64,000 nt of DNA from an uncultured Balneola sp. (GCA_913058495.1 CAJXQC010000008.1:1-64000); one strand, 5' to 3'. Shown: positions 1-64,000, numbered from the stretch's first letter. Made by a program: numbers and translations. Notes: a model not told the origin generated them from the letters alone.

Positions 1-49
1 GACCCCTCGGCCCCCAGCCGAGTGCGCTACCGGACTACGCCACGCCCCG
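1..49 (-). tRNA. tRNA-Pro (anticodon GGG), 3' part cut by the window edge
   Basis: Read on the minus strand this is the 5' half of a tRNA: acceptor strand CGGGGCG (49 to 43), a D arm of the form GCGTAGTCCGGTAGCGC, and an anticodon arm CTCGG-CTGGGGG-CCGAG, which puts GGG at positions 34-36. The D-arm and anticodon arm are typical of tRNA-Pro. The variable loop has just begun when the window ends, so the T arm and acceptor 3' strand lie outside. Confidence 0.9.
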
Positions 50-97
50 ATTATTCGAAACAAAGATACAGACAGAAGAAAGCAAAACTCAATTATA

Positions 98-496
98 TTA
101 TTCCATGGTCTGACAAAGCTCGATCAACACTCCATGATTATCTTTGGGGTGAACAAAAGCAACGAGCTTTTTATCGGCACCATCTTTAGGTTGTTCATTC
201 AGAACAGTGAAACCTTCTTTTCTGAGACGATCAAGTTCAGAATGGATATCGGCTACTTCAAAAGCAACGTGATGTATTCCTTCTCCCTTTTTTTCGATGT
301 ATTTGTTGATAACAGAATCCGGTGTTGTACCACCAAGCAATTCAACCTTTGATTGCCCGGTATTGAAAAAAGCTGTTTCTACCTTCTCACTATCAACAAC
401 TTCGCGTTTATCACAAGCACGATTTAAAATTTTCTCATAAGTTTTAACAGCTGATTCGAGGTCTTTTACGGCAATACCGATATGGTCTATATGCAT
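98..496 (-). CDS. mce: Methylmalonyl-CoA epimerase (VOC family)
   Basis: A 132-residue single-domain vicinal-oxygen-chelate protein. It begins MHIDHIGIAV, which supplies the first metal histidine, has a central 'GEGIHHVAFEV' block with the second histidine region, and ends with 'HGVLIELCQ', which supplies the last glutamate. Length and order fit methylmalonyl-CoA epimerase, which interconverts the 2R and 2S forms in the propionyl-CoA to succinyl-CoA route in the cytosol. The mutase genes are not in this window. It is a single gene facing the partial tRNA-Pro, with its own upstream region. Another VOC specificity is possible but less likely given the close fit of length and motifs. Confidence 0.85.
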   Translation of the reverse strand: MHIDHIGIAVKDLESAVKTYEKILNRACDKREVVDSEKVETAFFNTGQSKVELLGGTTPDSVINKYIEKKGEGIHHVAFEVADIHSELDRLRKEGFTVLNEQPKDGADKKLVAFVHPKDNHGVLIELCQTME

Positions 497-806
497 AGCT
501 AAATTTATTTAATTTCATATAAAGTAGGTATTCATCGTTATAATTTCGAGTGAAATAAAGTGGGTGAATAATTAAATAAGAGATATTTTTAAAGTGATTA
601 TTCCAGCCTCATTTTCGTCAATACGATTCTAATAATTCTCAAACCTAAAGCAACCCAATAAGTTCTGAATATTTATTGTAGCTTTTTACCGTAAGATTTT
701 ATTTAATGGTAGTGCATTTCATCATTTTTGGGGGATAAAAGAACCAAGTCCTTAAGAAGCGTAGCTTTAGAACGATAAAGTGTTCAATTGACATTGTTTA
801 CAAATT
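497..806. other. Intergenic region between divergent genes
   Basis: This 310-base AT-rich stretch separates the epimerase (minus) from the histidine kinase (plus). It must hold both promoters, but no box is clear enough to call. No RNA gene, strong hairpin or coding remnant is evident. Confidence 0.6.
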
Positions 807-2393
807 ATGTGGAAACCAATACACCTGGATTTTATTCTTGGCAGGTACGAACCATTCGACAAGCGCGTAATCGTTGTTCTGATCGGCTGGATACTTTTGA
901 TTTCCGGAACCATCTGGTTTTCCCTGAATAATTTACCCTCTGACTGGATTGATCCGGATGGAAATAAAAATGAACTTTTGAAAATTTTCATTCTTAATCC
1001 ATCAATGATTATAGGGTTATTGTTGTTGTTCTGGTTCGGTTTTGAATGGTCTTTTATAGTTGTGTTTTTATCCATGTTCATTATCGGAGTATTCAGTAGT
1101 CTGGATCCTTTTTGGGCTATATTATTCGGGCTGTCATTCACATTTACTCTTTCTATTTATGCGATCGTTTATCACTGTTTAAATTTTTCCTATCAGTTAA
1201 GATCAGTGAGCAGTATCGTTTTATATGTGGGAACTTCCTTTGTGGCATCCACGGCGAGTTCACTCGGTACTTTTATCTGGAGTCTGGAGCATAATTTAAA
1301 TGCGTCAGAAACCATTTATATGTGGAATGGTTGGTGGTCGGGTTCCTTTCTTCAAACTGTTTTTATAATAGCTCCGCTTTTATACATCTGTTCACCAGCT
1401 ATTGAAAAATGGAAAGAGAAAACCTTCGAATTTCCGGAAAAGAAAGAAGTGTCCACAAAATGGATCTACAGCACAGTAATTTTGATAACAGTGGTGATCT
1501 CCGTGTTCATTTTTTCAGGAGATTATCTCGCAAAAAAAAGGATCGCTGAACAAATACATACAATGAAAACTCTTACCAGCGAAGCAATTGTAAGTTCGAT
1601 TGAGTCATTTGGCATCATTACGTGGGTTTCAATCTGGATCGTATTTTGTGTGGGTATCGGAGCTGTTTTTGTAATAACCAGTTGGAATACTGAACTAAAG
1701 AAGAAAGTGGAAGAGCGGACAAGATCTCTTTCTATTGCTGAAGACCGTTTAAAGGAGTCTCTTTCTGAAAAGGAAACTTTGCTGAACGAGATTCATCACA
1801 GAGTAAAAAATAATCTTGCAGTAGTTATTGCTCTACTTGATCTGCAACGAATGAGGAACACTGATCCGGGAATCAGAAAAGTACTTGATGATGCCAAGTC
1901 CAGAATTAAGTCGATGGGTTTTGTTCACGAGACACTTTATCAAACTGAAGACTTTGCAAAAGTTGAATTCTCAGGGTATCTGGATCGCCTCTGCCATTCT
2001 CTTGAAGGAACTTTAAAAACTCCTGATAAGGAAATTAATATTGTTCATGATTGTGATAAAATAAGTCTTCCGATTGAAAAGGCGATCCCTTTAGGTTTGC
2101 TTATAAACGAAATAATAGTGAATTCCTATAAGCATGCATTTAAAGAATTAAACGAAGGCACCGTTAGTTTGAGCCTGAACAAATCAGGTAATGAATACTT
2201 TTTGGAAATAAAAGATAACGGTGTGGGTTTTTCCAATCTTGAAAAACCAAGCAAAGACTCGAAAAGTCTGGGCATGAAGTTGATCAAAACCCTTACAAAT
2301 CAGTTAAGGGGAACGCTGGATATGCAATCGGAATATGGAGACACCAGTTTCAAACTTCAATTTTCTTTGGAGAACAAGCCTCAAGACGGTTAA
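807..2393 (+). CDS. Membrane sensor histidine kinase, HisKA_2 type
   Basis: The first ~300 of 528 residues contain about eight hydrophobic segments. A motif around residue 172 (WNGWWSGSF...PLL) resembles the MASE1 sensory membrane domain; that match is by eye. A short coiled coil (about 295-325) leads to the dimerisation and phosphoacceptor helix 'EIHHRVKNNLAVV' (His330/331), the signature of the HisKA_2 family. The C-terminus is a HATPase domain with an N box (NEIIVNSYKHAF) and a G1 box (DNGVGF). No response regulator lies next to it, so it is an orphan kinase. The ATG at 807 was chosen because it precedes the first hydrophobic segments; no strong ribosome site is visible. Confidence 0.85.
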   Translation: MWKPIHLDFILGRYEPFDKRVIVVLIGWILLISGTIWFSLNNLPSDWIDPDGNKNELLKIFILNPSMIIGLLLLFWFGFEWSFIVVFLSMFIIGVFSSLDPFWAILFGLSFTFTLSIYAIVYHCLNFSYQLRSVSSIVLYVGTSFVASTASSLGTFIWSLEHNLNASETIYMWNGWWSGSFLQTVFIIAPLLYICSPAIEKWKEKTFEFPEKKEVSTKWIYSTVILITVVISVFIFSGDYLAKKRIAEQIHTMKTLTSEAIVSSIESFGIITWVSIWIVFCVGIGAVFVITSWNTELKKKVEERTRSLSIAEDRLKESLSEKETLLNEIHHRVKNNLAVVIALLDLQRMRNTDPGIRKVLDDAKSRIKSMGFVHETLYQTEDFAKVEFSGYLDRLCHSLEGTLKTPDKEINIVHDCDKISLPIEKAIPLGLLINEIIVNSYKHAFKELNEGTVSLSLNKSGNEYFLEIKDNGVGFSNLEKPSKDSKSLGMKLIKTLTNQLRGTLDMQSEYGDTSFKLQFSLENKPQDG

Positions 2394-2505
2394 GAGTGTA
2401 TTCCGAAGAAATCTCTGTTTGTAAACCATTCGCAAAATATGGATTTTCATGATCAAGATAGTGTTATGCAAGAAATCACTAAGAAATTCTCAATATCTTT
2501 TCTAA

Positions 2506-3588
2506 ATGAAACACCACACACCTGCTTCTGCTTCAAAAAATAAACACCCTTTTTGGTTAAAGTCCTCGGTTACTTTAATAGGGTTATCACTTTTGTTTGT
2601 GATTTTGAGTTACGGAAAATTCATTCTGATGCCCCTGGCTTTTGCTGCATTTGTATCGATGCTGTTGAACCCGGTGGTAAGTAAACTCGAAAGCTGGAAG
2701 TTAGGCAGGGCATTCAGCATAATTCTGACATTGTTACTTGTATTGGTTGTTTTTAGTGGAATTGTGACTCTGATCTCAGCACAATTCGTTCAATTTTCTG
2801 AGCGAATCCCGGAGGTAACCGATAGGCTAAAATCTGTTACTGCTGAAGGAGTTCATTTCTTAGAAGAAACAGTAGGTATTTCTGAAGAAGAGCGAACTAA
2901 TTACTTAGAACAAGGACTTAGTAACCTGATCGATAAAAGTGGTCAATATCTGGGTTCCGTGGTTAGCGCAACTACCAGCGCTTTTACGCTGATGTCACTG
3001 CTGCCCATATTCATTTTCTTTATGCTGTATTACAAAGAGATGTATCAAACCTTTTTCAGAAAGTTGTTTGAGCGCAAAGAAGGAAACACCATGATCGATG
3101 GTGTACTGGATAATGTGCAGGAAGTCACCCAAAACTATCTCGTTGGTATGCTTACAGTAATTGGAATTTTAGCCGTTTTAAATACAACCGGTTTATTGTT
3201 GATAGGATTAGAACATGCCATTTTCTTTGGAGTATTTGCTTCTCTTTTAGCAGTTATTCCTTATATCGGCATTATTATCGGAGCACTACCGCCACTTTTA
3301 TTCGCTTTTTTGTTGGGAGATTCTCTACTCACACCATTGTTGGTGATTGCGGTTTTTGGAACGGTTCAGTTTTTGGAAGGTAATTTCATCACACCAAGAA
3401 TTGTGGGCTCTAAAGTTTCCATCAATCCGTTTATGGCGATGTTGGCGTTAATTATTGGGGGAGAACTCTGGGGTATTTCAGGAATGATCCTGTTCGTACC
3501 TTTGATAGGAATTCTTCGTGTGATCTTTGAACAAATTGATGAACTGAAACCATACGGGTACTTGTTGGGGAATAGGATCGAGTATTAG
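2506..3588 (+). CDS. AI-2E/PerM family transporter
   Basis: A 360-residue polytopic membrane protein with the PerM/YhhT/TqsA layout: two N-terminal membrane helices, a soluble stretch with 'SERIPEVTDRLKSV', and a C-terminal block of helices with the conserved 'AVIPYIGIIIGALPP' and 'GNFITPRIVG' motifs. Family members export small molecules or act as sodium/proton antiporters, and the substrate cannot be told from sequence. It follows the kinase gene by ~110 bases on the same strand. It ends just before a hairpin shared with the convergent outer-membrane gene. Confidence 0.85.
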   Translation: MKHHTPASASKNKHPFWLKSSVTLIGLSLLFVILSYGKFILMPLAFAAFVSMLLNPVVSKLESWKLGRAFSIILTLLLVLVVFSGIVTLISAQFVQFSERIPEVTDRLKSVTAEGVHFLEETVGISEEERTNYLEQGLSNLIDKSGQYLGSVVSATTSAFTLMSLLPIFIFFMLYYKEMYQTFFRKLFERKEGNTMIDGVLDNVQEVTQNYLVGMLTVIGILAVLNTTGLLLIGLEHAIFFGVFASLLAVIPYIGIIIGALPPLLFAFLLGDSLLTPLLVIAVFGTVQFLEGNFITPRIVGSKVSINPFMAMLALIIGGELWGISGMILFVPLIGILRVIFEQIDELKPYGYLLGNRIEY

Positions 3589-3589
3589 G

Positions 3590-3616
3590 AGTTTAGTTTT
3601 TACCCAAAACTAAACT
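3590..3616. terminator. Bidirectional hairpin between convergent genes
   Basis: AGTTTAGTTTT (3590-3600), loop TACCC, then AAAACTAAACT (3606-3616): a perfect 11-base-pair stem. It sits at the meeting point of the transporter (plus) and the outer-membrane gene (minus). The stem is AT-rich and overlaps the last codons of the minus-strand gene, so function as a two-way terminator is inferred from placement. Confidence 0.55.
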
Positions 3617-5509
3617 AGCTCCTACATGAATACTCATATTGTAGTACTGACCATTGGTATTATAGCTTTCGGTTGAGTTTAAAAGGTTGCGAAGGGCAAG
3701 AGACATTGCCAAAGACCTGTTGAACATCCAAATTTTTGTAGTAGCATTTAACAAATAAATAGGACGTACATGTGCTGTGGTAAAAAGAGGGTTGCTTTCT
3801 AATGATTCAAATTCAACAATGTCTCTTGGAGAGATATACTTAAATAACACTTCAAAAATTGCATTTTCATCCGCACGATATTGAGCTGATTGAGAAAAAA
3901 TTATCCGATTTATTTTTTTAGCACTTCCTATAAATAATTCATCGCCATATCGAAATAAATGTCCGGATAAAGAAGTTTTAAATAAAAGTTTATTAGTAGG
4001 ATTAATGCGGTAAAACAAACTATATCCCATAAATCCAATGTTGCTAAGGTCAGAATAGGTTATATCAGAATCTAATTGAAGCCCTGAATCTTTGAATCTA
4101 TAGTCTATATCAGTATGCACAAACTTCCAATAGTGCTTAGTAAAAACACTCCAGTTAAAACTGAACAACTTTTTTGAAAAAACAGAACTTATTTCAGCAA
4201 CAGAATAAGTGTTTACAAATTCTGAATTATTGATAACATTATGATTATTTCGATCTAATCTTGCAAAACCGAGGCCTTCATTCCATAAAGAATAATTATA
4301 TCCATTTCCATGAAGGTTTTTTTTAAATGAAGAGAGATTCAGAGATATTCTGTCGTTAATAATTTTTTGATAGTTAAATCCAAGTGTATAATTACCAATG
4401 ATTAAATTCATATTTCCAAAATTATAACGATCATATCCTAAAACCAGATTCATATCATTTATATTTTTACTATTTCCTGTTGTTTCATCAGCCCAACTAA
4501 AAAAAGTATTGTTTAAATGAGCATAAATATTGGACCTTTTTACTGTAAATTGGAATGAAGAAGAATGGGATAATATAATTTCATTGATTCCATATTTGGG
4601 AACAGAAGTTCCGGTTAGGCTATCTGGAATTACATAACTAAATGTAATCTGAGATTGTTGAAAATTTGATTTACTAACCGGTTTTAAACTCACAGAAGCT
4701 TGGAGCTTGGTAGATTGCGTTGGGATTTCAATTCCAGTTAATGGATACCAAGTATACTGTTCAGGCGAATTTACATAAGACATAGTGGTATTTATACTAA
4801 ACCCTGAGATTATACCCTGATTAAATAAAAAGAATTCCTGATCGATATTTCTACGCATTCTAGGATTTCCGTCAGGCCTTTTTGAAGAAGTTCTGCTAAA
4901 ACGATAGTAGTTTAGTTCTTTGTCGTAAGTAAGTCGGTTTGTATACGAAAATCGATCTCTATTATATAAGATCTTTGAGTTAAGAAGTTTAGGGTAAGAT
5001 ACTATTACGCTTTCATTATAATTAATAGCGTCAATATTTACAGTCTCAAGTTCAGAACTTATATGAGGTCCGGGATCGTTTATTTCATTAATTATCTCTT
5101 TATTAAGAGTTAAAAGGTGATCAGTACTTTTTGTGAAAATTTCGATGCTCCCATTAGGGGAAAAAAAACCATGGTTAAAATTATCAAACTGACGGATAAC
5201 TACTGAATCAACCATTGCTATCGGAAGGTTGGGGATTGTGTTTAAATCTTCTGTAAGCCACTTTGTGTGGTAGCGTACTCCATCAATAAACACTAATGGA
5301 GCAGCTTCTAAAGAACTAGCAAATAAAGGAGAAAACGGCTCAAAGCTAGTAAGTCCATAGCTGTCATATCCCCAGTTCCCGCCTGAGTAAACCCATTCTT
5401 CAAAAGTAAAAAATGGGGAAATATTTTCTTCTGGCTTAAGTACAACATTTTGAGTAAACCCATTCTGAAATAAAAGGATTGCAAAAATAAATAGAAAAAT
5501 TGTTCGCAT
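3593..5509 (-). CDS. Outer-membrane beta-barrel protein with TonB-receptor-like plug
   Basis: A protein of about 638 residues. I place the start at the ATG at 5509, which gives MRTIFLFIFAILLFQ..., a good signal peptide ending FTQ, and leaves a 7-base gap to the upstream gene; a longer frame would overlap that gene by over 100 bases. Residues ~65-130 carry a plug-like segment ('PLVFIDGVRYH', 'MVDSVVIRQF', 'GSIEIFTKS') and the rest is a run of alternating hydrophobic/aromatic strands expected of a beta barrel. It is short for a TonB-dependent receptor and lacks an obvious carboxypeptidase-like N-domain. The substrate is unknown. It is probably co-transcribed with the preceding 197-residue outer-membrane protein. 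Confidence 0.65.
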   Translation of the reverse strand: MRTIFLFIFAILLFQNGFTQNVVLKPEENISPFFTFEEWVYSGGNWGYDSYGLTSFEPFSPLFASSLEAAPLVFIDGVRYHTKWLTEDLNTIPNLPIAMVDSVVIRQFDNFNHGFFSPNGSIEIFTKSTDHLLTLNKEIINEINDPGPHISSELETVNIDAINYNESVIVSYPKLLNSKILYNRDRFSYTNRLTYDKELNYYRFSRTSSKRPDGNPRMRRNIDQEFFLFNQGIISGFSINTTMSYVNSPEQYTWYPLTGIEIPTQSTKLQASVSLKPVSKSNFQQSQITFSYVIPDSLTGTSVPKYGINEIILSHSSSFQFTVKRSNIYAHLNNTFFSWADETTGNSKNINDMNLVLGYDRYNFGNMNLIIGNYTLGFNYQKIINDRISLNLSSFKKNLHGNGYNYSLWNEGLGFARLDRNNHNVINNSEFVNTYSVAEISSVFSKKLFSFNWSVFTKHYWKFVHTDIDYRFKDSGLQLDSDITYSDLSNIGFMGYSLFYRINPTNKLLFKTSLSGHLFRYGDELFIGSAKKINRIIFSQSAQYRADENAIFEVLFKYISPRDIVEFESLESNPLFTTAHVRPIYLLNATTKIWMFNRSLAMSLALRNLLNSTESYNTNGQYYNMSIHVGASLVLGKN

Positions 5510-5516
5510 AAATATT

Positions 5517-6110
5517 CTAATCAACAAAATCCCGAACTTTTTTAGATACTGATAAATTGATACGAATACCTGTTCCAACAGTAAGCAGGTGTTGACGATA
5601 ATAGTTGAATATCTTTCTGTACTGAAAATCACCGAACAAGATTATTCTATTGATCTGAACTTTAGGTTCTAAACTAAATGCGAAATACAATTCTCTCTCC
5701 TCGGAATTGAAATCAAATTCCGGGCTGTCTGTTTCAATTTTTTGAATACCAACTATTACACCAGTGGAAGCTGAAAAACTTTTAAATTTCAGAACATTTA
5801 ATCCTAGGTAGGAAGAAAAGTTTATAGAAGTAAAGTCAGAAACCTGACTGTTTTTGGCCTGATATTCAAATAGATCAATATTTGTGCCTATAATTCCAAT
5901 ATAAAAAGGAGTGCGAACTTGAAGCGACTTAGCAGGTGAAATTTTCCATCTTTTAGAATAGGATTTATCAAAGATAGAAACTGATGATAGCGAAGCTCCT
6001 ATTTCAATAGAGCTGAAGGGTTGCGCAGACAAGTCTTGGTGCACAAATAAAGCAATTATTGAGAAGTTTAATATTAGTGCTTTCACTACTAAGGATTTAT
6101 TGAGATTCAA
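5517..6110 (-). CDS. Predicted outer-membrane protein, unknown function
   Basis: A 197-residue protein starting with a signal peptide (MNLNKSLVVKALILNFSIIALFV..., cleaved near LSAQ). The mature part alternates polar and hydrophobic residues with many aromatics ('EIGASLSSVSIF', 'LQVRTPFYIGIIG', 'LFGDFQYRKIFNYYRQHLLTVGTGIRIN'), consistent with a small 8-strand barrel. I do not recognise a family. Its start overlaps the end of polX by 14 bases and it lies 7 bases before the plug/barrel gene, so the three may form one transcript. A structural or periplasmic partner role for the downstream barrel is only a guess. Confidence 0.55.
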   Translation of the reverse strand: MNLNKSLVVKALILNFSIIALFVHQDLSAQPFSSIEIGASLSSVSIFDKSYSKRWKISPAKSLQVRTPFYIGIIGTNIDLFEYQAKNSQVSDFTSINFSSYLGLNVLKFKSFSASTGVIVGIQKIETDSPEFDFNSEERELYFAFSLEPKVQINRIILFGDFQYRKIFNYYRQHLLTVGTGIRINLSVSKKVRDFVD

Positions 6111-7854
6111 AAAAAGCTTTCACCTCTTCAGCACTCTTCGTATTCAATACCCTTTCCTTCTCATATTTTCCTTTCCGAGCTATGCGAACTCCATAACTCA
6201 TCAAATCAATACCGTCAATATTATGAGCATCAGGATTTATAGAAGTCATCATCCCAACTTCTTTGGCTTTGTTTCCGAATTTCCAGTCTAAGTCTAATCG
6301 CCGGGGATTAGCGTTGATCTCGATAGCAGTATTGTGTTCCGCAGCTAAAGCTATTAATTCATTTAAGTCTATCTTGCTTTCTTCTCTTTTCAGGAGTAAA
6401 CGGCCGGTTGGATGGCCGATCATCCTTGTGTAAGGATTTTTTATTGCATTCCTGAATCGCTCCATCATTTTCTTTTCCGGCATTTCTAACGATTGATGAA
6501 CGGAAGCGATGATAAAATCAAAACCTTCCAGAATATCATCCTCGTAATCCAGACTTCCGTCAGCCAGAATATCTGATTCAATTCCTTTAAAGATCACAAA
6601 ATTAGTTCCCGCTGATTTAAACCCTTCGTTCAATGCATCGATTTCATCCCATTGCTGTCTTACTTCATCGGGCTTTAATCCACCGGCATAAGCCGCTGTT
6701 TGGGAGTGATCTGTAATTCCTAAATATTCATATCCTCTTTCGATACAAGCTTCTGCCATTTCCTTGATGGAAAACTTCCCATCACTCCAGGTACTGTGAG
6801 CATGAATTACTCCACGAATATCATCATCAGTTACAAGGTCGATCTCTTTATGAGTTTCAAAGATCTCAAATTCACCTCTATCTTCGCGCAATTCAGGTGG
6901 CACAAAATTCAGGTCCAATAATTTGTATATATCTGCTTCGGTTTTGAAATCCTGAGGAGCGTCCCAATTGGTTTCGCCGTCTTCTTTGAGTTTAAATAAA
7001 CCGTACTCATTCAAACTCATACCTTTATTTCTGGCACGAGACCGAAGTTCTACATTATGTTCCTTGCTACCGGTAAAGTACATCAAGGCTGCAGCAAAGT
7101 TTTCCGGTTTAACAATTCGAAGATCAACCTGCCGACCATCAGTAGTTCGAACAGAGCTTTTGGTATCACCTTTCCCAAGAATTTCGGTAACTCTTCCGTG
7201 ATTGGTGAATACTTCGAAAAGATCGGTGATGTGCTTTTCTTCAGCTGCAATCAGAATATCTATATCACCGATGGTTTCTTTTGAGCGTCGTAAAGATCCT
7301 GCGAGCTCAATTTGTTGAACACCTTCCAGATCCTTTAAACTTGCGTAAATGTCATCGGCAATTTTCTGAGCTTCATCAAGTCTGCATCGCTCATCATATT
7401 TTTCCATCCACTCAATGGATTTCTGAATTTTCTCAGCAGACTTTCCACCCAGTCCAGGAAGCTTTGCCAATTCTCCGTTGTCAATGAGTTCTTTTAATTC
7501 TTCAATTTCGGTAATACCAAAGGTCTCATGAATTTTGAGGATGTTTTTAGGGCCCAGTCCTGAAATTTCTGTCCATTTCAAAAGTCCCGGCGGAATCTTT
7601 TCACGAAAAGCTTCCAGCACAGGCATTTTTCCCGTTTCAGCATAAGCGTATATATCTTCTGCGATCGACTTTCCGATGCCTTTAATATCAGTCAGGTTCT
7701 TGTTGTTGATGTACTCGTTGATATCATCGCCCATTCCATCTACGGTGAGAGCTACTTTGTCAAAAGCGATGGCTTTAAAGCGATTCTCTCCTGCCAATTG
7801 CATGAGTTGGTAAACTTCTCTGAGTTTGGAGGCGATGTCTTGATTGCTGGGCAT
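6097..7854 (-). CDS. polX: DNA polymerase/3'-5' exonuclease PolX
   Basis: I start at the ATG at 7854 (MPSNQDIASKL..., 585 residues) rather than the GTG 30 bases upstream, because this matches the usual PolX N-terminus. The order is a helix-hairpin-helix region (about 1-150, including 'LTDIKGIGKSIAEDI' and 'LPGLGGKSAEKI'), a family-X polymerase palm with 'GSLRRSKETIGDIDIL' (metal aspartates near 197 and 199), and a C-terminal PHP phosphoesterase domain ('DIRGVIHAHSTWSDG', 'GITDHSQTAAYAGG', 'INANPRRLDLDW'). Bacterial PolX fills short gaps in base-excision repair, and the PHP domain gives 3'-5' exonuclease activity. All catalytic motifs look intact. Confidence 0.92.
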   Translation of the reverse strand: MPSNQDIASKLREVYQLMQLAGENRFKAIAFDKVALTVDGMGDDINEYINNKNLTDIKGIGKSIAEDIYAYAETGKMPVLEAFREKIPPGLLKWTEISGLGPKNILKIHETFGITEIEELKELIDNGELAKLPGLGGKSAEKIQKSIEWMEKYDERCRLDEAQKIADDIYASLKDLEGVQQIELAGSLRRSKETIGDIDILIAAEEKHITDLFEVFTNHGRVTEILGKGDTKSSVRTTDGRQVDLRIVKPENFAAALMYFTGSKEHNVELRSRARNKGMSLNEYGLFKLKEDGETNWDAPQDFKTEADIYKLLDLNFVPPELREDRGEFEIFETHKEIDLVTDDDIRGVIHAHSTWSDGKFSIKEMAEACIERGYEYLGITDHSQTAAYAGGLKPDEVRQQWDEIDALNEGFKSAGTNFVIFKGIESDILADGSLDYEDDILEGFDFIIASVHQSLEMPEKKMMERFRNAIKNPYTRMIGHPTGRLLLKREESKIDLNELIALAAEHNTAIEINANPRRLDLDWKFGNKAKEVGMMTSINPDAHNIDGIDLMSYGVRIARKGKYEKERVLNTKSAEEVKAFFESQ

Positions 7855-7937
7855 ATCTTTCAATTTCTTTTGCCACGGAAGCACAAAAACACAAAATTTG
7901 TTTTATAGCTTTTGCGATATGGCGTTTTAGTGACTGA

Positions 7938-8711
7938 CTATTGATTCAGATCAATATCGTTGTTTTTTAATTCGGTCTCAATCCAATCTGTAAATTCAGA
8001 AACTCTTGTGTAGAATTCATACACATTATAAACACCTTCCGGTTTTCCCATTCCTCTGCCATTTTGATGTGAGCTTACACCAATTATATATGCCTGTTCG
8101 CCATCAAACCAGAGAGCCGGTCCTCCGCTATCACCCGGTCCGCTGATCCCTTCTAACGGCAATGCATCTTCTGAATCGGGAGCATCAAACGTAAACCGAA
8201 TAAAACCGTTGTCTCGAACTCCATCTACTTTGTTTTGAGCAGCGCGCATTTTCCGGTCTTTATTGATTGAATCCTCAACCATTCCTTTGTCTCCGGTGCC
8301 TGCCCATCCTGTTCCTGCAAAAATGATCTCTTTACCAACTTCGTCATTATGATAATACAGTTTTGCCAGTTCAACACCCCGAACTTCCTCTTCAAGAATA
8401 ATGATGGCGATGTCGTTGGCAATGCTTCTGCTCATATCGAATTCCGGATGATTGATGATCTTTTTAATACCGTATTTAATTCCATCGACAGTAACATCAT
8501 CACCAATTTGAGGAACGGAGGCAACATGAGCAGCAGTAAGAATTACATTTGGAAGGATGAATGTTCCGCATCCGGCATTTAATCGAATTGCAGAATCGGC
8601 GTATTTTTCAGCTAAGGCAATGTATTCGGATTCATCTACATCATGTCTCATTATTATATCCATCGAAAAACCCATGATGATGATTGCAAAAAGTAAGGTT
8701 TTAGAAAGCAT
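7938..8711 (-). CDS. Secreted trypsin-like serine protease
   Basis: 257 residues with a hydrophobic N-terminal segment. The chymotrypsin-fold triad is visible: His62 in 'LTAAHVAS', Asp100 in 'ANDIAIII' and Ser195 in 'GPGDSGGPAL'. Only single S1-family core motifs are present; there is no PDZ domain, so it is not a DegP/HtrA protein. It is likely exported and acts in the periplasm or outside the cell. It lies 84 bases upstream of polX on the same strand and diverges from the carboxypeptidase gene at 8826. The natural substrate is unknown. The catalytic residues look intact, so it should be active. Confidence 0.85.
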   Translation of the reverse strand: MLSKTLLFAIIIMGFSMDIIMRHDVDESEYIALAEKYADSAIRLNAGCGTFILPNVILTAAHVASVPQIGDDVTVDGIKYGIKKIINHPEFDMSRSIANDIAIIILEEEVRGVELAKLYYHNDEVGKEIIFAGTGWAGTGDKGMVEDSINKDRKMRAAQNKVDGVRDNGFIRFTFDAPDSEDALPLEGISGPGDSGGPALWFDGEQAYIIGVSSHQNGRGMGKPEGVYNVYEFYTRVSEFTDWIETELKNNDIDLNQ

Positions 8712-8825
8712 TAGCTCGTAATTGATTAATAATTCCGTAAAAGTTATTCAAAAGAGTTGTTCAAAGGAAAAGTAAACTGTAAAATCCATGAAGAATAAAC
8801 AATTTTAATTCATAACGATCACACT

Positions 8826-11333
8826 ATGTATAGAAGTTTAAAAGCTATAATTCTACTTCTTGTTTTATCTACTGCAACATTTGCTCAATTACAGTCGCCT
8901 GCGGAATTTTTAGGGTATGAACTGGGAGAACAATGGACGCCGCATTATAAAGTTCATGCATATTTTAAGCATGTAGCAGAGAATTCTGATATGGTTGAAA
9001 TCGAAAAATACGGCGAAACCTACGAAGGAAGAGAGCTTGTAATCGTAACCGTTTCATCTGTCGAAAATCAAAATCGCTCGGAGGAGATAAGAACAAATAA
9101 TTTGAAACGAGTTGGTTTTATTGATGGAGAACCATCTGCCGATAAAACTCCAATTGTTTGGTTGAGCTATAATGTTCACGGAAATGAAACCTCATCGAGT
9201 GAAGCGGCTTTAAATACGATCTATAAATTAATTACAGAAAAGAGTGAGTGGCTTAATGATGTAATGGTTGTGATGGATCCAATGATCAATCCGGATGGAA
9301 GAGACCGATATGTATATTGGAATAAGTCTGTAACAGGGTCCAAGCCCAACGTAAATCCTGAATCCCGAGAGCACAACGAGCCGTGGCCGGGAGGGCGTAC
9401 AAATCATTACTATTTTGATCTGAACAGAGACTGGGCTTGGCAAACACAAGTAGAAACACAGCATAGAATTCAAACTTATCTATCTTGGATGCCTCATGTA
9501 CATGTGGATTTTCATGAGCAGGGTTTCAACAGCCCGTATTATTTTGCTCCGGCAGCCAGACCATATCACACTGCTATTACCGATTGGCAAAGCGAGTATC
9601 AAACTATGATCGGTAAAAATCATGCAAAGTACTTTGATCAGGAAAACTGGCTGTATTTCACTAAAGAATTTTTTGACCTGTTCTACCCGAGCTATGGTGA
9701 TACATGGCCAACTTTCAACGGCGCTATTGGAATGACCTATGAGCAAGCGGGGCACAGTCGCGGTGGACTTGGTGTGAGAACAGCAGAAGGAGATACATTG
9801 AGGCTTTGGGACAGACTTACTCATCACTCTACAACCGGTCTTTCTACAGTTGAAATAACAGCTGAAAACAAAGAAAGAGTAGTAGATGAATTCTCGAACT
9901 ATTTTCAGCAAACAAGAGAAAATGGAGCCGGGGAATACAAGACATTTGTAGTAAAGAAATCCAGTAATCCTGATAAAGTAGCCAGTTTACTCCAATATTT
10001 GATAAAGCAGAATATTCAGTTTGGAGAAGCAGCAAGCAACTCCCGAATGGAGGGCTATGACTATAAAACGGGTGAAACAGGAAGAGTAAATATCGAAGAA
10101 GGTGATTATGTGATTAGCACTTTTCAGCCTCAGGGGACGTTGGTTCGCGTTCTTTTTGAACCAAAGCCTGAACTGGAAGATTCTCTCACTTATGATATCA
10201 CAGCATGGGAAACTCATTATGCTTATGGATTGGAAGGCTTTGCTGTTAAAGGGAACATTAGCCAACAACCTGTTTCCAGTACAACAACAGGAACCGTTTC
10301 TGCAAATGTAAATAAGCCATATGCTTATCTCGCAAAATGGAATTCTTTGGATGATTTGAAGTATTTGGCAGCTCTTCTTAAAAAAGGAGTAAACGCCCGT
10401 TACGCAGAAGAAGCATTTACATTAAACGGAAATAAATATGAAGCAGGAACGCTTGTAATTACAAGAAACGGTAACGAAAAACTTGGTGATGATTTTGATA
10501 AGATCGTAAAGAAAACGGCAGATGAACTTGGTCGGTTTATTACACCAGTAGCAACCGGATTTGTAAACTCAGGGAAAGACTTCGGATCATCTTCAGTTAA
10601 GTTTTTAACCGCTCCAAAAGTTGGGCTTATTGCAGGTGATGGAACAAGTTCTAACATGGTGGGTCATATATGGCATTATTTTGATCAACAGATCGAATAT
10701 CCTGTAAACCTCATCAACAGAGATGATATTGGATATATAGACTGGCATGAATACGATGTCATGATCATGCCTTCGGGATCTTATGGAAGAACTTTCAATG
10801 AAGATGGACTCAATGATCTGAAAGAATGGATAAGAGGAGGAGGAACTTTGATTGCGGTTGAAGGTGCAAACGGGTTTTTAGCCGGAAAAGATGGATTCAA
10901 CCTTAAGAGAAAGACATCCGAAGAAGATGATGAAAAAGATGAAGATCCAAACGATAAGCTTAAAAAGTATGGAGATTCAAACCGAGCATTTGCATCCCGC
11001 TTAAATGCAGGCTCTATATTTGAACTGTCAATGGATAATACACACCCGCTGGCATTTGGTTATGGAGAAACATATATGTCTTTAAAGCTAGGTTCAACAG
11101 GATACGAATATCTGGATAATGGCTGGAATGTAGGTGCTGCAAAAGCAGGTGCTGTCAGAAGTGGTTTTGTAGGAGCCGATGCAAAAGAAATTTTAGAAAA
11201 TACACTTTCATTCGGAGTTCAGAATATGGGTTCAGGAAAAGTAGTTTATATGATAGATAACCCACTATACCGGGGGTTTTGGCACAATGGAAAACTACTA
11301 TTTGGAAACGCAGTGTTTTTTGTAGGAAATTAA
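8826..11333 (+). CDS. Secreted M14-family zinc carboxypeptidase
   Basis: 835 residues with a signal peptide (MYRSLKAIILLLVLSTATFA). The M14 catalytic domain spans about 25-370: zinc ligands His118 and Glu121 in 'NVHGNETSSSEA', His230 in 'HVDFHEQG', and a candidate catalytic Glu306 in 'GMTYEQAGHSRGG'. The 'DPMINPDGRDRY' block is typical of the family. The C-terminal half (about 600-835) resembles a glutamine-amidotransferase-like fold ('YDVMIMPSGSYGRTFNEDGLNDLKEWI', given here in part only as a sign of that fold). The architecture is typical of large secreted M14 peptidases in Bacteroidota. It has no sorting domain at its C-terminus, so periplasmic location is likely. It diverges from the trypsin-like protease gene. 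Confidence 0.87.
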   Translation: MYRSLKAIILLLVLSTATFAQLQSPAEFLGYELGEQWTPHYKVHAYFKHVAENSDMVEIEKYGETYEGRELVIVTVSSVENQNRSEEIRTNNLKRVGFIDGEPSADKTPIVWLSYNVHGNETSSSEAALNTIYKLITEKSEWLNDVMVVMDPMINPDGRDRYVYWNKSVTGSKPNVNPESREHNEPWPGGRTNHYYFDLNRDWAWQTQVETQHRIQTYLSWMPHVHVDFHEQGFNSPYYFAPAARPYHTAITDWQSEYQTMIGKNHAKYFDQENWLYFTKEFFDLFYPSYGDTWPTFNGAIGMTYEQAGHSRGGLGVRTAEGDTLRLWDRLTHHSTTGLSTVEITAENKERVVDEFSNYFQQTRENGAGEYKTFVVKKSSNPDKVASLLQYLIKQNIQFGEAASNSRMEGYDYKTGETGRVNIEEGDYVISTFQPQGTLVRVLFEPKPELEDSLTYDITAWETHYAYGLEGFAVKGNISQQPVSSTTTGTVSANVNKPYAYLAKWNSLDDLKYLAALLKKGVNARYAEEAFTLNGNKYEAGTLVITRNGNEKLGDDFDKIVKKTADELGRFITPVATGFVNSGKDFGSSSVKFLTAPKVGLIAGDGTSSNMVGHIWHYFDQQIEYPVNLINRDDIGYIDWHEYDVMIMPSGSYGRTFNEDGLNDLKEWIRGGGTLIAVEGANGFLAGKDGFNLKRKTSEEDDEKDEDPNDKLKKYGDSNRAFASRLNAGSIFELSMDNTHPLAFGYGETYMSLKLGSTGYEYLDNGWNVGAAKAGAVRSGFVGADAKEILENTLSFGVQNMGSGKVVYMIDNPLYRGFWHNGKLLFGNAVFFVGN

Positions 11334-11342
11334 GTGACTAAG

Positions 11343-11372
11343 GGAGCTGGTAATTATTTTTTAACCAGCTCC
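11343..11372. terminator. Hairpin between convergent genes
   Basis: GGAGCTGGT (11343-11351) pairs with ACCAGCTCC (11364-11372) across a 12-base AT-rich loop. It lies where the carboxypeptidase (plus) and the TPR lipoprotein (minus) converge and overlaps the latter's last codons. No T-run follows the stem on either strand, so it is a weak terminator candidate. Confidence 0.35.
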
Positions 11373-12277
11373 GCTTCACTTGCTATAAATCCAAATGAAG
11401 CCCAGTTCCCGGCATCATAAATTCTTTGCCAGATTTCCATCGCGCGGTCTTTTCTTCCATTAATATAATGCCAGTTTCCTATTCCGTATCCAAGAGTTGT
11501 GTTACTTAAAGCATCAGTTTCTGTATCTAATAGTGCATTGGGGTCAAATTCTCCTTTAAATACTAAAAGCAGTTTATGGTAACTGTCATTCTCAACGATA
11601 TTCATTTCTGATCTGACAGGATCTATGATCTTACCCGCAAATTCGTCCTGGCCGTCCCGCCGGAGGCTCATATAGTACCAATATAACGCTGCAGTCATCA
11701 TGTCATCATTTGTGCTTGCATTGATGCATTCTGCGTATGCTTTTTGGGCGTTTTCAAAATCATTGGTCAAATAATAAGCTAAACCAAGGTGGTACCAAAT
11801 ATTTGTATGTAAACTACTTTTAGGTTGGTTCATTTCATTCGGAAGACCGTCCTGCTCAAGAATATCTTCTGTATCTTTGATGAGCTCTGATGCTTTTTTC
11901 AGATCTTCAATAGCAAGATCGAAAACACGCAGAGAAATATAGCGATGCCCCCGGTGTCGGTATAGGGCAGGATTCTTAGAGTCTTGCTCAATTCTTTTCG
12001 ATAACAGATCGATCGCATTTCTGTATTCACCATTATATCCTAAATACCGAGCTTCCCAGATCACAGCTTCGGTTTCAGCGTCTCTTGATCTTTCCAACAG
12101 TATCAAAGAGTCAATGCGTTCAGCAAGTTCCTGTGGCAACATTGAGCTATTTGTTTGCAAGGTATCCCCTAAAAGAGAAACAGTTTGTACACCCTTAGGA
12201 AGAGTTGTGTATTTTGGAGCAGGGGTTGAACAAGCTAGAATAAGTCCAGTAAAAATTATAACTGATAAGTATTTCAT
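11354..12277 (-). CDS. TPR-repeat lipoprotein
   Basis: 307 residues beginning MKYLSVIIFTGLILACST, a lipoprotein signal with the lipid-modified cysteine at position 16. Residues ~70-230 hold degenerate tetratricopeptide repeats ('EYRNAIDLLSKRIEQDSKNPALYRHRGHR', quoted only to its repeat core A-I-L...A-Y-R-G; and 'LGLAYYLTNDFENAQKAYAEC'). It therefore probably anchors to a membrane face and binds other proteins. It lies 79 bases after the TolC-like gene on the same strand and may be part of that transcript, but nothing in the sequence ties it to efflux. It is not assignable to a named family. Confidence 0.7.
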   Translation of the reverse strand: MKYLSVIIFTGLILACSTPAPKYTTLPKGVQTVSLLGDTLQTNSSMLPQELAERIDSLILLERSRDAETEAVIWEARYLGYNGEYRNAIDLLSKRIEQDSKNPALYRHRGHRYISLRVFDLAIEDLKKASELIKDTEDILEQDGLPNEMNQPKSSLHTNIWYHLGLAYYLTNDFENAQKAYAECINASTNDDMMTAALYWYYMSLRRDGQDEFAGKIIDPVRSEMNIVENDSYHKLLLVFKGEFDPNALLDTETDALSNTTLGYGIGNWHYINGRKDRAMEIWQRIYDAGNWASFGFIASEAELVKK

Positions 12278-12355
12278 AAATCAGATTTGGTAGTTAGTTA
12301 ATCCCTAAATGTAGGAAATACTAAAGAAGTACTAAAATCTGAAAGTAATTAATCC

Positions 12356-13825
12356 TTATAAATCTATTTCATGATAGATGGGTTGATCTTTTGCAAAATC
12401 ATATAAAGTAAGTCGGCGTAAGTTATAATATCCTGACCAGTAATTTCTTAGAGCTTGAATATAGTTTCTTCGAGCACTGTCTTTTTCATTTTGAGCGATA
12501 AAAAGATTAGTGATGTCAATTTTTCCAATCAAATATCTGTTTTTTGAAACATCATACCGACGGTCAGCAATGTTATCAGAAATTTCAGCAAGCTCAACTT
12601 GACCCTTCAACAGTTCAAACTCACGGACAGTACTTCTTACACTCAACTCAAACTGTAAACGTTGATATTCAATGCTGTTTGCAGTTGCCAGTTGTTGATT
12701 CCGAGCCGCTTTAACCTGAGCTATATTTTTTCCCCAGTTAAAGATGGGAATTTGAAAGCCAATGTTAAAAGACTTCAGGTCGCCGGGATTGTTATATACT
12801 TCTGCAAAATCAATAGCAGTATCATTAAGGCCATATTCGGCACGTAAATTTGCTGTAAAACTTCCGTTTCGTTTTGCCTGATCGTATGCTTGATTAGCTT
12901 GTATTTCATCTAATCTGAATTGCAGTGACTGGCTGTTATTTTCTAATGCCAGAGTAAGTGCTTTATCAAAATTAAGATCAACGTCAGGTGCTGTTTCCGG
13001 GGCCTGAACTTCAATTTGTATATCATCATCGAGGCCTAAAAGCGCTTTAAAAGTCTCTTCTGCTCTTTGATAACTTAATTTAGCATTGGTAAGTGAAGCT
13101 TCTGCATTTCTGTACGCGAGTTCAGTTTGAAGTAAGTCGTTTTCAGCCAGGCTTCCTACCTCAAATCTTCCTTTTGAGATGTTATAGATTGAATCATTAA
13201 CAGTAACATTAAAATCAGCTATCTCAACATTGATCTTTGAAATCAAAACATCAAAAAAGCTTTGTGTAACGGTAAAAGAAAGATCTTCAAGGTCTTCAAC
13301 AAATTGCTTTTCAGCGATCCTAAACCTAAGAGGTTCAATTCTGTTTCTCCATTTCAAATTGTTATACTGGAAAAGAGGTTGGTTATATACAATACTGATT
13401 GGAGTGCTGGACCATTCATAGCTTTTCTCACCTTTGAAAATTCCTAATCTGTTCAGGCTTGATGTAACAGAAACAGAACCCCCAGTTGGAAGAATAGCCT
13501 GGTTGATGGAAAGCCCCAGGTTAGCATTTGAATTATTAAAACTTACATTTTGAATTCCTTCAGTGGTATTGACCGTTTGTGCCCCAAGTCGGTAATTTGG
13601 AATATTTCCTGCAAGCTCTAAACTTGGAAGAAGGTCGGCTCTGAACGATTTATATCTCCATTTAGAAGCAATTAAACTGAAAGTTGCAGCTCTGGATAGA
13701 GGGCTGTTATCTTTTGCTATTTCAATACTTTCTTCGAGAGTTAAGGTTCTGACAGACTGAGCGTTGATCTGAATAGTTCCAAGAAGAAGTATTACAAATA
13801 AGGAAAATAAAGTTCTTTTATTCAT
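12356..13825 (-). CDS. TolC-family outer-membrane efflux protein
   Basis: 489 residues with a signal peptide ending INAQ. Two halves each contain the long alpha-helical pattern of TolC proteins ('LTLEESIEIAKDNSP', 'DLLQTELAYRNAEASLTNAKLSYQRAEETF', cited by their heptad pattern, and 'ALTLALENNSQSLQFRLD'). TolC trimers form an outer-membrane barrel with a periplasmic tunnel. The gene overlaps the end of the permease gene by 8 bases, so translation is coupled. With the adaptor upstream it makes three parts of a tripartite efflux pump; the ATPase is missing from the operon. Confidence 0.88.
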   Translation of the reverse strand: MNKRTLFSLFVILLLGTIQINAQSVRTLTLEESIEIAKDNSPLSRAATFSLIASKWRYKSFRADLLPSLELAGNIPNYRLGAQTVNTTEGIQNVSFNNSNANLGLSINQAILPTGGSVSVTSSLNRLGIFKGEKSYEWSSTPISIVYNQPLFQYNNLKWRNRIEPLRFRIAEKQFVEDLEDLSFTVTQSFFDVLISKINVEIADFNVTVNDSIYNISKGRFEVGSLAENDLLQTELAYRNAEASLTNAKLSYQRAEETFKALLGLDDDIQIEVQAPETAPDVDLNFDKALTLALENNSQSLQFRLDEIQANQAYDQAKRNGSFTANLRAEYGLNDTAIDFAEVYNNPGDLKSFNIGFQIPIFNWGKNIAQVKAARNQQLATANSIEYQRLQFELSVRSTVREFELLKGQVELAEISDNIADRRYDVSKNRYLIGKIDITNLFIAQNEKDSARRNYIQALRNYWSGYYNLRRLTLYDFAKDQPIYHEIDL

Positions 13826-15176
13826 GTCTTAATGCGTGTACAGGGTCTTGTTGAGCGGCGCGTTTTGCAGGAAAAAAGCCGAAGACAACTCCAATTAATA
13901 GCGCCACGCCAAATGAAATGAAAATTGATATGGGAGTAACAATGGTGGCTATATCGGCAGTGGCTTCAATGGCAAAACTGAAAAGCATTCCGAGAATAAT
14001 GCCTAAAATACCACCGGTAATACTAATGGTAAGTGCTTCTGTTAAAAACTGTAATTCGATGTCCTTTTTTTGTGCTCCTACCGCCATTCTGACTCCGATT
14101 TCACGGTAGCGTTCAACAACTGAAGCCAGCATGATATTCATAATACCAATCCCTCCAACGATCAAAGAAATAGAGGCGATAGAAGAAAGAACGATATTGA
14201 AAATTCGCTTTGTTCGCTGCTCTTGTTGAAGAAGCTGTTCGGGAACAATGATCTCAAAATCCACGACGTCATTGTGCCGTCGTTTAAGCATACGTGACAA
14301 CACTTCAGCTATAGGGACGCTGTACTTAGTGTCACTTACTCTTACAATGAGTTTGTCCAGTTGATTGTAATTTCCATCTCCACCTTTTCCCGAACTGTTT
14401 GAACTCACCATCATCCCTCCTCCGAAAAAAACAGTAGAGCTTCCACCACTTAAATCTTTTTTTGTAAGAAGAGCGCGGTTTTTAAAACGAAGTAATACAG
14501 TTGTTGCAGGAGCAAAAATATCCAGATTGTAATTTCTGATTCCGAGACTTTCAATGTTCTCAGTAGACAGATCTCTCTTTTTGAGAACCCCAACTACAGT
14601 TAACCAAAGATGACCTACTTTGATTTTTTTACCTATAGGGTCTTGTCCTGCAAAGAATTTTGAACGTACGTCATAGCCTATAATACAAACAGGAGAAGAG
14701 CTTTCGATTTGTGCATCAGAAAAATTTGACCCACTTATTACTTCAAAATTATTGATGTTGAAATAATCATCATTAACACCAACCAGTTTACCCGTTCTCA
14801 TTCGGGCGTTTCGAATGAAATTTGTTTCATACACAATTTCGGGGCTGACAAATTCAATTTCCGGTAATACAGACTGAATGCTTCTTAAATCTTCAAGGGT
14901 TAAACCGGGAGAAAATCTCTTGCTTTCTTCAGTAGCATTTTCTTCATCAATCTGACCTTCTTCCTGTTCAATCACCGGTTGAATAATCACATTATTAGTA
15001 CCCAACAATTGCATTTGAGAAAGCACTTCTTGTTGAGCTCCGGTACCAATAGCCAGCATTGCTATTACAGAGCCAACGCCAAAAATTATTCCAAGAGAAG
15101 TAAGAAATGCCCGCAACTTGTTTCTGCGGATAGCTTCTATGGCTATATCAAAATTATAAAGAATTTTTTGAAGCAC
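13818..15176 (-). CDS. MacB/FtsX-like ABC transporter permease
   Basis: 452 residues. One N-terminal membrane helix ('AFLTSLGIIFGVGSVIAMLAIG') is followed by a large periplasmic domain (about 50-310, MacB_PCD-like, 'GVNDDYFNINNFEVISGSNFS') and three C-terminal helices with the FtsX signature ('IVGGIGIMNIMLASVVERYREIG', 'GVRMAVGAQKKDI', 'GFFPAKRAAQQDPVHALRHE'). It has no nucleotide-binding domain, unlike full-length MacB, so it needs a separate ATPase. It lies 9 bases after the adaptor gene and overlaps tolC. It probably works as a mechanotransmission exporter of the MacAB-TolC type; the cargo is unknown. Confidence 0.88.
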   Translation of the reverse strand: MLQKILYNFDIAIEAIRRNKLRAFLTSLGIIFGVGSVIAMLAIGTGAQQEVLSQMQLLGTNNVIIQPVIEQEEGQIDEENATEESKRFSPGLTLEDLRSIQSVLPEIEFVSPEIVYETNFIRNARMRTGKLVGVNDDYFNINNFEVISGSNFSDAQIESSSPVCIIGYDVRSKFFAGQDPIGKKIKVGHLWLTVVGVLKKRDLSTENIESLGIRNYNLDIFAPATTVLLRFKNRALLTKKDLSGGSSTVFFGGGMMVSSNSSGKGGDGNYNQLDKLIVRVSDTKYSVPIAEVLSRMLKRRHNDVVDFEIIVPEQLLQQEQRTKRIFNIVLSSIASISLIVGGIGIMNIMLASVVERYREIGVRMAVGAQKKDIELQFLTEALTISITGGILGIILGMLFSFAIEATADIATIVTPISIFISFGVALLIGVVFGFFPAKRAAQQDPVHALRHE

Positions 15177-15185
15177 GTGGAATGA

Positions 15186-16448
15186 TTAGTTGTTTGAGGT
15201 GATATCGTCTTTCAGATAAGATTTTGTTATTCCTGAAGTGTCTTCAGGCATCGACAGATATAAACGGTCATCCATCGAAACTCCGCGATGAATAACGGCC
15301 TCGTTTTCATTGATCAATCCAAGCTCTACCTGCTGCATTTTTGAACCAATACCATCTCTCAAAAATACAAAGCTCAGAGAATCCTGTGCATGAATAGTTT
15401 CTAAAGGAATCGAAATAGCATTATCAAGCTTGTCAATCTGGATTTCATTACTAGTGGTCATGGCAGGACGTAATAAACTATCCGTTCCTGCTATTTCAAT
15501 AATAACTTCGTAGACTTTTGAGTCAGAGTTCGGACGCTGCTCACCGATATTTGCTACGCTGGTTACGGTACCATCCAGAATTTTACCCTGTACGGCATCT
15601 AAGCCAACAATTACTTTTTGGCCCTCTTTTACTTTCTGAATATCAATTTCATTAACATATGTAAGAGACTCCATAACGGTGAAGTCAGGAAGCTCAGCTA
15701 CTATAGGATTCCATGCACTAATGTCTTCTCCAACAGTAACTTTACTTCCATTCCAGTTACGCTTATAGATCAACATTCCTTTATCAGGAGCATAAACTGT
15801 GAATTCGCTCATTAGAGTCTGAATTTTGTTAAGCTCGTTCTGCTTTTTTGAAAGCTCAGCCTCGATCTCACTGATTTTAGCGACAGCTTGTTTTACTTTA
15901 GTCTGATAGTTCTTCTTTTCCTGAGACAGAGTTCTTTTAGCTTTGTCCAGCTCAATTTCAGCTTGTCTTTGAACGGCAGGTGATTCATATTTCGATTGTT
16001 CAACAGCTATTTCACGTTCTTCAAGGGCATATTCGAGATTTATGAGATTGTCTCGGGCTTGAGAGAGTGTAAGTGTGCTGTCTAATTGAGCCTGAGTAAC
16101 CTGAGATTGAGCTTGTTGAACCTCAAGTTGTGCATCCTGCATTTTGGCAAGTATTGGTGAGCGGTCAAGTTCCGCAACAAAATCTCCTTCTTGTACAATT
16201 GAACCCTCAGGAATCAAACGTTGGATCTTCATATTGTTAATACGAAAATCTCTAACACCCTGTGGTCCCTTAATTTCTGTTGAGTTCTTAGCTCTAAGTT
16301 CCCCGGTGCTAATTACCTCAACTACAAATTCACCTTGTCTTGGAGACGTGTAGAGTTCGGTTGTTTCATCATTATTGCCTCCGAAAACCATCCATAAAAC
16401 CACAACGGATAGTACAAGAGCAATGGGAAGAATTAATTTCTTTTGCAT
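15186..16448 (-). CDS. Periplasmic adaptor (HlyD/MacA-like) of an efflux pump
   Basis: 420 residues with one N-terminal membrane segment (ILPIALVLSVVVLWMVFGG). Next come a split lipoyl-like beta domain ('GSIVQEGDFVAELD'), a long helical hairpin of about 120 residues rich in Q, K and E, and a second lipoyl half ('FTVYAPDKGMLIY') followed by beta-barrel domains ('VIVGLDAVQGKILDGTVTSVA'). This is the membrane-fusion/adaptor layout. It is the first gene of adaptor-permease-TolC on the minus strand, 9 bases before the permease. The transcript probably starts in the ~100 bases between it and the cotransporter gene's 3' end. Confidence 0.85.
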   Translation of the reverse strand: MQKKLILPIALVLSVVVLWMVFGGNNDETTELYTSPRQGEFVVEVISTGELRAKNSTEIKGPQGVRDFRINNMKIQRLIPEGSIVQEGDFVAELDRSPILAKMQDAQLEVQQAQSQVTQAQLDSTLTLSQARDNLINLEYALEEREIAVEQSKYESPAVQRQAEIELDKAKRTLSQEKKNYQTKVKQAVAKISEIEAELSKKQNELNKIQTLMSEFTVYAPDKGMLIYKRNWNGSKVTVGEDISAWNPIVAELPDFTVMESLTYVNEIDIQKVKEGQKVIVGLDAVQGKILDGTVTSVANIGEQRPNSDSKVYEVIIEIAGTDSLLRPAMTTSNEIQIDKLDNAISIPLETIHAQDSLSFVFLRDGIGSKMQQVELGLINENEAVIHRGVSMDDRLYLSMPEDTSGITKSYLKDDITSNN

Positions 16449-16551
16449 AATATTGTAAGTTTGAATTCCCCTAATAATACGAATTTAGAGTTAGACGAAC
16501 CTACTAATAGAATAGTTTTACAAAGTGAGGACTTTTTACAGGTATTATCAA

Positions 16552-18789
16552 TCAGTCTTCCTGAAATTCGTCCTGCTGATAAAGTACTTCACCATATGAA
16601 ATTTCTTCACCGGCCAAAACCAGTATTGTCGTTGGCAGTCCTTTTAATCGTTTCTGGATATTTCCATAGTAATTTAGGAAATTTTCATCGGGCTCTGCCA
16701 TTCCCATAAAAATCAGATCGGTTTCTTTTGATGACTCATGAAGGATTTCATCGAAAGATCTTCCGTTCGAAACAATAACCTGAGCTTTTGCACCAGTCCT
16801 GAGTTTTCGGCTGATTTCGGTAAGGTTTTTTTGGGCATCTTCTGCTCCCTTTTCGGAGCCAACCACCATTTTAAGATATACTTCTGCGTCAAACCAGCTT
16901 CTGCTACTCTGGAGCAGGTAACCCAAAATCATCATCAACCCACCATTACCTTTCAAACCGCCCCACCAGATGTCAATTCTCTTTTTCTTGCCAAATCCCT
17001 TCTGTTTATCATCATGAACAATAAGAACATTTCGCTGAAGTCGATGAAAAGTGGAGATCATCTGGCAATAATCTTTTCGAATAGCTTCATTTTCGCTGTC
17101 ACCAAGAATGATGGTATTGGGAACCAACGCTCCAAGTCCGTACGCTTCTACTAAACGTTCTCCCCCTTTAAACGGGTCGTCTGCAGTCAGAACTTTTACT
17201 AATCCCTGAATTCCTCTTTTAGCCAAAAACTCACGAATATTGTCTTCAATCGTGTTTTGATGTTCTACCGAAAATTTATCATTCGTAATTACCGTTGATA
17301 CTGTTAACAAGCCACGGTTGTGAGTTATTGAAGAAGCCAGATCTATCAAATGCCACCTTTTAGTGGGAGCTCCGGAAAGAACTAACGGATTTGGACGCCA
17401 CGTTTTTGAATCTTCTTCCACACGTATTCTTAGTAAACCGGCTCGGGTAATGGCCATCCAGATTCCGCGACGAACATCACCCCAGGTGGATTGCAGTTCT
17501 CTTCGCTCCAGCCAGAAATAAATGGCTAACACAAAAACAAAAGCTACAATCGTGGCTGTGGCATTGATCAGAAACATCACGGCAATACAACCAATTGCAC
17601 CAACTATGGAAAACACCCAATGAACTTTAAATTTTGGCCTGAAAGATGGACTTCCAAGAATACGCTCTATTCCTGCAGTAATATTTAAGACTCCATATGT
17701 TGTTAGGAAAAACATGGTAAGAACAGGAGCAATAAGATCAAGATCTCCGAAATAAACTGCCGCTAAAGCGAAACCTAAAGTTACAATGGTTCCCATTCTT
17801 GGGGCGTCATCGTCACCTGAGCCCTGACCTAGAAAGTGCATCCATTTCGGTAAAACACGGTCGCGGGCTAAAGCCTGAAGTACTCTGGGTGCGCCCAAAA
17901 TACTTCCAAGGGCGCTGGATAGTGTAGCCCCCCAAACACCGATCAAAATAGCATCACCCCAGTATGAGATCTGGCGCATGATCAAAGGATTTTCAATCAA
18001 TGTTAAAGCGTCTGCCCTGTTTGCTAAAATAATGGGAAGTCCCATATAAATCAGATAACCAACTCCAACTGCAGCGAAGGTTCCCATAGGAATAGATTTC
18101 CCGGGCTCTTTTAGATCACCACTCATGTTTACGCCTGCCATGATCCCGGTTACAGCAGGGAAGAATACAGCAAAGACTACCCAAAAAGGTTCTGAATTTC
18201 TCTCGGCAGCACCCCAAAGTTCAATTTCTGTTGGTTCTATGGGTTTGCCAAATAATAGAGAAAGCAATGAAATCCCAATTCCGAACATGATAAAATATTG
18301 AGCACGAATTGCTGTTTTTGCAGAAACCAAAGCCAGAACAGTAACTAAAATTGTAGTGGCAATACCTACTAATTTAAAATTTAGCTCCGGAAAAACCTGA
18401 ACAACACTTTCCGCAAACCCAACAGTGTAAAGGGCTACAGATAATGCCTGAGCTATATAAAGTGGAATTCCAATTGCTCCACCGGATTCGATCCCTAAAG
18501 AACGGCTGATCATATAGTAAGCACCTCCACCTCGAACGCGCTGATCCGTAGCAATGGAAGCAATAGAAAGGGCTGTCAAAAAAGTAATAGCTGTGGAAAG
18601 TGTAACTATTATAAGTGTGCCAATGAGTCCGACATTACCTACTACCCAGCCAAATCGCAGGTACATGATAACGCCGAGAATGGTAAGAATGGATGGAGTG
18701 AAAACACCGCCAAATGTTCCCAGGCCATCCTTGGAACTCTCTATTACACTTTCGGCCTTTGGCGCATTATTGATAAACGGAATTTTCAT
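16552..18789 (-). CDS. SLC12-like cation-chloride cotransporter / APC superfamily permease
   Basis: 745 residues. The first ~440 contain about 12 membrane helices with the APC signature 'TFGGVFTPSILTILGVIMYLR' (shown by its G-F-P-G core), 'GGGAYYMISRSLGIESGG' and 'AGVNMSGDLKEPGKSIP', which are characteristic of the Na-K-Cl cotransporter family rather than amino-acid permeases. The C-terminal ~300 residues are soluble and resemble the SLC12 regulatory tail, with 'IIWGG'-like segments ('RIDIWWGGLKGNGGLMMILGYLL', core WWGG) and a USP-like end ('ETDLIFMGMAEP', 'TTILVLAGEE'). It probably carries ions across the inner membrane; ion specificity is not readable by eye. It appears to be transcribed alone. 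Confidence 0.82.
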   Translation of the reverse strand: MKIPFINNAPKAESVIESSKDGLGTFGGVFTPSILTILGVIMYLRFGWVVGNVGLIGTLIIVTLSTAITFLTALSIASIATDQRVRGGGAYYMISRSLGIESGGAIGIPLYIAQALSVALYTVGFAESVVQVFPELNFKLVGIATTILVTVLALVSAKTAIRAQYFIMFGIGISLLSLLFGKPIEPTEIELWGAAERNSEPFWVVFAVFFPAVTGIMAGVNMSGDLKEPGKSIPMGTFAAVGVGYLIYMGLPIILANRADALTLIENPLIMRQISYWGDAILIGVWGATLSSALGSILGAPRVLQALARDRVLPKWMHFLGQGSGDDDAPRMGTIVTLGFALAAVYFGDLDLIAPVLTMFFLTTYGVLNITAGIERILGSPSFRPKFKVHWVFSIVGAIGCIAVMFLINATATIVAFVFVLAIYFWLERRELQSTWGDVRRGIWMAITRAGLLRIRVEEDSKTWRPNPLVLSGAPTKRWHLIDLASSITHNRGLLTVSTVITNDKFSVEHQNTIEDNIREFLAKRGIQGLVKVLTADDPFKGGERLVEAYGLGALVPNTIILGDSENEAIRKDYCQMISTFHRLQRNVLIVHDDKQKGFGKKKRIDIWWGGLKGNGGLMMILGYLLQSSRSWFDAEVYLKMVVGSEKGAEDAQKNLTEISRKLRTGAKAQVIVSNGRSFDEILHESSKETDLIFMGMAEPDENFLNYYGNIQKRLKGLPTTILVLAGEEISYGEVLYQQDEFQED

Positions 18790-18842
18790 TTACCAACTGA
18801 GATTGAAGTGCGAATATTAAGCTGAGAAGTAAAGATCACTTT

Positions 18843-19262
18843 CTATTGTAATGAATTATCCAGCATTCCGGATTCCAGATCATATTCTGAAGCATATTTG
18901 GTCTCATCTATGATCTTTTTAGGATCGTTGTTTTCGTCAACAATAACTACGGTTGGTTTGTGAGACTTTGCTTCTTCCGGAGTCATGTCTGCATAACTGA
19001 TCACAATAATTCTATCGTTAACCTGCGTCAGGCGGGCTGCTGCTCCATTCATACAGCAAATACGACTGCCTCGTTCTCCGGGAATAGTGTATGTTTCCAG
19101 ACGGGAGCCATTAGTAATATTAAGAACCTGTACTTTCTCGTACGGAAGAAGGTTGGCGGCGTCCAAAAGGTCCTGATCAATGGTAATGCTTCCCTCATAC
19201 ATAAGGTTAGCTTCTGTAACTACCATTTGATGTAATTTCGATTTAAACATGGTTATTTGCAT
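18843..19262 (-). CDS. panD: Aspartate 1-decarboxylase PanD
   Basis: 139 residues aligned without gaps to the N-terminus of the E. coli enzyme: Lys9, His11 and 'YEGSITID' with the Gly24-Ser25 self-cleavage site that generates the pyruvoyl cofactor. Tyr and Arg residues in '[17 protein letters not shown]' complete the active site. It makes beta-alanine for pantothenate synthesis. It lies 10 bases after panC on the same strand, so the two steps that feed pantothenate are made together. The start at 19262 keeps the standard E. coli numbering. Confidence 0.95.
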
Positions 19263-19272
19263 TCTTATAACC

Positions 19273-20124
19273 TCAAATTTCCAATATTAAGTTGTCGATC
19301 AATCTTGTTTTCCCCAAATAAGCAGCGATTGCTAAAACGTATTTATTTCCTGGGGAAAGTGTATCAACGGGTTGTAAAGTGTCTAATGAATACACGGAAA
19401 GGTAATCATTCTCAAAGCCTTTTGCTTCCAGCTCATCCTGTTGATGCGAGATCAATAAAGACGGTTCCATCACTCCATTCTGGATTTGTTGAGCAACGTA
19501 AGTTAATGCCCGGTATAAGCTGGGTGCAAGGGCTCGTTCTTCGCTTGATAAGTATGAATTTCTACTGCTCAAAGCTAAGCCATCCTCTGCGCGGCCGATT
19601 GGAGCCATCAAGAGTTCAACCGGATGATTAAACTCTTTTACCATTTGTTCGATGATGCGAAACTGCTGATAGTCTTTTTGCCCAAAAACGGCTACATCAG
19701 GATTTACAATATTGAAAAGTTTGTTTACTACCAGTGCAATTCCCTGAAAATAACCGGGGCGACTGCCACCATCTAAATGAACATTCAGCTCTTCAATATC
19801 AATGCTGAAATATTTTTTTCCTGAACCATACATAGTTTCGGTGTCAGGCATAAAAACAACAGCTACGTTTTCTTCTTTGCAAAGCTTCAGGTCAGCTTCA
19901 ATGGTTCGTGGATATGTTCCAAAATCTTCGTGAGGGGCAAATTGTTCAGGGTTCACATAAATAGAAACAACGATGGCATCGGCATGTTTGTGGGCCAATC
20001 TGATGAGAGAAAGATGCCCATCATGTAGCGCCCCCATAGTGGGAACAAAAGCTACTTTTTTCCCTTCTGATTTCAGGTGATTTACCTGTTCCCGAATTTC
20101 TTGTATGGATTCTGCTGTTTTCAT
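19273..20124 (-). CDS. panC: Pantothenate synthetase PanC
   Basis: 283 residues, the normal length. The nucleotidyltransferase HIGH-like motif '[13 protein letters not shown]' is at ~30-42, '[20 protein letters not shown]' covers the pantoate site, '[10 protein letters not shown]' is conserved, and 'SSRNSYLS' (the KMSKS counterpart) lies at ~180. It condenses pantoate and beta-alanine with ATP hydrolysis to AMP, in the cytosol. First gene of the panC-panD pair. Confidence 0.95.
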
Positions 20125-20171
20125 TTGAACATAAAAAGAGACGCAAATAAGCGTCTCTGAAATTTAATTTT

Positions 20172-20267
20172 GTCATTTCGACCGAAGGGAGAAATCTAAA
20201 CTATTGCTTCTAAGTACAATTTTAGATTTCTTGGTCATTCGCCAGCGCGAATTCAACTCGAAATGAC
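20172..20267. repeat. Compound inverted repeat (REP-like) upstream of panC
   Basis: Outer arms GTCATTTCGA (20172-20181) and TCGAAATGAC (20258-20267) are perfect complements. Inner arms AGAAATCTAAA (20090-equivalent bases 20190-20200) and TTTAGATTTCT (20221-20231) pair over 11 bases around a 20-base loop. Between outer and inner arms the two sides differ: CCGAAGGG on the left and a longer TGGTCATTCGCCAGCGCGAATTCAAC-type segment on the right. A gene-free, two-tier hairpin that looks like the 'TCATTTCGACCGAAGGGAGAAATCT' dispersed repeats I know from Bacteroidota genomes. Family membership is from memory and was not searched. Confidence 0.65.
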
Positions 20268-20274
20268 AAGTTAG

Positions 20275-22041
20275 TTAAACCGCACGATCCATATCAAATC
20301 CCTGAAGAATTTGTTTAATTCTGTTCAGGAATGCTCCACCATGTGCGCCGTCAATAATTCTGTGATCGTAACTCATTGACAGGTACATCATTTGTCTGAT
20401 CGCAATTACATCTCCGTTTTCGGTTTCCAGAACAACCGGTTTTTTCTCAATGGCCCCGGTACCGATGATGGCAACCTGTGGCTGATTGATGATCGGCGTT
20501 CCCATGATATTACCCACACTTCCGTAGTTAGTTAAAGTGATGGTTCCTCCAACAAGATCGTCCGGACTTAATTTTTTGCTTCTGGCCTTAGTTGCAACTT
20601 CATTTACAGCTTCAGCGAGACCAACCAAATTCTTTTGTTGCGCTTTTTTCATTACAGGAACGATCAATCCGCCTTCGCCGCCTTCTCCAAGAGCAACAGC
20701 CAAACCAAAGTTGATATCCTTTTTAACATGGATCTCATCACCATTAACAGAACTGTTAATTAATGGGAATTCCAACATAGCTTTAATGATCGCTTCAACA
20801 AATAGAGGAGTGAACGTAAGTTTATGTCCTGTTTTCTTTTGGAAAGCGTTCTTGTTGGAGTTTCTCCACTTCACCATATTAGTAACATCTACCTCAGCAA
20901 AAGTTGTTACATGAGCTGAAGTCTGAACTGATTTCACCATATGCTCCGCAATCATCTTACGCATGCGGTCCATTTTGATGATCTCAACTTCACCTGATGG
21001 AGACTTGATATCCAATTGACCGGCAGAAATAGAACCGTCGCTGGACTTAGAAGTGCTAGTGGATTTTGCAGAAGTTGTTGATGGAGCTGATACTTTTCCG
21101 TTCTTCTTGTCTTCTACATATCCAAGAATGTCCTTTTTGGAAACTCTTCCGCCTTGACCTGAACCATCAATGCTTTCCAGTTCTTCCTGGCTGATTCCTT
21201 CTTCTTTTGCAATAGAGCGAACAAGCGGTGAGAAAAATCTTCCGTCACTTCCCATTCTTTGTGGTTCTGAACCCTCTGAAGAATCACTTGATCCATTACT
21301 TTGCATCAATTGATCCGGAGTTTTAGCTGCAATTTCTTCTTTAGATAATTTCTTTTCTTCTTTGTTAGCTGATGAAGAGCCGGAATCGGATTTTGGAGCT
21401 GATGATCCTGAACCCGATCCTTTGCCGGTTGAAATGATTGCAATCGGTTGACCCACTTCGATAGTGTCATTTTCCTCTGCTAAAATTTCTACAAGTGTTC
21501 CGGCGGCAGGTGAAGGAACTTCGCTATCTACTTTATCTGTAGAGATCTCTAAAAGCGTTTCATCTTCCTCAACTTCATCACCAACTGATTTATTCCAGCC
21601 AATAACAGTTGCTTCAACAACGGATTCCCCCATTTGTGGCATTATTACTTCGATACGTTCTCCGCCATCATCTCCACCACCGGAATTTGATTCTTCGGCA
21701 GCAGGGGCACTTTCTTTTTCTTCCGCTTCAGGTTCTTCTTCTTTAGCTTCTTCCTTTGCCTCTGGTTCCTGAGATGAATTTGTGTCTCCAACAGCATCGG
21801 CATCGGTCTCGATAATGGCTATAGGCTTACCAACTTCGATGGTGTCGCCTTCTTCAACTAAGATCTCAACAAGTGTGCCGGCTTCGGGTGAAGGAACTTC
21901 ACTATCTACCTTATCTGTAGCAATTTCGAGCAGTGTTTCGTCAACTTCTACAGTATCACCTACAGACTTGCTCCACTCAATTACTGTTCCTTCCATTACC
22001 GATTCGCCCATCTGGGGCATTACTACTTCTACCTTAGCCAT
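20275..22041 (-). CDS. 2-oxo acid dehydrogenase E2 (dihydrolipoamide acyltransferase), two lipoyl domains
   Basis: 588 residues. Two N-terminal lipoyl domains, with lipoylated lysines at Lys44 and Lys170 in 'TDKVDSEVPSP', are joined by Glu/Ala/Pro-rich linkers. A peripheral subunit-binding domain (about 268-310, 'FFSPLVRSIAKEEGIS') follows. The catalytic domain ends with 'MSYDHRIIDG', where His560 and Asp564 are the acyltransferase residues. The TDKVDSE lipoyl motif is common in E2s of 2-oxoglutarate or branched-chain complexes, so the acyl substrate (acetyl, succinyl or branched) is left open. No E1 or E3 genes are nearby, so the complex is assembled from scattered loci. Confidence 0.9.
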   Translation of the reverse strand: MAKVEVVMPQMGESVMEGTVIEWSKSVGDTVEVDETLLEIATDKVDSEVPSPEAGTLVEILVEEGDTIEVGKPIAIIETDADAVGDTNSSQEPEAKEEAKEEEPEAEEKESAPAAEESNSGGGDDGGERIEVIMPQMGESVVEATVIGWNKSVGDEVEEDETLLEISTDKVDSEVPSPAAGTLVEILAEENDTIEVGQPIAIISTGKGSGSGSSAPKSDSGSSSANKEEKKLSKEEIAAKTPDQLMQSNGSSDSSEGSEPQRMGSDGRFFSPLVRSIAKEEGISQEELESIDGSGQGGRVSKKDILGYVEDKKNGKVSAPSTTSAKSTSTSKSSDGSISAGQLDIKSPSGEVEIIKMDRMRKMIAEHMVKSVQTSAHVTTFAEVDVTNMVKWRNSNKNAFQKKTGHKLTFTPLFVEAIIKAMLEFPLINSSVNGDEIHVKKDINFGLAVALGEGGEGGLIVPVMKKAQQKNLVGLAEAVNEVATKARSKKLSPDDLVGGTITLTNYGSVGNIMGTPIINQPQVAIIGTGAIEKKPVVLETENGDVIAIRQMMYLSMSYDHRIIDGAHGGAFLNRIKQILQGFDMDRAV

Positions 22042-22186
22042 AAAAATCTTTTAATTTGATGCCTTAACGGCGGTTTTAGCTGTTTTTGCAAAGGACTTAA
22101 AGTTCTACATTATTCTAATTACTTCAAAATGCAGATAGTTCCTTTTATTGTTTAAAAAAGCGCTTTTAGAGAAGTTTTATAGAATG

Positions 22187-23320
22187 TTAGTTCAAAGCCT
22201 GTATCAAATCTTCAATGAGGTCATCCGGATGCTCTAAACCAACGCTTAATCTTATTAAGTTTTTCGGAGAATGAGACTGATCACCTTCACTCGAACGTCT
22301 GTGTTCCCAAGTGCTTTCAATTCCGCCAAGGCTGGTAGCTCTTGTTATGAGTTTAGATGAAGCAACTACTTTAAGCGATTCTTCTTCTGTTCCGTCAAAA
22401 AGAAATGAGATCATCCCGCCAAATCCACTCATTTGCGCTCTGGCGATTTCGTAACCTTGATGCGTTTCTAATCCCGGATAATAAACCTCTTTTACTTTTG
22501 GATGGTCTGTGAGGAATTCGGCGAGTTTTTGAGCATTTTCATTATGAGCTCGCATTCGATACGGAAAACTTCTGATACTTCTGCAAAGCAACCAGCAATC
22601 TTGGGCAGAAGGTACAGCACCCTGCCCTTGTTGTATAATTCGAATTCGATCAAACATTTCATCTTGTTTTGCAGATATAATTGCGCCACCTAAAATATCA
22701 CTGTGTCCGGCTAAATATTTTGTGGTGGAATGCATAACCAAGTCAGCACCAAACTCAATTGGATTCAGGTTTAAAGGAGACGGCCAGGTATTATCCACAC
22801 AAACTTTCGCATTGATGGTTTTTGCTAAAGCACACACCTTTTCAAGGTCGGTAATGTGCATTAACGGATTGGAGGGAGTTTCTGCATAGATCAGTTTTGT
22901 GTTCGGGCGAATATTATTCTGAACTTGTTCAAGATCTCTCATATCTGTGAATGTAAACTCCAGATTCCATCGCTTGCCAAAAGTATTTAGTGTTTTCCGG
23001 GTTCCGTGATAAACATCTTCCGGAACAATGATATGAGAACCTTCTTCCATTGCTTGGAATACACTTCCGATAGCTGCCATGCCGGACGAAAATGCTGCAC
23101 ATGCTTCTCCACCTTCTAATTCTGCGAGGACTTTTTCCAGTTGCAGACGGTTTGGGTTACTGTGTCTGGTATAAAGATAATCTCCATCCTGATGTCCGGA
23201 TTCTGAATGTTCAAAATTTGTGGAAACTTCTATAGGAGGAACTACAGATCTCGACCCTGAAGTATGATCTAGAGATCCGTGAATGGCTATGGTTTCTATG
23301 TTTTTTGATTTTTTACTCAT
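22187..23320 (-). CDS. Cys/Met metabolism PLP-dependent lyase/synthase
   Basis: 377 residues of the trans-sulfuration family. Signature elements: 'YTRHSNPNRLQLEKVLAELEGG' (core Y-R-N-P at the start), 'FSSGMAAI', the aspartate region 'VCVDNTWPSP', the PLP lysine in 'MHSTTKYLAGHSDILGG', and the C-terminal 'SLGGIESTWEHR'. Members are cystathionine gamma-synthase, gamma- or beta-lyase and relatives, and these cannot be separated without alignment. The gene sits 1 base before the Ste24-like gene's downstream end on the same strand, so the two are probably co-transcribed, though no functional link is apparent. Confidence 0.85.
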   Translation of the reverse strand: MSKKSKNIETIAIHGSLDHTSGSRSVVPPIEVSTNFEHSESGHQDGDYLYTRHSNPNRLQLEKVLAELEGGEACAAFSSGMAAIGSVFQAMEEGSHIIVPEDVYHGTRKTLNTFGKRWNLEFTFTDMRDLEQVQNNIRPNTKLIYAETPSNPLMHITDLEKVCALAKTINAKVCVDNTWPSPLNLNPIEFGADLVMHSTTKYLAGHSDILGGAIISAKQDEMFDRIRIIQQGQGAVPSAQDCWLLCRSIRSFPYRMRAHNENAQKLAEFLTDHPKVKEVYYPGLETHQGYEIARAQMSGFGGMISFLFDGTEEESLKVVASSKLITRATSLGGIESTWEHRRSSEGDQSHSPKNLIRLSVGLEHPDDLIEDLIQALN

Positions 23321-23321
23321 A

Positions 23322-24554
23322 TCAAATCTCCCGAATTGCTTTAATACGTTGAAGTGCCGGCGGGTGCGAATAATTCAAGAATACATAAAAAGGATGCGGA
23401 GTTAAATTAGAAAGATTGTCTTTCGATAACTTCTTTAGTGTAGCGATCATATCCTCAGGTTTTCCGGTTGTTGTAGCGGCAAATTCATCAGCTTCGTATT
23501 CATGTTTGCGGGAGGATATCTGCATAAATACGGACAAGATCATATCAATCGGGGCGTACAACATCCCGAAGAAAATGAGGCCGGCATACACAGGCATTTC
23601 ATCCATATAAAAAGCATCAAATAACCCCTTTGCTTGCAAGAAAATGGAAAGCACAAATAGCATAGCTCCGGTTTGAATTACACTAGTTATCATTCCTTTG
23701 ATGATATGCTTCTTTTTATAGTGACCAATTTCGTGAGCAAGTACAGCAACTAATTCATCATTGGTGTGATTTTCGATCAAGGTATCGTACAGAGCAATAC
23801 GCTTATTATTTCCAAATCCTGTAAAGAATGCATTGGATTTACTTGAACGTTTTGAACCATCTATCACAAACAAACCTTGCAGCGGGAAGTCTACTTTATC
23901 GGTGTATTCCTCGATGGCTGTGCGCAGCTCTCCCTCTTCAAGCGGAGTGAATTTATTAAACAATGGCATGATCCAGGTTGGTGCAACATATTGCATCACC
24001 AAGGAGAAAAGAGTGATGGCAATCCATGCATAAAGCCAAGCCAAATCACCCGTGTACATAAAGAAAGCAAGAATTCCGGCAAGCAATGGCATACCGATCA
24101 ATAGCCCAAGCCCTAATCCTTTAACGAGATCCAAAACAAAGGTTTTTGGAGTTGTTTTGTTGAACCCGAATCGTTCTTCTATCACAAAAGTGGAATAAAT
24201 GCTGAATGGAAGCGAGATCACTGATTTGGCAACCATCAAAACAGCGATGTAAAGTAATCCCGTAAACAGTTCTCCAAAACCCCACGCTCGTACAATTTCA
24301 TCCAGCCAATTAAATCCGCCTGAAAACCAAAATCCTAGAAGCACAACAAGATCAAAACCACCGGTTATAAATCCGAAGCGAGTTTGGGTTTTGGTGTATT
24401 CCTGCGACTTGGCATAAGTTTCTTCGTCATAATCACCTTCAAATTCATCCGGTAATTCTTTGGATAATGATTTCAGATTCAGATAATTGGAAACCAGGTC
24501 GAGTATAAAATCCACCGCAATGGTAACGAGGATTATTATGGCGTAAATGTTCAT
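23322..24554 (-). CDS. Ste24-like M48 metalloprotease
   Basis: 410 residues with about seven hydrophobic segments and the CAAX-prenyl-protease N-terminal domain pattern. The zinc motif is 'VLAHEIGHYKKKH' (His274, Glu275, His278) and a third ligand region is 'KHEYEADEFA'. The 'RSSKSNAFFTGFGNNKRI' segment is typical of Ste24. In bacteria these proteins are inner-membrane peptidases of unknown substrate. The 3' end abuts the PLP enzyme gene by one base. Confidence 0.9.
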   Translation of the reverse strand: MNIYAIIILVTIAVDFILDLVSNYLNLKSLSKELPDEFEGDYDEETYAKSQEYTKTQTRFGFITGGFDLVVLLGFWFSGGFNWLDEIVRAWGFGELFTGLLYIAVLMVAKSVISLPFSIYSTFVIEERFGFNKTTPKTFVLDLVKGLGLGLLIGMPLLAGILAFFMYTGDLAWLYAWIAITLFSLVMQYVAPTWIMPLFNKFTPLEEGELRTAIEEYTDKVDFPLQGLFVIDGSKRSSKSNAFFTGFGNNKRIALYDTLIENHTNDELVAVLAHEIGHYKKKHIIKGMITSVIQTGAMLFVLSIFLQAKGLFDAFYMDEMPVYAGLIFFGMLYAPIDMILSVFMQISSRKHEYEADEFAATTTGKPEDMIATLKKLSKDNLSNLTPHPFYVFLNYSHPPALQRIKAIREI

Positions 24555-24594
24555 TTAGATGGATTGTTTTTAGAAAGCATCAAAAATAGGGAAA

Positions 24595-24912
24595 TCAAAC
24601 TTCAGTTCCCCATCCATCATAATTTCCATTGTTCTTTTCAGCAAGTTTCTCAAGCCAGTTTCCAATGTCTTCTAATCTTTCAGAGGAAACAATTATCTTT
24701 TTAGAAGCACTACAACACCACTTATTATCAAAAGGCGATTTATTTACGAATGTTTCAAATTGAAGATTTATTAATTCAACCTCAGCATTTACAGCATCAA
24801 TTTCGGTGGGGAAATACATAAAAAAGTCTACATGACGCTTTCTGTCAAGATCACCACCAAGTTTAGTGATGTTTTGAACAACAGATTTATCGATTCCTTT
24901 AGGGCGTTTCAT
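24595..24912 (-). CDS. RraB-domain protein (regulator of ribonuclease E family)
   Basis: About 105 residues, starting at the ATG at 24912 (MKRPKGIDKSV). The sequence 'LGGDLDRKRHVDFFMYFPTE' and 'EVELINLQFET' fit the RraB domain, which in gamma-proteobacteria binds and inhibits RNase E. Related small proteins are spread across bacteria without RNase E and their function is unknown. A TTG codon 15 bases upstream could be an alternative start. The protein diverges from the mazE gene with a ~70-base spacer. Confidence 0.6.
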   Translation of the reverse strand: MKRPKGIDKSVVQNITKLGGDLDRKRHVDFFMYFPTEIDAVNAEVELINLQFETFVNKSPFDNKWCCSASKKIIVSSERLEDIGNWLEKLAEKNNGNYDGWGTEV

Positions 24913-24999
24913 ATAGCATGAAATCAAAAAATCAGGATAAATTCAAAACTTTTGCCATGTAATTACATTGTAAGTATGTTCTGATAAACTTTTCGTGCT

Positions 25000-25257
25000 A
25001 TGAAAATAAAGTTAATAAAGATTGGAAATTCTCAAGGAGTTAGGATTCCAAAGCCTATTATAGAAGAGAGTGGGCTTAAAGGAGAGATTGAACTTTTGCT
25101 CAGAGACAATGAGGTTGTGCTTCGCTCTGTGCAGGAACCAAGAGTGAGATGGGATACTTCTTTTAAAGAAATGGCAGATAATAACGATGACGAGCTTCTG
25201 GATAAGAAGGATACAGAGAGAAGTAATGATTGGGACGAAACCGAATGGGAATGGTGA
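25000..25257 (+). CDS. mazE: MazE-type AbrB-fold antitoxin
   Basis: 85 residues: an N-terminal swapped-hairpin AbrB DNA-binding domain ('LIKIGNSQGVRIPKPIIEES') and an acidic, Trp-rich C-terminal tail ('DWDETEWEW') of the kind that wraps the MazF toxin. Its stop codon overlaps the start codon of the mazF remnant, as in intact mazEF operons. Full-length and with no disabling change, so the antitoxin survives after the loss of its toxin. It could still act as a transcriptional repressor of this region or bind other MazF proteins. Confidence 0.85.
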   Translation: MKIKLIKIGNSQGVRIPKPIIEESGLKGEIELLLRDNEVVLRSVQEPRVRWDTSFKEMADNNDDELLDKKDTERSNDWDETEWEW

Positions 25258-25453
25258 GGAAGGGCAAATAGTTTTAGATCAGATAAGAACAGTAGACAAA
25301 CAAAGGTTGATAAAAAAACTAGGATCAGCAAACACCTCCACTCAGGCTAAAGTTCTCGACGTTTTAAGAGAAATGTTTGCAGAGTTGGTTTTAGAGACAA
25401 TAAGGCAGAAAGAAGGTGATATTTTTATTTATCTTAATTCTTTAATATTCTGA
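25251..25453 (+). pseudogene. mazF toxin remnant with an internal deletion and frameshift
   Basis: The ATG at 25251 overlaps the mazE stop and reads MVRKGK-stop, the usual MazF beginning. Eleven bases into it, a second frame (from 25262) reads GQIVLDQIRTVDKQRLIKKL..., the conserved C-terminal third of MazF ending near 'REMFAE'. The ~70 codons normally between these pieces, which hold most of the toxin's core strands, are gone and the join is out of frame. No functional MazF can be made from this locus. The junction GAGGAAGGG could be a microhomology deletion scar, which is inference. Confidence 0.85.
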
Positions 25454-25464
25454 TCCTATTATTT

Positions 25465-26169
25465 ATGCCCGCCACACCAAAAAAATTCAAGTCTTCCCCC
25501 AAACGATACCATCCTAAAGGTTTAACCATTTTATACGAAGATCATGATATTCTTGTGATCGATAAATCCAGTGGTTTGTTAACCATGGGAAATGAGAAAG
25601 AATCGGTCAATACTGCTCATTATTTGTTGAATGATTATGTGAAGAAGGGAAACAGTAAGTCCAAGAAGAGAGTTTACATTGTACATCGCTTAGATAGAGA
25701 TACATCAGGTGTTTTAATTTTTGCTAAATCAGAGCAAACTAAAAGATTTCTGCAGGACAACTGGGCTGATTTTACAAAGACATATCATACTGTCGTAGTG
25801 GGAACGCTATCAAAAAAGGAAGATACTCTCAGTTCGTATTTGGTAGAAAATAGTATCCATAAAGTATATTCGACAAATAATCCTGATGAAGGAAAGCTGG
25901 CAAAGACGAAATATAAAGTTCTTAAGGAGAATTCTGATTTCAGTTTGCTGGAAATAGAGTTGCTTACCGGAAGGAAAAATCAAATTAGGGTTCACTTGGC
26001 TGATAAGGGTTGTCCGATCGCCGGAGATTATGTGTACGGACAAAAAACCAAAGGAGTAAGAAGGTTATTGCTGCATGCCTCCAAGCTTTCTTGTACACAT
26101 CCTGAAACAAAGCAACAGATGAGTTTTGAAGCGCCGTTACCTAAAGAGTTTGAACGATTGATGAAATAG
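25465..26169 (+). CDS. RluA-family 23S rRNA/tRNA pseudouridine synthase
   Basis: 234 residues. The active-site motif is 'HRLDRDTSGVLIF' with catalytic Asp77, 'ILYEDHDILVIDKSSGLLTM' is the conserved first block, and 'LLTGRKNQIRVHLADKGCPIAGDYVYG' is the conserved third block. No S4 domain is present. It converts uridine to pseudouridine in rRNA or tRNA; the target base is not deducible. It follows the mazF remnant closely on the same strand. Confidence 0.9.
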   Translation: MPATPKKFKSSPKRYHPKGLTILYEDHDILVIDKSSGLLTMGNEKESVNTAHYLLNDYVKKGNSKSKKRVYIVHRLDRDTSGVLIFAKSEQTKRFLQDNWADFTKTYHTVVVGTLSKKEDTLSSYLVENSIHKVYSTNNPDEGKLAKTKYKVLKENSDFSLLEIELLTGRKNQIRVHLADKGCPIAGDYVYGQKTKGVRRLLLHASKLSCTHPETKQQMSFEAPLPKEFERLMK

Positions 26170-26214
26170 AATCAGTTTTTAAGGATATTTAAAGGTGGTT
26201 GAAGTGATAAAATT

Positions 26215-26264
26215 AGTTTAATATTAAACTATTTAATATATTTGTATTGTTTTAAACAAGGAGG
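26215..26264 (+). promoter_or_regulatory. Palindromic operator, promoter and strong ribosome site upstream of mhqO
   Basis: AGTTTAATATTAAACT (26215-26230) is a perfect 16-base palindrome. Just downstream, TATATTTG (26237-26244) matches the Bacteroidota -7 consensus TAnnTTTG, so the palindrome sits where a repressor would block the promoter. AAGGAGG (26258-26264), four bases from the ATG, is the best ribosome site in this region. Operator function is inferred from layout; the regulator gene is not in the window. Confidence 0.6.
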
Positions 26265-26268
26265 CAAT

Positions 26269-27198
26269 ATGAAACACAATAAAGGCTTACATCACATTTC
26301 AGTTTTAGCAGGAGACCCTGCGGTGAACTACGACTTTTATGTCAAAAAATTAGGAATGAGAATGGTTAAAAGGTCGGTCAATCAGGACGATCCTTCTACA
26401 TACCATCTTTTTTACGGAAATGAAGCTGCTAATCCCGGATCAAGTATAACTTTCTTTCCATGGCCACGGGCTCATAAAGGAATTCCCGGAAGCGGAGAGT
26501 CCGTAAATGTTGCTTTTCAAGTACCGGAAGGAACAGAAGACTTTTGGAAAGAAAGGTTGAATGCTCATAATATTGAACACTCAGATATCTTTGAAGTATT
26601 TGGAAACCCGGCAATTCGTTTTCAAGATCCGGACGGACTGGAATTAGATTTAATATTTTCCGGTCTACCCAAAGAAAAAGTGAGTGCTTTTGAGACCACT
26701 GTTTCAACAGAATCGTCGATTCAAGGCTTTTGGTCAACACGCCTGAAAGTAGCTGATCCTGATGGAACTTCAGAGATACTAAAAGATGTGTTCAAATTTG
26801 AAGAGAAGGAATCAGAAGGAAAGCTAGCCAGATTTTCTACAGATGCTCAGATAGGAAGCAATGTGATCATAGAAGAATCGGATGATGAGCAAGGAAAAGG
26901 CGGAAGGGGAATCGTGCATCATGTTGCCTTTCGTGCTAAAGATGAAGAAGAATTAGCGGAACTCAGAGAAAAAGTGGTGGAGAAAGGTTTACATCCAAGT
27001 CCGATTATAGACCGCCACTGGTTTAAGTCGGTATACTTTCGTGAGCCAAGTGGAGTTTTGTTCGAAATAGCATCCGATGGTCCTGGCTATGCAGTTGATG
27101 AAGATTTTGAGGAACTCGGAGAAACGTTGATTCTTCCACCTTGGTTAGAGCCAAGAAGAAAAATGATCGAAGATAATCTGCCTGATTTAGGTATCTAA
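26269..27198 (+). CDS. mhqO: Ring-cleaving VOC dioxygenase, MhqO-like
   Basis: 310 residues from the ATG at 26269, which is preceded by AAGGAGG; a longer upstream frame has no such site. Two tandem vicinal-oxygen-chelate modules: 'GLHHISVLAGDPAVNYDFYVKKLGM' (core HHIS...FYV) and 'GIVHHVAFRAKDEEEL', with a C-terminal 'FREPSGVLFEIASDGPGY' carrying the last metal ligand. This layout matches the MhqO/MhqE family, glyoxalase-type dioxygenases for hydroquinone or catechol-like compounds. It forms an operon with the mhqD-like hydrolase 11 bases downstream, as in the Bacillus MhqR regulon. Confidence 0.85.
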   Translation: MKHNKGLHHISVLAGDPAVNYDFYVKKLGMRMVKRSVNQDDPSTYHLFYGNEAANPGSSITFFPWPRAHKGIPGSGESVNVAFQVPEGTEDFWKERLNAHNIEHSDIFEVFGNPAIRFQDPDGLELDLIFSGLPKEKVSAFETTVSTESSIQGFWSTRLKVADPDGTSEILKDVFKFEEKESEGKLARFSTDAQIGSNVIIEESDDEQGKGGRGIVHHVAFRAKDEEELAELREKVVEKGLHPSPIIDRHWFKSVYFREPSGVLFEIASDGPGYAVDEDFEELGETLILPPWLEPRRKMIEDNLPDLGI

Positions 27199-27209
27199 AA
27201 GATAGTGTA

Positions 27210-27893
27210 ATGGAATTATTCAGAGTTGATAAAGAAAAACCGTTTAAAGGACCTCATCAGAATCAGAAAACTGCTTCCGGAGGAGTTGATCTTAGTGATG
27301 CAAAGTTTGCCATGATCATGATTCACGGACGTGGTGCTAGCGCAGAAAGCATTATCGGGCTTGGCAACGAATTTGAAACAAGTGATAAAATTACTTTCAT
27401 GGCGCCTCAGGCAAGTGGATTTACTTGGTATCCGTATTCATTTCTTGCTCCGACAGAGAAGAATCAGCCGGGCTTAAATTCAGGCTTACAAGCTATTGCT
27501 GATTTGATCGTAGAAATAAAAAAAGAAGGTATTTCTAAAGAAAACATCTTCCTCCTCGGATTTTCTCAGGGAGCTTGTCTTGCGACAGAATTTGTTGCCA
27601 GACATCCGGGAAAATACGCCGGAGTAATTGGATTGAGTGGAGGCTTGATCGGCGATAAAATTGATCCGTCAATCTATTCCGGAGATTTAGAAGAAACACC
27701 TGTATTTCTTGGCTGTAGCGATATAGATCCTCATATCCCAAAAGAAAGAGTAGATGAAACAGAGGCAGTCTTTGAAAAATTGGGCGGAAATGTCACAAAA
27801 AAGATCTATCCGGGGATGGGGCACCTTGTCAACGAGGATGAGATTCAGCATATTCAGCAGTTGCTGAATTCAAAATTAAAGATTCAAGATTAA
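27210..27893 (+). CDS. mhqD: Alpha/beta hydrolase, MhqD/phospholipase-carboxylesterase type
   Basis: 227 residues. The nucleophile elbow 'GFSQGACLA' carries Ser119, with Asp171/173 in 'GCSDIDPH' and His205 in 'GMGHLVN'. This is the phospholipase/carboxylesterase subfamily. In Bacillus, mhqD is a paralogue partner of the ring-cleaving dioxygenase in the quinone-stress response; here it directly follows mhqO. A role in hydrolysing quinone-derived adducts or esters is inferred. Its stop lies inside the downstream hairpin. Confidence 0.85.
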   Translation: MELFRVDKEKPFKGPHQNQKTASGGVDLSDAKFAMIMIHGRGASAESIIGLGNEFETSDKITFMAPQASGFTWYPYSFLAPTEKNQPGLNSGLQAIADLIVEIKKEGISKENIFLLGFSQGACLATEFVARHPGKYAGVIGLSGGLIGDKIDPSIYSGDLEETPVFLGCSDIDPHIPKERVDETEAVFEKLGGNVTKKIYPGMGHLVNEDEIQHIQQLLNSKLKIQD

Positions 27894-27925
27894 AAATTTG
27901 CTCTGAGCAATTTTTAATCTTGAAT
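27882..27925 (+). terminator. Long AT-rich hairpin after mhqD
   Basis: ATTCAAGATTAAAAATTTGCTC (27882-27903) pairs with GAGCAATTTTTAATCTTGAAT (27905-27925), about 21 base pairs with one unpaired T and a tiny loop. It covers the mhqD stop codon and lies 22 bases before the Kef gene, so it probably ends the mhq transcript. It resembles the palindrome at 31692. Confidence 0.6.
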
Positions 27926-27947
27926 TTTAAATCTCTAATTATTTTTA

Positions 27948-29525
27948 ATGGAAATTCTCTGGCTTGGTCTTGCCTACGTTTTTGGTATGGTAGTTAAACA
28001 ACTAAAACTGCCTCCTTTAATCGGTTATCTTATTGCAGGTGTGATACTGTCAGCTTTTGGTGTGTCAGATGAAAATGGTCTACTCCACACGATCGGGCAC
28101 TATGGCGTTATTTTTCTTCTGTTCACAGTTGGGTTACATCTAAGGATAAAGAATATTATCCGCCCGGAAGTGTTTGGTGTCGGAAGCATTCATCTTGTGA
28201 TCAGCGCCGGGATCTTTTTGGTAATTGCAATGGCCTTTGGTTTTTCTGCAATTGAAGGCTTGATCATAGGGATACTCCTCGGATTTTCAAGTACAGTTTT
28301 AGCCGCAAAAACACTGGAAGCTCGCGGTGAACTGAATGCGTTTCATGCCCGTGTTTCAATTGGTATTTTAATTGTTCAGGACTTGGTGGCAATCACTGTT
28401 TTAGCTTTAACCGGTGGTGGAATACCTTCTGTTTGGAGTTTCGGACTACTATTATTGCCGCTTCTTAGACCTCTTCTCTTTAAATTACTTACATCAAGCG
28501 GACATGAAGATCTTCAGCTACTTTATGGACTCTTGCTTGCCATGGGTGGAGCCGCTTTGTTTGAGGTACTTGGGCTTTCCAGCGAGTTAGGAGCGCTTGT
28601 AGCCGGAGCGCTACTTTCAGGAACTCATGAATCGGATGAGCTTTCGGAAAAATTGTGGGGACTTAAAGAAGCATTTCTGGTTGGCTTCTTTTTGGAAGTG
28701 GGGCTAGCAGGCTTGCCTAATATGAATGATCTTCTCTTTGCAGGGGCTTTATTTGCTGTTCTCCCTATCAAAGCAGTTTTGTTTTTCTTTCTGCTGATAC
28801 TGTTCAAGCTTCGTTCAAGAAATTCATTTATGGTGACCTTAACATTAACTTCCTTTAGCGAGTTTACACTAATCGCAGGTATGGTAGCTGCATCATCCGG
28901 CTTTATTCCGGAATCCACGATCATAGTTTTCGCACTATTAATAGCGGTTTCGTACACAGTGAATGCTCCTTTATCTGCCAAATCGAACAGCTTATGGAAA
29001 AGGTTTGAGCATAAACTCATTCCGTTAGAAAGAAATGTCAAACATCCGGGACAGCAGGTGGTGAGTTTGGGTGGAGCCGAATATCTTGTAGTTGGAATGG
29101 GACAGGCCGGATCTTCTGCTTACGACTATTTAAAGGAAAGAGAATACAGAGTAACAGGAATGGATTCTGATCCTGCTCAGATCGAATATAATCTGGGAAA
29201 GAAACGTCGGGTAGTTTATGGCGATGCTCAGGATGCTGAGTTGTGGGAAAACATAGACCTATCAAGCGTCAAGGCAATTATGCTTGCAATGCCTTATGCT
29301 GATACAAAAATTCAGGCAACTAAAATGCTTCGTGAAAATAAATTTACTGAAGATATCTACGCGCTTACTATGAGGGATGAAGAGCATCAGGCGCTTAAAG
29401 AAGCGGGAGCAAATGCAGTTTGTTTACCGCTGATACAAGCCGGAAGAAAACTTGCTGAAATAAGCATAAGTGATGAAGTTGATGGTTCAATGTCTCTGAA
29501 TTTTGAAATGAATTCTTTTGAATGA
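27948..29525 (+). CDS. Kef-type cation/proton antiporter with RCK_N domain
   Basis: 525 residues. The first ~370 residues hold about 12 membrane helices in the CPA2 (KefB/YbaL) pattern, with 'PPLIGYLIAGVILSAFG', 'GILIVQDLVAITVLAL' and 'FSEFTLIAGMVA'. The C-terminal part (about 375-510) is a TrkA-N domain with a nucleotide-binding 'YLVVGMGQAGSSAYDYL' and the acidic 'GMDSDPAQIEYN'. It is likely a K+ or Na+/H+ antiporter of the inner membrane, gated by a nucleotide or redox ligand. First gene of the cluster that runs to 33435; the next gene overlaps its end by 8 bases. Confidence 0.9.
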   Translation: MEILWLGLAYVFGMVVKQLKLPPLIGYLIAGVILSAFGVSDENGLLHTIGHYGVIFLLFTVGLHLRIKNIIRPEVFGVGSIHLVISAGIFLVIAMAFGFSAIEGLIIGILLGFSSTVLAAKTLEARGELNAFHARVSIGILIVQDLVAITVLALTGGGIPSVWSFGLLLLPLLRPLLFKLLTSSGHEDLQLLYGLLLAMGGAALFEVLGLSSELGALVAGALLSGTHESDELSEKLWGLKEAFLVGFFLEVGLAGLPNMNDLLFAGALFAVLPIKAVLFFFLLILFKLRSRNSFMVTLTLTSFSEFTLIAGMVAASSGFIPESTIIVFALLIAVSYTVNAPLSAKSNSLWKRFEHKLIPLERNVKHPGQQVVSLGGAEYLVVGMGQAGSSAYDYLKEREYRVTGMDSDPAQIEYNLGKKRRVVYGDAQDAELWENIDLSSVKAIMLAMPYADTKIQATKMLRENKFTEDIYALTMRDEEHQALKEAGANAVCLPLIQAGRKLAEISISDEVDGSMSLNFEMNSFE

Positions 29526-30042
29526 TTACAGCTTAAATATCAGAAATGAAGAATATCCGAAAGGAAACCTTTCTTCACAGAATATTCTGATCGAATATGG
29601 AGATTATGAATGTCCGTATAGCCGGTTGGGATATAGATATGTTCAAAAAATCTTGAAAGAGGATAAAGATTTGAAATTCATATTCCGTCATTTTCCTATT
29701 AAGAAAAAGCACCCACATGCTGAAATGTGTGCTGAAGCAGCTTTATGTGCTGGTGATCAGGGAAAATTCTGGGAAATGCATGATCTTATGTTTGCAGACA
29801 ATCAGAATCTGAGCAGAGAAAGACTGGAAGAATTTGCTCAGGAACTCGATCTTGATGGAAGAAAGTTTCATGTAGATCTGGATTCACACAGTTTTTTAAG
29901 TTGGGTTCAGAAAGACTTCAGAAGCGGCGTTAAAAACCGCGTAAATGATACTCCGACTTTTTTTATGAACGAAACCAAGTATGAAGGTAAATTAGCGTAC
30001 AAAGAGTTGTTGGCTTTTATCACGAATCATAAATTAAGCTGA
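29518..30042 (+). CDS. DsbA-like thioredoxin-fold protein with a CPYS motif
   Basis: 174 residues, start TTG at 29518 (the only start in frame before the fold). 'IEYGDYECPYSRLGY' is the active-site turn, with Cys32 kept but Ser35 in place of the second Cys. 'VNDTPTFFM' gives the cis-proline loop (Pro146). The family (Thioredoxin_4/DsbA-like) is often tied to Na+/H+ antiporters. A CPYS site can form mixed disulfides, bind glutathione or resolve sulfenic acids, but cannot cycle as a classic dithiol oxidase. There is no signal peptide, so it is probably cytosolic. It overlaps the Kef gene. Confidence 0.8.
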   Translation: MNDYSLNIRNEEYPKGNLSSQNILIEYGDYECPYSRLGYRYVQKILKEDKDLKFIFRHFPIKKKHPHAEMCAEAALCAGDQGKFWEMHDLMFADNQNLSRERLEEFAQELDLDGRKFHVDLDSHSFLSWVQKDFRSGVKNRVNDTPTFFMNETKYEGKLAYKELLAFITNHKLS

Positions 30043-30043
30043 T

Positions 30044-30295
30044 ATGTCCTGTGAACATGAAAATATGATCAAAATTACAGAGCCTACATCTCATGAATGT
30101 GAAACTTGTGTTCAGCAAGGAGATGAATGGGTTCATTTGCGAATGTGCATGACTTGCGGTTATGTGGGCTGTTGTGATTCTTCAAAGAACAAGCACGCCA
30201 GAAAGCACTATATGAGAAATGATCATCCACTAATAAGATCAGTTGAGCCCGGCGAAGACTGGAGATATTGTTTCATCGATAAGGAAATGCTATGA
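30044..30295 (+). CDS. UBP-type zinc finger protein
   Basis: 83 residues that are almost entirely a UBP-type (ubiquitin carboxyl-terminal hydrolase-like) zinc finger: Cys3 and His5, Cys19 and Cys22, Cys35 and Cys38, Cys43, His51, His55 and His61, with Trp29 in the 'GDEWVHLRMCMTCGYVGCCD' segment (core W...C..CG...C). In eukaryotes this fold binds the ubiquitin C-terminus; bacterial members have no assigned role. It is one base after the DsbA-like gene and overlaps the next gene by 4 bases, so all three are made together. No ubiquitin-like genes are nearby. Confidence 0.85.
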   Translation: MSCEHENMIKITEPTSHECETCVQQGDEWVHLRMCMTCGYVGCCDSSKNKHARKHYMRNDHPLIRSVEPGEDWRYCFIDKEML

Positions 30296-31692
30296 GCACA
30301 TTAAAAGAATTTGCAGTTCAAAAATTACACAGTTTCCCGCAGTTCGATAATGTACCTGTGGATCAACTCGATTGGCTGGTAGAAAACTCCAGAATCTGTA
30401 CCTACATGACAGATGAAAGGATCATGGAGCCGGGTACAGAAATTGATAAGATGTTCATCATACTGGATGGTAGAATTAGAATTCAGCTTCCAAGAGGAAG
30501 TTCGTTTACAAGCATAGGAGATTTTGTGACCGGTGATATTTCCGGGCGGCTTCCTTTTTCCAGAATGCAATCTACTTTAGCCCATTTAGTAGTGATGGAA
30601 GACACTACCATTCTTGAAACTCATGAAGATCTCTTTGTAGAGATCACAAAAAAGTACGAGCTGATCGAAGCTTTTGTTCACAGTTTATCGGATAGAATTC
30701 GAAGTTTTACCTCTCAGCAGCAGCAAAATGAAAAGCTGGTAGCACTGGGGAAACTTTCTGCGGGATTGGCTCATGAATTGAATAACCCGGCGTCGGCATT
30801 GGTTCGCGGAGCTACTGAGCTAAAGAAACGCTTGTCCCAAACGCCGGATAAGTTCAAATCTGTGATGAATATTAAGCTTACAAACGATCAGATAGACGCG
30901 GTGAATGATCTGGTGTTTAAAAAAGCGGGAAGCGGATCTTCAAATCAACAATCTTTAATGGAAAGAACAGCGCTTGAAGATGAATTAACAGATTGGATGG
31001 AAGATCATGGTGTAGAAGAGGGCTTTGAATATTCTGAGACATTTGCGGAGTTTTGCTTTAATACTAAAGATCTTGAATTTGTTTCTTCTCATGTAGAAGA
31101 CGAATATTTGGCTGCAGTTTTAGGATGGATCGAGGATGTTCTTACTACAGAGAAAATGGTGGAAGAGATCGAAGACTCTGCCCGGCGAATTTCAGATCTG
31201 GTTTCTTCAGTTAAGACCTATTCTCATATGGACAGAGGAACGGATAAAGAAGTGGTGGAACTTAAAAAAGTCCTAAAGAGCACAGTTACGATGCTCAATC
31301 ACAAAGCAAAGCAGAAGAAAGTAGAGATAGAACTGAATATCCCTTCTGATCTATCTGAATTCTATGGATATGTAAGCGAACTAAACCAGGTATGGACGAA
31401 CTTGCTGGACAACGCAATTGACGCTGTGCCTCAAGACGGAAAGATCGAGGTAAAAGCTGAAGAGAAGAATAAAAATCTGTATCTGTTTTTTAAAGATAAC
31501 GGGAGCGGAATTTCGGAGGATGTGCTACCAAAAATATTCGATCCTTTTTTTACAACTAAAGATGTTGGTGAAGGAACCGGATTAGGCTTAGATGTAGTTC
31601 ATAAGATTATTGAAAAACACGGAGCCTCTATCGATGTAGAATCAAAACCGGGACAAACAACCTTTGAACTTTGCTTTCCATTAAATAATTAA
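30292..31692 (+). CDS. Histidine kinase with an N-terminal cyclic-nucleotide-binding-type domain
   Basis: 466 residues, no membrane segment. Residues ~20-130 form a CRP/cNMP-binding-like sensor domain ('[22 protein letters not shown]', core PG...I..G). A HisKA helix carries His161 in '[19 protein letters not shown]', and the HATPase part has '[15 protein letters not shown]', 'FKDNGSGI' and '[12 protein letters not shown]'. It is a cytoplasmic sensor, and its obvious partner is the receiver domain of the next gene. It overlaps the zinc-finger gene by 4 bases. Confidence 0.9.
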
Positions 31693-31737
31693 ATTAAGAA
31701 TGAAAAAATTCAAAATTGATTCTTTTCATTCTTAATT
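31692..31737. repeat. AT-rich palindrome between kinase and receiver-reductase genes
   Basis: AATTAAGAATGAAAA (31692-31706) and TTTTCATTCTTAATT (31723-31737) are perfect 15-base complements with a 16-base spacer. A second, overlapping inverted pair (AATTCAAAAT at 31707 and ATTTTGAATT further on) lies in the same 76-base gap. A run of T follows the right arm, so it may reduce read-through to the next gene. It is similar in style to the hairpin at 27882. Confidence 0.55.
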
Positions 31738-31767
31738 TTTCATTTTGAATTCCATAATTCCGAAGGA

Positions 31768-33435
31768 ATGAAGAAGCCTATAATTTTTACGATCGATGAT
31801 GATGCTCCGGTGCTTAGAGCCATTACTAGAGACCTGCGTAGCAATTACAGAAAGGATTATAGGGTGATGAGCACTCAATCTCCGAAAGAAGCATTGGAGA
31901 GTCTGCCCGAACTAAAAAAGCAAGGCGAAACTGTTGCGCTATTTCTGTCAGACCAACGAATGCCCGATATGATTGGGGTAGATTTCCTGGAGAAAGCAAG
32001 AGCATATTTTCCTGAAGCAAAGCGGGTTTTGTTAACGGCTTATTCTGATACTGACGCTGCAATTCGGGCAATTAATGAAGTTCAGCTGGATTATTATCTA
32101 TTGAAACCATGGGATCCGCCCGAAGAAAAATTGTATCCGGTTTTGGATGATCTGCTGGATGAGTGGCAAGCTAATTTCCGTCCTGATTTCACAGGAATTC
32201 GGTTAGTCGGATATCAGTATTCTCCGAAATCACATACAGTTAAAGACTATCTTTCCGGAAACCTGATTCCTTACCGTTGGTTAGATATTGAGGAAAAAGC
32301 AAAAGCCGCTGAATTATTAGAAGAGAATCAAATTGACCAAAAAGATCTGCCTGCCATATTTTTTGAGGATGGTGAATTCCTTACTAATCCTAGCCCGATT
32401 CAAATTGCTAACAAGCTTGGGAAAAATCCATCTGCTTCAGAAAATGTATACGATGTAGTAATTGTAGGTGCTGGTCCGGCAGGATTAGCGGCTGCGGTTT
32501 ACGGTGGCTCGGAAGGATTGAAAACATTGCTCATTGAAAAGAGAGCTCCCGGAGGACAAGCCGGAACTAGTTCCCGAATCGAGAATTACCTTGGTTTTCC
32601 AAAAGGTTTGAGTGGTTCTGATTTGGCAAGACGTGCAATTACACAAGCCACAAGATTCGGCGTCGAATTTTTATCCCCACAAGAGGTCATTGATATCAAG
32701 CTGAATGATCAGTATAAAACGGTTTGCTTGGCGGATGGAAGTGAGATCAATGCAAAAGCGGTAATTGTAACTACAGGCGTTAATTACAGAAAACTGGAAA
32801 GCAAAGGGATTTCAGATTTTACCGGAGCGGGAATTTACTACGGCGCTGCAATGACTGAAGCACACGCGTTTAAAGACAAACAAGTCTACATCGTTGGAGG
32901 AGGTAATTCAGCCGGACAAGCAGCCATGTATTTGTCTACATTTGCAAAAAAAGTGTACATCACCATTCGGAAAGATTCGCTGGTTTCAAGTATGTCTTCT
33001 TATTTGATTGATCAGATAAACAGGACCGAAAACATAGAGCTTCTTGGAAACAGAGAAATTGTAGAGGCTTCCGGGAATGGTCATCTGCAAGGACTGAAAC
33101 TCCTGAATAACGTGGATGAATCAGAATTTGAAGTAGAAGCAGATGGATTATTCATCTTTATCGGTGCAAAACCTTATACCGATTGGATCCACGATAATGT
33201 GATCAAAAATGAAAGAGGTTTTATAGAGACCGGAAGAGATCTTCAGCGATATGATGACTATTCCAAAGTCTGGAAATTGGAACGTCAGCCTTATTTACTG
33301 GAATCTTGTGCACCCGGAATTTTTGCCGCCGGGGATGTCCGTGCTGGAGCGATGAACAGAGTCGCATCAGCTGTTGGGGAAGGCTCCATGGCAATAAAAT
33401 ACGTGCATGAATATTTAGCGGATTCGAATTTGTGA
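31768..33435 (+). CDS. Response regulator fused to a thioredoxin-reductase-like flavoprotein
   Basis: 555 residues. A receiver domain (1-125) has Asp62 in 'LSDQRMP' and the Lys of 'LLKPWDPP'. A linker of ~80 residues ('GIRLVGYQYSPKSHTVKDYL' region) looks like a glutaredoxin/thioredoxin-type fold without cysteines. From ~227 it is a thioredoxin-reductase fold: FAD motif 'VIVGAGPAGLAAA' (~229-241), 'GGQAGTSSRIENYLGFP', NADPH motif 'VYIVGGGNSAGQAA', and final 'GIFAAGDVRAGAMNRVASAVGEGS' (GD core). The dithiol is missing: where CxxC is expected the protein reads 'GAGIYYGAAMTEA'. It is probably an NAD(P)H-dependent flavoprotein switched by phosphorylation from the neighbouring kinase. Confidence 0.9.
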   Translation: MKKPIIFTIDDDAPVLRAITRDLRSNYRKDYRVMSTQSPKEALESLPELKKQGETVALFLSDQRMPDMIGVDFLEKARAYFPEAKRVLLTAYSDTDAAIRAINEVQLDYYLLKPWDPPEEKLYPVLDDLLDEWQANFRPDFTGIRLVGYQYSPKSHTVKDYLSGNLIPYRWLDIEEKAKAAELLEENQIDQKDLPAIFFEDGEFLTNPSPIQIANKLGKNPSASENVYDVVIVGAGPAGLAAAVYGGSEGLKTLLIEKRAPGGQAGTSSRIENYLGFPKGLSGSDLARRAITQATRFGVEFLSPQEVIDIKLNDQYKTVCLADGSEINAKAVIVTTGVNYRKLESKGISDFTGAGIYYGAAMTEAHAFKDKQVYIVGGGNSAGQAAMYLSTFAKKVYITIRKDSLVSSMSSYLIDQINRTENIELLGNREIVEASGNGHLQGLKLLNNVDESEFEVEADGLFIFIGAKPYTDWIHDNVIKNERGFIETGRDLQRYDDYSKVWKLERQPYLLESCAPGIFAAGDVRAGAMNRVASAVGEGSMAIKYVHEYLADSNL

Positions 33436-33446
33436 TTATGGTAAAT

Positions 33447-33809
33447 ATGAGATTGAATAAAAGTCTGATCTTAAGCTTATTTATTGCATTTGCATTTACA
33501 AATCAGGTGTATTGTCAAGAAGAAGGTCAGAAAGAACAAGCATTTAAAAAAGTACAAAATCTTGTAGAGTTTAAAGATACGGTTTCAAAGATCGACTCAT
33601 TAAAACAATCAGGTCATAAAATAGATGTTAGCGTTGTAGCCATTTGGGAATCTATTTTACCTGAGGATTCTACAAGTTCTATCGCACTATACTATCTCAA
33701 CGAGGTTTTATTTAACAAGATTGAAAATCCTATTTATCTGATTAAGTTCGATAAAATAAAGAATGAGATTGTCTCCGTTGAAGGGGTAGGTCAAATAAGT
33801 ATCGAATAA
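33447..33809 (+). CDS. Small secreted protein, unknown function
   Basis: About 120 residues from the ATG at 33447 (MRLNKSLILSLFIAFAF...), a signal peptide with a predicted cut after VYCQ. The mature part is short, with Lys/Glu-rich helical segments, and I recognise no domain. Alternative starts at 33438 or a GTG overlapping the end of the previous gene are possible. It follows the receiver-reductase gene directly and may be part of its transcript, although it is the first exported product in the run. Confidence 0.5.
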   Translation: MRLNKSLILSLFIAFAFTNQVYCQEEGQKEQAFKKVQNLVEFKDTVSKIDSLKQSGHKIDVSVVAIWESILPEDSTSSIALYYLNEVLFNKIENPIYLIKFDKIKNEIVSVEGVGQISIE

Positions 33810-33854
33810 ATTTGACCTTTTTGCGATTGTAACCTGTTCTCCATTAAGTATATA

Positions 33855-34417
33855 GTGTCAGACAGATTCAAAAACAAATATCGAAATGAAACCACTCGAT
33901 TAAGGTCCTGGGATTATGGGTGGAATGGGTCTTATTTCGTAACGATTTGTACGAAGAATAGAGAGAGGTTTTTTGGAGAGATAAATAATGATGAAATGTT
34001 TCTGTCTGAAATTGGAAAAATCGCAAACCAATGTTGGAAAGAGATCCCGGATCATTTTCCATTTGTGAAATTAGGAGAATTTGTTGTGATGCCTAATCAC
34101 GTTCATTGCATTATCGTAATCGATAAAAAAGACGATGGCAGGTTTTCAAAATCTTATGTAGGGACGCAAAATCTTGCGTCCCTACATGCATCGAAACAGA
34201 ATTCATTAAACAAATTTGGTCCTCAAACTAAAATCTTGGTTCCATTATTCGTGGTTTTAAAATCGGTGTCACAAAGAAGGCGAGAAAGATCAGAACTGAC
34301 TTCCAATGGCAAGCCAGATACTACGATCATATAATTCGTGATCAGGAGTCCTTTAATAATATCTCTGAATACATACGAAATAACCCATCTCAATGGAAAG
34401 AAGACAGATTCTATTAA
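33855..34417 (+). pseudogene. REP-associated tyrosine transposase (RAYT, IS200-like), frameshifted
   Basis: The first frame (GTG at 33855) gives the N-terminal half: 'RSWDYGWNGSYFVTICTKNR' and the HUH pair in 'VMPNHVHCIIVI'. From about 34234 the reading continues one base out of phase as LGSIIRGFKIGVTKKARK... 'FQWQARYYDHIIRD', holding the catalytic tyrosine, and ends 'NNPSQWKEDRFY' at 34417. A single lost A in the run at 34230-34233 explains the shift. RAYT proteins nick and mobilise REP hairpins. The catalytic pieces are otherwise well preserved, so the frameshift is recent, or a homopolymer sequencing error. Confidence 0.85.
34156..34187. repeat. Perfect REP-like hairpin inside the RAYT gene
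   Basis: ATGTAGGGACGCAA (34156-34169), loop AATC, TTGCGTCCCTACAT (34174-34187): a flawless 14-base-pair stem with a 4-base loop. It lies within the variable region of the transposase between the HUH motif and the catalytic tyrosine. It reads through in frame as SYVGTQNLASLHAS. The 'GTAGGGACGCAA' core is a REP sequence I know from many genomes, associated with RAYT proteins. Confidence 0.8.
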
Positions 34418-34424
34418 ACATCGA

Positions 34425-35024
34425 TTATTCTAGTGAACTCAGTTGCTTCTCCAACTCCTTTCCCCGCAAATCCTTTGCTATCACAAAACCTGAAGAATCA
34501 ATCAAAAAAGTAGTCGGGGTAGAATAAACGCCATATTTGGTAGCAACAGGAGAATCCACTCCTTTCAGGTCAGAAACTTGTGGCCATGTAGTACCATCTT
34601 TCTCAACTGCCTTTTCCCAGTTCGTTTTACTGCGATCCAGAGAAACGGCAAGGATTTCAAACCCCTTATTTTTGTAATCAGGATAGATCTCTTTGAGGAG
34701 TTTATTTTCGGCTCGACAGGTTGGACACCAGGAGGCCCAGAATGTCAACAGAACGGTCTTTCCTTCAAAATCAGACAGCGAAATTTGATCACCATCTAAA
34801 TCCGGAAGAGTAAAATCCGGGGCTTTGCTATCAACAGTTATCTCCTCGTAATTAGATACAAGTTCTTCCTTTTTCCCATCTATAGCTTGGTGTTCCAACG
34901 TGCCGTTAAACACTGAGTAAACGGTGAAAAACAAAGGATATTCAGGGCTTCTGAAATAGAAAGGAAATGCGACAGCGTACATTACTATCAGGCCTGCAGG
35001 AACCCACCACCATTTAAATTTCAT
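34425..35024 (-). CDS. TlpA/ResA-like membrane-anchored thioredoxin
   Basis: 199 residues. One N-terminal membrane anchor (WWWVPAGLIVMYAVAFPFYF) leads to a thioredoxin-fold domain from ~62 ('APDFTLPDLDGDQISLSDFEGK'). The active site 'WASWCPTCRAE' has Cys100 and Cys103, and 'GVYSTPTTFLID' holds the cis-proline. It probably reduces periplasmic disulfides, for example in cytochrome c maturation, but no such genes are adjacent. It converges with the RAYT remnant. Confidence 0.88.
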   Translation of the reverse strand: MKFKWWWVPAGLIVMYAVAFPFYFRSPEYPLFFTVYSVFNGTLEHQAIDGKKEELVSNYEEITVDSKAPDFTLPDLDGDQISLSDFEGKTVLLTFWASWCPTCRAENKLLKEIYPDYKNKGFEILAVSLDRSKTNWEKAVEKDGTTWPQVSDLKGVDSPVATKYGVYSTPTTFLIDSSGFVIAKDLRGKELEKQLSSLE

Positions 35025-35149
35025 AGTATTTTTGATGAAAGATAGAAAAGTTTACAATTCTGTAATATCACGAAAGAGTAAAATTTATAGATAGTTAGCA
35101 TACTATTCCACATTTATTCTGTGGATAACTTTACTTGCTTTTACACTTC

Positions 35150-35288
35150 GGCGAAACTATAATGTTACGACCCACTTGTGTAATTCTTGTAATTTGGGAC
35201 AAGAAGCATCCACCTGCCAACCGTAATTGGCTGTCACCACTCATAGGTCGCCTTAATATCATAAACGATAACTAACCCCGGAGGCGAT
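35150..35288 (+). promoter_or_regulatory. Structured leader with a possible ribosome-site-masking switch
   Basis: Upstream of the secreted nuclease: helix CGACC (35168-35172) with GGTCG (35246-35250) encloses two hairpins, TTCTTGT/ACAAGAA (35184-35190 and 35199-35205) and GCCAA/TTGGC (35216-35220 and 35227-35231). The same strand segment TCGCCT (35248-35253) can instead pair with AGGCGA (35282-35287), which is the ribosome site GGAGG and its 3' neighbours. The two pairings share 35248-35250, so they exclude each other. TATAAT at 35158-35163 could be a -10 box. No known riboswitch class is recognisable; the switch idea is inference. Confidence 0.45.
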
Positions 35289-38200
35289 ATGCGTGTACTC
35301 GCTACTTCTCTCAAGAAGATTACGGCAATTTCTTTTGTTCTTACTCTTCTGATCTCATCTTTTGTACTTGCGCAGGATGTAAATTTCCGCGTAATGACCT
35401 ATAACGGACTTAAACTTGACGGAACAGATACAGATCGTCAAAGTGCATTCCAAACCGTACTTCAGGCGTCAAACCCCGATGTTCTTCTTATGCAGGAAAT
35501 AGTGGATGCGGCAGGAGCAGACCTCATACTTACGGCGCTTAATGCCGGAGGGAATCAGTATTCAAGAGCTACTTTTATAAACGGTACTGATACTGATAAT
35601 ATGCTGTTCTATCGAACTTCGATTGGAACGCTGACTTCTCAAAATGAAATTCCTACGGCATTGAGGGAGTTTTCAGAATATGTAATGCAGATCGGAGATA
35701 ATGAGATCCGTTTTTACAGCGCTCATTTAAAAGCAAGTTCAGGCTCAACCAATGAGCAAAAACGATTGGACGAAGTAACGGTATTGAGAAATCATTTGAA
35801 TAATTTACCGGCTGGAACTGAATTTGTTGTGGTAGGTGATTTCAATATGTACGACAGTAATGAACCCGCTTATCAAAAGTTCATTGCCAACGAAGCAGAT
35901 AATGATGGTAGAGCCGAAGATCCACTGGCTTCTTCAGGAGGAGTTGGTGATTGGCATGTTAATGCTGCTTTTGCAAGTGTACACACTCAAAGCCCGAGAA
36001 CCACGCAGTTTGGTGGTGGTGCTCACGGAGGGTTAGATGATCGTTTTGATTTTATTCTTACTTCTTTTGGGATTAACGATAACTCGAAAGTCGATATGGT
36101 TCCGGGAACATATACTGCTTTTGGTAACGATGGAAATCACTTTGATACTTCTTTACTGGACGGTCCAAACTCAGCGGTTAGTGCAACAGTAGCTCAGGCA
36201 ATACACGATGCTTCTGATCACCTTCCTGTTTATGCTGATTTTGTAAGTCTAAGTAACGGTGGCGGAAGTAATCTTCCTCCGGTTGCAGAAGCGAATGGCC
36301 CGTACAACGGAAATACAACTTCACCAATTTCATTCAGTAGTGCCGGCTCAAGCGACAGTGACGGAATAATATCTACTTATGCTTGGGATTTTGGAGACGG
36401 AAATACAAGCACATCAGCTAATCCAAGTTATACATATTCGTTGGACGGATCTTACACTGCAAGTCTTACGGTAACCGATAATAACGGAGCAACAAACACT
36501 GATTTTGCTAATGTAACGGTTTCTACAGGAAGCGGCTCAGGAGCAGGAGTTGTATTCAGTGAAGTATTTTACGATACACCTGGAACAGATTCAGATGAGG
36601 AATGGGTGGAATTATATAACGGAACCGGATCAGCGGTTGATCTTTCGGGATGGACGATTACTGATAACAACGGAACGGGATCTTCTATTACTATTCCCGG
36701 GGGAGCCACAATTCAATCCGGAACTTATCTGACGGTAGCAACTAACTCCTTAGGGTTTAATGCTATTTACGGTTATGATGCCGATGTATACGGATCGCTG
36801 CCGGCGTTGAATAATACAGGAGATGCCTTAATCCTTGCTGATAACACTTCTTCAGTGGTAGACGCGGTTGCATGGGAAGGCGGAGCATCCTCAGGAGTGC
36901 CAGCCGGTTGGGGAAGTTCGTCTGCACCCTCAGCATCTACAGGAAGCTCAATTGTAAGAACGAGTGTAACTAGTGATACTGATTCTTTTTCTGACTGGAG
37001 CTCTGCTTCAGGAAATGGAAATCCGCAAACTCAACCTGATAACACACCGCCAATGGCAGTGGCAAACGGTCCTTATTCAGGCGATACAGGAGCTAATATC
37101 TCATTCAGCAGTGCGGGATCGAGTGACAGCGACGGAACAATTGTTTCATACACGTGGAATTTTGGTGATGGAAATACAAGTACATCAGCAAACCCAACTC
37201 ACTCATATGCTCAGGCAGGTTCGTACACTGCGCAGTTAACAGTTACCGATGATGGCAGTGCTACCGATGTTGCAACAGCCGGCGTAACGGTAACAGATGT
37301 AGCAGGAACAGGTGTGCTGTTCAGTGAAATATTCTACGATACTCCGGGGACAGATTCGGATGAAGAATGGGTGGAGATCTATAACTCGACCGGAAGCTCA
37401 CTCAGTTTAGATAACTGGACTGTAACGGACAATAACGGAACAGGAAGCGTTTATACTTTTCCTGCAAATACAACGATTGAATCCGGGACATATCTGACTG
37501 TTGCAACAAACAGTGTAGGGTTCAATAGTCTGTATTCTTATGATGCAGATCTTTATGGCTCGGTTCCTTCGCTAAATAATACAGGTGATGCACTGCTGTT
37601 AAAGAATAGTGCCGGACAATTAATTGATGCAGTAGCCTGGGAAGGTGGCGCTTCTGCGGGATTACCAAGTGGATGGGGAAGTGCTTCAGATCCATCGGCA
37701 CCAACCGGGAGCACAATTCTCAGAACAAACTCAGGAACAGATACAGATTCGTTTTCTGATTGGAGTATCGCAGGTTCAAACGGAAATCCGGAGACACAAA
37801 CACCTCCGAATTCAGCGCCAATTGCCAGTGCAAACGGGACATATTCCGGAACAGTGGGAACTGCTGTTTCATTTAGCAGTGCCGGATCAAGCGACAGCGA
37901 CGGAACCATAGCCGGTTATTTGTGGGATTTCGGAGATGGAAACACCAGCACATCAGCAAATCCAAGTCACACATACCAGACGGACGGAACATTTACGGTT
38001 TCGCTTACGGTTACGGATGATGATGGAGCCACTGGTGTCGATGCAACATCAGCAGATATAGCTCCTGTTTCAACAGGCGGAATTGTTATAAGCGAAGTGT
38101 TTTATGACACACCGGGAACAGATTCCAAAGAAGAGTGGATAGAACTTTTCAATGCCGGAGGTACTACCATCGACATTAGTGGCTGGACCATAACGGACAA

Positions 38201-38894
38201 CAACGGAACAGGCTCAAGCTATTCATATCCGAATAATGCGAGCCTAGCGCCCGGTACGTTCTATACAGTAGCATCTGATCGAAAAGGATTCAGAAAACTG
38301 TATAGCAAAAACGCGGATAAATTTGCGTCCATTCCGGCGCTCAATAATGGCGGAGATGCATTGGTCTTAAAAGATGGATCAGGAACAACCATTGATGCAG
38401 TAGCCTGGGAAGGTGGAGCATCATCGGGAATCCCAACTGGGTGGGGAAGCACAACTAGCCCTAGTTCAGGAACAGGCTCATCCATAGTTCGTGCAGATAT
38501 ATTTGTTGATACAGATTCTTTCTCTGATTGGACAACGGCTTCCGGAAACGGAAACCCTAACACTCAAAGTGACGGCGCTGTTTCAAGCAAAGCATTGCCT
38601 GAAGGGGAAGAACTTTTCACAGAAGAACTTCCGACAGAGGTTACGCTTGGTAATTATCCAAATCCATTCAACCCGACTACAAACATTCACTTCACATTGA
38701 CGGAATCAAACAATGTAAGACTGACGGTTTATAATATGATCGGGCAGGAAGTAGCGGTACTGGTAAATGGGTTCAAGAAAGCTGGAAAACATGATGTAAC
38801 TTTCGATGCTACAAATCTTTCTACCGGAGTTTATATCTATAGATTGGTTTCAGGCGGGCAGGTAAAAGTTCAGAAGATGTTACTTACAAAATAG
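35289..38894 (+). CDS. Secreted nuclease/phosphatase with three PKD-LTD repeats and a C-terminal sorting domain
   Basis: 1201 residues with a signal peptide (cut after residue ~29, VLAQ). The order is an endonuclease/exonuclease/phosphatase domain (about 30-320; 'TYNGLKLDG', 'VGDFNMYD', 'DASDHLPVYADF'), then three copies of a PKD domain ('WDFGDGNTSTSANP') followed by a lamin-tail domain ('YDTPGTDSDEEWVE'), starting near residues 327, 584 and 840. The last ~85 residues, 'LGNYPNPFNPTTNIHFTLTE...GVYIYRL', form a type IX secretion C-terminal domain. It is likely a cell-surface or released DNase/phosphatase. The ribosome site GGAGG precedes the ATG. Confidence 0.92.
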   Translation: MRVLATSLKKITAISFVLTLLISSFVLAQDVNFRVMTYNGLKLDGTDTDRQSAFQTVLQASNPDVLLMQEIVDAAGADLILTALNAGGNQYSRATFINGTDTDNMLFYRTSIGTLTSQNEIPTALREFSEYVMQIGDNEIRFYSAHLKASSGSTNEQKRLDEVTVLRNHLNNLPAGTEFVVVGDFNMYDSNEPAYQKFIANEADNDGRAEDPLASSGGVGDWHVNAAFASVHTQSPRTTQFGGGAHGGLDDRFDFILTSFGINDNSKVDMVPGTYTAFGNDGNHFDTSLLDGPNSAVSATVAQAIHDASDHLPVYADFVSLSNGGGSNLPPVAEANGPYNGNTTSPISFSSAGSSDSDGIISTYAWDFGDGNTSTSANPSYTYSLDGSYTASLTVTDNNGATNTDFANVTVSTGSGSGAGVVFSEVFYDTPGTDSDEEWVELYNGTGSAVDLSGWTITDNNGTGSSITIPGGATIQSGTYLTVATNSLGFNAIYGYDADVYGSLPALNNTGDALILADNTSSVVDAVAWEGGASSGVPAGWGSSSAPSASTGSSIVRTSVTSDTDSFSDWSSASGNGNPQTQPDNTPPMAVANGPYSGDTGANISFSSAGSSDSDGTIVSYTWNFGDGNTSTSANPTHSYAQAGSYTAQLTVTDDGSATDVATAGVTVTDVAGTGVLFSEIFYDTPGTDSDEEWVEIYNSTGSSLSLDNWTVTDNNGTGSVYTFPANTTIESGTYLTVATNSVGFNSLYSYDADLYGSVPSLNNTGDALLLKNSAGQLIDAVAWEGGASAGLPSGWGSASDPSAPTGSTILRTNSGTDTDSFSDWSIAGSNGNPETQTPPNSAPIASANGTYSGTVGTAVSFSSAGSSDSDGTIAGYLWDFGDGNTSTSANPSHTYQTDGTFTVSLTVTDDDGATGVDATSADIAPVSTGGIVISEVFYDTPGTDSKEEWIELFNAGGTTIDISGWTITDNNGTGSSYSYPNNASLAPGTFYTVASDRKGFRKLYSKNADKFASIPALNNGGDALVLKDGSGTTIDAVAWEGGASSGIPTGWGSTTSPSSGTGSSIVRADIFVDTDSFSDWTTASGNGNPNTQSDGAVSSKALPEGEELFTEELPTEVTLGNYPNPFNPTTNIHFTLTESNNVRLTVYNMIGQEVAVLVNGFKKAGKHDVTFDATNLSTGVYIYRLVSGGQVKVQKMLLTK
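36271..38570 (+). repeat. Three tandem ~770-base PKD-LTD coding repeats
   Basis: Units start at about 36271, 37042 and 37810, nearly constant in length. They are close enough at the DNA level to recognise by eye, e.g. GGAAATACAAG(C/T)ACATCAGC in each PKD. Recent duplication within one gene is implied, and such repeats can expand or contract by recombination. Confidence 0.75.
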
Positions 38895-38926
38895 GCTTAT
38901 TACCCCTATTGTTGTTAGCAATCACG

Positions 38927-38952
38927 AAAGAGCCGGGGAACCGGCTCTTTTT
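38927..38952 (+). terminator. Strong hairpin terminator after the nuclease gene
   Basis: AAAGAGCCGG (38927-38936), loop GGAA, CCGGCTCTTT (38941-38950) followed by TTATTT. A 10-base-pair stem with a GC-rich core and a T-run on the plus strand. It lies between the nuclease and the convergent minus-strand gene. Confidence 0.85.
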
Positions 38953-38954
38953 AT

Positions 38955-40787
38955 TTACCAATCTATTCCAATTCTGTCTTTGATATTATTTTTCAAAGAA
39001 TCTTCGAGTTCTTTCTTTTTCTTCTCTAATTCTTTTTTCTTCTCTTCAACTTTTTTGATCTCTTCATTTACCCGGTTTTCGAGTTTTTCGTATTCTTTTC
39101 GAATCTCTGCTTCTTTTTCATTTTTAAAAGCCAGAAGTTGCTCTTTTCGGTTACCTATCTCACTTCTTACTCTGGATTCTATTTTTTGGCGGGCACGATC
39201 AACTTCTTTACTTACAGTGCTTTTAAGCGCATTCACAAATAGATCGTCTACATTAGAACGAACTTTAACTTTTAGTGGTCCGTCAAGGTTATCCACTAAA
39301 GCAGTAACGTTTATTTGATCGGTACTGGAAACAGCGTCCCGAATCAGTTGTTGAATTCTGTCTTTGGATGGGTTCTGTCCGAAATCAAAAGCAATTCCCT
39401 TTGCCTTGTACCCAATTTCACTATCAAACCTTTTGTCAATGATGCTTACTGAAGCAGATACTTCGCCTGTTCCTGTTTTTAAGGGGTAAGGAAGTAGTTC
39501 AGATGGGGAAATTTTTGAACCTTTTAACCCAAACCCATCATAAGTAAAGCTGATGGTTTCACGAGGCTCTTCGCCTAAATAATTGAACTCTCCGGTAAGG
39601 GTCATAGATCGGTTTGAATCGTCTTTTCCTCCAAGATCAAACCTGATAGGCTCTTTTGTTTTCTTTTGATCACTGCTGATGTTTGTGATCTGTCCGGCAA
39701 GCTGAATAGCCGTCTTTGTTTCTCCGGAAAGATCTATGTTCTGTATCCAGAGTTTTGGCCAATCATATTTGTCGCTGAATTTATAGTCTTTTCCTTCATA
39801 GCGTTCAATTTTGTCTTTATCCTCACCAACCAAACGGCTTCCATATTTTCGGGCTATTGCTACGTATTCCAAATACCCGGAATAATCAGCAAGCAGATTT
39901 TCACCGAAAAGTGACTGAGCAATATTCCCGGGATCAATGGTAGGGAGTTTGGCCATATTCATAGCACGCTGGAAATCAGCTTGGATCCAATTATCAATTC
40001 TACCAACACTGAACTTCGAATCTCCGAAATCTTCCTGAAAATCATTTTTTAAATTCACTGCTCGTGTTTTCAGGGAGTCTACTTGCTTTGCCAGTTTTTG
40101 AACATTTTTGATGGCTTCTATCGCTTTCTTAGGGTCTTTTATTTCCTTGATATCAATAGCATTGATCGTCTTTTCGATATCAGCTATTTCTTTGTTGATC
40201 CTTGTATTTGCAAAGGTGCTATCCCACTTTTGATAATTTTTTGAAAGCCCGTTTCTCAGCGAATCAATTTTGTCAGGAGCTTGCAGATTCAATTTCGACA
40301 TCAAACTGTCTACATTAATATTTGTTTTAATGTTGGTGAACTCCATATTGGCATTTCGGGAAATTTCTGAGGTCACATCCCCAATAACCTGGGCAACAAA
40401 ACTTGGTTCAGCATTTTTCTCTTCTTCCGGAATTTCAAAATAGCCGTCAGTTTCTCTTTCGGTATCCATTTTAAAATCTTTAAAAATAATATCCTCAACA
40501 ATTACTCTTTCCCACCAGGTTGGCCAGAAAAGAAAATCCAACTCCATCTCTCCTGTTTCAAAGCTGTTACTCATGGTATTCTCGGGATTTGCAACCTGAA
40601 GTCTGTCCCAACGAATTTTAAGGTCGATCAAATCAATATCGAAACCTTCAATTTCAACTAATGCACCATTAGCCACACTGGCCTGATATTCAATTTCAGA
40701 TTCAACAAAAGGATCGATACTTATCCAGCTTATTAAAAATCCTAATGCTGTAACAATTGCCAGAAAAATTAGTCCTTTAACTCTCAT
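38955..40787 (-). CDS. TIGR03545-family protein, unknown function
   Basis: 610 residues. A single N-terminal membrane helix (GLIFLAIVTALGFLISWI) leads to an AsmA-like periplasmic beta region ('GALVEIEGFDIDLIDLKIRWDRLQVANPEN', core IEGFDIDL), then a helical part around 180-260 and a beta-rich middle. It ends in a strongly charged coiled coil ('EKKKELEKKKKELEDSLKN'). This fits the uncharacterised TIGR03545 family, which is found beside TIGR03546 as here. The AsmA-like look suggests an envelope or lipid-transport-related role, which is inference. Confidence 0.75.
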   Translation of the reverse strand: MRVKGLIFLAIVTALGFLISWISIDPFVESEIEYQASVANGALVEIEGFDIDLIDLKIRWDRLQVANPENTMSNSFETGEMELDFLFWPTWWERVIVEDIIFKDFKMDTERETDGYFEIPEEEKNAEPSFVAQVIGDVTSEISRNANMEFTNIKTNINVDSLMSKLNLQAPDKIDSLRNGLSKNYQKWDSTFANTRINKEIADIEKTINAIDIKEIKDPKKAIEAIKNVQKLAKQVDSLKTRAVNLKNDFQEDFGDSKFSVGRIDNWIQADFQRAMNMAKLPTIDPGNIAQSLFGENLLADYSGYLEYVAIARKYGSRLVGEDKDKIERYEGKDYKFSDKYDWPKLWIQNIDLSGETKTAIQLAGQITNISSDQKKTKEPIRFDLGGKDDSNRSMTLTGEFNYLGEEPRETISFTYDGFGLKGSKISPSELLPYPLKTGTGEVSASVSIIDKRFDSEIGYKAKGIAFDFGQNPSKDRIQQLIRDAVSSTDQINVTALVDNLDGPLKVKVRSNVDDLFVNALKSTVSKEVDRARQKIESRVRSEIGNRKEQLLAFKNEKEAEIRKEYEKLENRVNEEIKKVEEKKKELEKKKKELEDSLKNNIKDRIGIDW

Positions 40788-40789
40788 AA

Positions 40790-41314
40790 TTATCCCCTTA
40801 CCCTAACTACAGTTTGATAAACCGAATACAATTTAGTCCCTTTCAAAGCTTTTGCGAACTTGGTTTTCATAACTTTCTCATGAATATGTTTTCTGTATTG
40901 AACGACGCCAATTTTTGTGAGTGGAAACATCGGAATACACAAAATTACGGCACTGATAAAGCTTCCGATCACAACTGTATTATAAAACTTGGTAATTGCC
41001 CAGAGTTCGTTGTTATACATTGAAGTCCAGGTTTCCTGCCAATTTTCATTTTCAAGTATCCAGATTCCGAAGCTGTGAAACAGAGGATCAGCCAAGTAGG
41101 CGATACCGCTAAAGATCAGAAAAGCCAGAATTACCATACCGAGATTTACTTTCAGAGCAATAACTAAAATAAGTATCAGCAAATTATGGATTGATGCAAC
41201 AGGTGTCATTCCTATGATCATCCCCAAAACAAAACCACCCGCCAGTTGATTAGGTGAAGCTTCTGAAGACAGAGCTTTAAGTAGTTTTGCAATATATTTT
41301 AGTAGCAGGAACAT
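40790..41314 (-). CDS. TIGR03546/DUF2062-like membrane protein
   Basis: 174 residues with four hydrophobic segments: 'GGFVLGMIIGMTPVASIHNLLILIL' (glycine-rich first part), 'GMVILAFLIFSGIAYLADPLFHSFG' and 'VVIGSFISAVILCIPMFPL', here named by their cores. It belongs with the TIGR03546 family that pairs with TIGR03545; the next gene starts 2 bases after it, on the same strand. A membrane partner of the AsmA-like protein is a reasonable reading of the pairing. Confidence 0.75.
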   Translation of the reverse strand: MFLLLKYIAKLLKALSSEASPNQLAGGFVLGMIIGMTPVASIHNLLILILVIALKVNLGMVILAFLIFSGIAYLADPLFHSFGIWILENENWQETWTSMYNNELWAITKFYNTVVIGSFISAVILCIPMFPLTKIGVVQYRKHIHEKVMKTKFAKALKGTKLYSVYQTVVRVRG

Positions 41315-41425
41315 ATTATACTAATGATTTCTAATTTTATTCGTTCCAATATAATCGAATTTGAGTAGTTAGATAAATGAATTCATGTTAAATTAGATAT
41401 GATTTTTCTTTAAACAACCGATTTT

Positions 41426-42799
41426 ATGAAATACTATCATATACTGCCTTTACTGCTGATCACTTTTTTTGGATGCAAAACCAACTCCACAGAACCAGAG
41501 CAAGAAATTATAGATCCGCCCCTTGAACCGACTTTTGCCTGTGTTGATGGATTAGCAGATGGGAAATATCCTTGCGAAAATATAGATCTTTTATCGGTAG
41601 TTACTCCTCAGGAACTTGAAGGGCTGAACAGAGCTGATACTCCAAATGTAAGGTTAAACGATATTTGGGGATGGACAGATTCTCAAACCGGGAAAAATTA
41701 TGCGTTAGTTGGCTTAACAAATGCGATTTCTTTTGTAGACATTACAGATCCTACAGAGCCTATTGTAGTAGGCAGATTGTTTGAAAGTAATATTTCAGCT
41801 AAGTATAAAACACTGACAGATCCCAATTATGAAGCTTGTAAAGTTGGTATTGGTGATACAGAATATTCAAAGTCATTGACTGAAGGCTCAAGCTGGCGGG
41901 ATCATAAAGTGTTCAAAGATCATCTGTTTATAGGAAGTGATGCTCAATCTCACGGGATACAGGTATTTGATCTCAGTAAACTGAGATCGTATAACGGTAC
42001 TTTTATGGAGTTTAATGAAGATGCTCTGTACTCTGGTTTGGCGAACTCTCATAACGTTGTGATAAATGAAGAAACAGGTTTTGCATATGCAGTAGGAGCA
42101 ACGAATGCAGATACTTGCGCATCAGGCGGATTACATATTCTGGATATAAACGATCCGAAGAACCCCGAATTTGCAGGTTGTTATGAAGATCAGGAACCAC
42201 CGCGCAGAAGAAGTAACTCAGCTTATATTCATGATGCTCAATGTGTTATTTATGATGGACCTGATTCTGATTATTCAGGAAGAGAGATTTGTTTCAGTGC
42301 TGCCGAAAGATCTCTTGTAATTGCTGACGTAACAGATAAGGATTCCTTGCAGACAATTTCTTTCGCCACTCAGCCCAATATGTATTATGCGCATCAGGGA
42401 TGGGTTATGGAAGATCAAAGATACTTTTTTATGAATGATGAGCTCGATGAAACGAATTTAGGGCGCAATACAAAAACCTACATTTTTGATATATCTGATT
42501 TAGATAATCCTCAATTCGTAGACTTCTACACGCACAACACTTTTTCGATCGATCATAATTTATATTTGAAAGGAGATCATATTTTCGCAACTAATTATAA
42601 TGCGGGCTTAAGAATTCTTACAATAAATGACGCTTCTTCAGCAGATCTTTCATTATCTGCTTTTTTCGATACTCAACCGAATACCGATGAAAACTCATTT
42701 AATAGTGCATGGAGTAGTTATCCTTATTTTGATAATGGCATAGTTATAGTGAGTGATATTTCAGACGGTTTATTTATCCTAAAGCCGGACTTAGACTAA
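41426..42799 (+). CDS. Choice-of-anchor B/LVIVD-repeat lipoprotein
   Basis: 457 residues, lipoprotein signal (MKYYHILPLLLITFFGCKT, lipid-modified cysteine at 17). The mature protein repeats the LVIVD-type pattern 'YALVGLTNAISFVDITDPTEP', 'HGIQVFDLSKLRSYN', 'GLHILDINDPKNPEFAG', 'KTYIFDISDLDNPQFVD', each a beta-propeller blade. This matches the choice-of-anchor B family of surface proteins, whose role is unknown. No neighbours share its orientation closely, so it is probably transcribed alone. Confidence 0.82.
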   Translation: MKYYHILPLLLITFFGCKTNSTEPEQEIIDPPLEPTFACVDGLADGKYPCENIDLLSVVTPQELEGLNRADTPNVRLNDIWGWTDSQTGKNYALVGLTNAISFVDITDPTEPIVVGRLFESNISAKYKTLTDPNYEACKVGIGDTEYSKSLTEGSSWRDHKVFKDHLFIGSDAQSHGIQVFDLSKLRSYNGTFMEFNEDALYSGLANSHNVVINEETGFAYAVGATNADTCASGGLHILDINDPKNPEFAGCYEDQEPPRRRSNSAYIHDAQCVIYDGPDSDYSGREICFSAAERSLVIADVTDKDSLQTISFATQPNMYYAHQGWVMEDQRYFFMNDELDETNLGRNTKTYIFDISDLDNPQFVDFYTHNTFSIDHNLYLKGDHIFATNYNAGLRILTINDASSADLSLSAFFDTQPNTDENSFNSAWSSYPYFDNGIVIVSDISDGLFILKPDLD

Positions 42800-42976
42800 T
42801 TTTTAATGAACATTCACATAAATACAGGGAAGCCTTAACTTTAAGGTATTATAATGATTGAAAGGGGTTCAATTCTTTGAGTTAGGCACTATTTTCCGTA
42901 CCTTTTTTCCGTTTTTTACATTAAGAAATGCGTTCAAAAAAGATTGAACTAACTTTATCGCTACTTAAACATTTTT

Positions 42977-44203
42977 ATGGATTTATTTGACAAGCTTGAG
43001 GGCAGACCTAGTCCTTTAGGACCATTTACATCAGAAGGCTACGGATATTATACATTCCCGAAATTAGAAGGTCCTCTTGGGCCCGAAATGCAGTTCCATG
43101 GTAAAGATATGATCGTTTGGAGTATAAACGATTATTTGGGAGTCGGGAGCAACCCAGAGATTAAGAAGATTGATGCTGAAGCAACTGCTAAGTATTCCCT
43201 GAGTTCACCAATGGGTGCTCGTTTAATGACGGGAAACTCTACCGAACACGAATTACTGGAGCAGGAACTTGCTGATTTTTCTCATAAACCTGCCGCACAG
43301 CTGTTAAATTTTGGCTACCAGGGAATTATGAGTGTTATTCACGCACTTACAGATCGTAATGACTTTCTGATCTATGATGAGTTAAGCCATGCTTGTATTG
43401 TTGATGGAAAGCAACTTTCCATGGCAGACAAATCAGTTTTTAAGCACAACGATATCGAGAGCTTTAAGAAGCAACTGTTCAGAGCGGCGTCAAAGAAGAA
43501 GGATAACTCCTCAATTCTTGTTGTAACTGAAGGTGTTTTCGGAATGACCGGAGATCTCGGAATTCTGAATGAGATCATAGAGCTCAAAAAAGAAGTTCCT
43601 TTCAGGTTACTTGTGGATGACGCTCACGGATTTGGAACACTTGGTAATGATGGTTCCGGAACAGGAACACAACTTGGGTGTCAGGATGGAATAGATATCT
43701 ATTTCGGTACTTTTGCGAAAGCAGTTGCATTAATCGGAGCTTTCGTGTCTTCCGAGCCTAGAGTGATTGAGTTTTTGAAAGCAAATGTAAGAAGTCAGGT
43801 TTTTGCAAAATCACTTCCAATGCCTATTGTAGTTACTGCCAGAGAGCGTTTAAAAATGATTCGTCAAAACCCTCAGTGGAGAGAAAAACTGTGGGAAAAT
43901 ACAATTAAGCTACGTGAAGGCCTTCAAAAAATCGGTTATACAGTGTTGCCTTCAGAAAGCCCTGTAACACCGGTTCTTACTCAGGGAAGCACTGATCTTT
44001 GCCAAGACATAATGCGCAAGCTCAGAGAGGAACACGGAGTGTTTGTGAGTGGAGTAGCTTACCCGGTGGTGCCAAGAGGAACTGTATTGATACGATTGAT
44101 TCCAACAGCGGCTCATAATGATGAACATATTGAAAGAACGTTAGAAGCTTTCGAAGCAATTAAGGACTATGTTTTCGCAGCTTCTGCTGAAATAGCAAGC
44201 TAA
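42977..44203 (+). CDS. Serine palmitoyltransferase-like alpha-oxoamine synthase
   Basis: 408 residues of the PLP-dependent fold-type I alpha-oxoamine synthases. The PLP lysine is Lys248 in 'GTFAKAVALIGAF', with the His217 region 'LLVDDAHGFGTLG', 'VVTEGVFGMTGDLG' and 'HACIVDGKQLS'. The N-terminus ('GYGYYTFPKLEGPLGPEMQFHGKD', core G-Y-Y-F) matches serine palmitoyltransferases of Bacteroidota, which start sphingolipid synthesis from serine and an acyl-CoA. 2-amino-3-ketobutyrate ligase and AONS are close relatives, so the acyl acceptor is not proven. It ends at a clear terminator. Confidence 0.8.
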   Translation: MDLFDKLEGRPSPLGPFTSEGYGYYTFPKLEGPLGPEMQFHGKDMIVWSINDYLGVGSNPEIKKIDAEATAKYSLSSPMGARLMTGNSTEHELLEQELADFSHKPAAQLLNFGYQGIMSVIHALTDRNDFLIYDELSHACIVDGKQLSMADKSVFKHNDIESFKKQLFRAASKKKDNSSILVVTEGVFGMTGDLGILNEIIELKKEVPFRLLVDDAHGFGTLGNDGSGTGTQLGCQDGIDIYFGTFAKAVALIGAFVSSEPRVIEFLKANVRSQVFAKSLPMPIVVTARERLKMIRQNPQWREKLWENTIKLREGLQKIGYTVLPSESPVTPVLTQGSTDLCQDIMRKLREEHGVFVSGVAYPVVPRGTVLIRLIPTAAHNDEHIERTLEAFEAIKDYVFAASAEIAS

Positions 44204-44210
44204 AATATTC

Positions 44211-44250
44211 TAAAGTACACCAATAAGTATTTGGTGTACTTTAATTTTTT
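44211..44250 (+). terminator. Terminator after the SPT-like gene
   Basis: TAAAGTACACCAA (44211-44223), loop TAAGTAT, TTGGTGTACTTTA (44231-44243) and then ATTTTTT. A perfect 13-base-pair stem with a T-run, directly after the stop codon. Confidence 0.9.
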
Positions 44251-44324
44251 AGACAGGTTTTCTAATTTATCAAGAATTCAATATTTGAATATCTTTCAAT
44301 TTTTATTGAGTAAATAATATTCCA

Positions 44325-44732
44325 GTGATACAACGTTCTCAAACAATATTTTTAGCCTTATCAATAATTTCAAGTTTCTTAGTATACTTCACTCCTGTTT
44401 ATGATAAAGCTATGCAAGATCCACAAATGTGGATTGGCTATGGACTGGCTTCGGGATTAGCTTTGGCGATGATTCTATCAATATTTTCTATATTTAAATA
44501 TTCAGATAGAAAAAGTCAGATCAAATGGGTAAAAATCGCAATGCTGTTTCAGCTCGCAGGGATCGGTTTTGCTGTAGGAGTGCTTTTTTCTTTAGGAGGA
44601 ATTGGCACCTATTTATGGGATGAAGCTATTGGAGCTGGTTTAGCAGTGCTTGGTTTACTCTTTCAGGGTCTAGCTAACCGTTCTATTAAAAAAGATCTCG
44701 AACTAGTCAGATCCATTGACCGCATAAGATGA
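44325..44732 (+). CDS. DUF4293 family membrane protein
   Basis: 135 residues from a GTG codon at 44325. Four hydrophobic segments and the opening 'MIQRSQTIFLALSIISSFLVYF' (read in full, core MIQR-Q) are the hallmark of DUF4293, a family confined to Bacteroidota-related bacteria with no known function. The stop overlaps the next gene's start by 4 bases, so it is coupled to the EamA transporter. Confidence 0.75.
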   Translation: MIQRSQTIFLALSIISSFLVYFTPVYDKAMQDPQMWIGYGLASGLALAMILSIFSIFKYSDRKSQIKWVKIAMLFQLAGIGFAVGVLFSLGGIGTYLWDEAIGAGLAVLGLLFQGLANRSIKKDLELVRSIDRIR

Positions 44733-45652
44733 CTTCAGCTGATTCAGAAGAGACGTATTCTCCACTTAAAGTATATGGAGCGCTCTTTATTGGCTTAACA
44801 GCATTTAGTTTAGCTCCGATACTGGTAAGGTTTGCAGCTGACTACTCCGGAGTATTGCTTGCCACGATACGAACTGTTTTAGCAGTTGTAATTCTGGCGC
44901 CAATCTACATTTCGTACAAGCTGAAAAAAGAAGTAAGACCTGTCGAGTCCCGAAAAGAGCATATATTGGTGGCCATTGCCGGGTTGGCGCTTGGTTTGCA
45001 TTTCATAGCATGGATCAACTCTATTTACTACACATCAGTTTCTTCAGCTTCTGTTTTAGTGTGTATCCATCCTATAATTTTGATTATTGCTGAGCGCACT
45101 TTAATGAAAACCACTTTTCGTCCGATAGTCTGGACAGGGGTTATTATATCTTTTATAGGCACCTTGCTGCTTGGTTATTTCGATTTAGATGCTTCAAACT
45201 CATTTCCTCAAGCTGGTTTAGGAAATACATTAGCAGTAACAGCGGCGGTGATATTTGCATTGTACTTTTTAATTGGAAGGAAGATAAGACAGAAACGAAC
45301 CTGGATTGGGTATGTATTTCCCGTTTATGCTTACGCAGCAATTACATGTACAATTTTTTTGGTAGCAACTGAAGGAGTACCATCACAAATAGATGGCAGG
45401 TTGTTTTTAATCGGACTCGCTCTAGCAGTAGGACCACAAATATTCGGACATGGATCCTTAAACTATGCTGTTAAATATGTTTCAGCTACATTGCTGTCTA
45501 CGTTGATACTGGCGGAGCCAATTTTGGCATCAATAATAGCTTACTTTCTATTTCAGGAATTACCATTACCTCTTTCAGTTATCGCGATGCTGATTATTCT
45601 GGTTGGAATAGGCCTTACTTGGAAAAGAAGAAGTAAAATTAGTGATTCTTAG
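44729..45652 (+). CDS. EamA/DMT-family transporter
   Basis: 307 residues with ten membrane helices in two five-helix halves: an EamA pattern with 'FSLAPILVRFAADYSGVLLATIRTVLA' (N half) and 'VSATLLSTLILAEPILASIIAYFLFQE' (C half), shown by their cores. The family exports amino acids, drugs or metabolites. Start codon overlaps the DUF4293 gene. Substrate is unknown. Confidence 0.88.
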   Translation: MTSADSEETYSPLKVYGALFIGLTAFSLAPILVRFAADYSGVLLATIRTVLAVVILAPIYISYKLKKEVRPVESRKEHILVAIAGLALGLHFIAWINSIYYTSVSSASVLVCIHPIILIIAERTLMKTTFRPIVWTGVIISFIGTLLLGYFDLDASNSFPQAGLGNTLAVTAAVIFALYFLIGRKIRQKRTWIGYVFPVYAYAAITCTIFLVATEGVPSQIDGRLFLIGLALAVGPQIFGHGSLNYAVKYVSATLLSTLILAEPILASIIAYFLFQELPLPLSVIAMLIILVGIGLTWKRRSKISDS

Positions 45653-45661
45653 TGAGACTGT

Positions 45662-46024
45662 TTAGTTCGCTAAAAGCTGTAGAGTCTTCTTTAAATCATC
45701 AACTTTAACCGGTTTAGATAAGGGCTGAACGTTATTAATATCAGAAGCGGTTTTCAGGTGTTCATAGGTTGTGTCTCCAGACAAGATCAGAACAGGAATT
45801 TCATTGTTTTCTTTTCGAAGAGCTTCTACAACATCTAAACCTTTCATTCTGCCCGACAAGTTTTGGTCACTTACTACAAAATCAGGATTTAAAGATTGTA
45901 TTTTTTTTAATCCCTCTTCTCCGCTTACTGAAGTTTCAATAACATCATAACCTAGCGTTTGTAACATTTTTGATTGTACTATTGTCAGTAAATGGTCGTC
46001 TTCTAAAAGAATTACTTTTTTCAT
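45662..46024 (-). CDS. Single-domain response regulator
   Basis: 120 residues forming only a receiver domain: 'LLEDDHLLTIVQSKML', phosphoacceptor Asp53 in 'FVVSDQNLSGRM', and Lys in 'QPLSKPVKVDDL'. There is no output domain, so it acts as a CheY-like phosphorelay or switch. No kinase is adjacent. A symmetric inverted repeat lies ~55 bases before its start. Confidence 0.9.
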   Translation of the reverse strand: MKKVILLEDDHLLTIVQSKMLQTLGYDVIETSVSGEEGLKKIQSLNPDFVVSDQNLSGRMKGLDVVEALRKENNEIPVLILSGDTTYEHLKTASDINNVQPLSKPVKVDDLKKTLQLLAN

Positions 46025-46077
46025 TTGGGAAGCCTTTATTAATATCCTGAAACTTTGAAACCTAATTCATTATCGAC

Positions 46078-46101
46078 TAATGTTAAGAAATCTTAACATT
46101 A
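46078..46101. promoter_or_regulatory. Perfect inverted repeat upstream of the response regulator
   Basis: TAATGTTAAGA (46078-46088), AA, TCTTAACATTA (46091-46101): an 11-base-pair palindrome with a 2-base centre. It lies in the 146-base gap between the divergently read response regulator and the hydrolase, both minus strand, so it is upstream of the former. It is too tight for a natural terminator loop, so a dimer-binding operator is more likely. Confidence 0.45.
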
Positions 46102-46170
46102 ATTGTAAGTTTTTTCCGTTCCCTATATAAATACGGGGTTTTCCACTTTTTAGATTGAAAAACTCCGTTG

Positions 46171-46959
46171 CTAACGGAAGTATGCTTCCGCAATTGAAGT
46201 AAATTGTTTGGGTTTATCCAGAAAAGCGTAGTGACCGGCATCTTCAATGATTACCAAGGCTGAATTCTTAATCCCTTTTTCAATTCTTTCTCCCTGATAA
46301 ACGGGGGTTGCATCATCATTTCGTCCCCAAAGCAAAAGTATATCATGAGAAATGAGGGGAAGACATTTTTCCAGATATTCAGTAACTGATTTCACAAAAG
46401 TTTCTCTCATCACACCCGAAAGTTGATTGTATTCACCTGAACCCAAACTTTTCCAGAGATTTGTCTGTCGTAATTTCAAAAGCGCTGGTTCTCTGTAAGA
46501 TTGCGGAAGAATACTGAATGGGAGCTTTAGTGTCTTAGCAAGGTATTTTTTAAAATAAAATTTCATTGAGCGTTTTGGTTTCATCCCTGCCCCACCGGTA
46601 ATAAGAACCTTTTCGATACGCTCCTGACCAAACTTTCGGGCACAAAGCTTCAGAGTAATTCTTCCGCCAAAAGAATGCACAAGCAAATCAACTTTGCCAT
46701 CAAATTTATCAACTATAAATGACTCAACAGCATCAGCGTAATCATCAATACTCCATGAAGCACTAGGCTCAGGAGAATCTCCGAATCCCGGAAGGTCTAA
46801 AACGTAGGAAGTTCTGATGTGAACTAAAGATTTAGCAACAGGCATCATCACGCGCCGGCTGCTTCCCCAACCATGTAAAATTACAAGAGGTTTGCCTTTG
46901 CCAATAACTTCATAACTGATTGGCCGGTCTTTATAAATATATGATTCCACGTTTGCCAT
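46171..46959 (-). CDS. Alpha/beta hydrolase
   Basis: 262 residues from the ATG at 46959 (MANVESYIYKDR...). Oxyanion motif 'LVILHGWGSSRRVM', nucleophile Ser96 in 'VHSFGGRITL', Asp in 'LLLWGRNDDATPV' and His in 'IEDAGHYAFLDKP' complete the catalytic set. This is a general family, with substrates such as esters or ring-cleavage products. Nothing adjacent gives a pathway. Confidence 0.85.
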   Translation of the reverse strand: MANVESYIYKDRPISYEVIGKGKPLVILHGWGSSRRVMMPVAKSLVHIRTSYVLDLPGFGDSPEPSASWSIDDYADAVESFIVDKFDGKVDLLVHSFGGRITLKLCARKFGQERIEKVLITGGAGMKPKRSMKFYFKKYLAKTLKLPFSILPQSYREPALLKLRQTNLWKSLGSGEYNQLSGVMRETFVKSVTEYLEKCLPLISHDILLLWGRNDDATPVYQGERIEKGIKNSALVIIEDAGHYAFLDKPKQFTSIAEAYFR

Positions 46960-47049
46960 AATAGAAAGTAAACATCTCACTTAACAGGATCGAATACAAG
47001 TTGACTTGCTGATATTTTGTTCCCTTATTAGAATCAAATTATTTGTGTC

Positions 47050-47523
47050 ATGAAAAAGTATAAAAGAGATTTCTTTTTTTGGATCGAAAGGCTCCAAATT
47101 ACACGAAAAGAACGAATAGTTATTTCAGGTTTGCTAGTACTTGTCTTAATAACTGCAGCTCTTTCCGTATTTATTACGGAACAACACTCAACAAGCACAG
47201 AAAATTACGAAGCGATCCTAAAAGAATTCGAAGAAAAAAGTGCTGCAATTGAAAAAAGAAATAAAACAGAGGGCAGTAATTCGATTGGGATAGTAAAAAC
47301 AAACGAAACAAATACGACCTTAAGCGAGTTAGAAATCAACATTAACACAGCCGGTATCGATGAGTTACAAAAACTGAAAGGGATCGGAGCAACATATGCA
47401 CAACGAATTATTGATTACCGGTTAGAAAACGGCGAATTTAAAGAAGTAGAAGAACTCTTGAATGTTAAAGGAATTGGAGAGAAACGATTACAAGACATCA
47501 AAGCGTTTATAAAACTAAAGTGA
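47050..47523 (+). CDS. ComEA-like helix-hairpin-helix DNA-binding protein
   Basis: 157 residues. One membrane helix ([19 protein letters not shown]) followed by a linker and a C-terminal HhH pair, '[25 protein letters not shown]' and '[19 protein letters not shown]' (cores N-N-A...L..IG). This is the layout of ComEA, a periplasmic DNA-binding protein used in natural transformation. No other competence gene is present here, so the role is by family. Confidence 0.82.
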
Positions 47524-47539
47524 AATATTAAGGAATTAT

Positions 47540-49081
47540 ATGCCAGACATTTTATGGGTAGACGATCAAATTGATCAACTTCGTTCACATATCATCTTTC
47601 TAGAAAAAAAAGGGTTCACCATTGAGCCGGTTACAAATGGAGAAGATGCTGTAACAATGATAAAAGAGAAGATCTTTGATATAGTTTTTTTAGATGAACA
47701 AATGCCCGGGATGGATGGTATAGAGACGCTTGAACAGATCAAGAGCCTGAACCCACAACTTCCTGTGGTTATGATCACTAAAAGCGAGGAAGAGTCTATT
47801 ATGGAAGATGCGATCGGAGGCAAAATATCCGATTATCTCATAAAGCCTGTAAACCCTAATCAAATTCTACTAACTACAAAAAGGATTCTGGAACGCTCGA
47901 GGCTGCAGAATGAAAAATCTGCGCAAAGTTATTTAAAGCAATTTGGAGAAATCTCATCACGAATACATCCAAGAACAGGGTGGAAAGAATGGATCGATAT
48001 TTTTAAGGAGTTGTCTAAATGGAAAATCGACCTTGAAACCGGAGATGAGAATCTGGTTCACGTTTTGGAAGATCAGATTCATGAGGCAAATAAGGAGTTT
48101 GGAAAATTCATTGAAAACGAATACCAAAGTTGGTTGTCACAAGAAGATGGGGCGCCATTATTGTCTCCGAAAATAATTGAAAAGTATGTGCAGCCTCACT
48201 TAGAAAAAGGTAAAAAAACAATGTTTTTCATTATTGATTGTATGAGATACGATCAATGGCTCACTTTTGAAGCTGTGCTCTCTAATTACTACAACATAGA
48301 GACAGATTTTTATTACTCGATCTTACCTACAGCAACTCCTTATTCGAGAAATGCTATTTTTGCAGGTTTATATCCATCTGATATTGAACGATTGTATCCT
48401 GAACTATGGCAACAAGGACAGGATGAGACTTCTTTAAACCGACATGAAGAAGAGTTGCTTCAACGACAGCTGGAGCGAGCAGGAATAAATGTAAATTTCA
48501 AATACGAGAAAGTTTTAAATGCAGATGAAGGAAAGCGAATAGCAGATAAAATGCAGAATTATACGCAATCAAAGTTTGCAGCTTTTGTATACAATTTTGT
48601 GGATACCCTCGTGCATTCGAGGTCTGATTCGGCTGTTATAAAAGAACTTGCACCTGATGAATCAGCTTTTCGTTCTATAACAGAAGCCTGGTTCTTACAT
48701 TCAAATTTGCTTCAGATGTTCAAAACTCTGTCAGAGGAAGATGTAACGGTTGTTGTAACTACAGATCATGGCTCGGTTAGGGCATTGAGGGATACCAAGG
48801 TATTTGGTGACAAAGATACAGCGAAAAACCTGCGCTATAAATATGGAAGAAACCTAAAAGCCGACGAAAGTAGTGCGGTTTTCTTTATGGATAATCCTCT
48901 CGATTTTAAACTGCCGGTTGTAACAGGGGTAAATAATTACATTATAGCTAAGGAAGATTACTTTTTTGTGTATCCAACGAATTACAACAAATATCAGAAT
49001 CGGTATAAAGATACTTTTCAGCATGGCGGAGCTTCCATGGAAGAAATGATCTTACCTGTAGCTACGATGAGACCTAAGTAA
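47540..49081 (+). CDS. porX: PorX-like response regulator with a PglZ domain
   Basis: 513 residues. The receiver (1-120) has Asp52 in '[13 protein letters not shown]' and a Lys in 'LIKPVNP'. A helical linker follows, and from ~220 a PglZ alkaline-phosphatase-superfamily domain with metal/nucleophile motifs '[12 protein letters not shown]' (Asp233), '[17 protein letters not shown]' and '[11 protein letters not shown]'. Receiver plus PglZ is the PorX architecture, a type IX secretion regulator in Bacteroidota. It supports the presence of a T9SS here, as does the sorting domain on the nuclease. tsaE starts 1 base after it. Confidence 0.9.
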
Positions 49082-49082
49082 A

Positions 49083-49502
49083 ATGATCTTTGAGAGTAAA
49101 TCAGTAAAAGAGACTATTCAATTGGGAAGAAATTTTGCAGAGAAACTTAGTATCGGAGATATAGTTTGTCTGGAAGGAGATTTGGGTGCAGGAAAAACAC
49201 ACTTTGTAAAAGGAGTCGCTTCTTACTTTGGTATAGATCAGGAAAAGGTAAATTCTCCAACTTTTACACTTATCAATGAGTATTCAGGGGAAATTCCTTT
49301 ATATCATTTTGATTGCTATCGTCTGAACAGTATTCAGGAAGCCCTGGAAATTGGTGTAGAGGAATATCTGTATGGGGCCGGCGTTTCCATAATAGAATGG
49401 CCGTCAAAAATACAAGAACTGATACCCGAAGAAGCTATTCAAATTGAGATCAAGCATAAAGGAAATTCAGAAAGAAGCATTTTAATTTCAGATCGTAGCT
49501 AA
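49083..49502 (+). CDS. tsaE: tRNA threonylcarbamoyladenosine synthesis ATPase TsaE
   Basis: 139 residues, the normal length. Walker A is 'LEGDLGAGKTHFVKG' and 'INEYSGEIPLYHFDCYRL' matches the conserved second block. It works with TsaB/C/D to make t6A37 in tRNAs that read ANN codons. It is 1 base after the PorX-like gene; this neighbour pair is common in this group, so the shared transcription may be old rather than functional. Confidence 0.92.
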   Translation: MIFESKSVKETIQLGRNFAEKLSIGDIVCLEGDLGAGKTHFVKGVASYFGIDQEKVNSPTFTLINEYSGEIPLYHFDCYRLNSIQEALEIGVEEYLYGAGVSIIEWPSKIQELIPEEAIQIEIKHKGNSERSILISDRS

Positions 49503-49520
49503 AGTGCCGTAAATTTAATT

Positions 49521-49808
49521 ATGTCATCTACTAAAAAGCGAAGGCTGTCATATCGTTTAGATTTATTGCCGGTGATACTTCCCTATCACTTACGGGCAAA
49601 GAACGACCTGAAGAAAGGTGACCTTGTATATTACGGGCCAAGTCCCGAATACTATGGAATCGGCGAAGTAGTTCAGCTCGAGGAGAAAGTATGTGTAGTA
49701 GATTTTCGCGGAACTGGACTAATGGGAATTCATAAAGACGAGCTCCGTTCCAGCTACCTTATCCCGATTCATAAACTCAATCTCTCCAGAGTTTTAAAAG
49801 GTCAATAA
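49521..49808 (+). CDS. Small conserved-looking protein, unknown function
   Basis: 95 residues, basic N-terminus ('MSSTKKRRLSYRLDLLP') and a beta-rich middle 'LKKGDLVYYGPSPEYYGIGEVVQL' and 'VCVVDFRGTGLMGIHKDEL'. The 'KKGDLV...GIGEVV...VDF.G' spacing is like DUF3553 or KOW-type small barrels. I do not name a family. It follows tsaE by 18 bases on the same strand. Confidence 0.5.
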   Translation: MSSTKKRRLSYRLDLLPVILPYHLRAKNDLKKGDLVYYGPSPEYYGIGEVVQLEEKVCVVDFRGTGLMGIHKDELRSSYLIPIHKLNLSRVLKGQ

Positions 49809-49815
49809 ACCAAGC

Positions 49816-51270
49816 TTAAAGAGAGATTTTAAATTCAAGGAACATCTCTCTAAAGCTAGTCGACCAATTTCCTTTGTCCCAGTACTTTTGTCTTCTCTTT
49901 AAAATTTTAATGACTTGGTCATTAATGGTATTCTTGTTGTATAGTAAAAGAATTCTTGAAACATGGTAACTTTCAAAAGCATAAATTTTTGAATCAAGCT
50001 TTTTTAATAATGATTTAACTATGTATTGAGGTCTTTCTTTTTCAAGTTTTTCTATAAGCGTTGGGAAATACAGAAAGTTTACAGAGTTAATCGTTTGTCT
50101 GTAAACTTGTGGAATTTTATCGGGATTAAATTTTTCAATAGAGTCCAGCATTAATACCAGGATAGAGTCTTCGGGGAATCCATAATTGGAATTTTCTGGG
50201 TAATCAATTAATAGGAAGTTTTGAAAACGAAGGTTTTTTGAAGTTGAAAGCCCTTCTGCAAATATAGAGGAAGCCTTTTCAGGGTCAGTTTCTAATAACC
50301 TTGTAGTAGTAGAGAAGTCGATTATCTTATACTCTAACCAAAATTTTTTAATAATAGAATCATAAATAGGATCATAATTTCTTACGACAGCTTCGTATAA
50401 TTCTTCAAAATAGCCGATATTTGCATTCTCTTTATTTAAATGCGAATAAATTTCTGAAAGTAGCTGTTTGGATTTTTCATTCTTATAAGCTGCAATCGAT
50501 TCATAATATTGTTTCTCCATAGCAGTGAATTTGAAGGACTCCAAAAATTTCCAAAAATCAGGATGAGGAAAATGAGAAATAGCTTCAAAAGCTTCTTCAT
50601 TGAAGCTTAGTATATTTTCTGTGTCAGATGGATATCTGTATTTAGCTAATTCAACTAAAGCCATCAAATCTTTTTCTTTTAAAGCCAAGTACTTTACCCG
50701 ATTATATGTTTCCGGATCTTGATCATTATTAGATAATGAACTGTTTCTGAGATATGATCCATATTCTCTGTCATAATAGCCGGGTAAATGATTTGAGTAT
50801 AAAATTAGACTATCAATTATTGATATTTTATTTAGATAATAAGTTGAATCAATAGAATCGGTACTTAACAGACTAGATTTAAGCCGAGAGTACAAAAGAT
50901 GACTGAGATGCTCCTCGGATCCTACATCAAAGGAAATTGTATATAGTGTTTTATTTGATTTAAGAACTCTCTTAAATATATATTCTAAACCGTTATACTT
51001 GTTATCAACAAGACCCCAGACTGAATATCCATTCAAGACGGTATTCTTATGATCTATAAGATGAACAAGTTCTTTATTTGAAGCCGTTTGTTTAAGAGTA
51101 TCGAATAGTTGATAAAGATCTGATTCTGCTCCATACATTCCTATATATGGATATTCTAAGCTAGAATATTGATTTATTTGATCTACAATTTTCTTAGTAT
51201 TATCACTTAGTTTTTTTTCACAAGAAATAAAAAGGACTGATAAGCAGATATAAATTTGAAGCTTCTTCAT
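49816..51270 (-). CDS. Lipoprotein, unknown function
   Basis: 484 residues, lipoprotein signal with the lipid-modified cysteine at 17 (LFISCEKK). The rest is helical and rich in Ser, Tyr, Leu and Asn, with no motif I recognise. Repeating helix pairs in the middle suggest a HEAT- or TPR-like solenoid, which is a visual guess. It converges with the small protein at 49521 and diverges from pnuC. Its AT-richness and Ser/Tyr use are higher than those of its neighbours, so it may be less conserved. Confidence 0.6.
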   Translation of the reverse strand: MKKLQIYICLSVLFISCEKKLSDNTKKIVDQINQYSSLEYPYIGMYGAESDLYQLFDTLKQTASNKELVHLIDHKNTVLNGYSVWGLVDNKYNGLEYIFKRVLKSNKTLYTISFDVGSEEHLSHLLYSRLKSSLLSTDSIDSTYYLNKISIIDSLILYSNHLPGYYDREYGSYLRNSSLSNNDQDPETYNRVKYLALKEKDLMALVELAKYRYPSDTENILSFNEEAFEAISHFPHPDFWKFLESFKFTAMEKQYYESIAAYKNEKSKQLLSEIYSHLNKENANIGYFEELYEAVVRNYDPIYDSIIKKFWLEYKIIDFSTTTRLLETDPEKASSIFAEGLSTSKNLRFQNFLLIDYPENSNYGFPEDSILVLMLDSIEKFNPDKIPQVYRQTINSVNFLYFPTLIEKLEKERPQYIVKSLLKKLDSKIYAFESYHVSRILLLYNKNTINDQVIKILKRRQKYWDKGNWSTSFREMFLEFKISL

Positions 51271-51312
51271 AGCTAAATATCAGTTTTTATAGAATGATAT
51301 AAAAGTCAATAA

Positions 51313-51933
51313 ATGCAACCAATCATTGATGGGATTATAAACGGAGTCATACAAACTTCAGCACTCGAATGGACTGCGGTAATTTGTGGAGTAGCAAGCG
51401 TGATTTATTCCATGCGAGAGAATATCTTGGTTTACCCTACCGGAATTATCAGCGTTCTTATCTATGTGTATCTGGCATTTGAATACAAGTTATATGCCGA
51501 TATGGGAGTTAATGGATATTACTTCGTGATGAGTGTGTATGGCTGGTACTACTGGACAAATACCGATGGTAACAAAGATCAGGTTCCTGTAACTATCAAT
51601 TCCTTAAGAGAGAACTTTTATTCAGTGGGAATTCTGGCAGGAAGTTTTGGGATATTGGTTTTTGTACTCATCAACTTTACCGATAGTGATGTTCCTTTTT
51701 GGGACGCAACGACCACTTCGTTTGCAATACTTGGGATGTGGTTAATGGCTCGAAAAAAGCTGGAAAACTGGATAGCCTGGATCATAACAGATCTGATCTC
51801 AATACCACTATACTTTCATAAAGGATTGGTACTAACGAGTTTCCAATTCCTGATCTTCACTGTTTTGGCAACGATGGGCTACTTTGCCTGGAAGAAGTCA
51901 TTGGAAGAAAACCATCTTCACTCTCTGAAATAA
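51313..51933 (+). CDS. pnuC: Nicotinamide riboside transporter PnuC
   Basis: 206 residues with seven or eight hydrophobic segments and the PnuC motifs 'LEWTAVICGVASVIYSMREN' (core), 'YPTGIISVLIYVYLAFEYKLYADMGVNGYYFVMSVYGWYYW' (core YPTG...YGWYYW) and 'WIITDLISIPLYFHKGL'. It brings nicotinamide riboside across the inner membrane for NAD synthesis. It stands alone, with a terminator directly after. Confidence 0.9.
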   Translation: MQPIIDGIINGVIQTSALEWTAVICGVASVIYSMRENILVYPTGIISVLIYVYLAFEYKLYADMGVNGYYFVMSVYGWYYWTNTDGNKDQVPVTINSLRENFYSVGILAGSFGILVFVLINFTDSDVPFWDATTTSFAILGMWLMARKKLENWIAWIITDLISIPLYFHKGLVLTSFQFLIFTVLATMGYFAWKKSLEENHLHSLK

Positions 51934-51962
51934 AGAAGGGAAGTCATCCGACTTCCCTTCTT
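51933..51962. terminator. Bidirectional hairpin after pnuC
   Basis: AAGAAGGGAAGTC (51933-51945), loop ATCC, GACTTCCCTTCTT (51950-51962): a perfect 13-base-pair stem between pnuC (plus) and the minus-strand coiled-coil gene. No long T-run follows, but the stem is strong. Confidence 0.75.
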
Positions 51963-52000
51963 AGAATCTGTGCTGATCACAGTTATAAAATTCTATTGCT

Positions 52001-52735
52001 TTAAATAGAAAGCTGCTCTTTTGCTTTATCAAAGAATGATTGATCAACGACGATACGACCGCTGTTCTCATCAATAATTACTTTATTCATTCTGCGAACT
52101 TCCACCTGAGTTTGTGGAGGGAGAGCCATGCCGAATGCGGCGCCTCTGTCCATAGCTACAACAGCGATGCCATTGTTAAGCCCATTTCTCAAGCGGTTGT
52201 AGTTACGCAGGTAACGCGCATCAACTTCTTTTTCTACTTTCTTTCTTTCTTTAAGAAGTTGTGCTTCTTCGTCTTCAGTAGATTTCGTAACAGACTCAAG
52301 ACTGCTGCTCTTTTCTTCGAGTTCAGCTTTTGCAGCGTCAAGTTCAGCTTTAGCCTCTTCGATTTCAGGCCCGATCGCTTCTTGTCTTTTGTCGATCTCT
52401 TCAATGCGGGAAGTAGCATTTTCTACTACATGCTTCTGAGCTTCAATTTCTTTCGTAAGTGCGTCATACTCACGGTTATTACGGACAGCAAGTTGCTGAT
52501 CTTCGTATTTCTTTGTTTTCTCTTCAGAGCTTGCTAGTTCAAGCTTAAGGTTGTCATATTCTACAATAAGATCTTTCTCTTCTTGCTCAAGTTTTGACAG
52601 ACGAGCCTCTTTACGAGCAATATCTGTTTCAATATCAAGAATCTCTTCCGGAAGATCGCCTCTTAGCTGTTTAAGCTCATCTATACGGCTGTCTATATAT
52701 TGTAAATTTGCTAGTTGTTGAAGTGCTTCTTTCAT
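52001..52735 (-). CDS. Coiled-coil protein of the zinc-ribbon (zf-RING_7/DUF164) family, cysteines lost
   Basis: About 244 residues from the ATG at 52735. The first ~190 residues form a long antiparallel coiled coil ('LQQLANLQYIDSRIDELKQL' start). The C-terminal zinc-ribbon region is recognisable by 'GMALPPQTQVEVRR' and 'NSGRIVVDQSFF', but the four zinc cysteines are replaced (Gly, Phe, Asp and Ser by my alignment to CGGCHMSLPPQ...TCPSCGRIL-type relatives). It therefore cannot bind zinc there. It follows nif3 by 10 bases on the same strand. Relatives are linked to ribosome or envelope processes, but the function is not known. Confidence 0.75.
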   Translation of the reverse strand: MKEALQQLANLQYIDSRIDELKQLRGDLPEEILDIETDIARKEARLSKLEQEEKDLIVEYDNLKLELASSEEKTKKYEDQQLAVRNNREYDALTKEIEAQKHVVENATSRIEEIDKRQEAIGPEIEEAKAELDAAKAELEEKSSSLESVTKSTEDEEAQLLKERKKVEKEVDARYLRNYNRLRNGLNNGIAVVAMDRGAAFGMALPPQTQVEVRRMNKVIIDENSGRIVVDQSFFDKAKEQLSI

Positions 52736-52745
52736 GGATTGCTTT

Positions 52746-53807
52746 TCAGCTTGGTTGAATGGATTGGGGTTTATGTTCCGATACATATGTTTGCATCGGA
52801 TTGGTTACAACTTTAGTAACGGATACACTAAGGTTGTCGAAAGCCTCGGTTAACTCTTTTCTTAAAGCTTCAGCTATAGGAAATTCGCTTTCATAATGTC
52901 CTACATCTACTAATAAAAAATTCTCTTGTTCTGTAAAATATTCATGGTATTTAATATCTGAAGTCACAAATGCATCTGCACCGCTTTTGATAGCTTTGTC
53001 TTTAAGAAATACACCAGCGCCACCACATACCGCAACGGTTTTGATACGATCAATATCACCGGAAAAGCGGATAGCTTTTACATCCAAAGCTTGAGAGACT
53101 AAATGAAGGAATTCATTCTTTCCGAGTCCCTCTTCAGGATATTTACCGATTACGCCCATTCCAAAATTATTGGAAGTTGAAACAAGATCTGTAACCTGAA
53201 GGGCTTCTTCTTTCAGCAAACCTTCTTTCTTCAATCCTTTTCTTAGCGCTGGTAAATGGTGTTTATCAATAGTTGCTTCAAAGCATCTGAGATCACTTTC
53301 TCTGCTCTCTACGCTATAATGATGCACATCTTCAGCTGAATAATAATTCAATAACTGAACCATGGAATCACTGTTCTCCACAGAGCTTACAAGACTTATT
53401 TTTTTGCTGATGGAGTAATTCTTTGTAAGAAAACTCAGATCATCAAGACCGAGCATGTTTGCAAGAACAAAAGAAACGCCATCAAGTGCTGCGTCAAGGT
53501 TTGTGTGAGCTACAATTAAACCGATATCATTTTTAATCAGTTTGTAAATAATACGGCCTTGTTCATTGGTTGGATTAATACTACCAATTTTGCCGAAAAT
53601 GAGCGGGTGGTGCGCTACAATAAGCTCACAATCGTTCTGAATAGCCTCGGCTACAATTTCATCAGTAACATCTAAACAGGTAAGTACATTTGTTACGAGA
53701 GAATCAGGATCTCCTACAAGAAGTCCGACATTATCGTAATCCATTTTAGTGCCCGGAGGAGCCCACTGATTCAAAAAGGTGGAGATATGTCGGATTTTTG
53801 TTGCCAT
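52746..53807 (-). CDS. Nif3-like dinuclear metal protein (YbgI family)
   Basis: 353 residues, longer than the ~250-residue YbgI because of an inserted CutA-like domain around 120-230, as in many bacterial Nif3 proteins. Metal ligands are in 'CELIVAHHPLIFG', 'IVAHTNLDAA' and 'LLVDVGHYESEF'. The enzyme activity is debated; some members act as a GTP cyclohydrolase-type protein. It precedes the coiled-coil gene by 10 bases. Confidence 0.9.
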   Translation of the reverse strand: MATKIRHISTFLNQWAPPGTKMDYDNVGLLVGDPDSLVTNVLTCLDVTDEIVAEAIQNDCELIVAHHPLIFGKIGSINPTNEQGRIIYKLIKNDIGLIVAHTNLDAALDGVSFVLANMLGLDDLSFLTKNYSISKKISLVSSVENSDSMVQLLNYYSAEDVHHYSVESRESDLRCFEATIDKHHLPALRKGLKKEGLLKEEALQVTDLVSTSNNFGMGVIGKYPEEGLGKNEFLHLVSQALDVKAIRFSGDIDRIKTVAVCGGAGVFLKDKAIKSGADAFVTSDIKYHEYFTEQENFLLVDVGHYESEFPIAEALRKELTEAFDNLSVSVTKVVTNPMQTYVSEHKPQSIQPS

Positions 53808-54000
53808 TTATCTTTTACCTTTTGGAATGATTAGGATAAATTGGACCGACAAGGGCGCTATTAATTTGTAGAAAGTCAGTTTGTACAATAGAAGTTAATT
53901 TAGGCTTTCTTTGAGCTTCCAAAAATAAGGGTAATTTTTGAATGATAAAAGCCTAGATTGCTGTTATTAATGTAAAATTAATGTGAAAAGCAGAATTAGA

Positions 54001-54699
54001 ATGGAAAAATCACAAATTTGTGAAAATTTAGAGCGAGTAAAACATAAAATAAGGGAAACTTGCAACAGAATTGGAAGGGATAGTTCAGAAGTTATGCTGG
54101 TTGCAGTAAGCAAAACCAAACCAACTTCTTATATTGAAGAAGCATTAAGTTGTGGTCAAATTCAGTTTGGTGAGAACCGAATGCAGGAGCTTGAAGAGAA
54201 GATGGAAGAGCTCAAGGAAAAAGACATTTCCTGGCATATGATTGGAAATTTGCAAACCAATAAAATCAAACTTATTGCTGACAAGGTGAATTGGGTTCAC
54301 TCCATAGAAAAGTTAAAGTATCTCAAAGAATTCGAGAAAAGAGCTGGTGGTAATAAAATTGAAACACTTATACAGGTTAATATCAGCGGCGAAAAACAAA
54401 AAGGTGGAGTTGAGCCGGAAGATTTAGCCGGAATTCTGAAATCTTCTACTGACTTTGAGCATGTTACGGTTTGTGGGTTGATGGGAATGGCTACTTTTAC
54501 AGATGATCCTGAAGATGTGCGCCATGAATTCAAATTGCTGAAAGATCTTTTCGATGAGCATCAGAAGTATAACACAGGAAGTGTTAACCTCCGGGAATTG
54601 TCTATGGGAATGAGCAGCGATATGGAAGTTGCTATCGAAGAAGGAGCAACGATGGTTCGGGTAGGAAGTGAAATCTTCGGGGCACGAAACTATGATTAA
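54001..54699 (+). CDS. YggS-family PLP-binding protein
   Basis: 232 residues from the ATG at 54001. '[11 protein letters not shown]' supplies the PLP lysine Lys38, with '[12 protein letters not shown]', '[12 protein letters not shown]' and '[23 protein letters not shown]' (core SMGMS..D). The family maintains free PLP balance. A GTG 18 bases upstream gives a longer but poorer start. It may be first of the run of small cell-envelope genes downstream. Confidence 0.92.
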
Positions 54700-54745
54700 C
54701 GATTCCCGTAGTCGGCATTGTATTATTAATTAAAAAAGGGGCATT

Positions 54746-55051
54746 ATGTTATTTGGATTACCTTGGTGGGCACTTATCCCAATTATAGCTGTTGCAGGCG
54801 GGCTTTTTATTGAGTACCGAAAACAGGAACTTAAAGCCGAAGAGAAAAGAATGGCAAGCTCAAAAGAAATACATGAGCTTCGTAAAATCATTCATAACCT
54901 GAAATCCAGAATAGAAAAGTTAGAAGGTTCTGTAGGTGCTTCTCAATCCGGGACGAAAAAAAATGTACCATTAGATGACATAGAGATAAAAGATGAGTAC
55001 TATTCGGAAGAAGATGAAGACTCAGCAACCCGAAGTAGAGTTCAAAATTAA
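54746..55051 (+). CDS. Small membrane protein with coiled coil, PspB-like layout
   Basis: 101 residues. One N-terminal membrane helix (PWWALIPIIAVAGGLFIEY), then a basic stretch and a coiled coil ('EIHELRKIIHNLKSRIEKLEG'), and an acidic tail. The layout is that of PspB of the phage-shock system, but similarity is only in arrangement and I do not assign it. The following gene, 9 bases later, has the same layout, which suggests a duplicated or paired system. Confidence 0.55.
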   Translation: MLFGLPWWALIPIIAVAGGLFIEYRKQELKAEEKRMASSKEIHELRKIIHNLKSRIEKLEGSVGASQSGTKKNVPLDDIEIKDEYYSEEDEDSATRSRVQN

Positions 55052-55060
55052 GAGGAAATT

Positions 55061-55411
55061 ATGACTGAAGAAGAGTTTATAATCTCGATAGTAGCCATCG
55101 TTTTTGGAACGGGATTTTCAATATTCCTTTTTTGGGGTTTTTTCAGCCTGATCAAGTCATGGATCAATAGAAAAAGCGGGACTTCTCAGGGGGAAATAAA
55201 TCCACAATTCTTTAAAGCATTAGGCGACTTCAAGAAAAGTACCGAGCGCAGAATTTCTAATCTGGAATCAATTGTGGCAGATCTAGAAGAAGAAAAGATA
55301 AGAATTCCAGAGGCTTCGGATGCCGGAGAAATTGAGATTGAAGAAAAGGAAGTCAGGTCTTCTGATGAAAAAGAAGATGATTCTAATCTGAGGAACATGT
55401 TAAACGAATAA
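55061..55411 (+). CDS. Small membrane protein with coiled coil, paired with the previous gene
   Basis: 116 residues. One membrane helix (FIISIVAIVFGTGFSIFLFWGFFSLI), then 'ALGDFKKSTERRISNLESIVADLEEE', a coiled coil, and an acidic tail ending 'NLRNMLNE'. Same plan as its neighbour. Both lie directly upstream of divIVA, so a role in envelope or cell-shape organisation is possible, but this is inference from context. Confidence 0.55.
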   Translation: MTEEEFIISIVAIVFGTGFSIFLFWGFFSLIKSWINRKSGTSQGEINPQFFKALGDFKKSTERRISNLESIVADLEEEKIRIPEASDAGEIEIEEKEVRSSDEKEDDSNLRNMLNE

Positions 55412-55457
55412 GTGTTATTTTATTAACTGATAAGATTACCCTTAAAATATTCGTGCA

Positions 55458-56102
55458 ATGAAACTTACCCCTCTTGAAATTAAACAACAGCAGTTCGAAA
55501 AAACCCTGCGCGGTTTTGATGTTGCTGATGTTCAATCTTTTCTGACGCTGGTTTCGAACGAGGTTGAGCATTTGCTTAACAAAAACAAAGAACTTGAAGA
55601 TCAGATCGATAAGCTAAACGATCGTGTTCGCCATTATGAGCGTGTTGAAGAAGCACTTCATGAAACACTGCAAACCACCAAAGAATCAGTTGCTCAAAAA
55701 CTGGATGGAGCAAAAGCTGAAGCTCAAAACAAGATCGATAAAGCAGAGATGCAGGCTGAGGGCATTCTAAAAGAAGCCAACCATCAAAGGCAGCAAATTC
55801 GCCAAAACATTCAGCGGTTATTAGAAAAAAGAGAAGAGATTATAGCAGGGATGAATTCTTACCTGGAAAACTCTCAGGAATCACTATCAAAATTTGGTAA
55901 AGATGAGTTGGGTATTTTTAATTTACCCAAAGAGGATTTACAGGTGGCACAAGATTCGGCTGAAGAAAGAAAGCCTCGTTTTGAACTCGATGAAGAGGAG
56001 CCTGACACCGAAGAGACGAAGAGTAAAAAAGAAGAGGAAATAGATCTCTCCTTACCTCCCGGTACAGAGCATCTTGATGATATCCTCGACGAAATAGACT
56101 AA
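55458..56102 (+). CDS. DivIVA-domain protein
   Basis: 214 residues. The start, 'MKLTPLEIKQQQFEKTLRGFDVADVQSFLTLVSNEVEHL' (core LTPLEI..QQF...RG.D..DV..FL), is a typical DivIVA/GpsB membrane-targeting domain. Long coiled coil to ~140 and an acidic C-terminal tail follow. DivIVA proteins mark curved membrane at poles and septa and are classically found in Gram-positive bacteria. Here it is linked to two small membrane coiled-coil proteins. Confidence 0.88.
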   Translation: MKLTPLEIKQQQFEKTLRGFDVADVQSFLTLVSNEVEHLLNKNKELEDQIDKLNDRVRHYERVEEALHETLQTTKESVAQKLDGAKAEAQNKIDKAEMQAEGILKEANHQRQQIRQNIQRLLEKREEIIAGMNSYLENSQESLSKFGKDELGIFNLPKEDLQVAQDSAEERKPRFELDEEEPDTEETKSKKEEEIDLSLPPGTEHLDDILDEID

Positions 56103-56119
56103 CAATATTTTAACTGACT

Positions 56120-56956
56120 ATGGCATTAGACACTGTTGAACAATTTCGTTCAAAAAGAGACGAAGCGCTAAATTTTATACAATCAAAAACAGATTTCCAA
56201 CCGGAATATCTGTTGATCCTAGGAACCGGTTTAGGTCAACTGGGCGATGAAATAGACGTTCAGGATTCTATCAGCTATGATGATATCCCTCACTTTCCGG
56301 TTTCTACGGTTGAAAGTCATGCAGGAAGATTGCTTTTCGGAATGTTGGGTGGTAAAAAAGTAGTAGCCATGCAAGGGCGCTTTCATTTTTATGAAGGATA
56401 TACCATGCAACAGATTGCATTTCCGGTAAGAGTAGCTAAAGCTCTTGGTGCGCATAGTCTTTTTGTAAGTAATGCCTGTGGCGGTATGAACCCCAATTTT
56501 GAAGCCGGTGATATTATGTTGATCACCGATCACATTAACTTTTTAGGCGACAATCCTTTGATCGGCCCAAATGATGATGAATTGGGACCTCGATTCCCGG
56601 ACATGAGTGATCCCTACACTTCGCGATTGAGAGAAATTGCTCAGAATGTTGCGCTCGATAATTCTTTAAAAATGCACCAGGGAATCTATTTAGCTATTTC
56701 GGGACCAATGCTCGAGACCAGAGCTGAATACAGATACATGAGGCAGCTGGGAGCCGACGTTGTTGGCATGAGCACAGTTCCTGAGGTAATAGCGGCAGTT
56801 CATATGGGAATGGATGTGCTTGGAATTTCAGTAATTACTGATGAATGCTTCCCGGATTCACTAAAGCCGGTAGTGCTTGAAGAGATATTTGCAGCGGCTG
56901 CACAGGCCGAACCTAAAATGACACAAGTAATAATTGGAGTATTAGAACGACTTTAG
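56120..56956 (+). CDS. Purine nucleoside phosphorylase (PNP class I, PunA type)
   Basis: 278 residues. 'LILGTGLGQLGDEI' is the phosphate loop, with 'GRFHFYEGYTMQQIAFPVRVAKALG' (core) and 'VSNACGGMNPNFEAGDIMLITDHIN' (core NACGG...G). The trimeric class is indicated by 'GPMLETRAEYRYMRQLGADVVGMSTVPEVIAA' (core). It splits guanosine- and inosine-type nucleosides with phosphate. It lies 17 bases after divIVA. Confidence 0.93.
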   Translation: MALDTVEQFRSKRDEALNFIQSKTDFQPEYLLILGTGLGQLGDEIDVQDSISYDDIPHFPVSTVESHAGRLLFGMLGGKKVVAMQGRFHFYEGYTMQQIAFPVRVAKALGAHSLFVSNACGGMNPNFEAGDIMLITDHINFLGDNPLIGPNDDELGPRFPDMSDPYTSRLREIAQNVALDNSLKMHQGIYLAISGPMLETRAEYRYMRQLGADVVGMSTVPEVIAAVHMGMDVLGISVITDECFPDSLKPVVLEEIFAAAAQAEPKMTQVIIGVLERL

Positions 56957-57056
56957 CCAATTTTTATCCACAAAAAGCGTTACTTTTCCACGTACCCTTG
57001 CGTGAATGGATAAAATTTCTTTTCTATGAACAACCCACACATTTGCGAGAAAATAT

Positions 57057-57827
57057 ATGAGCATGGATGGATTTAACGGCGAACTTTGGAATGAATTTCA
57101 ATGGGAAGCCCATCTTAATGAAGTAGAGAAAAAAAGCGAGCAACTTAGAAAGTTTATTGAGTCTGATGTAAAAGGAAATGTGCCAAGATGGATCACTCTT
57201 CTAAAAGAAAGTCTGAGTGAAGATGATGCTTTTGAAGCATACGTAGAAGAAGAACTGTTGATGGACGAAGCTTACTTTCCTGAAGATGAAGATGACTGGG
57301 AAGACGAAGATGAATTTGATGACGAAGACTTTTTGTTTGGTCTTGATGAATTCGACGATTTTCCGGACGCAGACGAAGATGATGACTTTGATGCAGGAGA
57401 AGAGTGGAAAAGCCTAAGTGAAGATTTTGCTCTTTCGGATAATGGTTCGTTAGACAATCTCGGATTATTCAGAGATGCACGTTTCTACGCCGTTGATATT
57501 TTAAAATGGGCAGAATCAGTTCCTCCGAAAAATCAGGATAAAGTATTTCTGGAGTTTGTAGGTGACAGCTTAAAAATTGCTGCAAAATTAGCCGGTGGCT
57601 ACTCTTTTGGTTTCGAACAAGAGTTTTTAGGAGCTAATATAGCTTACACAAAAAAGTCACTTAGATTCGCAAACCAATCATTAGAAATGATGCGAAAGCT
57701 TAAAACCAAAGCCTATTTTACCAAACAAAGCTACGCTGAGTTTAACAGTCGCTTATTTGAATTGAGAAATGATATCGGTGTGTATGTGCAAGACCTCAGA
57801 GATCGTTTCAATAACTCTGTTGATTGA
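57057..57827 (+). CDS. Acidic protein, unknown function
   Basis: 256 residues. The middle (about 76-120) is a run of Asp and Glu with short Phe/Trp/Tyr interruptions ('EDEDDWEDEDEFDDEDF'). The C-terminal ~115 residues are helical ('GLFRDARFYAVDILKWAE', 'SLEMMRKLKTKAYF'). The charge pattern suggests a soluble adaptor or chaperone-like role, but I recognise no family. It has its own upstream region, so it is probably transcribed alone. Confidence 0.6.
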   Translation: MSMDGFNGELWNEFQWEAHLNEVEKKSEQLRKFIESDVKGNVPRWITLLKESLSEDDAFEAYVEEELLMDEAYFPEDEDDWEDEDEFDDEDFLFGLDEFDDFPDADEDDDFDAGEEWKSLSEDFALSDNGSLDNLGLFRDARFYAVDILKWAESVPPKNQDKVFLEFVGDSLKIAAKLAGGYSFGFEQEFLGANIAYTKKSLRFANQSLEMMRKLKTKAYFTKQSYAEFNSRLFELRNDIGVYVQDLRDRFNNSVD

Positions 57828-57942
57828 TTTAGAGGTCAATCGGTCCTTTTAACGAGATTTTGAATACATTCATCGAATAAAATTTATCCCGGTTCCATAG
57901 TTTCTTTTCTTTGATTTGCAATCAAAAACAAATCACACAATT

Positions 57943-58611
57943 ATGAAATCGTTAGTAAGAAATACCATTTACCTGTCTTGTATTCTGATTCTATTCTCAG
58001 GGTGTTTTCTTCAATCTTTACACCCTTTAATTACCAAAGAAAAGGCTGAACTAATTGAGGGATTGGAAGGAAGGTGGGAAACGGAAGATTCCCGATGGAC
58101 ATTCTTCAGAGATTCGAAAGATATAAAGAACATATCTCTTAGCGGGTTAAGTGTTTCAGGTGATATGAAGTTTAGTTTCGATGAAGGAGATGGTCTTTCA
58201 AGAGATGACAAAGGTTATTTCGTTATTTTCGAAGATCTGAATAATGATATTCCTGATTCAGTGTTATTAGAAGGAAGAATCGGTAGAATTAATGATACCT
58301 ATTACATGGACATCACCGTTTCTGATATTTTTCGGGATGTTGATTTCGAGAATTATCACCTATTTCCCGTTCATACATTTTCGAAAATCAAAATCAAAGG
58401 TGATAATCTGAATATTGAGTTATTCAAATCTGACTGGATATCAGATCTGATCCAGGAGAATCGCGTGAGAATTAAACACGAGACAATTGGGGAAAATGTG
58501 TTGATCACTGCATCTTCCGAGGAGCTGAATAAGTTCGTAAAAAAATATGGTCAAGATGAAAAAGCTTATGAAGAGCCGATTAACTTGAAAAGATTCCGTA
58601 ATGAGCTTTAA
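57943..58611 (+). CDS. Lipoprotein, unknown function
   Basis: 222 residues from the ATG at 57943 with a lipoprotein signal ('LVRNTIYLSCILILFSGCFLQS', lipid-modified cysteine near 19). The mature part has beta-rich segments ('LEGRWETEDSRWTFFRDSKD', 'LNIELFKSDWISDLIQENRVRI'). No family is recognised. It overlaps the lytS-like kinase start by 11 bases, so it is likely co-transcribed with a two-component system. Confidence 0.65.
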   Translation: MKSLVRNTIYLSCILILFSGCFLQSLHPLITKEKAELIEGLEGRWETEDSRWTFFRDSKDIKNISLSGLSVSGDMKFSFDEGDGLSRDDKGYFVIFEDLNNDIPDSVLLEGRIGRINDTYYMDITVSDIFRDVDFENYHLFPVHTFSKIKIKGDNLNIELFKSDWISDLIQENRVRIKHETIGENVLITASSEELNKFVKKYGQDEKAYEEPINLKRFRNEL

Positions 58612-59638
58612 AAGGAAAGTGTTGAGCCAAATTGTCCAGAATGCAGTATTCTGGACAATTTCTTTTGCCATAACATTAAACCTTTTTTCCAGAGGGGATG
58701 AGATCAGAAAGATCGACTGGATCTATACGTTTCTGTTTCATATTCCATTTGTGGTAGTAGTAAGTCTTAATATGTACCAGACTATTCCGAATATTCTAAA
58801 GAAGTATAATATTTGGTACTATCTCTTTTTAATGATTTTTGCAGGTTTTGGAATTGTACAAAGTGTTTACAGTTTATCATATGGTCCCATAGCAGAATTC
58901 TTGTTTCCTGAATTTTATTTTGTAAGAGTTTATTATCCGTTGGAACTGTTTGGTATTATGGCTATTTATGTCACCGCATCAACTTTGATCGAGCTTTCAA
59001 AATCCTGGTTCAATAGAAAAGAAAAGGAAGTGGAAATCGCAAAGCTGGAAGAGGAAAAAATAAAAAGTGAGCTAAAAGCTTTACAAGCTCAGATAAACCC
59101 ACATTTTCTGTTCAACAGCTTAAACACGATCTATGGTGAAGCGTTAAAAAAAACAGACAAAGCTCCTGAAATGATCTTAAAACTATCTGATATTCTGAGA
59201 TATGTTGTTGAGAACATGAATAAAAATGAAGTTCAATTAGATCAGGAAATAGAATACATAGGGAAATTTATTGATCTTCAAAAAGAGCGACTGAGTAATC
59301 CGAATAGAGTCATCTTTGTAGTAAATGGAAATGTTGAAGACCTAAAAATTCAGCCACTTTTATTGATCACGTTTATTGAAAATGCCTTTAAGTATGGTTC
59401 GGTTTCAGGATTAAATGAAAGAATAAAAATATCGTTGGCAGTAGAAGACAAAATTTTGGAAATGACTGTCGAAAATGCTCTTAATGAAATTGAAGTAATA
59501 GGAGAATCCGAATCATCCGGAACAGGATTGGCTAATACCCAGAAAAGACTGGAGTTTTCATATCCGGGTAAACATAATCTGGATATAAAAAAGGATGACG
59601 GTACATTTAAAGCAGCACTTAAAATTGATCTCTCATGA
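58601..59638 (+). CDS. LytS-type sensor histidine kinase
   Basis: 345 residues. Four membrane helices in the first ~140 residues, a coiled-coil linker, and the His_kinase (PF06580-type) motif 'LQAQINPHFLFNSLNTI', with the phosphoacceptor His in 'NPHFLFN'. The HATPase part has 'LLITFIENAFKYG' and 'SGTGLANTQKRLEF'. It precedes its LytTR regulator with a 4-base overlap. Overlap with the upstream lipoprotein suggests that the lipoprotein may be a sensor or target. Confidence 0.9.
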   Translation: MSFKRKVLSQIVQNAVFWTISFAITLNLFSRGDEIRKIDWIYTFLFHIPFVVVVSLNMYQTIPNILKKYNIWYYLFLMIFAGFGIVQSVYSLSYGPIAEFLFPEFYFVRVYYPLELFGIMAIYVTASTLIELSKSWFNRKEKEVEIAKLEEEKIKSELKALQAQINPHFLFNSLNTIYGEALKKTDKAPEMILKLSDILRYVVENMNKNEVQLDQEIEYIGKFIDLQKERLSNPNRVIFVVNGNVEDLKIQPLLLITFIENAFKYGSVSGLNERIKISLAVEDKILEMTVENALNEIEVIGESESSGTGLANTQKRLEFSYPGKHNLDIKKDDGTFKAALKIDLS

Positions 59639-60306
59639 TACGTTGTATAATTATTGAAGACGAGCCAGTAGCGAGAGATGTTCTTAAAACCTACGTTCAG
59701 GATACACCTTCCTTAGTATTGGTTCGTGAATTTGAAAACGCAGTTGACGGTCTGGCATTTTTACAAAAAGAGTCGATTGATCTGATCTTTCTGGATATTA
59801 ACATGCCAAAACTTTCCGGGATTAGCTTTCTGAAAAGTCTGGATGATCCTCCCAAAGTAATTATTACAACAGCTTATTCCGAGTATGCTCTGGAAGGATA
59901 TGAATTGGATGTGGTGGATTATCTGTTGAAGCCGTTTTCTTTTGAAAGGTTCCTGAAAGCAGTAAATAAAGTGACTTTAAAGAAATCCGAAATAAAAGAA
60001 GAATCTATCACCGTAAAAGCGGATGGAAAACTATTCAGAATCAGTTTGTCTGAGATCTTGTATGCAGAAGCATTGGGGGATTACATTACTCTTTATACCG
60101 AATCACAGAAACTTACATTTAATAGTACACTAACTTCATTTATCGATGAGCTTAACTCTGCAAAATTTGTGAGGGTTCACCGTTCCTATGCAGTTTCTCT
60201 TACAAAAATAAATTATGTAGAAGGGAATATGATCTCGATCAAAGAGCATAAAATTCCAGTCGGGAAATCATATAAAGAAGAATTCAGAAATAGATTTGAG
60301 GGATAG
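59635..60306 (+). CDS. LytTR-family response regulator
   Basis: 223 residues. Receiver with Asp54 in 'IFLDINMPKLSG' and Lys in 'LLKPFSFERF', then a LytTR DNA-binding domain (about 122-223: 'EILYAEALGDYITLYT' and 'FVRVHRSYAVSLTKINY'). It directly overlaps the kinase gene by 4 bases, so the pair is the LytS/LytR type. Confidence 0.92.
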   Translation: MIRCIIIEDEPVARDVLKTYVQDTPSLVLVREFENAVDGLAFLQKESIDLIFLDINMPKLSGISFLKSLDDPPKVIITTAYSEYALEGYELDVVDYLLKPFSFERFLKAVNKVTLKKSEIKEESITVKADGKLFRISLSEILYAEALGDYITLYTESQKLTFNSTLTSFIDELNSAKFVRVHRSYAVSLTKINYVEGNMISIKEHKIPVGKSYKEEFRNRFEG

Positions 60307-60309
60307 AAA

Positions 60310-60343
60310 AAAGCCACTTCAATTACTGAACTGAAGTGGCTTT
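60310..60343. terminator. Bidirectional hairpin after the LytTR gene
   Basis: AAAGCCACTTCA (60310-60321), a 10-base loop, TGAAGTGGCTTT (60332-60343): a perfect 12-base-pair stem with A on one side and T on the other. It lies between the two-component operon and the minus-strand tRNA-Arg, serving both. Confidence 0.85.
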
Positions 60344-60346
60344 ACG

Positions 60347-60420
60347 TACACCCGGAGGGGTTCGAACCCCCAACCCCCAGAGCCGAAATCTGGTACTCTA
60401 TCCAATTGAGCTACGGGTGC
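60347..60420 (-). tRNA. tRNA-Arg (anticodon TCG)
   Basis: 74 bases on the minus strand: acceptor GCACCCG pairs with CGGGTGT, D arm, anticodon arm CCAGA-TTTCGGC-TCTGG with TCG at 34-36, T arm GGGGTTCGAACCCC, discriminator A at 60347. CCA is not encoded. No integrase or repeat is adjacent, so it shows no sign of being an insertion site. Confidence 0.93.
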
Positions 60421-60557
60421 ATTTTTTGGACTCCAAATATAGGAAACATGTATCTCTTTTACACGGCTAATCACAAAAGAGAATACCTAATTTGGGCGAT
60501 TTACAGACTTTAGTGGTTCTATTAGTTTTATAGAAACCTTAAAAAAGTTTCTTAGTC

Positions 60558-61436
60558 ATGAAGTTAAAATATTCGATCTTATTAGTTACTCTTATTGCAA
60601 CAACAGCAAGTTTATTTGCACAAAAAACATACCGACAGATCTATTCAGATCCGACTGAAGTTCAATCCGGTTATCTCGGGCTTCACTATTTCGGAGTAGA
60701 TGCCGGATTTGACAATACCTCAGGAGCTTCTATTCTCAGTATAGGGGCAGAGACTTTATATCCAATAACTGATAAACTTAAAGTGGAAGGGTTGTTTTTG
60801 TATTCCTTGTTTTCTTTAGAAAAGACAAGCTTTCCATTTCTGTTTAATGCCGGCGCTGAGTTTACACTTTCTTCAAAAACTAAAAGTACCACAGTTCCTG
60901 TTTTACTGGCGTTTAGCTATGAAAGAAATTATTTAGAAGGGAAAGACATCAATACATATACCACTGTAAAGTTACCGGGAGATATAACTTCAGAGCTGAA
61001 TGTAAGAGGTGGTCTGTATTTAAGAAACAGCGCTTTTGAGTACGAAGAAAATTTCACTTTTTATGAAGTGACAAACATCTTCCATAAAGGAATTTATGCC
61101 GGGATTGGATACACCAGAAAGCTATTTATGCATATTCAGGACAGTGATGGCTATACTTTTGCTTATGCCCGTAATTTCAGGCCTTTTATAGATATTTTGG
61201 TTTTACCTACAAGCGTAGATGTTACAGCAAATGGGAATACCCAAACGGTGGAAGAAACCCTGGGCTGGAGAGCAGGTATGACCTGGCAATTAAATCCCAT
61301 GACTCAAAAACAAAACTTTGACCGAAAAATTGGATTCTTTGGAAATCTGTTGTACAGATTAGAGTTTGGTCAACGTCCGCTGGAGGGTTTTTATGTAACT
61401 ACCGGCTTGGCCTGGACGATTAAGAAGTTTAAATAA
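60558..61436 (+). CDS. Predicted outer-membrane protein, unknown function
   Basis: 292 residues with a signal peptide (cut near LFAQ). Strong beta-barrel look: alternating strands such as 'GYLGLHYFGVDAGFD', 'LKVEGLFLYSLFSLEK', 'VPVLLAFSYERNYLEG', 'NVRGGLYLRNSAFEYEENF' (shown by core), and aromatic-rich turns. The last strand, 'EGFYVTTGLAWTIKKFK', ends near the C-terminus. No named family. It has its own upstream region and is followed by a long gene-poor stretch. Confidence 0.6.
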   Translation: MKLKYSILLVTLIATTASLFAQKTYRQIYSDPTEVQSGYLGLHYFGVDAGFDNTSGASILSIGAETLYPITDKLKVEGLFLYSLFSLEKTSFPFLFNAGAEFTLSSKTKSTTVPVLLAFSYERNYLEGKDINTYTTVKLPGDITSELNVRGGLYLRNSAFEYEENFTFYEVTNIFHKGIYAGIGYTRKLFMHIQDSDGYTFAYARNFRPFIDILVLPTSVDVTANGNTQTVEETLGWRAGMTWQLNPMTQKQNFDRKIGFFGNLLYRLEFGQRPLEGFYVTTGLAWTIKKFK

Positions 61437-62077
61437 TAAGATGGTTAATAATAGATGTAAAGATTTGAGAAAAGCTTCCAACTACACCGACCTTTAGAAT
61501 TATTGGTGAAACAAGAACGTAATGAAAGCGGCGGCTCCGAAGGAGCAATCATTACACTCAGGCTGATTCGTGAATATGTATCATACGGAGGAAGACCTTT
61601 TGTAATGATTAGTCGATGCAATGGAGTTCGCGCCAATAATTCTTGTCGGGAGCTTTTGGTGCTTTTGTCGGTACAAAAGTACATAGAACCAACGAGCTGA
61701 ATCCTCTAAAATGGCTTAATTTGACACAAGAGCACCTACTTTTGTCTTGATACAAAAGTAACAAAAGATCAAGCCGATGTATTTAAGACGGGCTCACTGA
61801 TCATGCGCTGAATAATCCTAAAGGTCTTCATTCGATCAGATGCAGTTCTAGGATTCTCGCCAGAAAGGATTATTCCTGCTTCGCAGACGCATCCGGATTA
61901 CGCTCTCTTCTCCGTCTTGAATACTAAGGGCGAATTTTTCTAGAATGATCATTATTAAACCGTCAGCGAATTAAATGATAATCACCATGATCATAAACAA
62001 GCAAGGACTTTAGTATTTTAAGAACTAAATCGTTATAAACTTCAGAGCAAGGGGTGTAAAAATACCCATCTAGTTAA
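61437..62077. other. Gene-poor stretch with two related hairpins
   Basis: No gene is supported in these ~640 bases; the small open frames on either strand overlap and lack ribosome sites. Two hairpins share a core: CTTTTGT-CGGT-ACAAAAG (61662-61679) and TACTTTTGT-CTTGAT-ACAAAAGTA (61737-61760). They lie ~75 bases apart. The second, with its downstream AACAAAAGATCAAG, looks like a dispersed repeat I know from Bacteroidota genomes, but this was not searched. The rest may be decayed coding sequence. Confidence 0.6.
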
Positions 62078-62266
62078 TTAAGATAGCATATCGTATAACA
62101 TAATCACTAGATTATAAAGTAAAAATCCAGCAATAAATCGAACAGGTAATAATCCCTTATCTTTTGGATCAACTTTAAACTTAGTTTTGTTGAAAACAAA
62201 AGCAGGATTTAATACAAGCAAAATGAGAAGAATTGTTAATAAGAAAGAAAGTGTGTAAAAAAGCAT
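62078..62266 (-). CDS. Small two-helix membrane protein
   Basis: 62 residues, 'MLFYTLSFLLTILLILLVLN' as the first helix and 'RFIAGFLLYNLVIMLYDML' as the second. The start is 6 bases after the creatininase-family gene's stop, with AAGTAGG upstream, so co-transcription is likely. No family is recognised. Small size makes the call moderate; a chance frame is possible, but the spacing and ribosome site favour a real gene. Confidence 0.5.
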   Translation of the reverse strand: MLFYTLSFLLTILLILLVLNPAFVFNKTKFKVDPKDKGLLPVRFIAGFLLYNLVIMLYDMLS

Positions 62267-62272
62267 GATAAC

Positions 62273-63094
62273 CTACTTATAAAGACCCGCTAAATCCCAT
62301 TTCTCAATCACTTCTTTAATCAGATTAAAAACCCGGACATTTACTCTCTTGTAATATTCTTTGGCTTGGGCTTCATCAAAAGTTGGGTATCCCTGCCCTG
62401 CTTCGTACAGTCCGATGGAAGAAGGAAACGGATAAGCGCTCCACGTAGAACCTGAAGGATACGGAGTCGTCATTTCTTCGCCGGTGTATCTGTCTTTGTG
62501 AATATGCTCGGGAACAATAGCCTGAATATAAGCCGTTTCGTTATTGCCGCTATGACCTCCGTTCTCTCCAAACACGGCAAAGGTGTCTTCAGAAACCACG
62601 CTCCACCAGTTTATGACCAGAATTCGTACTCTTAATTCAGGAGAAAGTTTTTCAGCCACGGATCTTAGAATAGCAGTTTGCGGACCACCGTGACCGTTTA
62701 GAATGATAATATTTTTAAACTTATTGCCGGCCAATCCTTTAAGAATATCTGCTATAAATAAAGAATACGCTTTTTCTGAGATCGCAAACGCTCCCGGATA
62801 AGCCTGCATAGAACCGGTAACTCCATAATTCAGGGTCGGAGCGATCATGGCATTTAATCCCTCAGCAAATTCCAGTGCCATTCGTTCAGGAGCCAGATTA
62901 TCTGCCCCGTTTGGGATGACTCCATGAGGTTCTAACGTCCCCACCGGAAGTAAAACCATTTCTATCTTCTCAGGTACAAACTCCGCAAACTCCAACCAAT
63001 TGATGAGATTCATTTCCCGGGTGGTAGGTTTATCTTGTGCGATGAGTACAGAGGAAATTCCCAATAATAAGGTGGTAAATAATATCTTTTTCAT
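62273..63094 (-). CDS. Creatininase-family protein, exported
   Basis: 273 residues with a signal peptide (cut after VLIAQ). Metal-binding motifs of the family are present: 'PVGTLEPHGVIPNGADNLAPER' (core E-H...D), 'IILNGHGGPQTAIL', and 'GHSGNNETAYIQAI' with a Glu. The creatininase family hydrolyses cyclic amides, including steps in creatinine or F420-like pathways. An exported version is unusual but known in Bacteroidota-like bacteria. Substrate is unknown. Confidence 0.82.
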   Translation of the reverse strand: MKKILFTTLLLGISSVLIAQDKPTTREMNLINWLEFAEFVPEKIEMVLLPVGTLEPHGVIPNGADNLAPERMALEFAEGLNAMIAPTLNYGVTGSMQAYPGAFAISEKAYSLFIADILKGLAGNKFKNIIILNGHGGPQTAILRSVAEKLSPELRVRILVINWWSVVSEDTFAVFGENGGHSGNNETAYIQAIVPEHIHKDRYTGEEMTTPYPSGSTWSAYPFPSSIGLYEAGQGYPTFDEAQAKEYYKRVNVRVFNLIKEVIEKWDLAGLYK

Positions 63095-63243
63095 GGCTGC
63101 TTAGTTTATGATTGCTTTCAATTTATCTCAATTTAATCTCTTTCCCAAGCTCTTGCTGTATCCATGAATAGTGATCTTTGTAGAAGAAGTTATCTATTAA
63201 ACCAAGACTAAAGTCCTTGGAAATCACATCGTAAAAGATATTT

Positions 63244-63288
63244 GGAGCAGGAGCTCCTCGATTTCATCCCAAGCAGGAGCTTGGGATG
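63244..63288. repeat. Two REP-like hairpins with AGGA loops
   Basis: GGAGC-AGGA-GCTCC (63244-63257) and CATCCCAAGC-AGGA-GCTTGGGATG (63265-63288). Both stems are perfect and have the same AGGA loop. The second has a 10-base-pair stem with a CCCAAGC/GCTTGGG core that I associate with REP elements of Bacteroidota and cyanobacteria. They fill most of the 230-base gap upstream of the creatininase-family gene. Confidence 0.7.
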
Positions 63289-63325
63289 GAGAAACAAGCA
63301 GAACGAGATTCTTTAAATTTAAAGT

Positions 63326-63778
63326 CTAGTTTGACGCTTTGTGATAGTAGACCAAATTGAGATAGTTTTTATTTATTAAATCACAAACTAAAACGGCGTT
63401 ATTACTTCCATTAACTACTACAAAACGTCCGGTATCTATATCTCCGGTAACAATATAAAGTTCGTTTGCAGCAAGAAAATCAGTTATTTCTTTTTGAGAA
63501 TTCAGACTTTTTAAAACTCTCCAGTATTGAAATCCAACACCATTTTCATCAGCACTGAATTCTTTTGTACTAAATTGGAATCCATAGAGAGTGTCTTCAA
63601 TTACTTTTTCATAAAGTAGAACATCTACTCCTTTTATATGTTTAAACCCATTTTTCATAAGTTGGTTGGTAGTAATATCTGAAGCTGAGTCTATCGGTAC
63701 TAGCCATTTTGATTCAATTGAATAATTATTACAAGACAATAAGAAAATAGTGTAAAAAACTAATAGTAAAGCTTTCAT
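63326..63778 (-). CDS. Small lipoprotein, unknown function
   Basis: About 150 residues from the ATG at 63778. Signal 'MKALLLVFYTIFLLSCNNY' gives a lipid-modified cysteine at 16. The mature domain is beta-rich ('VIEDTLYGFQFSTKEFSADENG') with no recognised family. It is AT-rich and stands alone, so it is probably lineage-specific. Confidence 0.6.
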   Translation of the reverse strand: MKALLLVFYTIFLLSCNNYSIESKWLVPIDSASDITTNQLMKNGFKHIKGVDVLLYEKVIEDTLYGFQFSTKEFSADENGVGFQYWRVLKSLNSQKEITDFLAANELYIVTGDIDTGRFVVVNGSNNAVLVCDLINKNYLNLVYYHKASN

Positions 63779-63883
63779 TTTAATTGTCATTTAGATCTCA
63801 AAAATCTACAAGGGTTAATAGTAACCAAAGCGGATCAGGATTCTTTATTTCGATAGAAATCCTGTTAATCATGAAAATCATTT

Positions 63884-64000
63884 CTAATCCTGGTCAGCGC
63901 TTGAATTATTTCTGACCAATTTCTTATTAAAGAACTTCACCAGTCCAAAGGCAATTGCCCACTGAACAAGTACTGTAGCAACAGAAAATGCGCTTAGTGG
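63884..64000 (-). CDS. C-terminal end of a membrane protein, cut by the window edge
   Basis: The last 38 codons of a minus-strand gene: ...PLSAFSVATVLVQWAIAFGL, a membrane helix, then 'VKFFNKKLVRNNSSADQD' and a TAG stop. The tail is basic, then polar, as expected for the cytoplasmic end of a transporter or permease. The frame is open to the window edge. The family cannot be told. Confidence 0.5.
   Translation of the reverse strand, partial: PLSAFSVATVLVQWAIAFGLVKFFNKKLVRNNSSADQD

Follow-up and report, generated by a model that had tools for sequence, protein, structure and literature searches.

Seven genes of an uncultured Balneola sp., and not five, may form a nested operon for defense against electrophiles and quinones, in which a Kef antiporter would act as the effector, a UBP zinc finger as its partner, and a histidine kinase would control an NAD(P)H flavoprotein. 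We give this model, taken as a whole, an even chance of being right. The stress was deduced from the gene content, and the gene set would probably protect cells from quinones or other reactive chemicals by potassium release.

Extent and organization of the cluster

The sequence studied is a stretch of 64,000 nucleotides (GCA_913058495.1 CAJXQC010000008.1:1-64000), referred to as the window. A preliminary description placed five genes in one direction between positions 27948 and 33435, and all five open reading frames were found on the + strand. The overlaps of 8 bases between the genes for Kef and a DsbA-like protein and of 4 bases between those for the UBP finger and the kinase proved right, but the DsbA-like and UBP genes are separated by 1 base instead of overlapping by 1 base. 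The palindrome reported between the kinase and receiver-flavoprotein genes is present (31690 to 31739), although the gap at this site is 75 bases long (31693 to 31767) and not 76.

The cluster begins earlier than was described, with two genes in front of Kef that are conserved with it. The first (26269 to 27198, + strand) encodes an MhqO-type ring-cleaving dioxygenase of the VOC fold, similar over its full length (residues 2 to 304; phmmer E value, 1.9e-70) to the Bacillus subtilis protein deposited as "ring-cleaving dioxygenase mhqO" (PDB 3oaj), and is found upstream of Kef in most relatives. The second (27210 to 27893, + strand), located between the dioxygenase and Kef genes in relatives, encodes an alpha/beta hydrolase of the phospholipase/carboxylesterase family (Abhydrolase_2, 5.4e-25; PDB 4h0c, E value of 7.6e-54); its family and its gene neighbor suggest an MhqD-like esterase. 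In Staphylococcus aureus, mhqE-mhqD is a quinone-induced operon, and dioxygenases of this kind act by cleaving the adducts that quinones form with bacillithiol and other thiols (PMC6798810). The genome that contains the window encodes the bacillithiol synthesis protein BshC. By comparison, the dioxygenase and esterase of the cluster would detoxify quinone-like electrophiles. The preliminary description overlooked both of these genes of the quinone detoxification type, as well as the Kef-UBP gene fusions presented below.

The linkage would have been attributable to chance if the genes had been scattered in close relatives. Examination of the loci of relatives showed that they were not, and the gene order was retained in 12 relatives besides the window, which rules out chance linkage. 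In the Balneolaceae, the cluster consists of nested modules, namely, (i) dioxygenase, esterase, and Kef; (ii) DsbA-like protein and UBP finger; and (iii) kinase and receiver-flavoprotein. The first module, alone or with the second, occurs without the third in this family. Esterase and Kef, usually with the dioxygenase, are present without the remaining genes in several Balneolaceae, and the three genes remain linked in different genera, also where the other genes of the cluster have been lost. Conversely, the third module occurs without the first in many phyla.

Two AT-rich inverted repeats (unstranded) were analyzed. The palindrome at the esterase-Kef junction (27879 to 27928; RNA fold z, -5.0), absent from the preliminary description, is stronger than that of the kinase-receiver gap (z, -3.5). 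Since the length of this gap varies from 0 to ~170 bases among relatives, the latter palindrome is not a conserved regulatory part. Scans for promoters and terminators returned nothing in excess of shuffled sequences. A gene for a small secreted-looking protein (33432 to 33809, + strand) overlaps the receiver gene by 4 bases; it was found only in the closest relatives (L021, L022, and L024) and is probably not a core part.

The Kef antiporter and the UBP zinc finger

The Kef gene (27948 to 29525, + strand) encodes a CPA2 (Kef-like) K+/H+ antiporter of 525 residues that contains both the CPA2 membrane domain (Na_H_Exchanger, 4.4e-36) and the cytosolic KTN/RCK domain (TrkA_N, 7.3e-19), and it matches KefC (8bxg) over residues 3 to 489 with an E value of 6.6e-22. 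The transport Asp (D156 in KefC) is retained, and the C terminus falls short of the position of the C-terminal ligand arm of KefC. Residues R416, R516, and N551, which mediate the glutathione response of KefC (PMC2920069), correspond in the window Kef to D, L, and a position beyond the C terminus, respectively, and are retained in none of the eight members of its clade. This clade, formed by the window Kef and seven relatives, is separate from E. coli KefB and KefC in the tree (support, 100/100). The window Kef is thus predicted to lack glutathione gating of the E. coli type.

Kef-like antiporters exchange K+ for H+. In E. coli, this exchange lowers the cytoplasmic pH, an established protection against electrophiles, and the Kef of the cluster would act in the same way. 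Such an exchange could also serve ion and pH homeostasis, with Kef acting under alkaline or salt stress, the kinase pair sensing ionic conditions, and the quinone genes being incidental. According to one review, KefB of the tLST island does protect E. coli under alkaline conditions when chlorine is present, but KefB_GI did not protect at alkaline pH alone (PMC8290217). Together with the cohesion of dioxygenase, esterase, and Kef across genera, this makes the homeostasis reading unlikely.

The UBP gene (30044 to 30295, + strand) encodes a single-domain zinc finger of 83 residues of a Kef-associated subtype (zf-UBP, 1.2e-12, above the cutoff). The zinc-ligand pattern (C3, H5, C19, C22, C35, C38, C43, C44, H51, H55, and H61) is invariant or nearly so, and a W residue is conserved alongside. 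The alignment profile matched PDB 2ida, a bacterial UBP finger of the same family that is itself a stand-alone hypothetical protein, with an E value of 3.6e-37. Eukaryotic UBP fingers recognize the C-terminal di-glycine of ubiquitin, and the profile also matched the UBP fingers of HDAC6 and USP proteins at E values of about 1e-6 to 1e-2. These matches and the conserved W and zinc ligands could indicate that the finger binds a C-terminal di-glycine-like tag and recruits the tagged protein to Kef or to the flavoprotein. We consider such a role highly improbable, as clustering of 1290 neighboring ORFs from other phyla revealed no recurrent ubiquitin-like or tagging neighbor gene.

Gene associations connect the finger to the antiporter instead. 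Among 31 UBP genes detected in 296 genomes of the phylum, 21 were adjacent or fused to an antiporter gene and 4 were beside a TrxR-like gene. Outside the Balneolaceae, in Rhodothermia, Acidobacteriota, and Deinococcus, the finger is fused to the C terminus of Kef-like antiporters, and the Na_H_Exchanger-TrkA_N-zf-UBP architecture was confirmed with Pfam at five loci (L070, L072, L159, L163, and L167). At three loci (L070, L072, and L075), the fusion, the kinase, and the receiver-flavoprotein are encoded in a single directional run. The fused antiporters form a CPA2 clade separate from that of the window Kef, yet the window finger groups with a Kef-fused finger (support, 96/90), indicating that the partnership persists across different antiporters. 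The Kef-UBP link is therefore strong. We propose that the finger, which other Kef-like antiporters carry as a fused domain at this end, would be a regulatory partner of Kef and may contact it directly. It is not a strictly required part, since loci L023 and L032 contain no UBP frame between the DsbA-like and kinase genes. No role was found assigned to bacterial UBP fingers in the open-access literature, and the fusions raise the question of whether the finger gates the ion antiporter.

The kinase, the receiver-flavoprotein, and the DsbA-like protein

The kinase gene (30292 to 31692, + strand) encodes a soluble protein of 466 residues (cNMP_binding, 3.4e-7; HATPase_c, 2.5e-26; predicted model pLDDT, 87.3) composed of a seemingly degenerate cNMP-fold domain, a DHp domain whose two helices are separated by a helical insertion (residues ~184 to 267), and an ATPase domain. 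Residues H161, E162, N165, and P166 are invariant, with H161, N165, and P166 found in 37/37 aligned sequences. In the phosphate-binding cassette, where cAMP/cGMP-binding domains have a conserved Glu and Arg, and with the register set by eye, the Glu position (D82) varies (E in 6/37 sequences) and the Arg (R91) is present in 29/37.

The last gene (31768 to 33435, + strand) encodes a protein of 555 residues comprising a receiver (Response_reg, 1.9e-14), a glutaredoxin-like domain, and a TrxR-like FAD/NAD(P)H domain (Pyr_redox_2, 3e-36). Receiver residues D10, D11, D62, T90, and K113 are invariant in the 36 aligned sequences. In the predicted structure (pLDDT, 86.8), the TrxR part superimposes on 5vt3 (Z of 34.7; rmsd of 2.2; 308 aligned), consistent with a two-domain FAD/NAD(P)H fold. 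However, a CxxC motif is absent from the entire length of 35/36 aligned members, and an invariant YYG occupies the site of the CxxC of TrxB; the window protein has 2 Cys in 555 residues, its middle domain is cysteine-less with an SPxS motif, and its TIGR01292 score (247 bits) is under the cutoff of 343. It lacks the redox-active CxxC of a low-molecular-weight TrxB, which is CATC in the normal TrxB of the same genome, and the name thioredoxin-disulfide reductase given to such proteins is misleading.

The two proteins retain the features of a two-component system, the kinase having an H-box and an ATPase domain and the receiver an acidic pocket, T, and K. Their genes were present in the same 13 of 59 genomes (Fisher P = 2e-13, relatedness being ignored), were always adjacent in these 13, and were close to each other in 67/80 loci from several phyla. 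The earlier proposal that the kinase phosphorylates the flavoprotein is thus plausible in view of the conserved residues. The two modular halves would function independently, the soluble kinase transferring a phosphate, upon its putative input signal, to the receiver of the NAD(P)H-binding flavoprotein, a response regulator with what appears to be an enzyme-like output. Since this receiver is carried by a flavoprotein devoid of a redox-active disulfide, its output would be a flavoenzyme or a flavin sensor rather than transcription. What a phosphorylated TrxR fold does without the disulfide is the question raised by the lost CxxC.

The preliminary description further proposed that the kinase receives redox information from the antiporter and a thiol protein. 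This was not supported: Kef occurs without the kinase (G005, G014, G314, and others), most phyla have the kinase pair but no Kef with it, and several otherwise complete clusters lack the DsbA-like gene. None of them is therefore a required input. The DsbA-like gene (29518 to 30042, + strand), which has a TTG start codon within the Kef gene, encodes a protein of 174 residues with the DsbA/Thioredoxin_4 fold (Thioredoxin_4, 5.6e-22) and a monothiol CPYS motif, the CPYS/CPFS motif being found in 12/12 relatives read. No signal peptide was seen in the ORF, and the protein is predicted to be cytosolic; both this absence and the missing CxxC active site set it apart from the DsbA thiol oxidase. It is not a core part either, having no match at loci L027, L028, L029, and L031, and could be an optional thiol-handling helper.

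A thiol-disulfide relay, in which the DsbA-like and TrxR-like proteins pass electrons between them and convey the redox state to the kinase, would account for the presence of thioredoxin-like and TrxR-like folds within one operon. ATII-TrxR, a cNMP-domain protein of similar architecture, reportedly reduces both DTNB and thioredoxin, the latter activity being NADPH/NADH dependent (PMC6544261). Ordinary dithiol exchange is nonetheless unavailable through proteins that lack CxxC or contain CPYS, and these losses, combined with the SPxS motif and the missing glutathione-response residues of Kef, weaken this reading, which we regard as improbable in a genome that already has a normal TrxB.

Relatives of the receiver-flavoprotein were detected on at least 591 genome contig stretches, and a search of viral contigs gave none. 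Clustering of the same 1290 ORFs, from other phyla, identified no widespread conserved neighbor beyond the kinase and UBP; egtB/egtD were seen near the pair at 5 loci and an MsrA-like gene at 3. Outside the Balneolaceae and Rhodothermia, the pair seldom has Kef or the dioxygenase in its vicinity, and its main function may therefore be a different one. A single weak case is a Rubrobacteraceae locus (L130), where a truncated dioxygenase gene and an esterase gene directly precede the receiver-flavoprotein and three kinases.

In plasmids of Rhodococcus, Nocardia, and Streptomyces, UBP and cNMP-TrxR-like genes end a dnaK-grpE-dnaJ-cbpM-clpB-trxA run, which points to a broader stress. The kinase, flavoprotein, and UBP finger might accordingly form a general energy or proteostasis stress module sensing NAD(P)H or nucleotide state within the general stress response, with Kef and the quinone genes being ordinary members of the same stress regulon. 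The cNMP-fold domain on the kinase or flavoprotein and the universal stress protein gene near the pair in Streptomyces (L165) and, by eye, at L130 are in line with this possibility. We estimate that it has about one-half the likelihood of the electrophile defense model, since the partner in Balneolaceae and Rhodothermia is specifically Kef, up to UBP fusion, and the quinone genes accompany Kef where the kinase pair is absent.

Where both halves belong to one operon, the Kef-UBP complex would probably be linked through the flavoprotein to the state of the NAD(P)H pool, by analogy with the action of the quinone reductase KefF on KefC. A more specific and doubtful version is that UBP is a regulatory subunit of Kef replacing the ligand arm of KefC and is coupled to a phosphorelay with the disulfide-less flavoprotein. 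Phosphorylation-controlled, electrophile-responsive K+ efflux would then be the first function for bacterial UBP fingers and REC-TrxR proteins.

Comparison with known systems

In agreement with the preliminary description, no published function was found for the gene set in the open-access literature. With the same scope, no paper joined a UBP-type zinc finger with an antiporter or with a response regulator and a thioredoxin-disulfide reductase, and no functional study was found for the widespread kinase-flavoprotein pair. REC-TrxR response regulators, in which a receiver is likewise fused to a TrxR-like domain, have been named as a "Mycobacterium-like" domain combination (PMC5847659). The present description adds the lost CxxC, the glutaredoxin-like domain in the middle, the kinase as a constant partner, and the links to UBP and Kef. 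ATII-TrxR, as likened by its published description, is also about 550 residues long, and its FAD/NAD(P) TrxR-like domain follows a regulatory domain, which is a cNMP domain instead of a receiver. Its predicted redox cysteines are distant in sequence (Cys206-Cys223 and Cys376-Cys467), and CxxC goes unmentioned (PMC6544261). Should ATII-TrxR be a member of this CxxC-less family, the receiver-flavoprotein may reduce disulfides.

The tLST, or locus of heat resistance (trx plus kefB), is an oxidant resistance locus that similarly combines Kef with a thioredoxin-fold protein, but no UBP finger or kinase pair has been described there. Membership of the window Kef is not supported, since only four plasmids, none enterobacterial, carried a relative (E value of 1e-20).

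The KefF-KefC and KefG-KefB systems of E. coli, which mediate electrophile-activated K+ efflux, resemble the Balneola cluster in having a CPA2 antiporter with a KTN domain and the transport Asp and an adjoining gene for a soluble partner of redox type. The kefF and kefC genes overlap by 8 bases, as do the Kef and DsbA-like genes. Full KefC activity requires KefF, which is homologous to flavin quinone oxidoreductases (PMC2920069). The E. coli partner is a quinone reductase, whereas the putative partner here is a UBP finger, with a two-component pair attached. Finally, the mhqRED and MhqR regulons of S. aureus and B. subtilis also contain an MhqO-type dioxygenase gene adjoining that of a phospholipase/carboxylesterase-family hydrolase; in comparison, the Balneola cluster has no MarR repressor, places Kef after the hydrolase, and carries extra modules.

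Gene content and order of the cluster in the window and its relatives

Six-frame ORFs and Pfam/NCBIfam scans bore out the preliminary description of five co-directional genes (27948-33435), all on the plus strand, encoding a Kef (CPA2) antiporter, a DsbA-like protein, a UBP zinc finger, a cNMP-domain histidine kinase, and a receiver-flavoprotein (receiver, glutaredoxin-like and TrxR-like domains). The spacing, described as overlaps of 8, 4 or 1 bases and a 76-base gap with a palindrome, needed correction in part: Kef/DsbA-like (8 bases) and UBP/kinase (4 bases) overlap, the DsbA-like and UBP genes are 1 base apart, and the AT-rich palindromic gap, between the kinase and receiver genes, is 75 bases long. 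A second, stronger palindrome lies 5′ of Kef. The DsbA-like protein carried CPYS or CPFS in all 12 members read, and no export signal was seen in it. The cluster extends upstream of Kef to genes for a VOC dioxygenase, matching Bacillus subtilis MhqO (PDB 3oaj) over nearly its full length (E = 1.9e-70), and for an alpha/beta hydrolase of the phospholipase/carboxylesterase family, to which MhqD belongs. The 3.4-Mb genome also encodes BshC (bacillithiol synthesis) and, elsewhere, an ordinary TrxB; the nearest named relative found was a Balneola MAG (87% receiver-flavoprotein identity). Inspection by eye placed a RAYT-like (REP-associated) transposase-type ORF at 33855-34334 (palindrome at 34155-34188) and, downstream of the cluster, a TlpA/ResA-like membrane-anchored thioredoxin with a WCPTC motif at 34425-35024 on the minus strand. 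ORFs resembling the thioredoxin also lie downstream in loci L050 and L082, and one resembling the RAYT-like ORF follows the cluster in L082.

The receiver-flavoprotein and the kinase, hereafter the pair, occurred in the same 13 of 59 genomes, the window's own included (Fisher P = 2e-13, for related and hence non-independent genomes), UBP in 12, and Kef, scored at E = 1e-80, in 30. The linkage proposed in the preliminary description held up in a presence/absence table, the order Kef-(DsbA-like)-(UBP)-kinase-receiver being kept in the twelve relatives that encode the receiver-flavoprotein. Four of these lack the DsbA-like gene and two UBP, L023 and L032 having only a non-coding gap at the expected UBP place. 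Smaller modules exist in genomes devoid of the pair, namely dioxygenase-esterase-Kef (L169, L170, and L172), esterase-Kef (L171, L173, and L179), dioxygenase-esterase-Kef-DsbA-UBP (L168), and dioxygenase-Kef-UBP (L190). Therefore, the cluster is nested and modular. One Balneolaceae genome has a second cluster (L192 [G217:C6], 3115-9610) comprising a TrxR-like protein without receiver, followed by Kef, the DsbA-like protein, and a UBP frame interrupted by one TGA stop. Two close relatives carry a stray duplicate of the final 29 codons of their receiver-flavoprotein gene, ~1 kb downstream of it (L022, 4263-4349; L023, 4384-4470).

The kinase and the receiver-flavoprotein

Alignment of 36 receiver-flavoproteins revealed invariant receiver residues (D10, D11, D62, T90, and K113) and an invariant YYG motif in place of the redox CxxC of thioredoxin reductase; a search along the whole protein found no CxxC in 35 of the 36. 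The glutaredoxin-like domain has SPxS at the CPxC position, and the window protein contains 2 cysteines in 555 residues. Since its AlphaFold model (pLDDT 86.8) has a TrxR-type fold (308 residues matched to 5vt3 with Z 34.7 and rmsd 2.2) and the CxxC is lost, the protein probably binds FAD and NAD(P)H and is unlikely to turn over disulfides. A caution against the latter reading comes from the cNMP-fused ATII-TrxR, of similar architecture, for which activity on both thioredoxin and DTNB as a reductase has been reported (PMC6544261).

The kinase is soluble. Its H161-E-x-x-N-P box is invariant, and its cNMP-fold domain varies at the position set against the cassette Glu. Across phyla, a helical insertion of roughly 85 to 115 residues separates its two dimerisation helices (30820-31190 in the window; residues about 184-267), possibly as a second sensor domain; Foldseek matched the remainder to ordinary kinases, e.g., ZraS and HK853. 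On Actinomycetota and Pseudomonadota plasmids the TrxR-like protein itself carries the cNMP domain, indicating that input domains switch between the kinase and its flavoprotein partner.

At 80 species-genome loci, the receiver-flavoprotein was linked to a kinase of this family in 67 and to UBP in 22, with cases in Bacteroidota, Cyanobacteriota, Chloroflexi, Acidobacteriota, Deinococcota, and Actinobacteriota, and clustering of neighbouring ORFs revealed no other widespread partner. Genes of the egtB/egtD type (ergothioneine synthesis) lie beside pair genes in five loci (L086, L090, L101, L104, and L061), an identity confirmed by Pfam at L101.

Association of UBP with antiporters

Among 296 genomes of the phylum, 44 had the receiver-flavoprotein family, 30 UBP, and 27 both (Fisher P = 2e-23, or 2e-13 outside Balneolaceae, shared ancestry being ignored). 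Seventeen of the 31 UBP genes were in a Kef operon, 4 were antiporter-fused (frames of 688 to 719 residues), 4 adjoined a TrxR-like gene, and 6 had neither within about 5 kb. Single chains combining Na_H_Exchanger, TrkA_N, and zf-UBP (Pfam) were found in the window's class (L070 and L072), Acidobacteriota (L159), and Deinococcus plasmids (L163 and L167). Fusion, kinase, and receiver-flavoprotein form a single directional run, in differing order, in L070, L072, and L075. In trees, the fused antiporters form a group of their own, distinct from both the Kef of the window and Escherichia coli KefB/KefC (100/99 and 100/100), and the window's UBP clusters with a fused finger (96/90). Persistence of the finger with differing antiporter subfamilies argues for a functional, if predicted, UBP-antiporter contact. 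A further antiporter (L071, 8351-10684), divergent from the pair genes, has TrkA_N, TrkA_C, and a C-terminal stretch that looks glutaredoxin-like by eye and has no Pfam match.

Proposed function and comparison with known systems

MhqO-type enzymes remove quinones, and efflux via Kef-type systems acidifies the cytoplasm, thereby protecting from electrophiles. The operon would answer quinone or electrophile stress: UBP would partner Kef, the kinase would phosphorylate the flavoprotein, and the latter would tie NAD(P)H state to Kef-UBP. Building on directly observed content, order, co-occurrence, fusions, and residues kept and lost, we consider this assignment as a whole evenly balanced between right and wrong, and the kinase-flavoprotein pairing and the Kef-UBP partnership, each taken alone, more probable. 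Against the electrophile assignment, the pair mostly occurs without Kef in other phyla, and the dioxygenase is truncated at the one locus, from Rubrobacteraceae, where dioxygenase and esterase genes precede the pair. Also against it, and in keeping with a broader stress role, are plasmids of Rhodococcus, Nocardia, and Streptomyces in which a unidirectional dnaK-grpE-dnaJ-cbpM-clpB-trxA run (L162, 1-7948; L181, 64-8988; L182, 1-7936) is closed by the same UBP type and a cNMP-TrxR-like flavoprotein gene without CxxC.

Every family in the cluster is already known, and a census names the REC-TrxR combination (PMC5847659); the open-access literature, partially covered, yielded no paper that deals with the cluster, the fusion of Kef to UBP, or the loss of CxxC. 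KefC is fully active only with KefF, which is homologous to flavin quinone oxidoreductases (PMC2920069). The window's Kef keeps D156 of E. coli KefC, whereas the glutathione-response residues R416 and R516 are replaced by D and L, and the protein stops before the equivalent of N551. Quinones induce an operon of Staphylococcus aureus that consists of mhqE, for a dioxygenase, and mhqD, for a phospholipase/carboxylesterase, and MhqE-type dioxygenases cleave the adducts that quinones form with low-molecular-weight thiols, bacillithiol among them (PMC6798810); the window likewise pairs an MhqO-type dioxygenase with a hydrolase of the phospholipase/carboxylesterase family.
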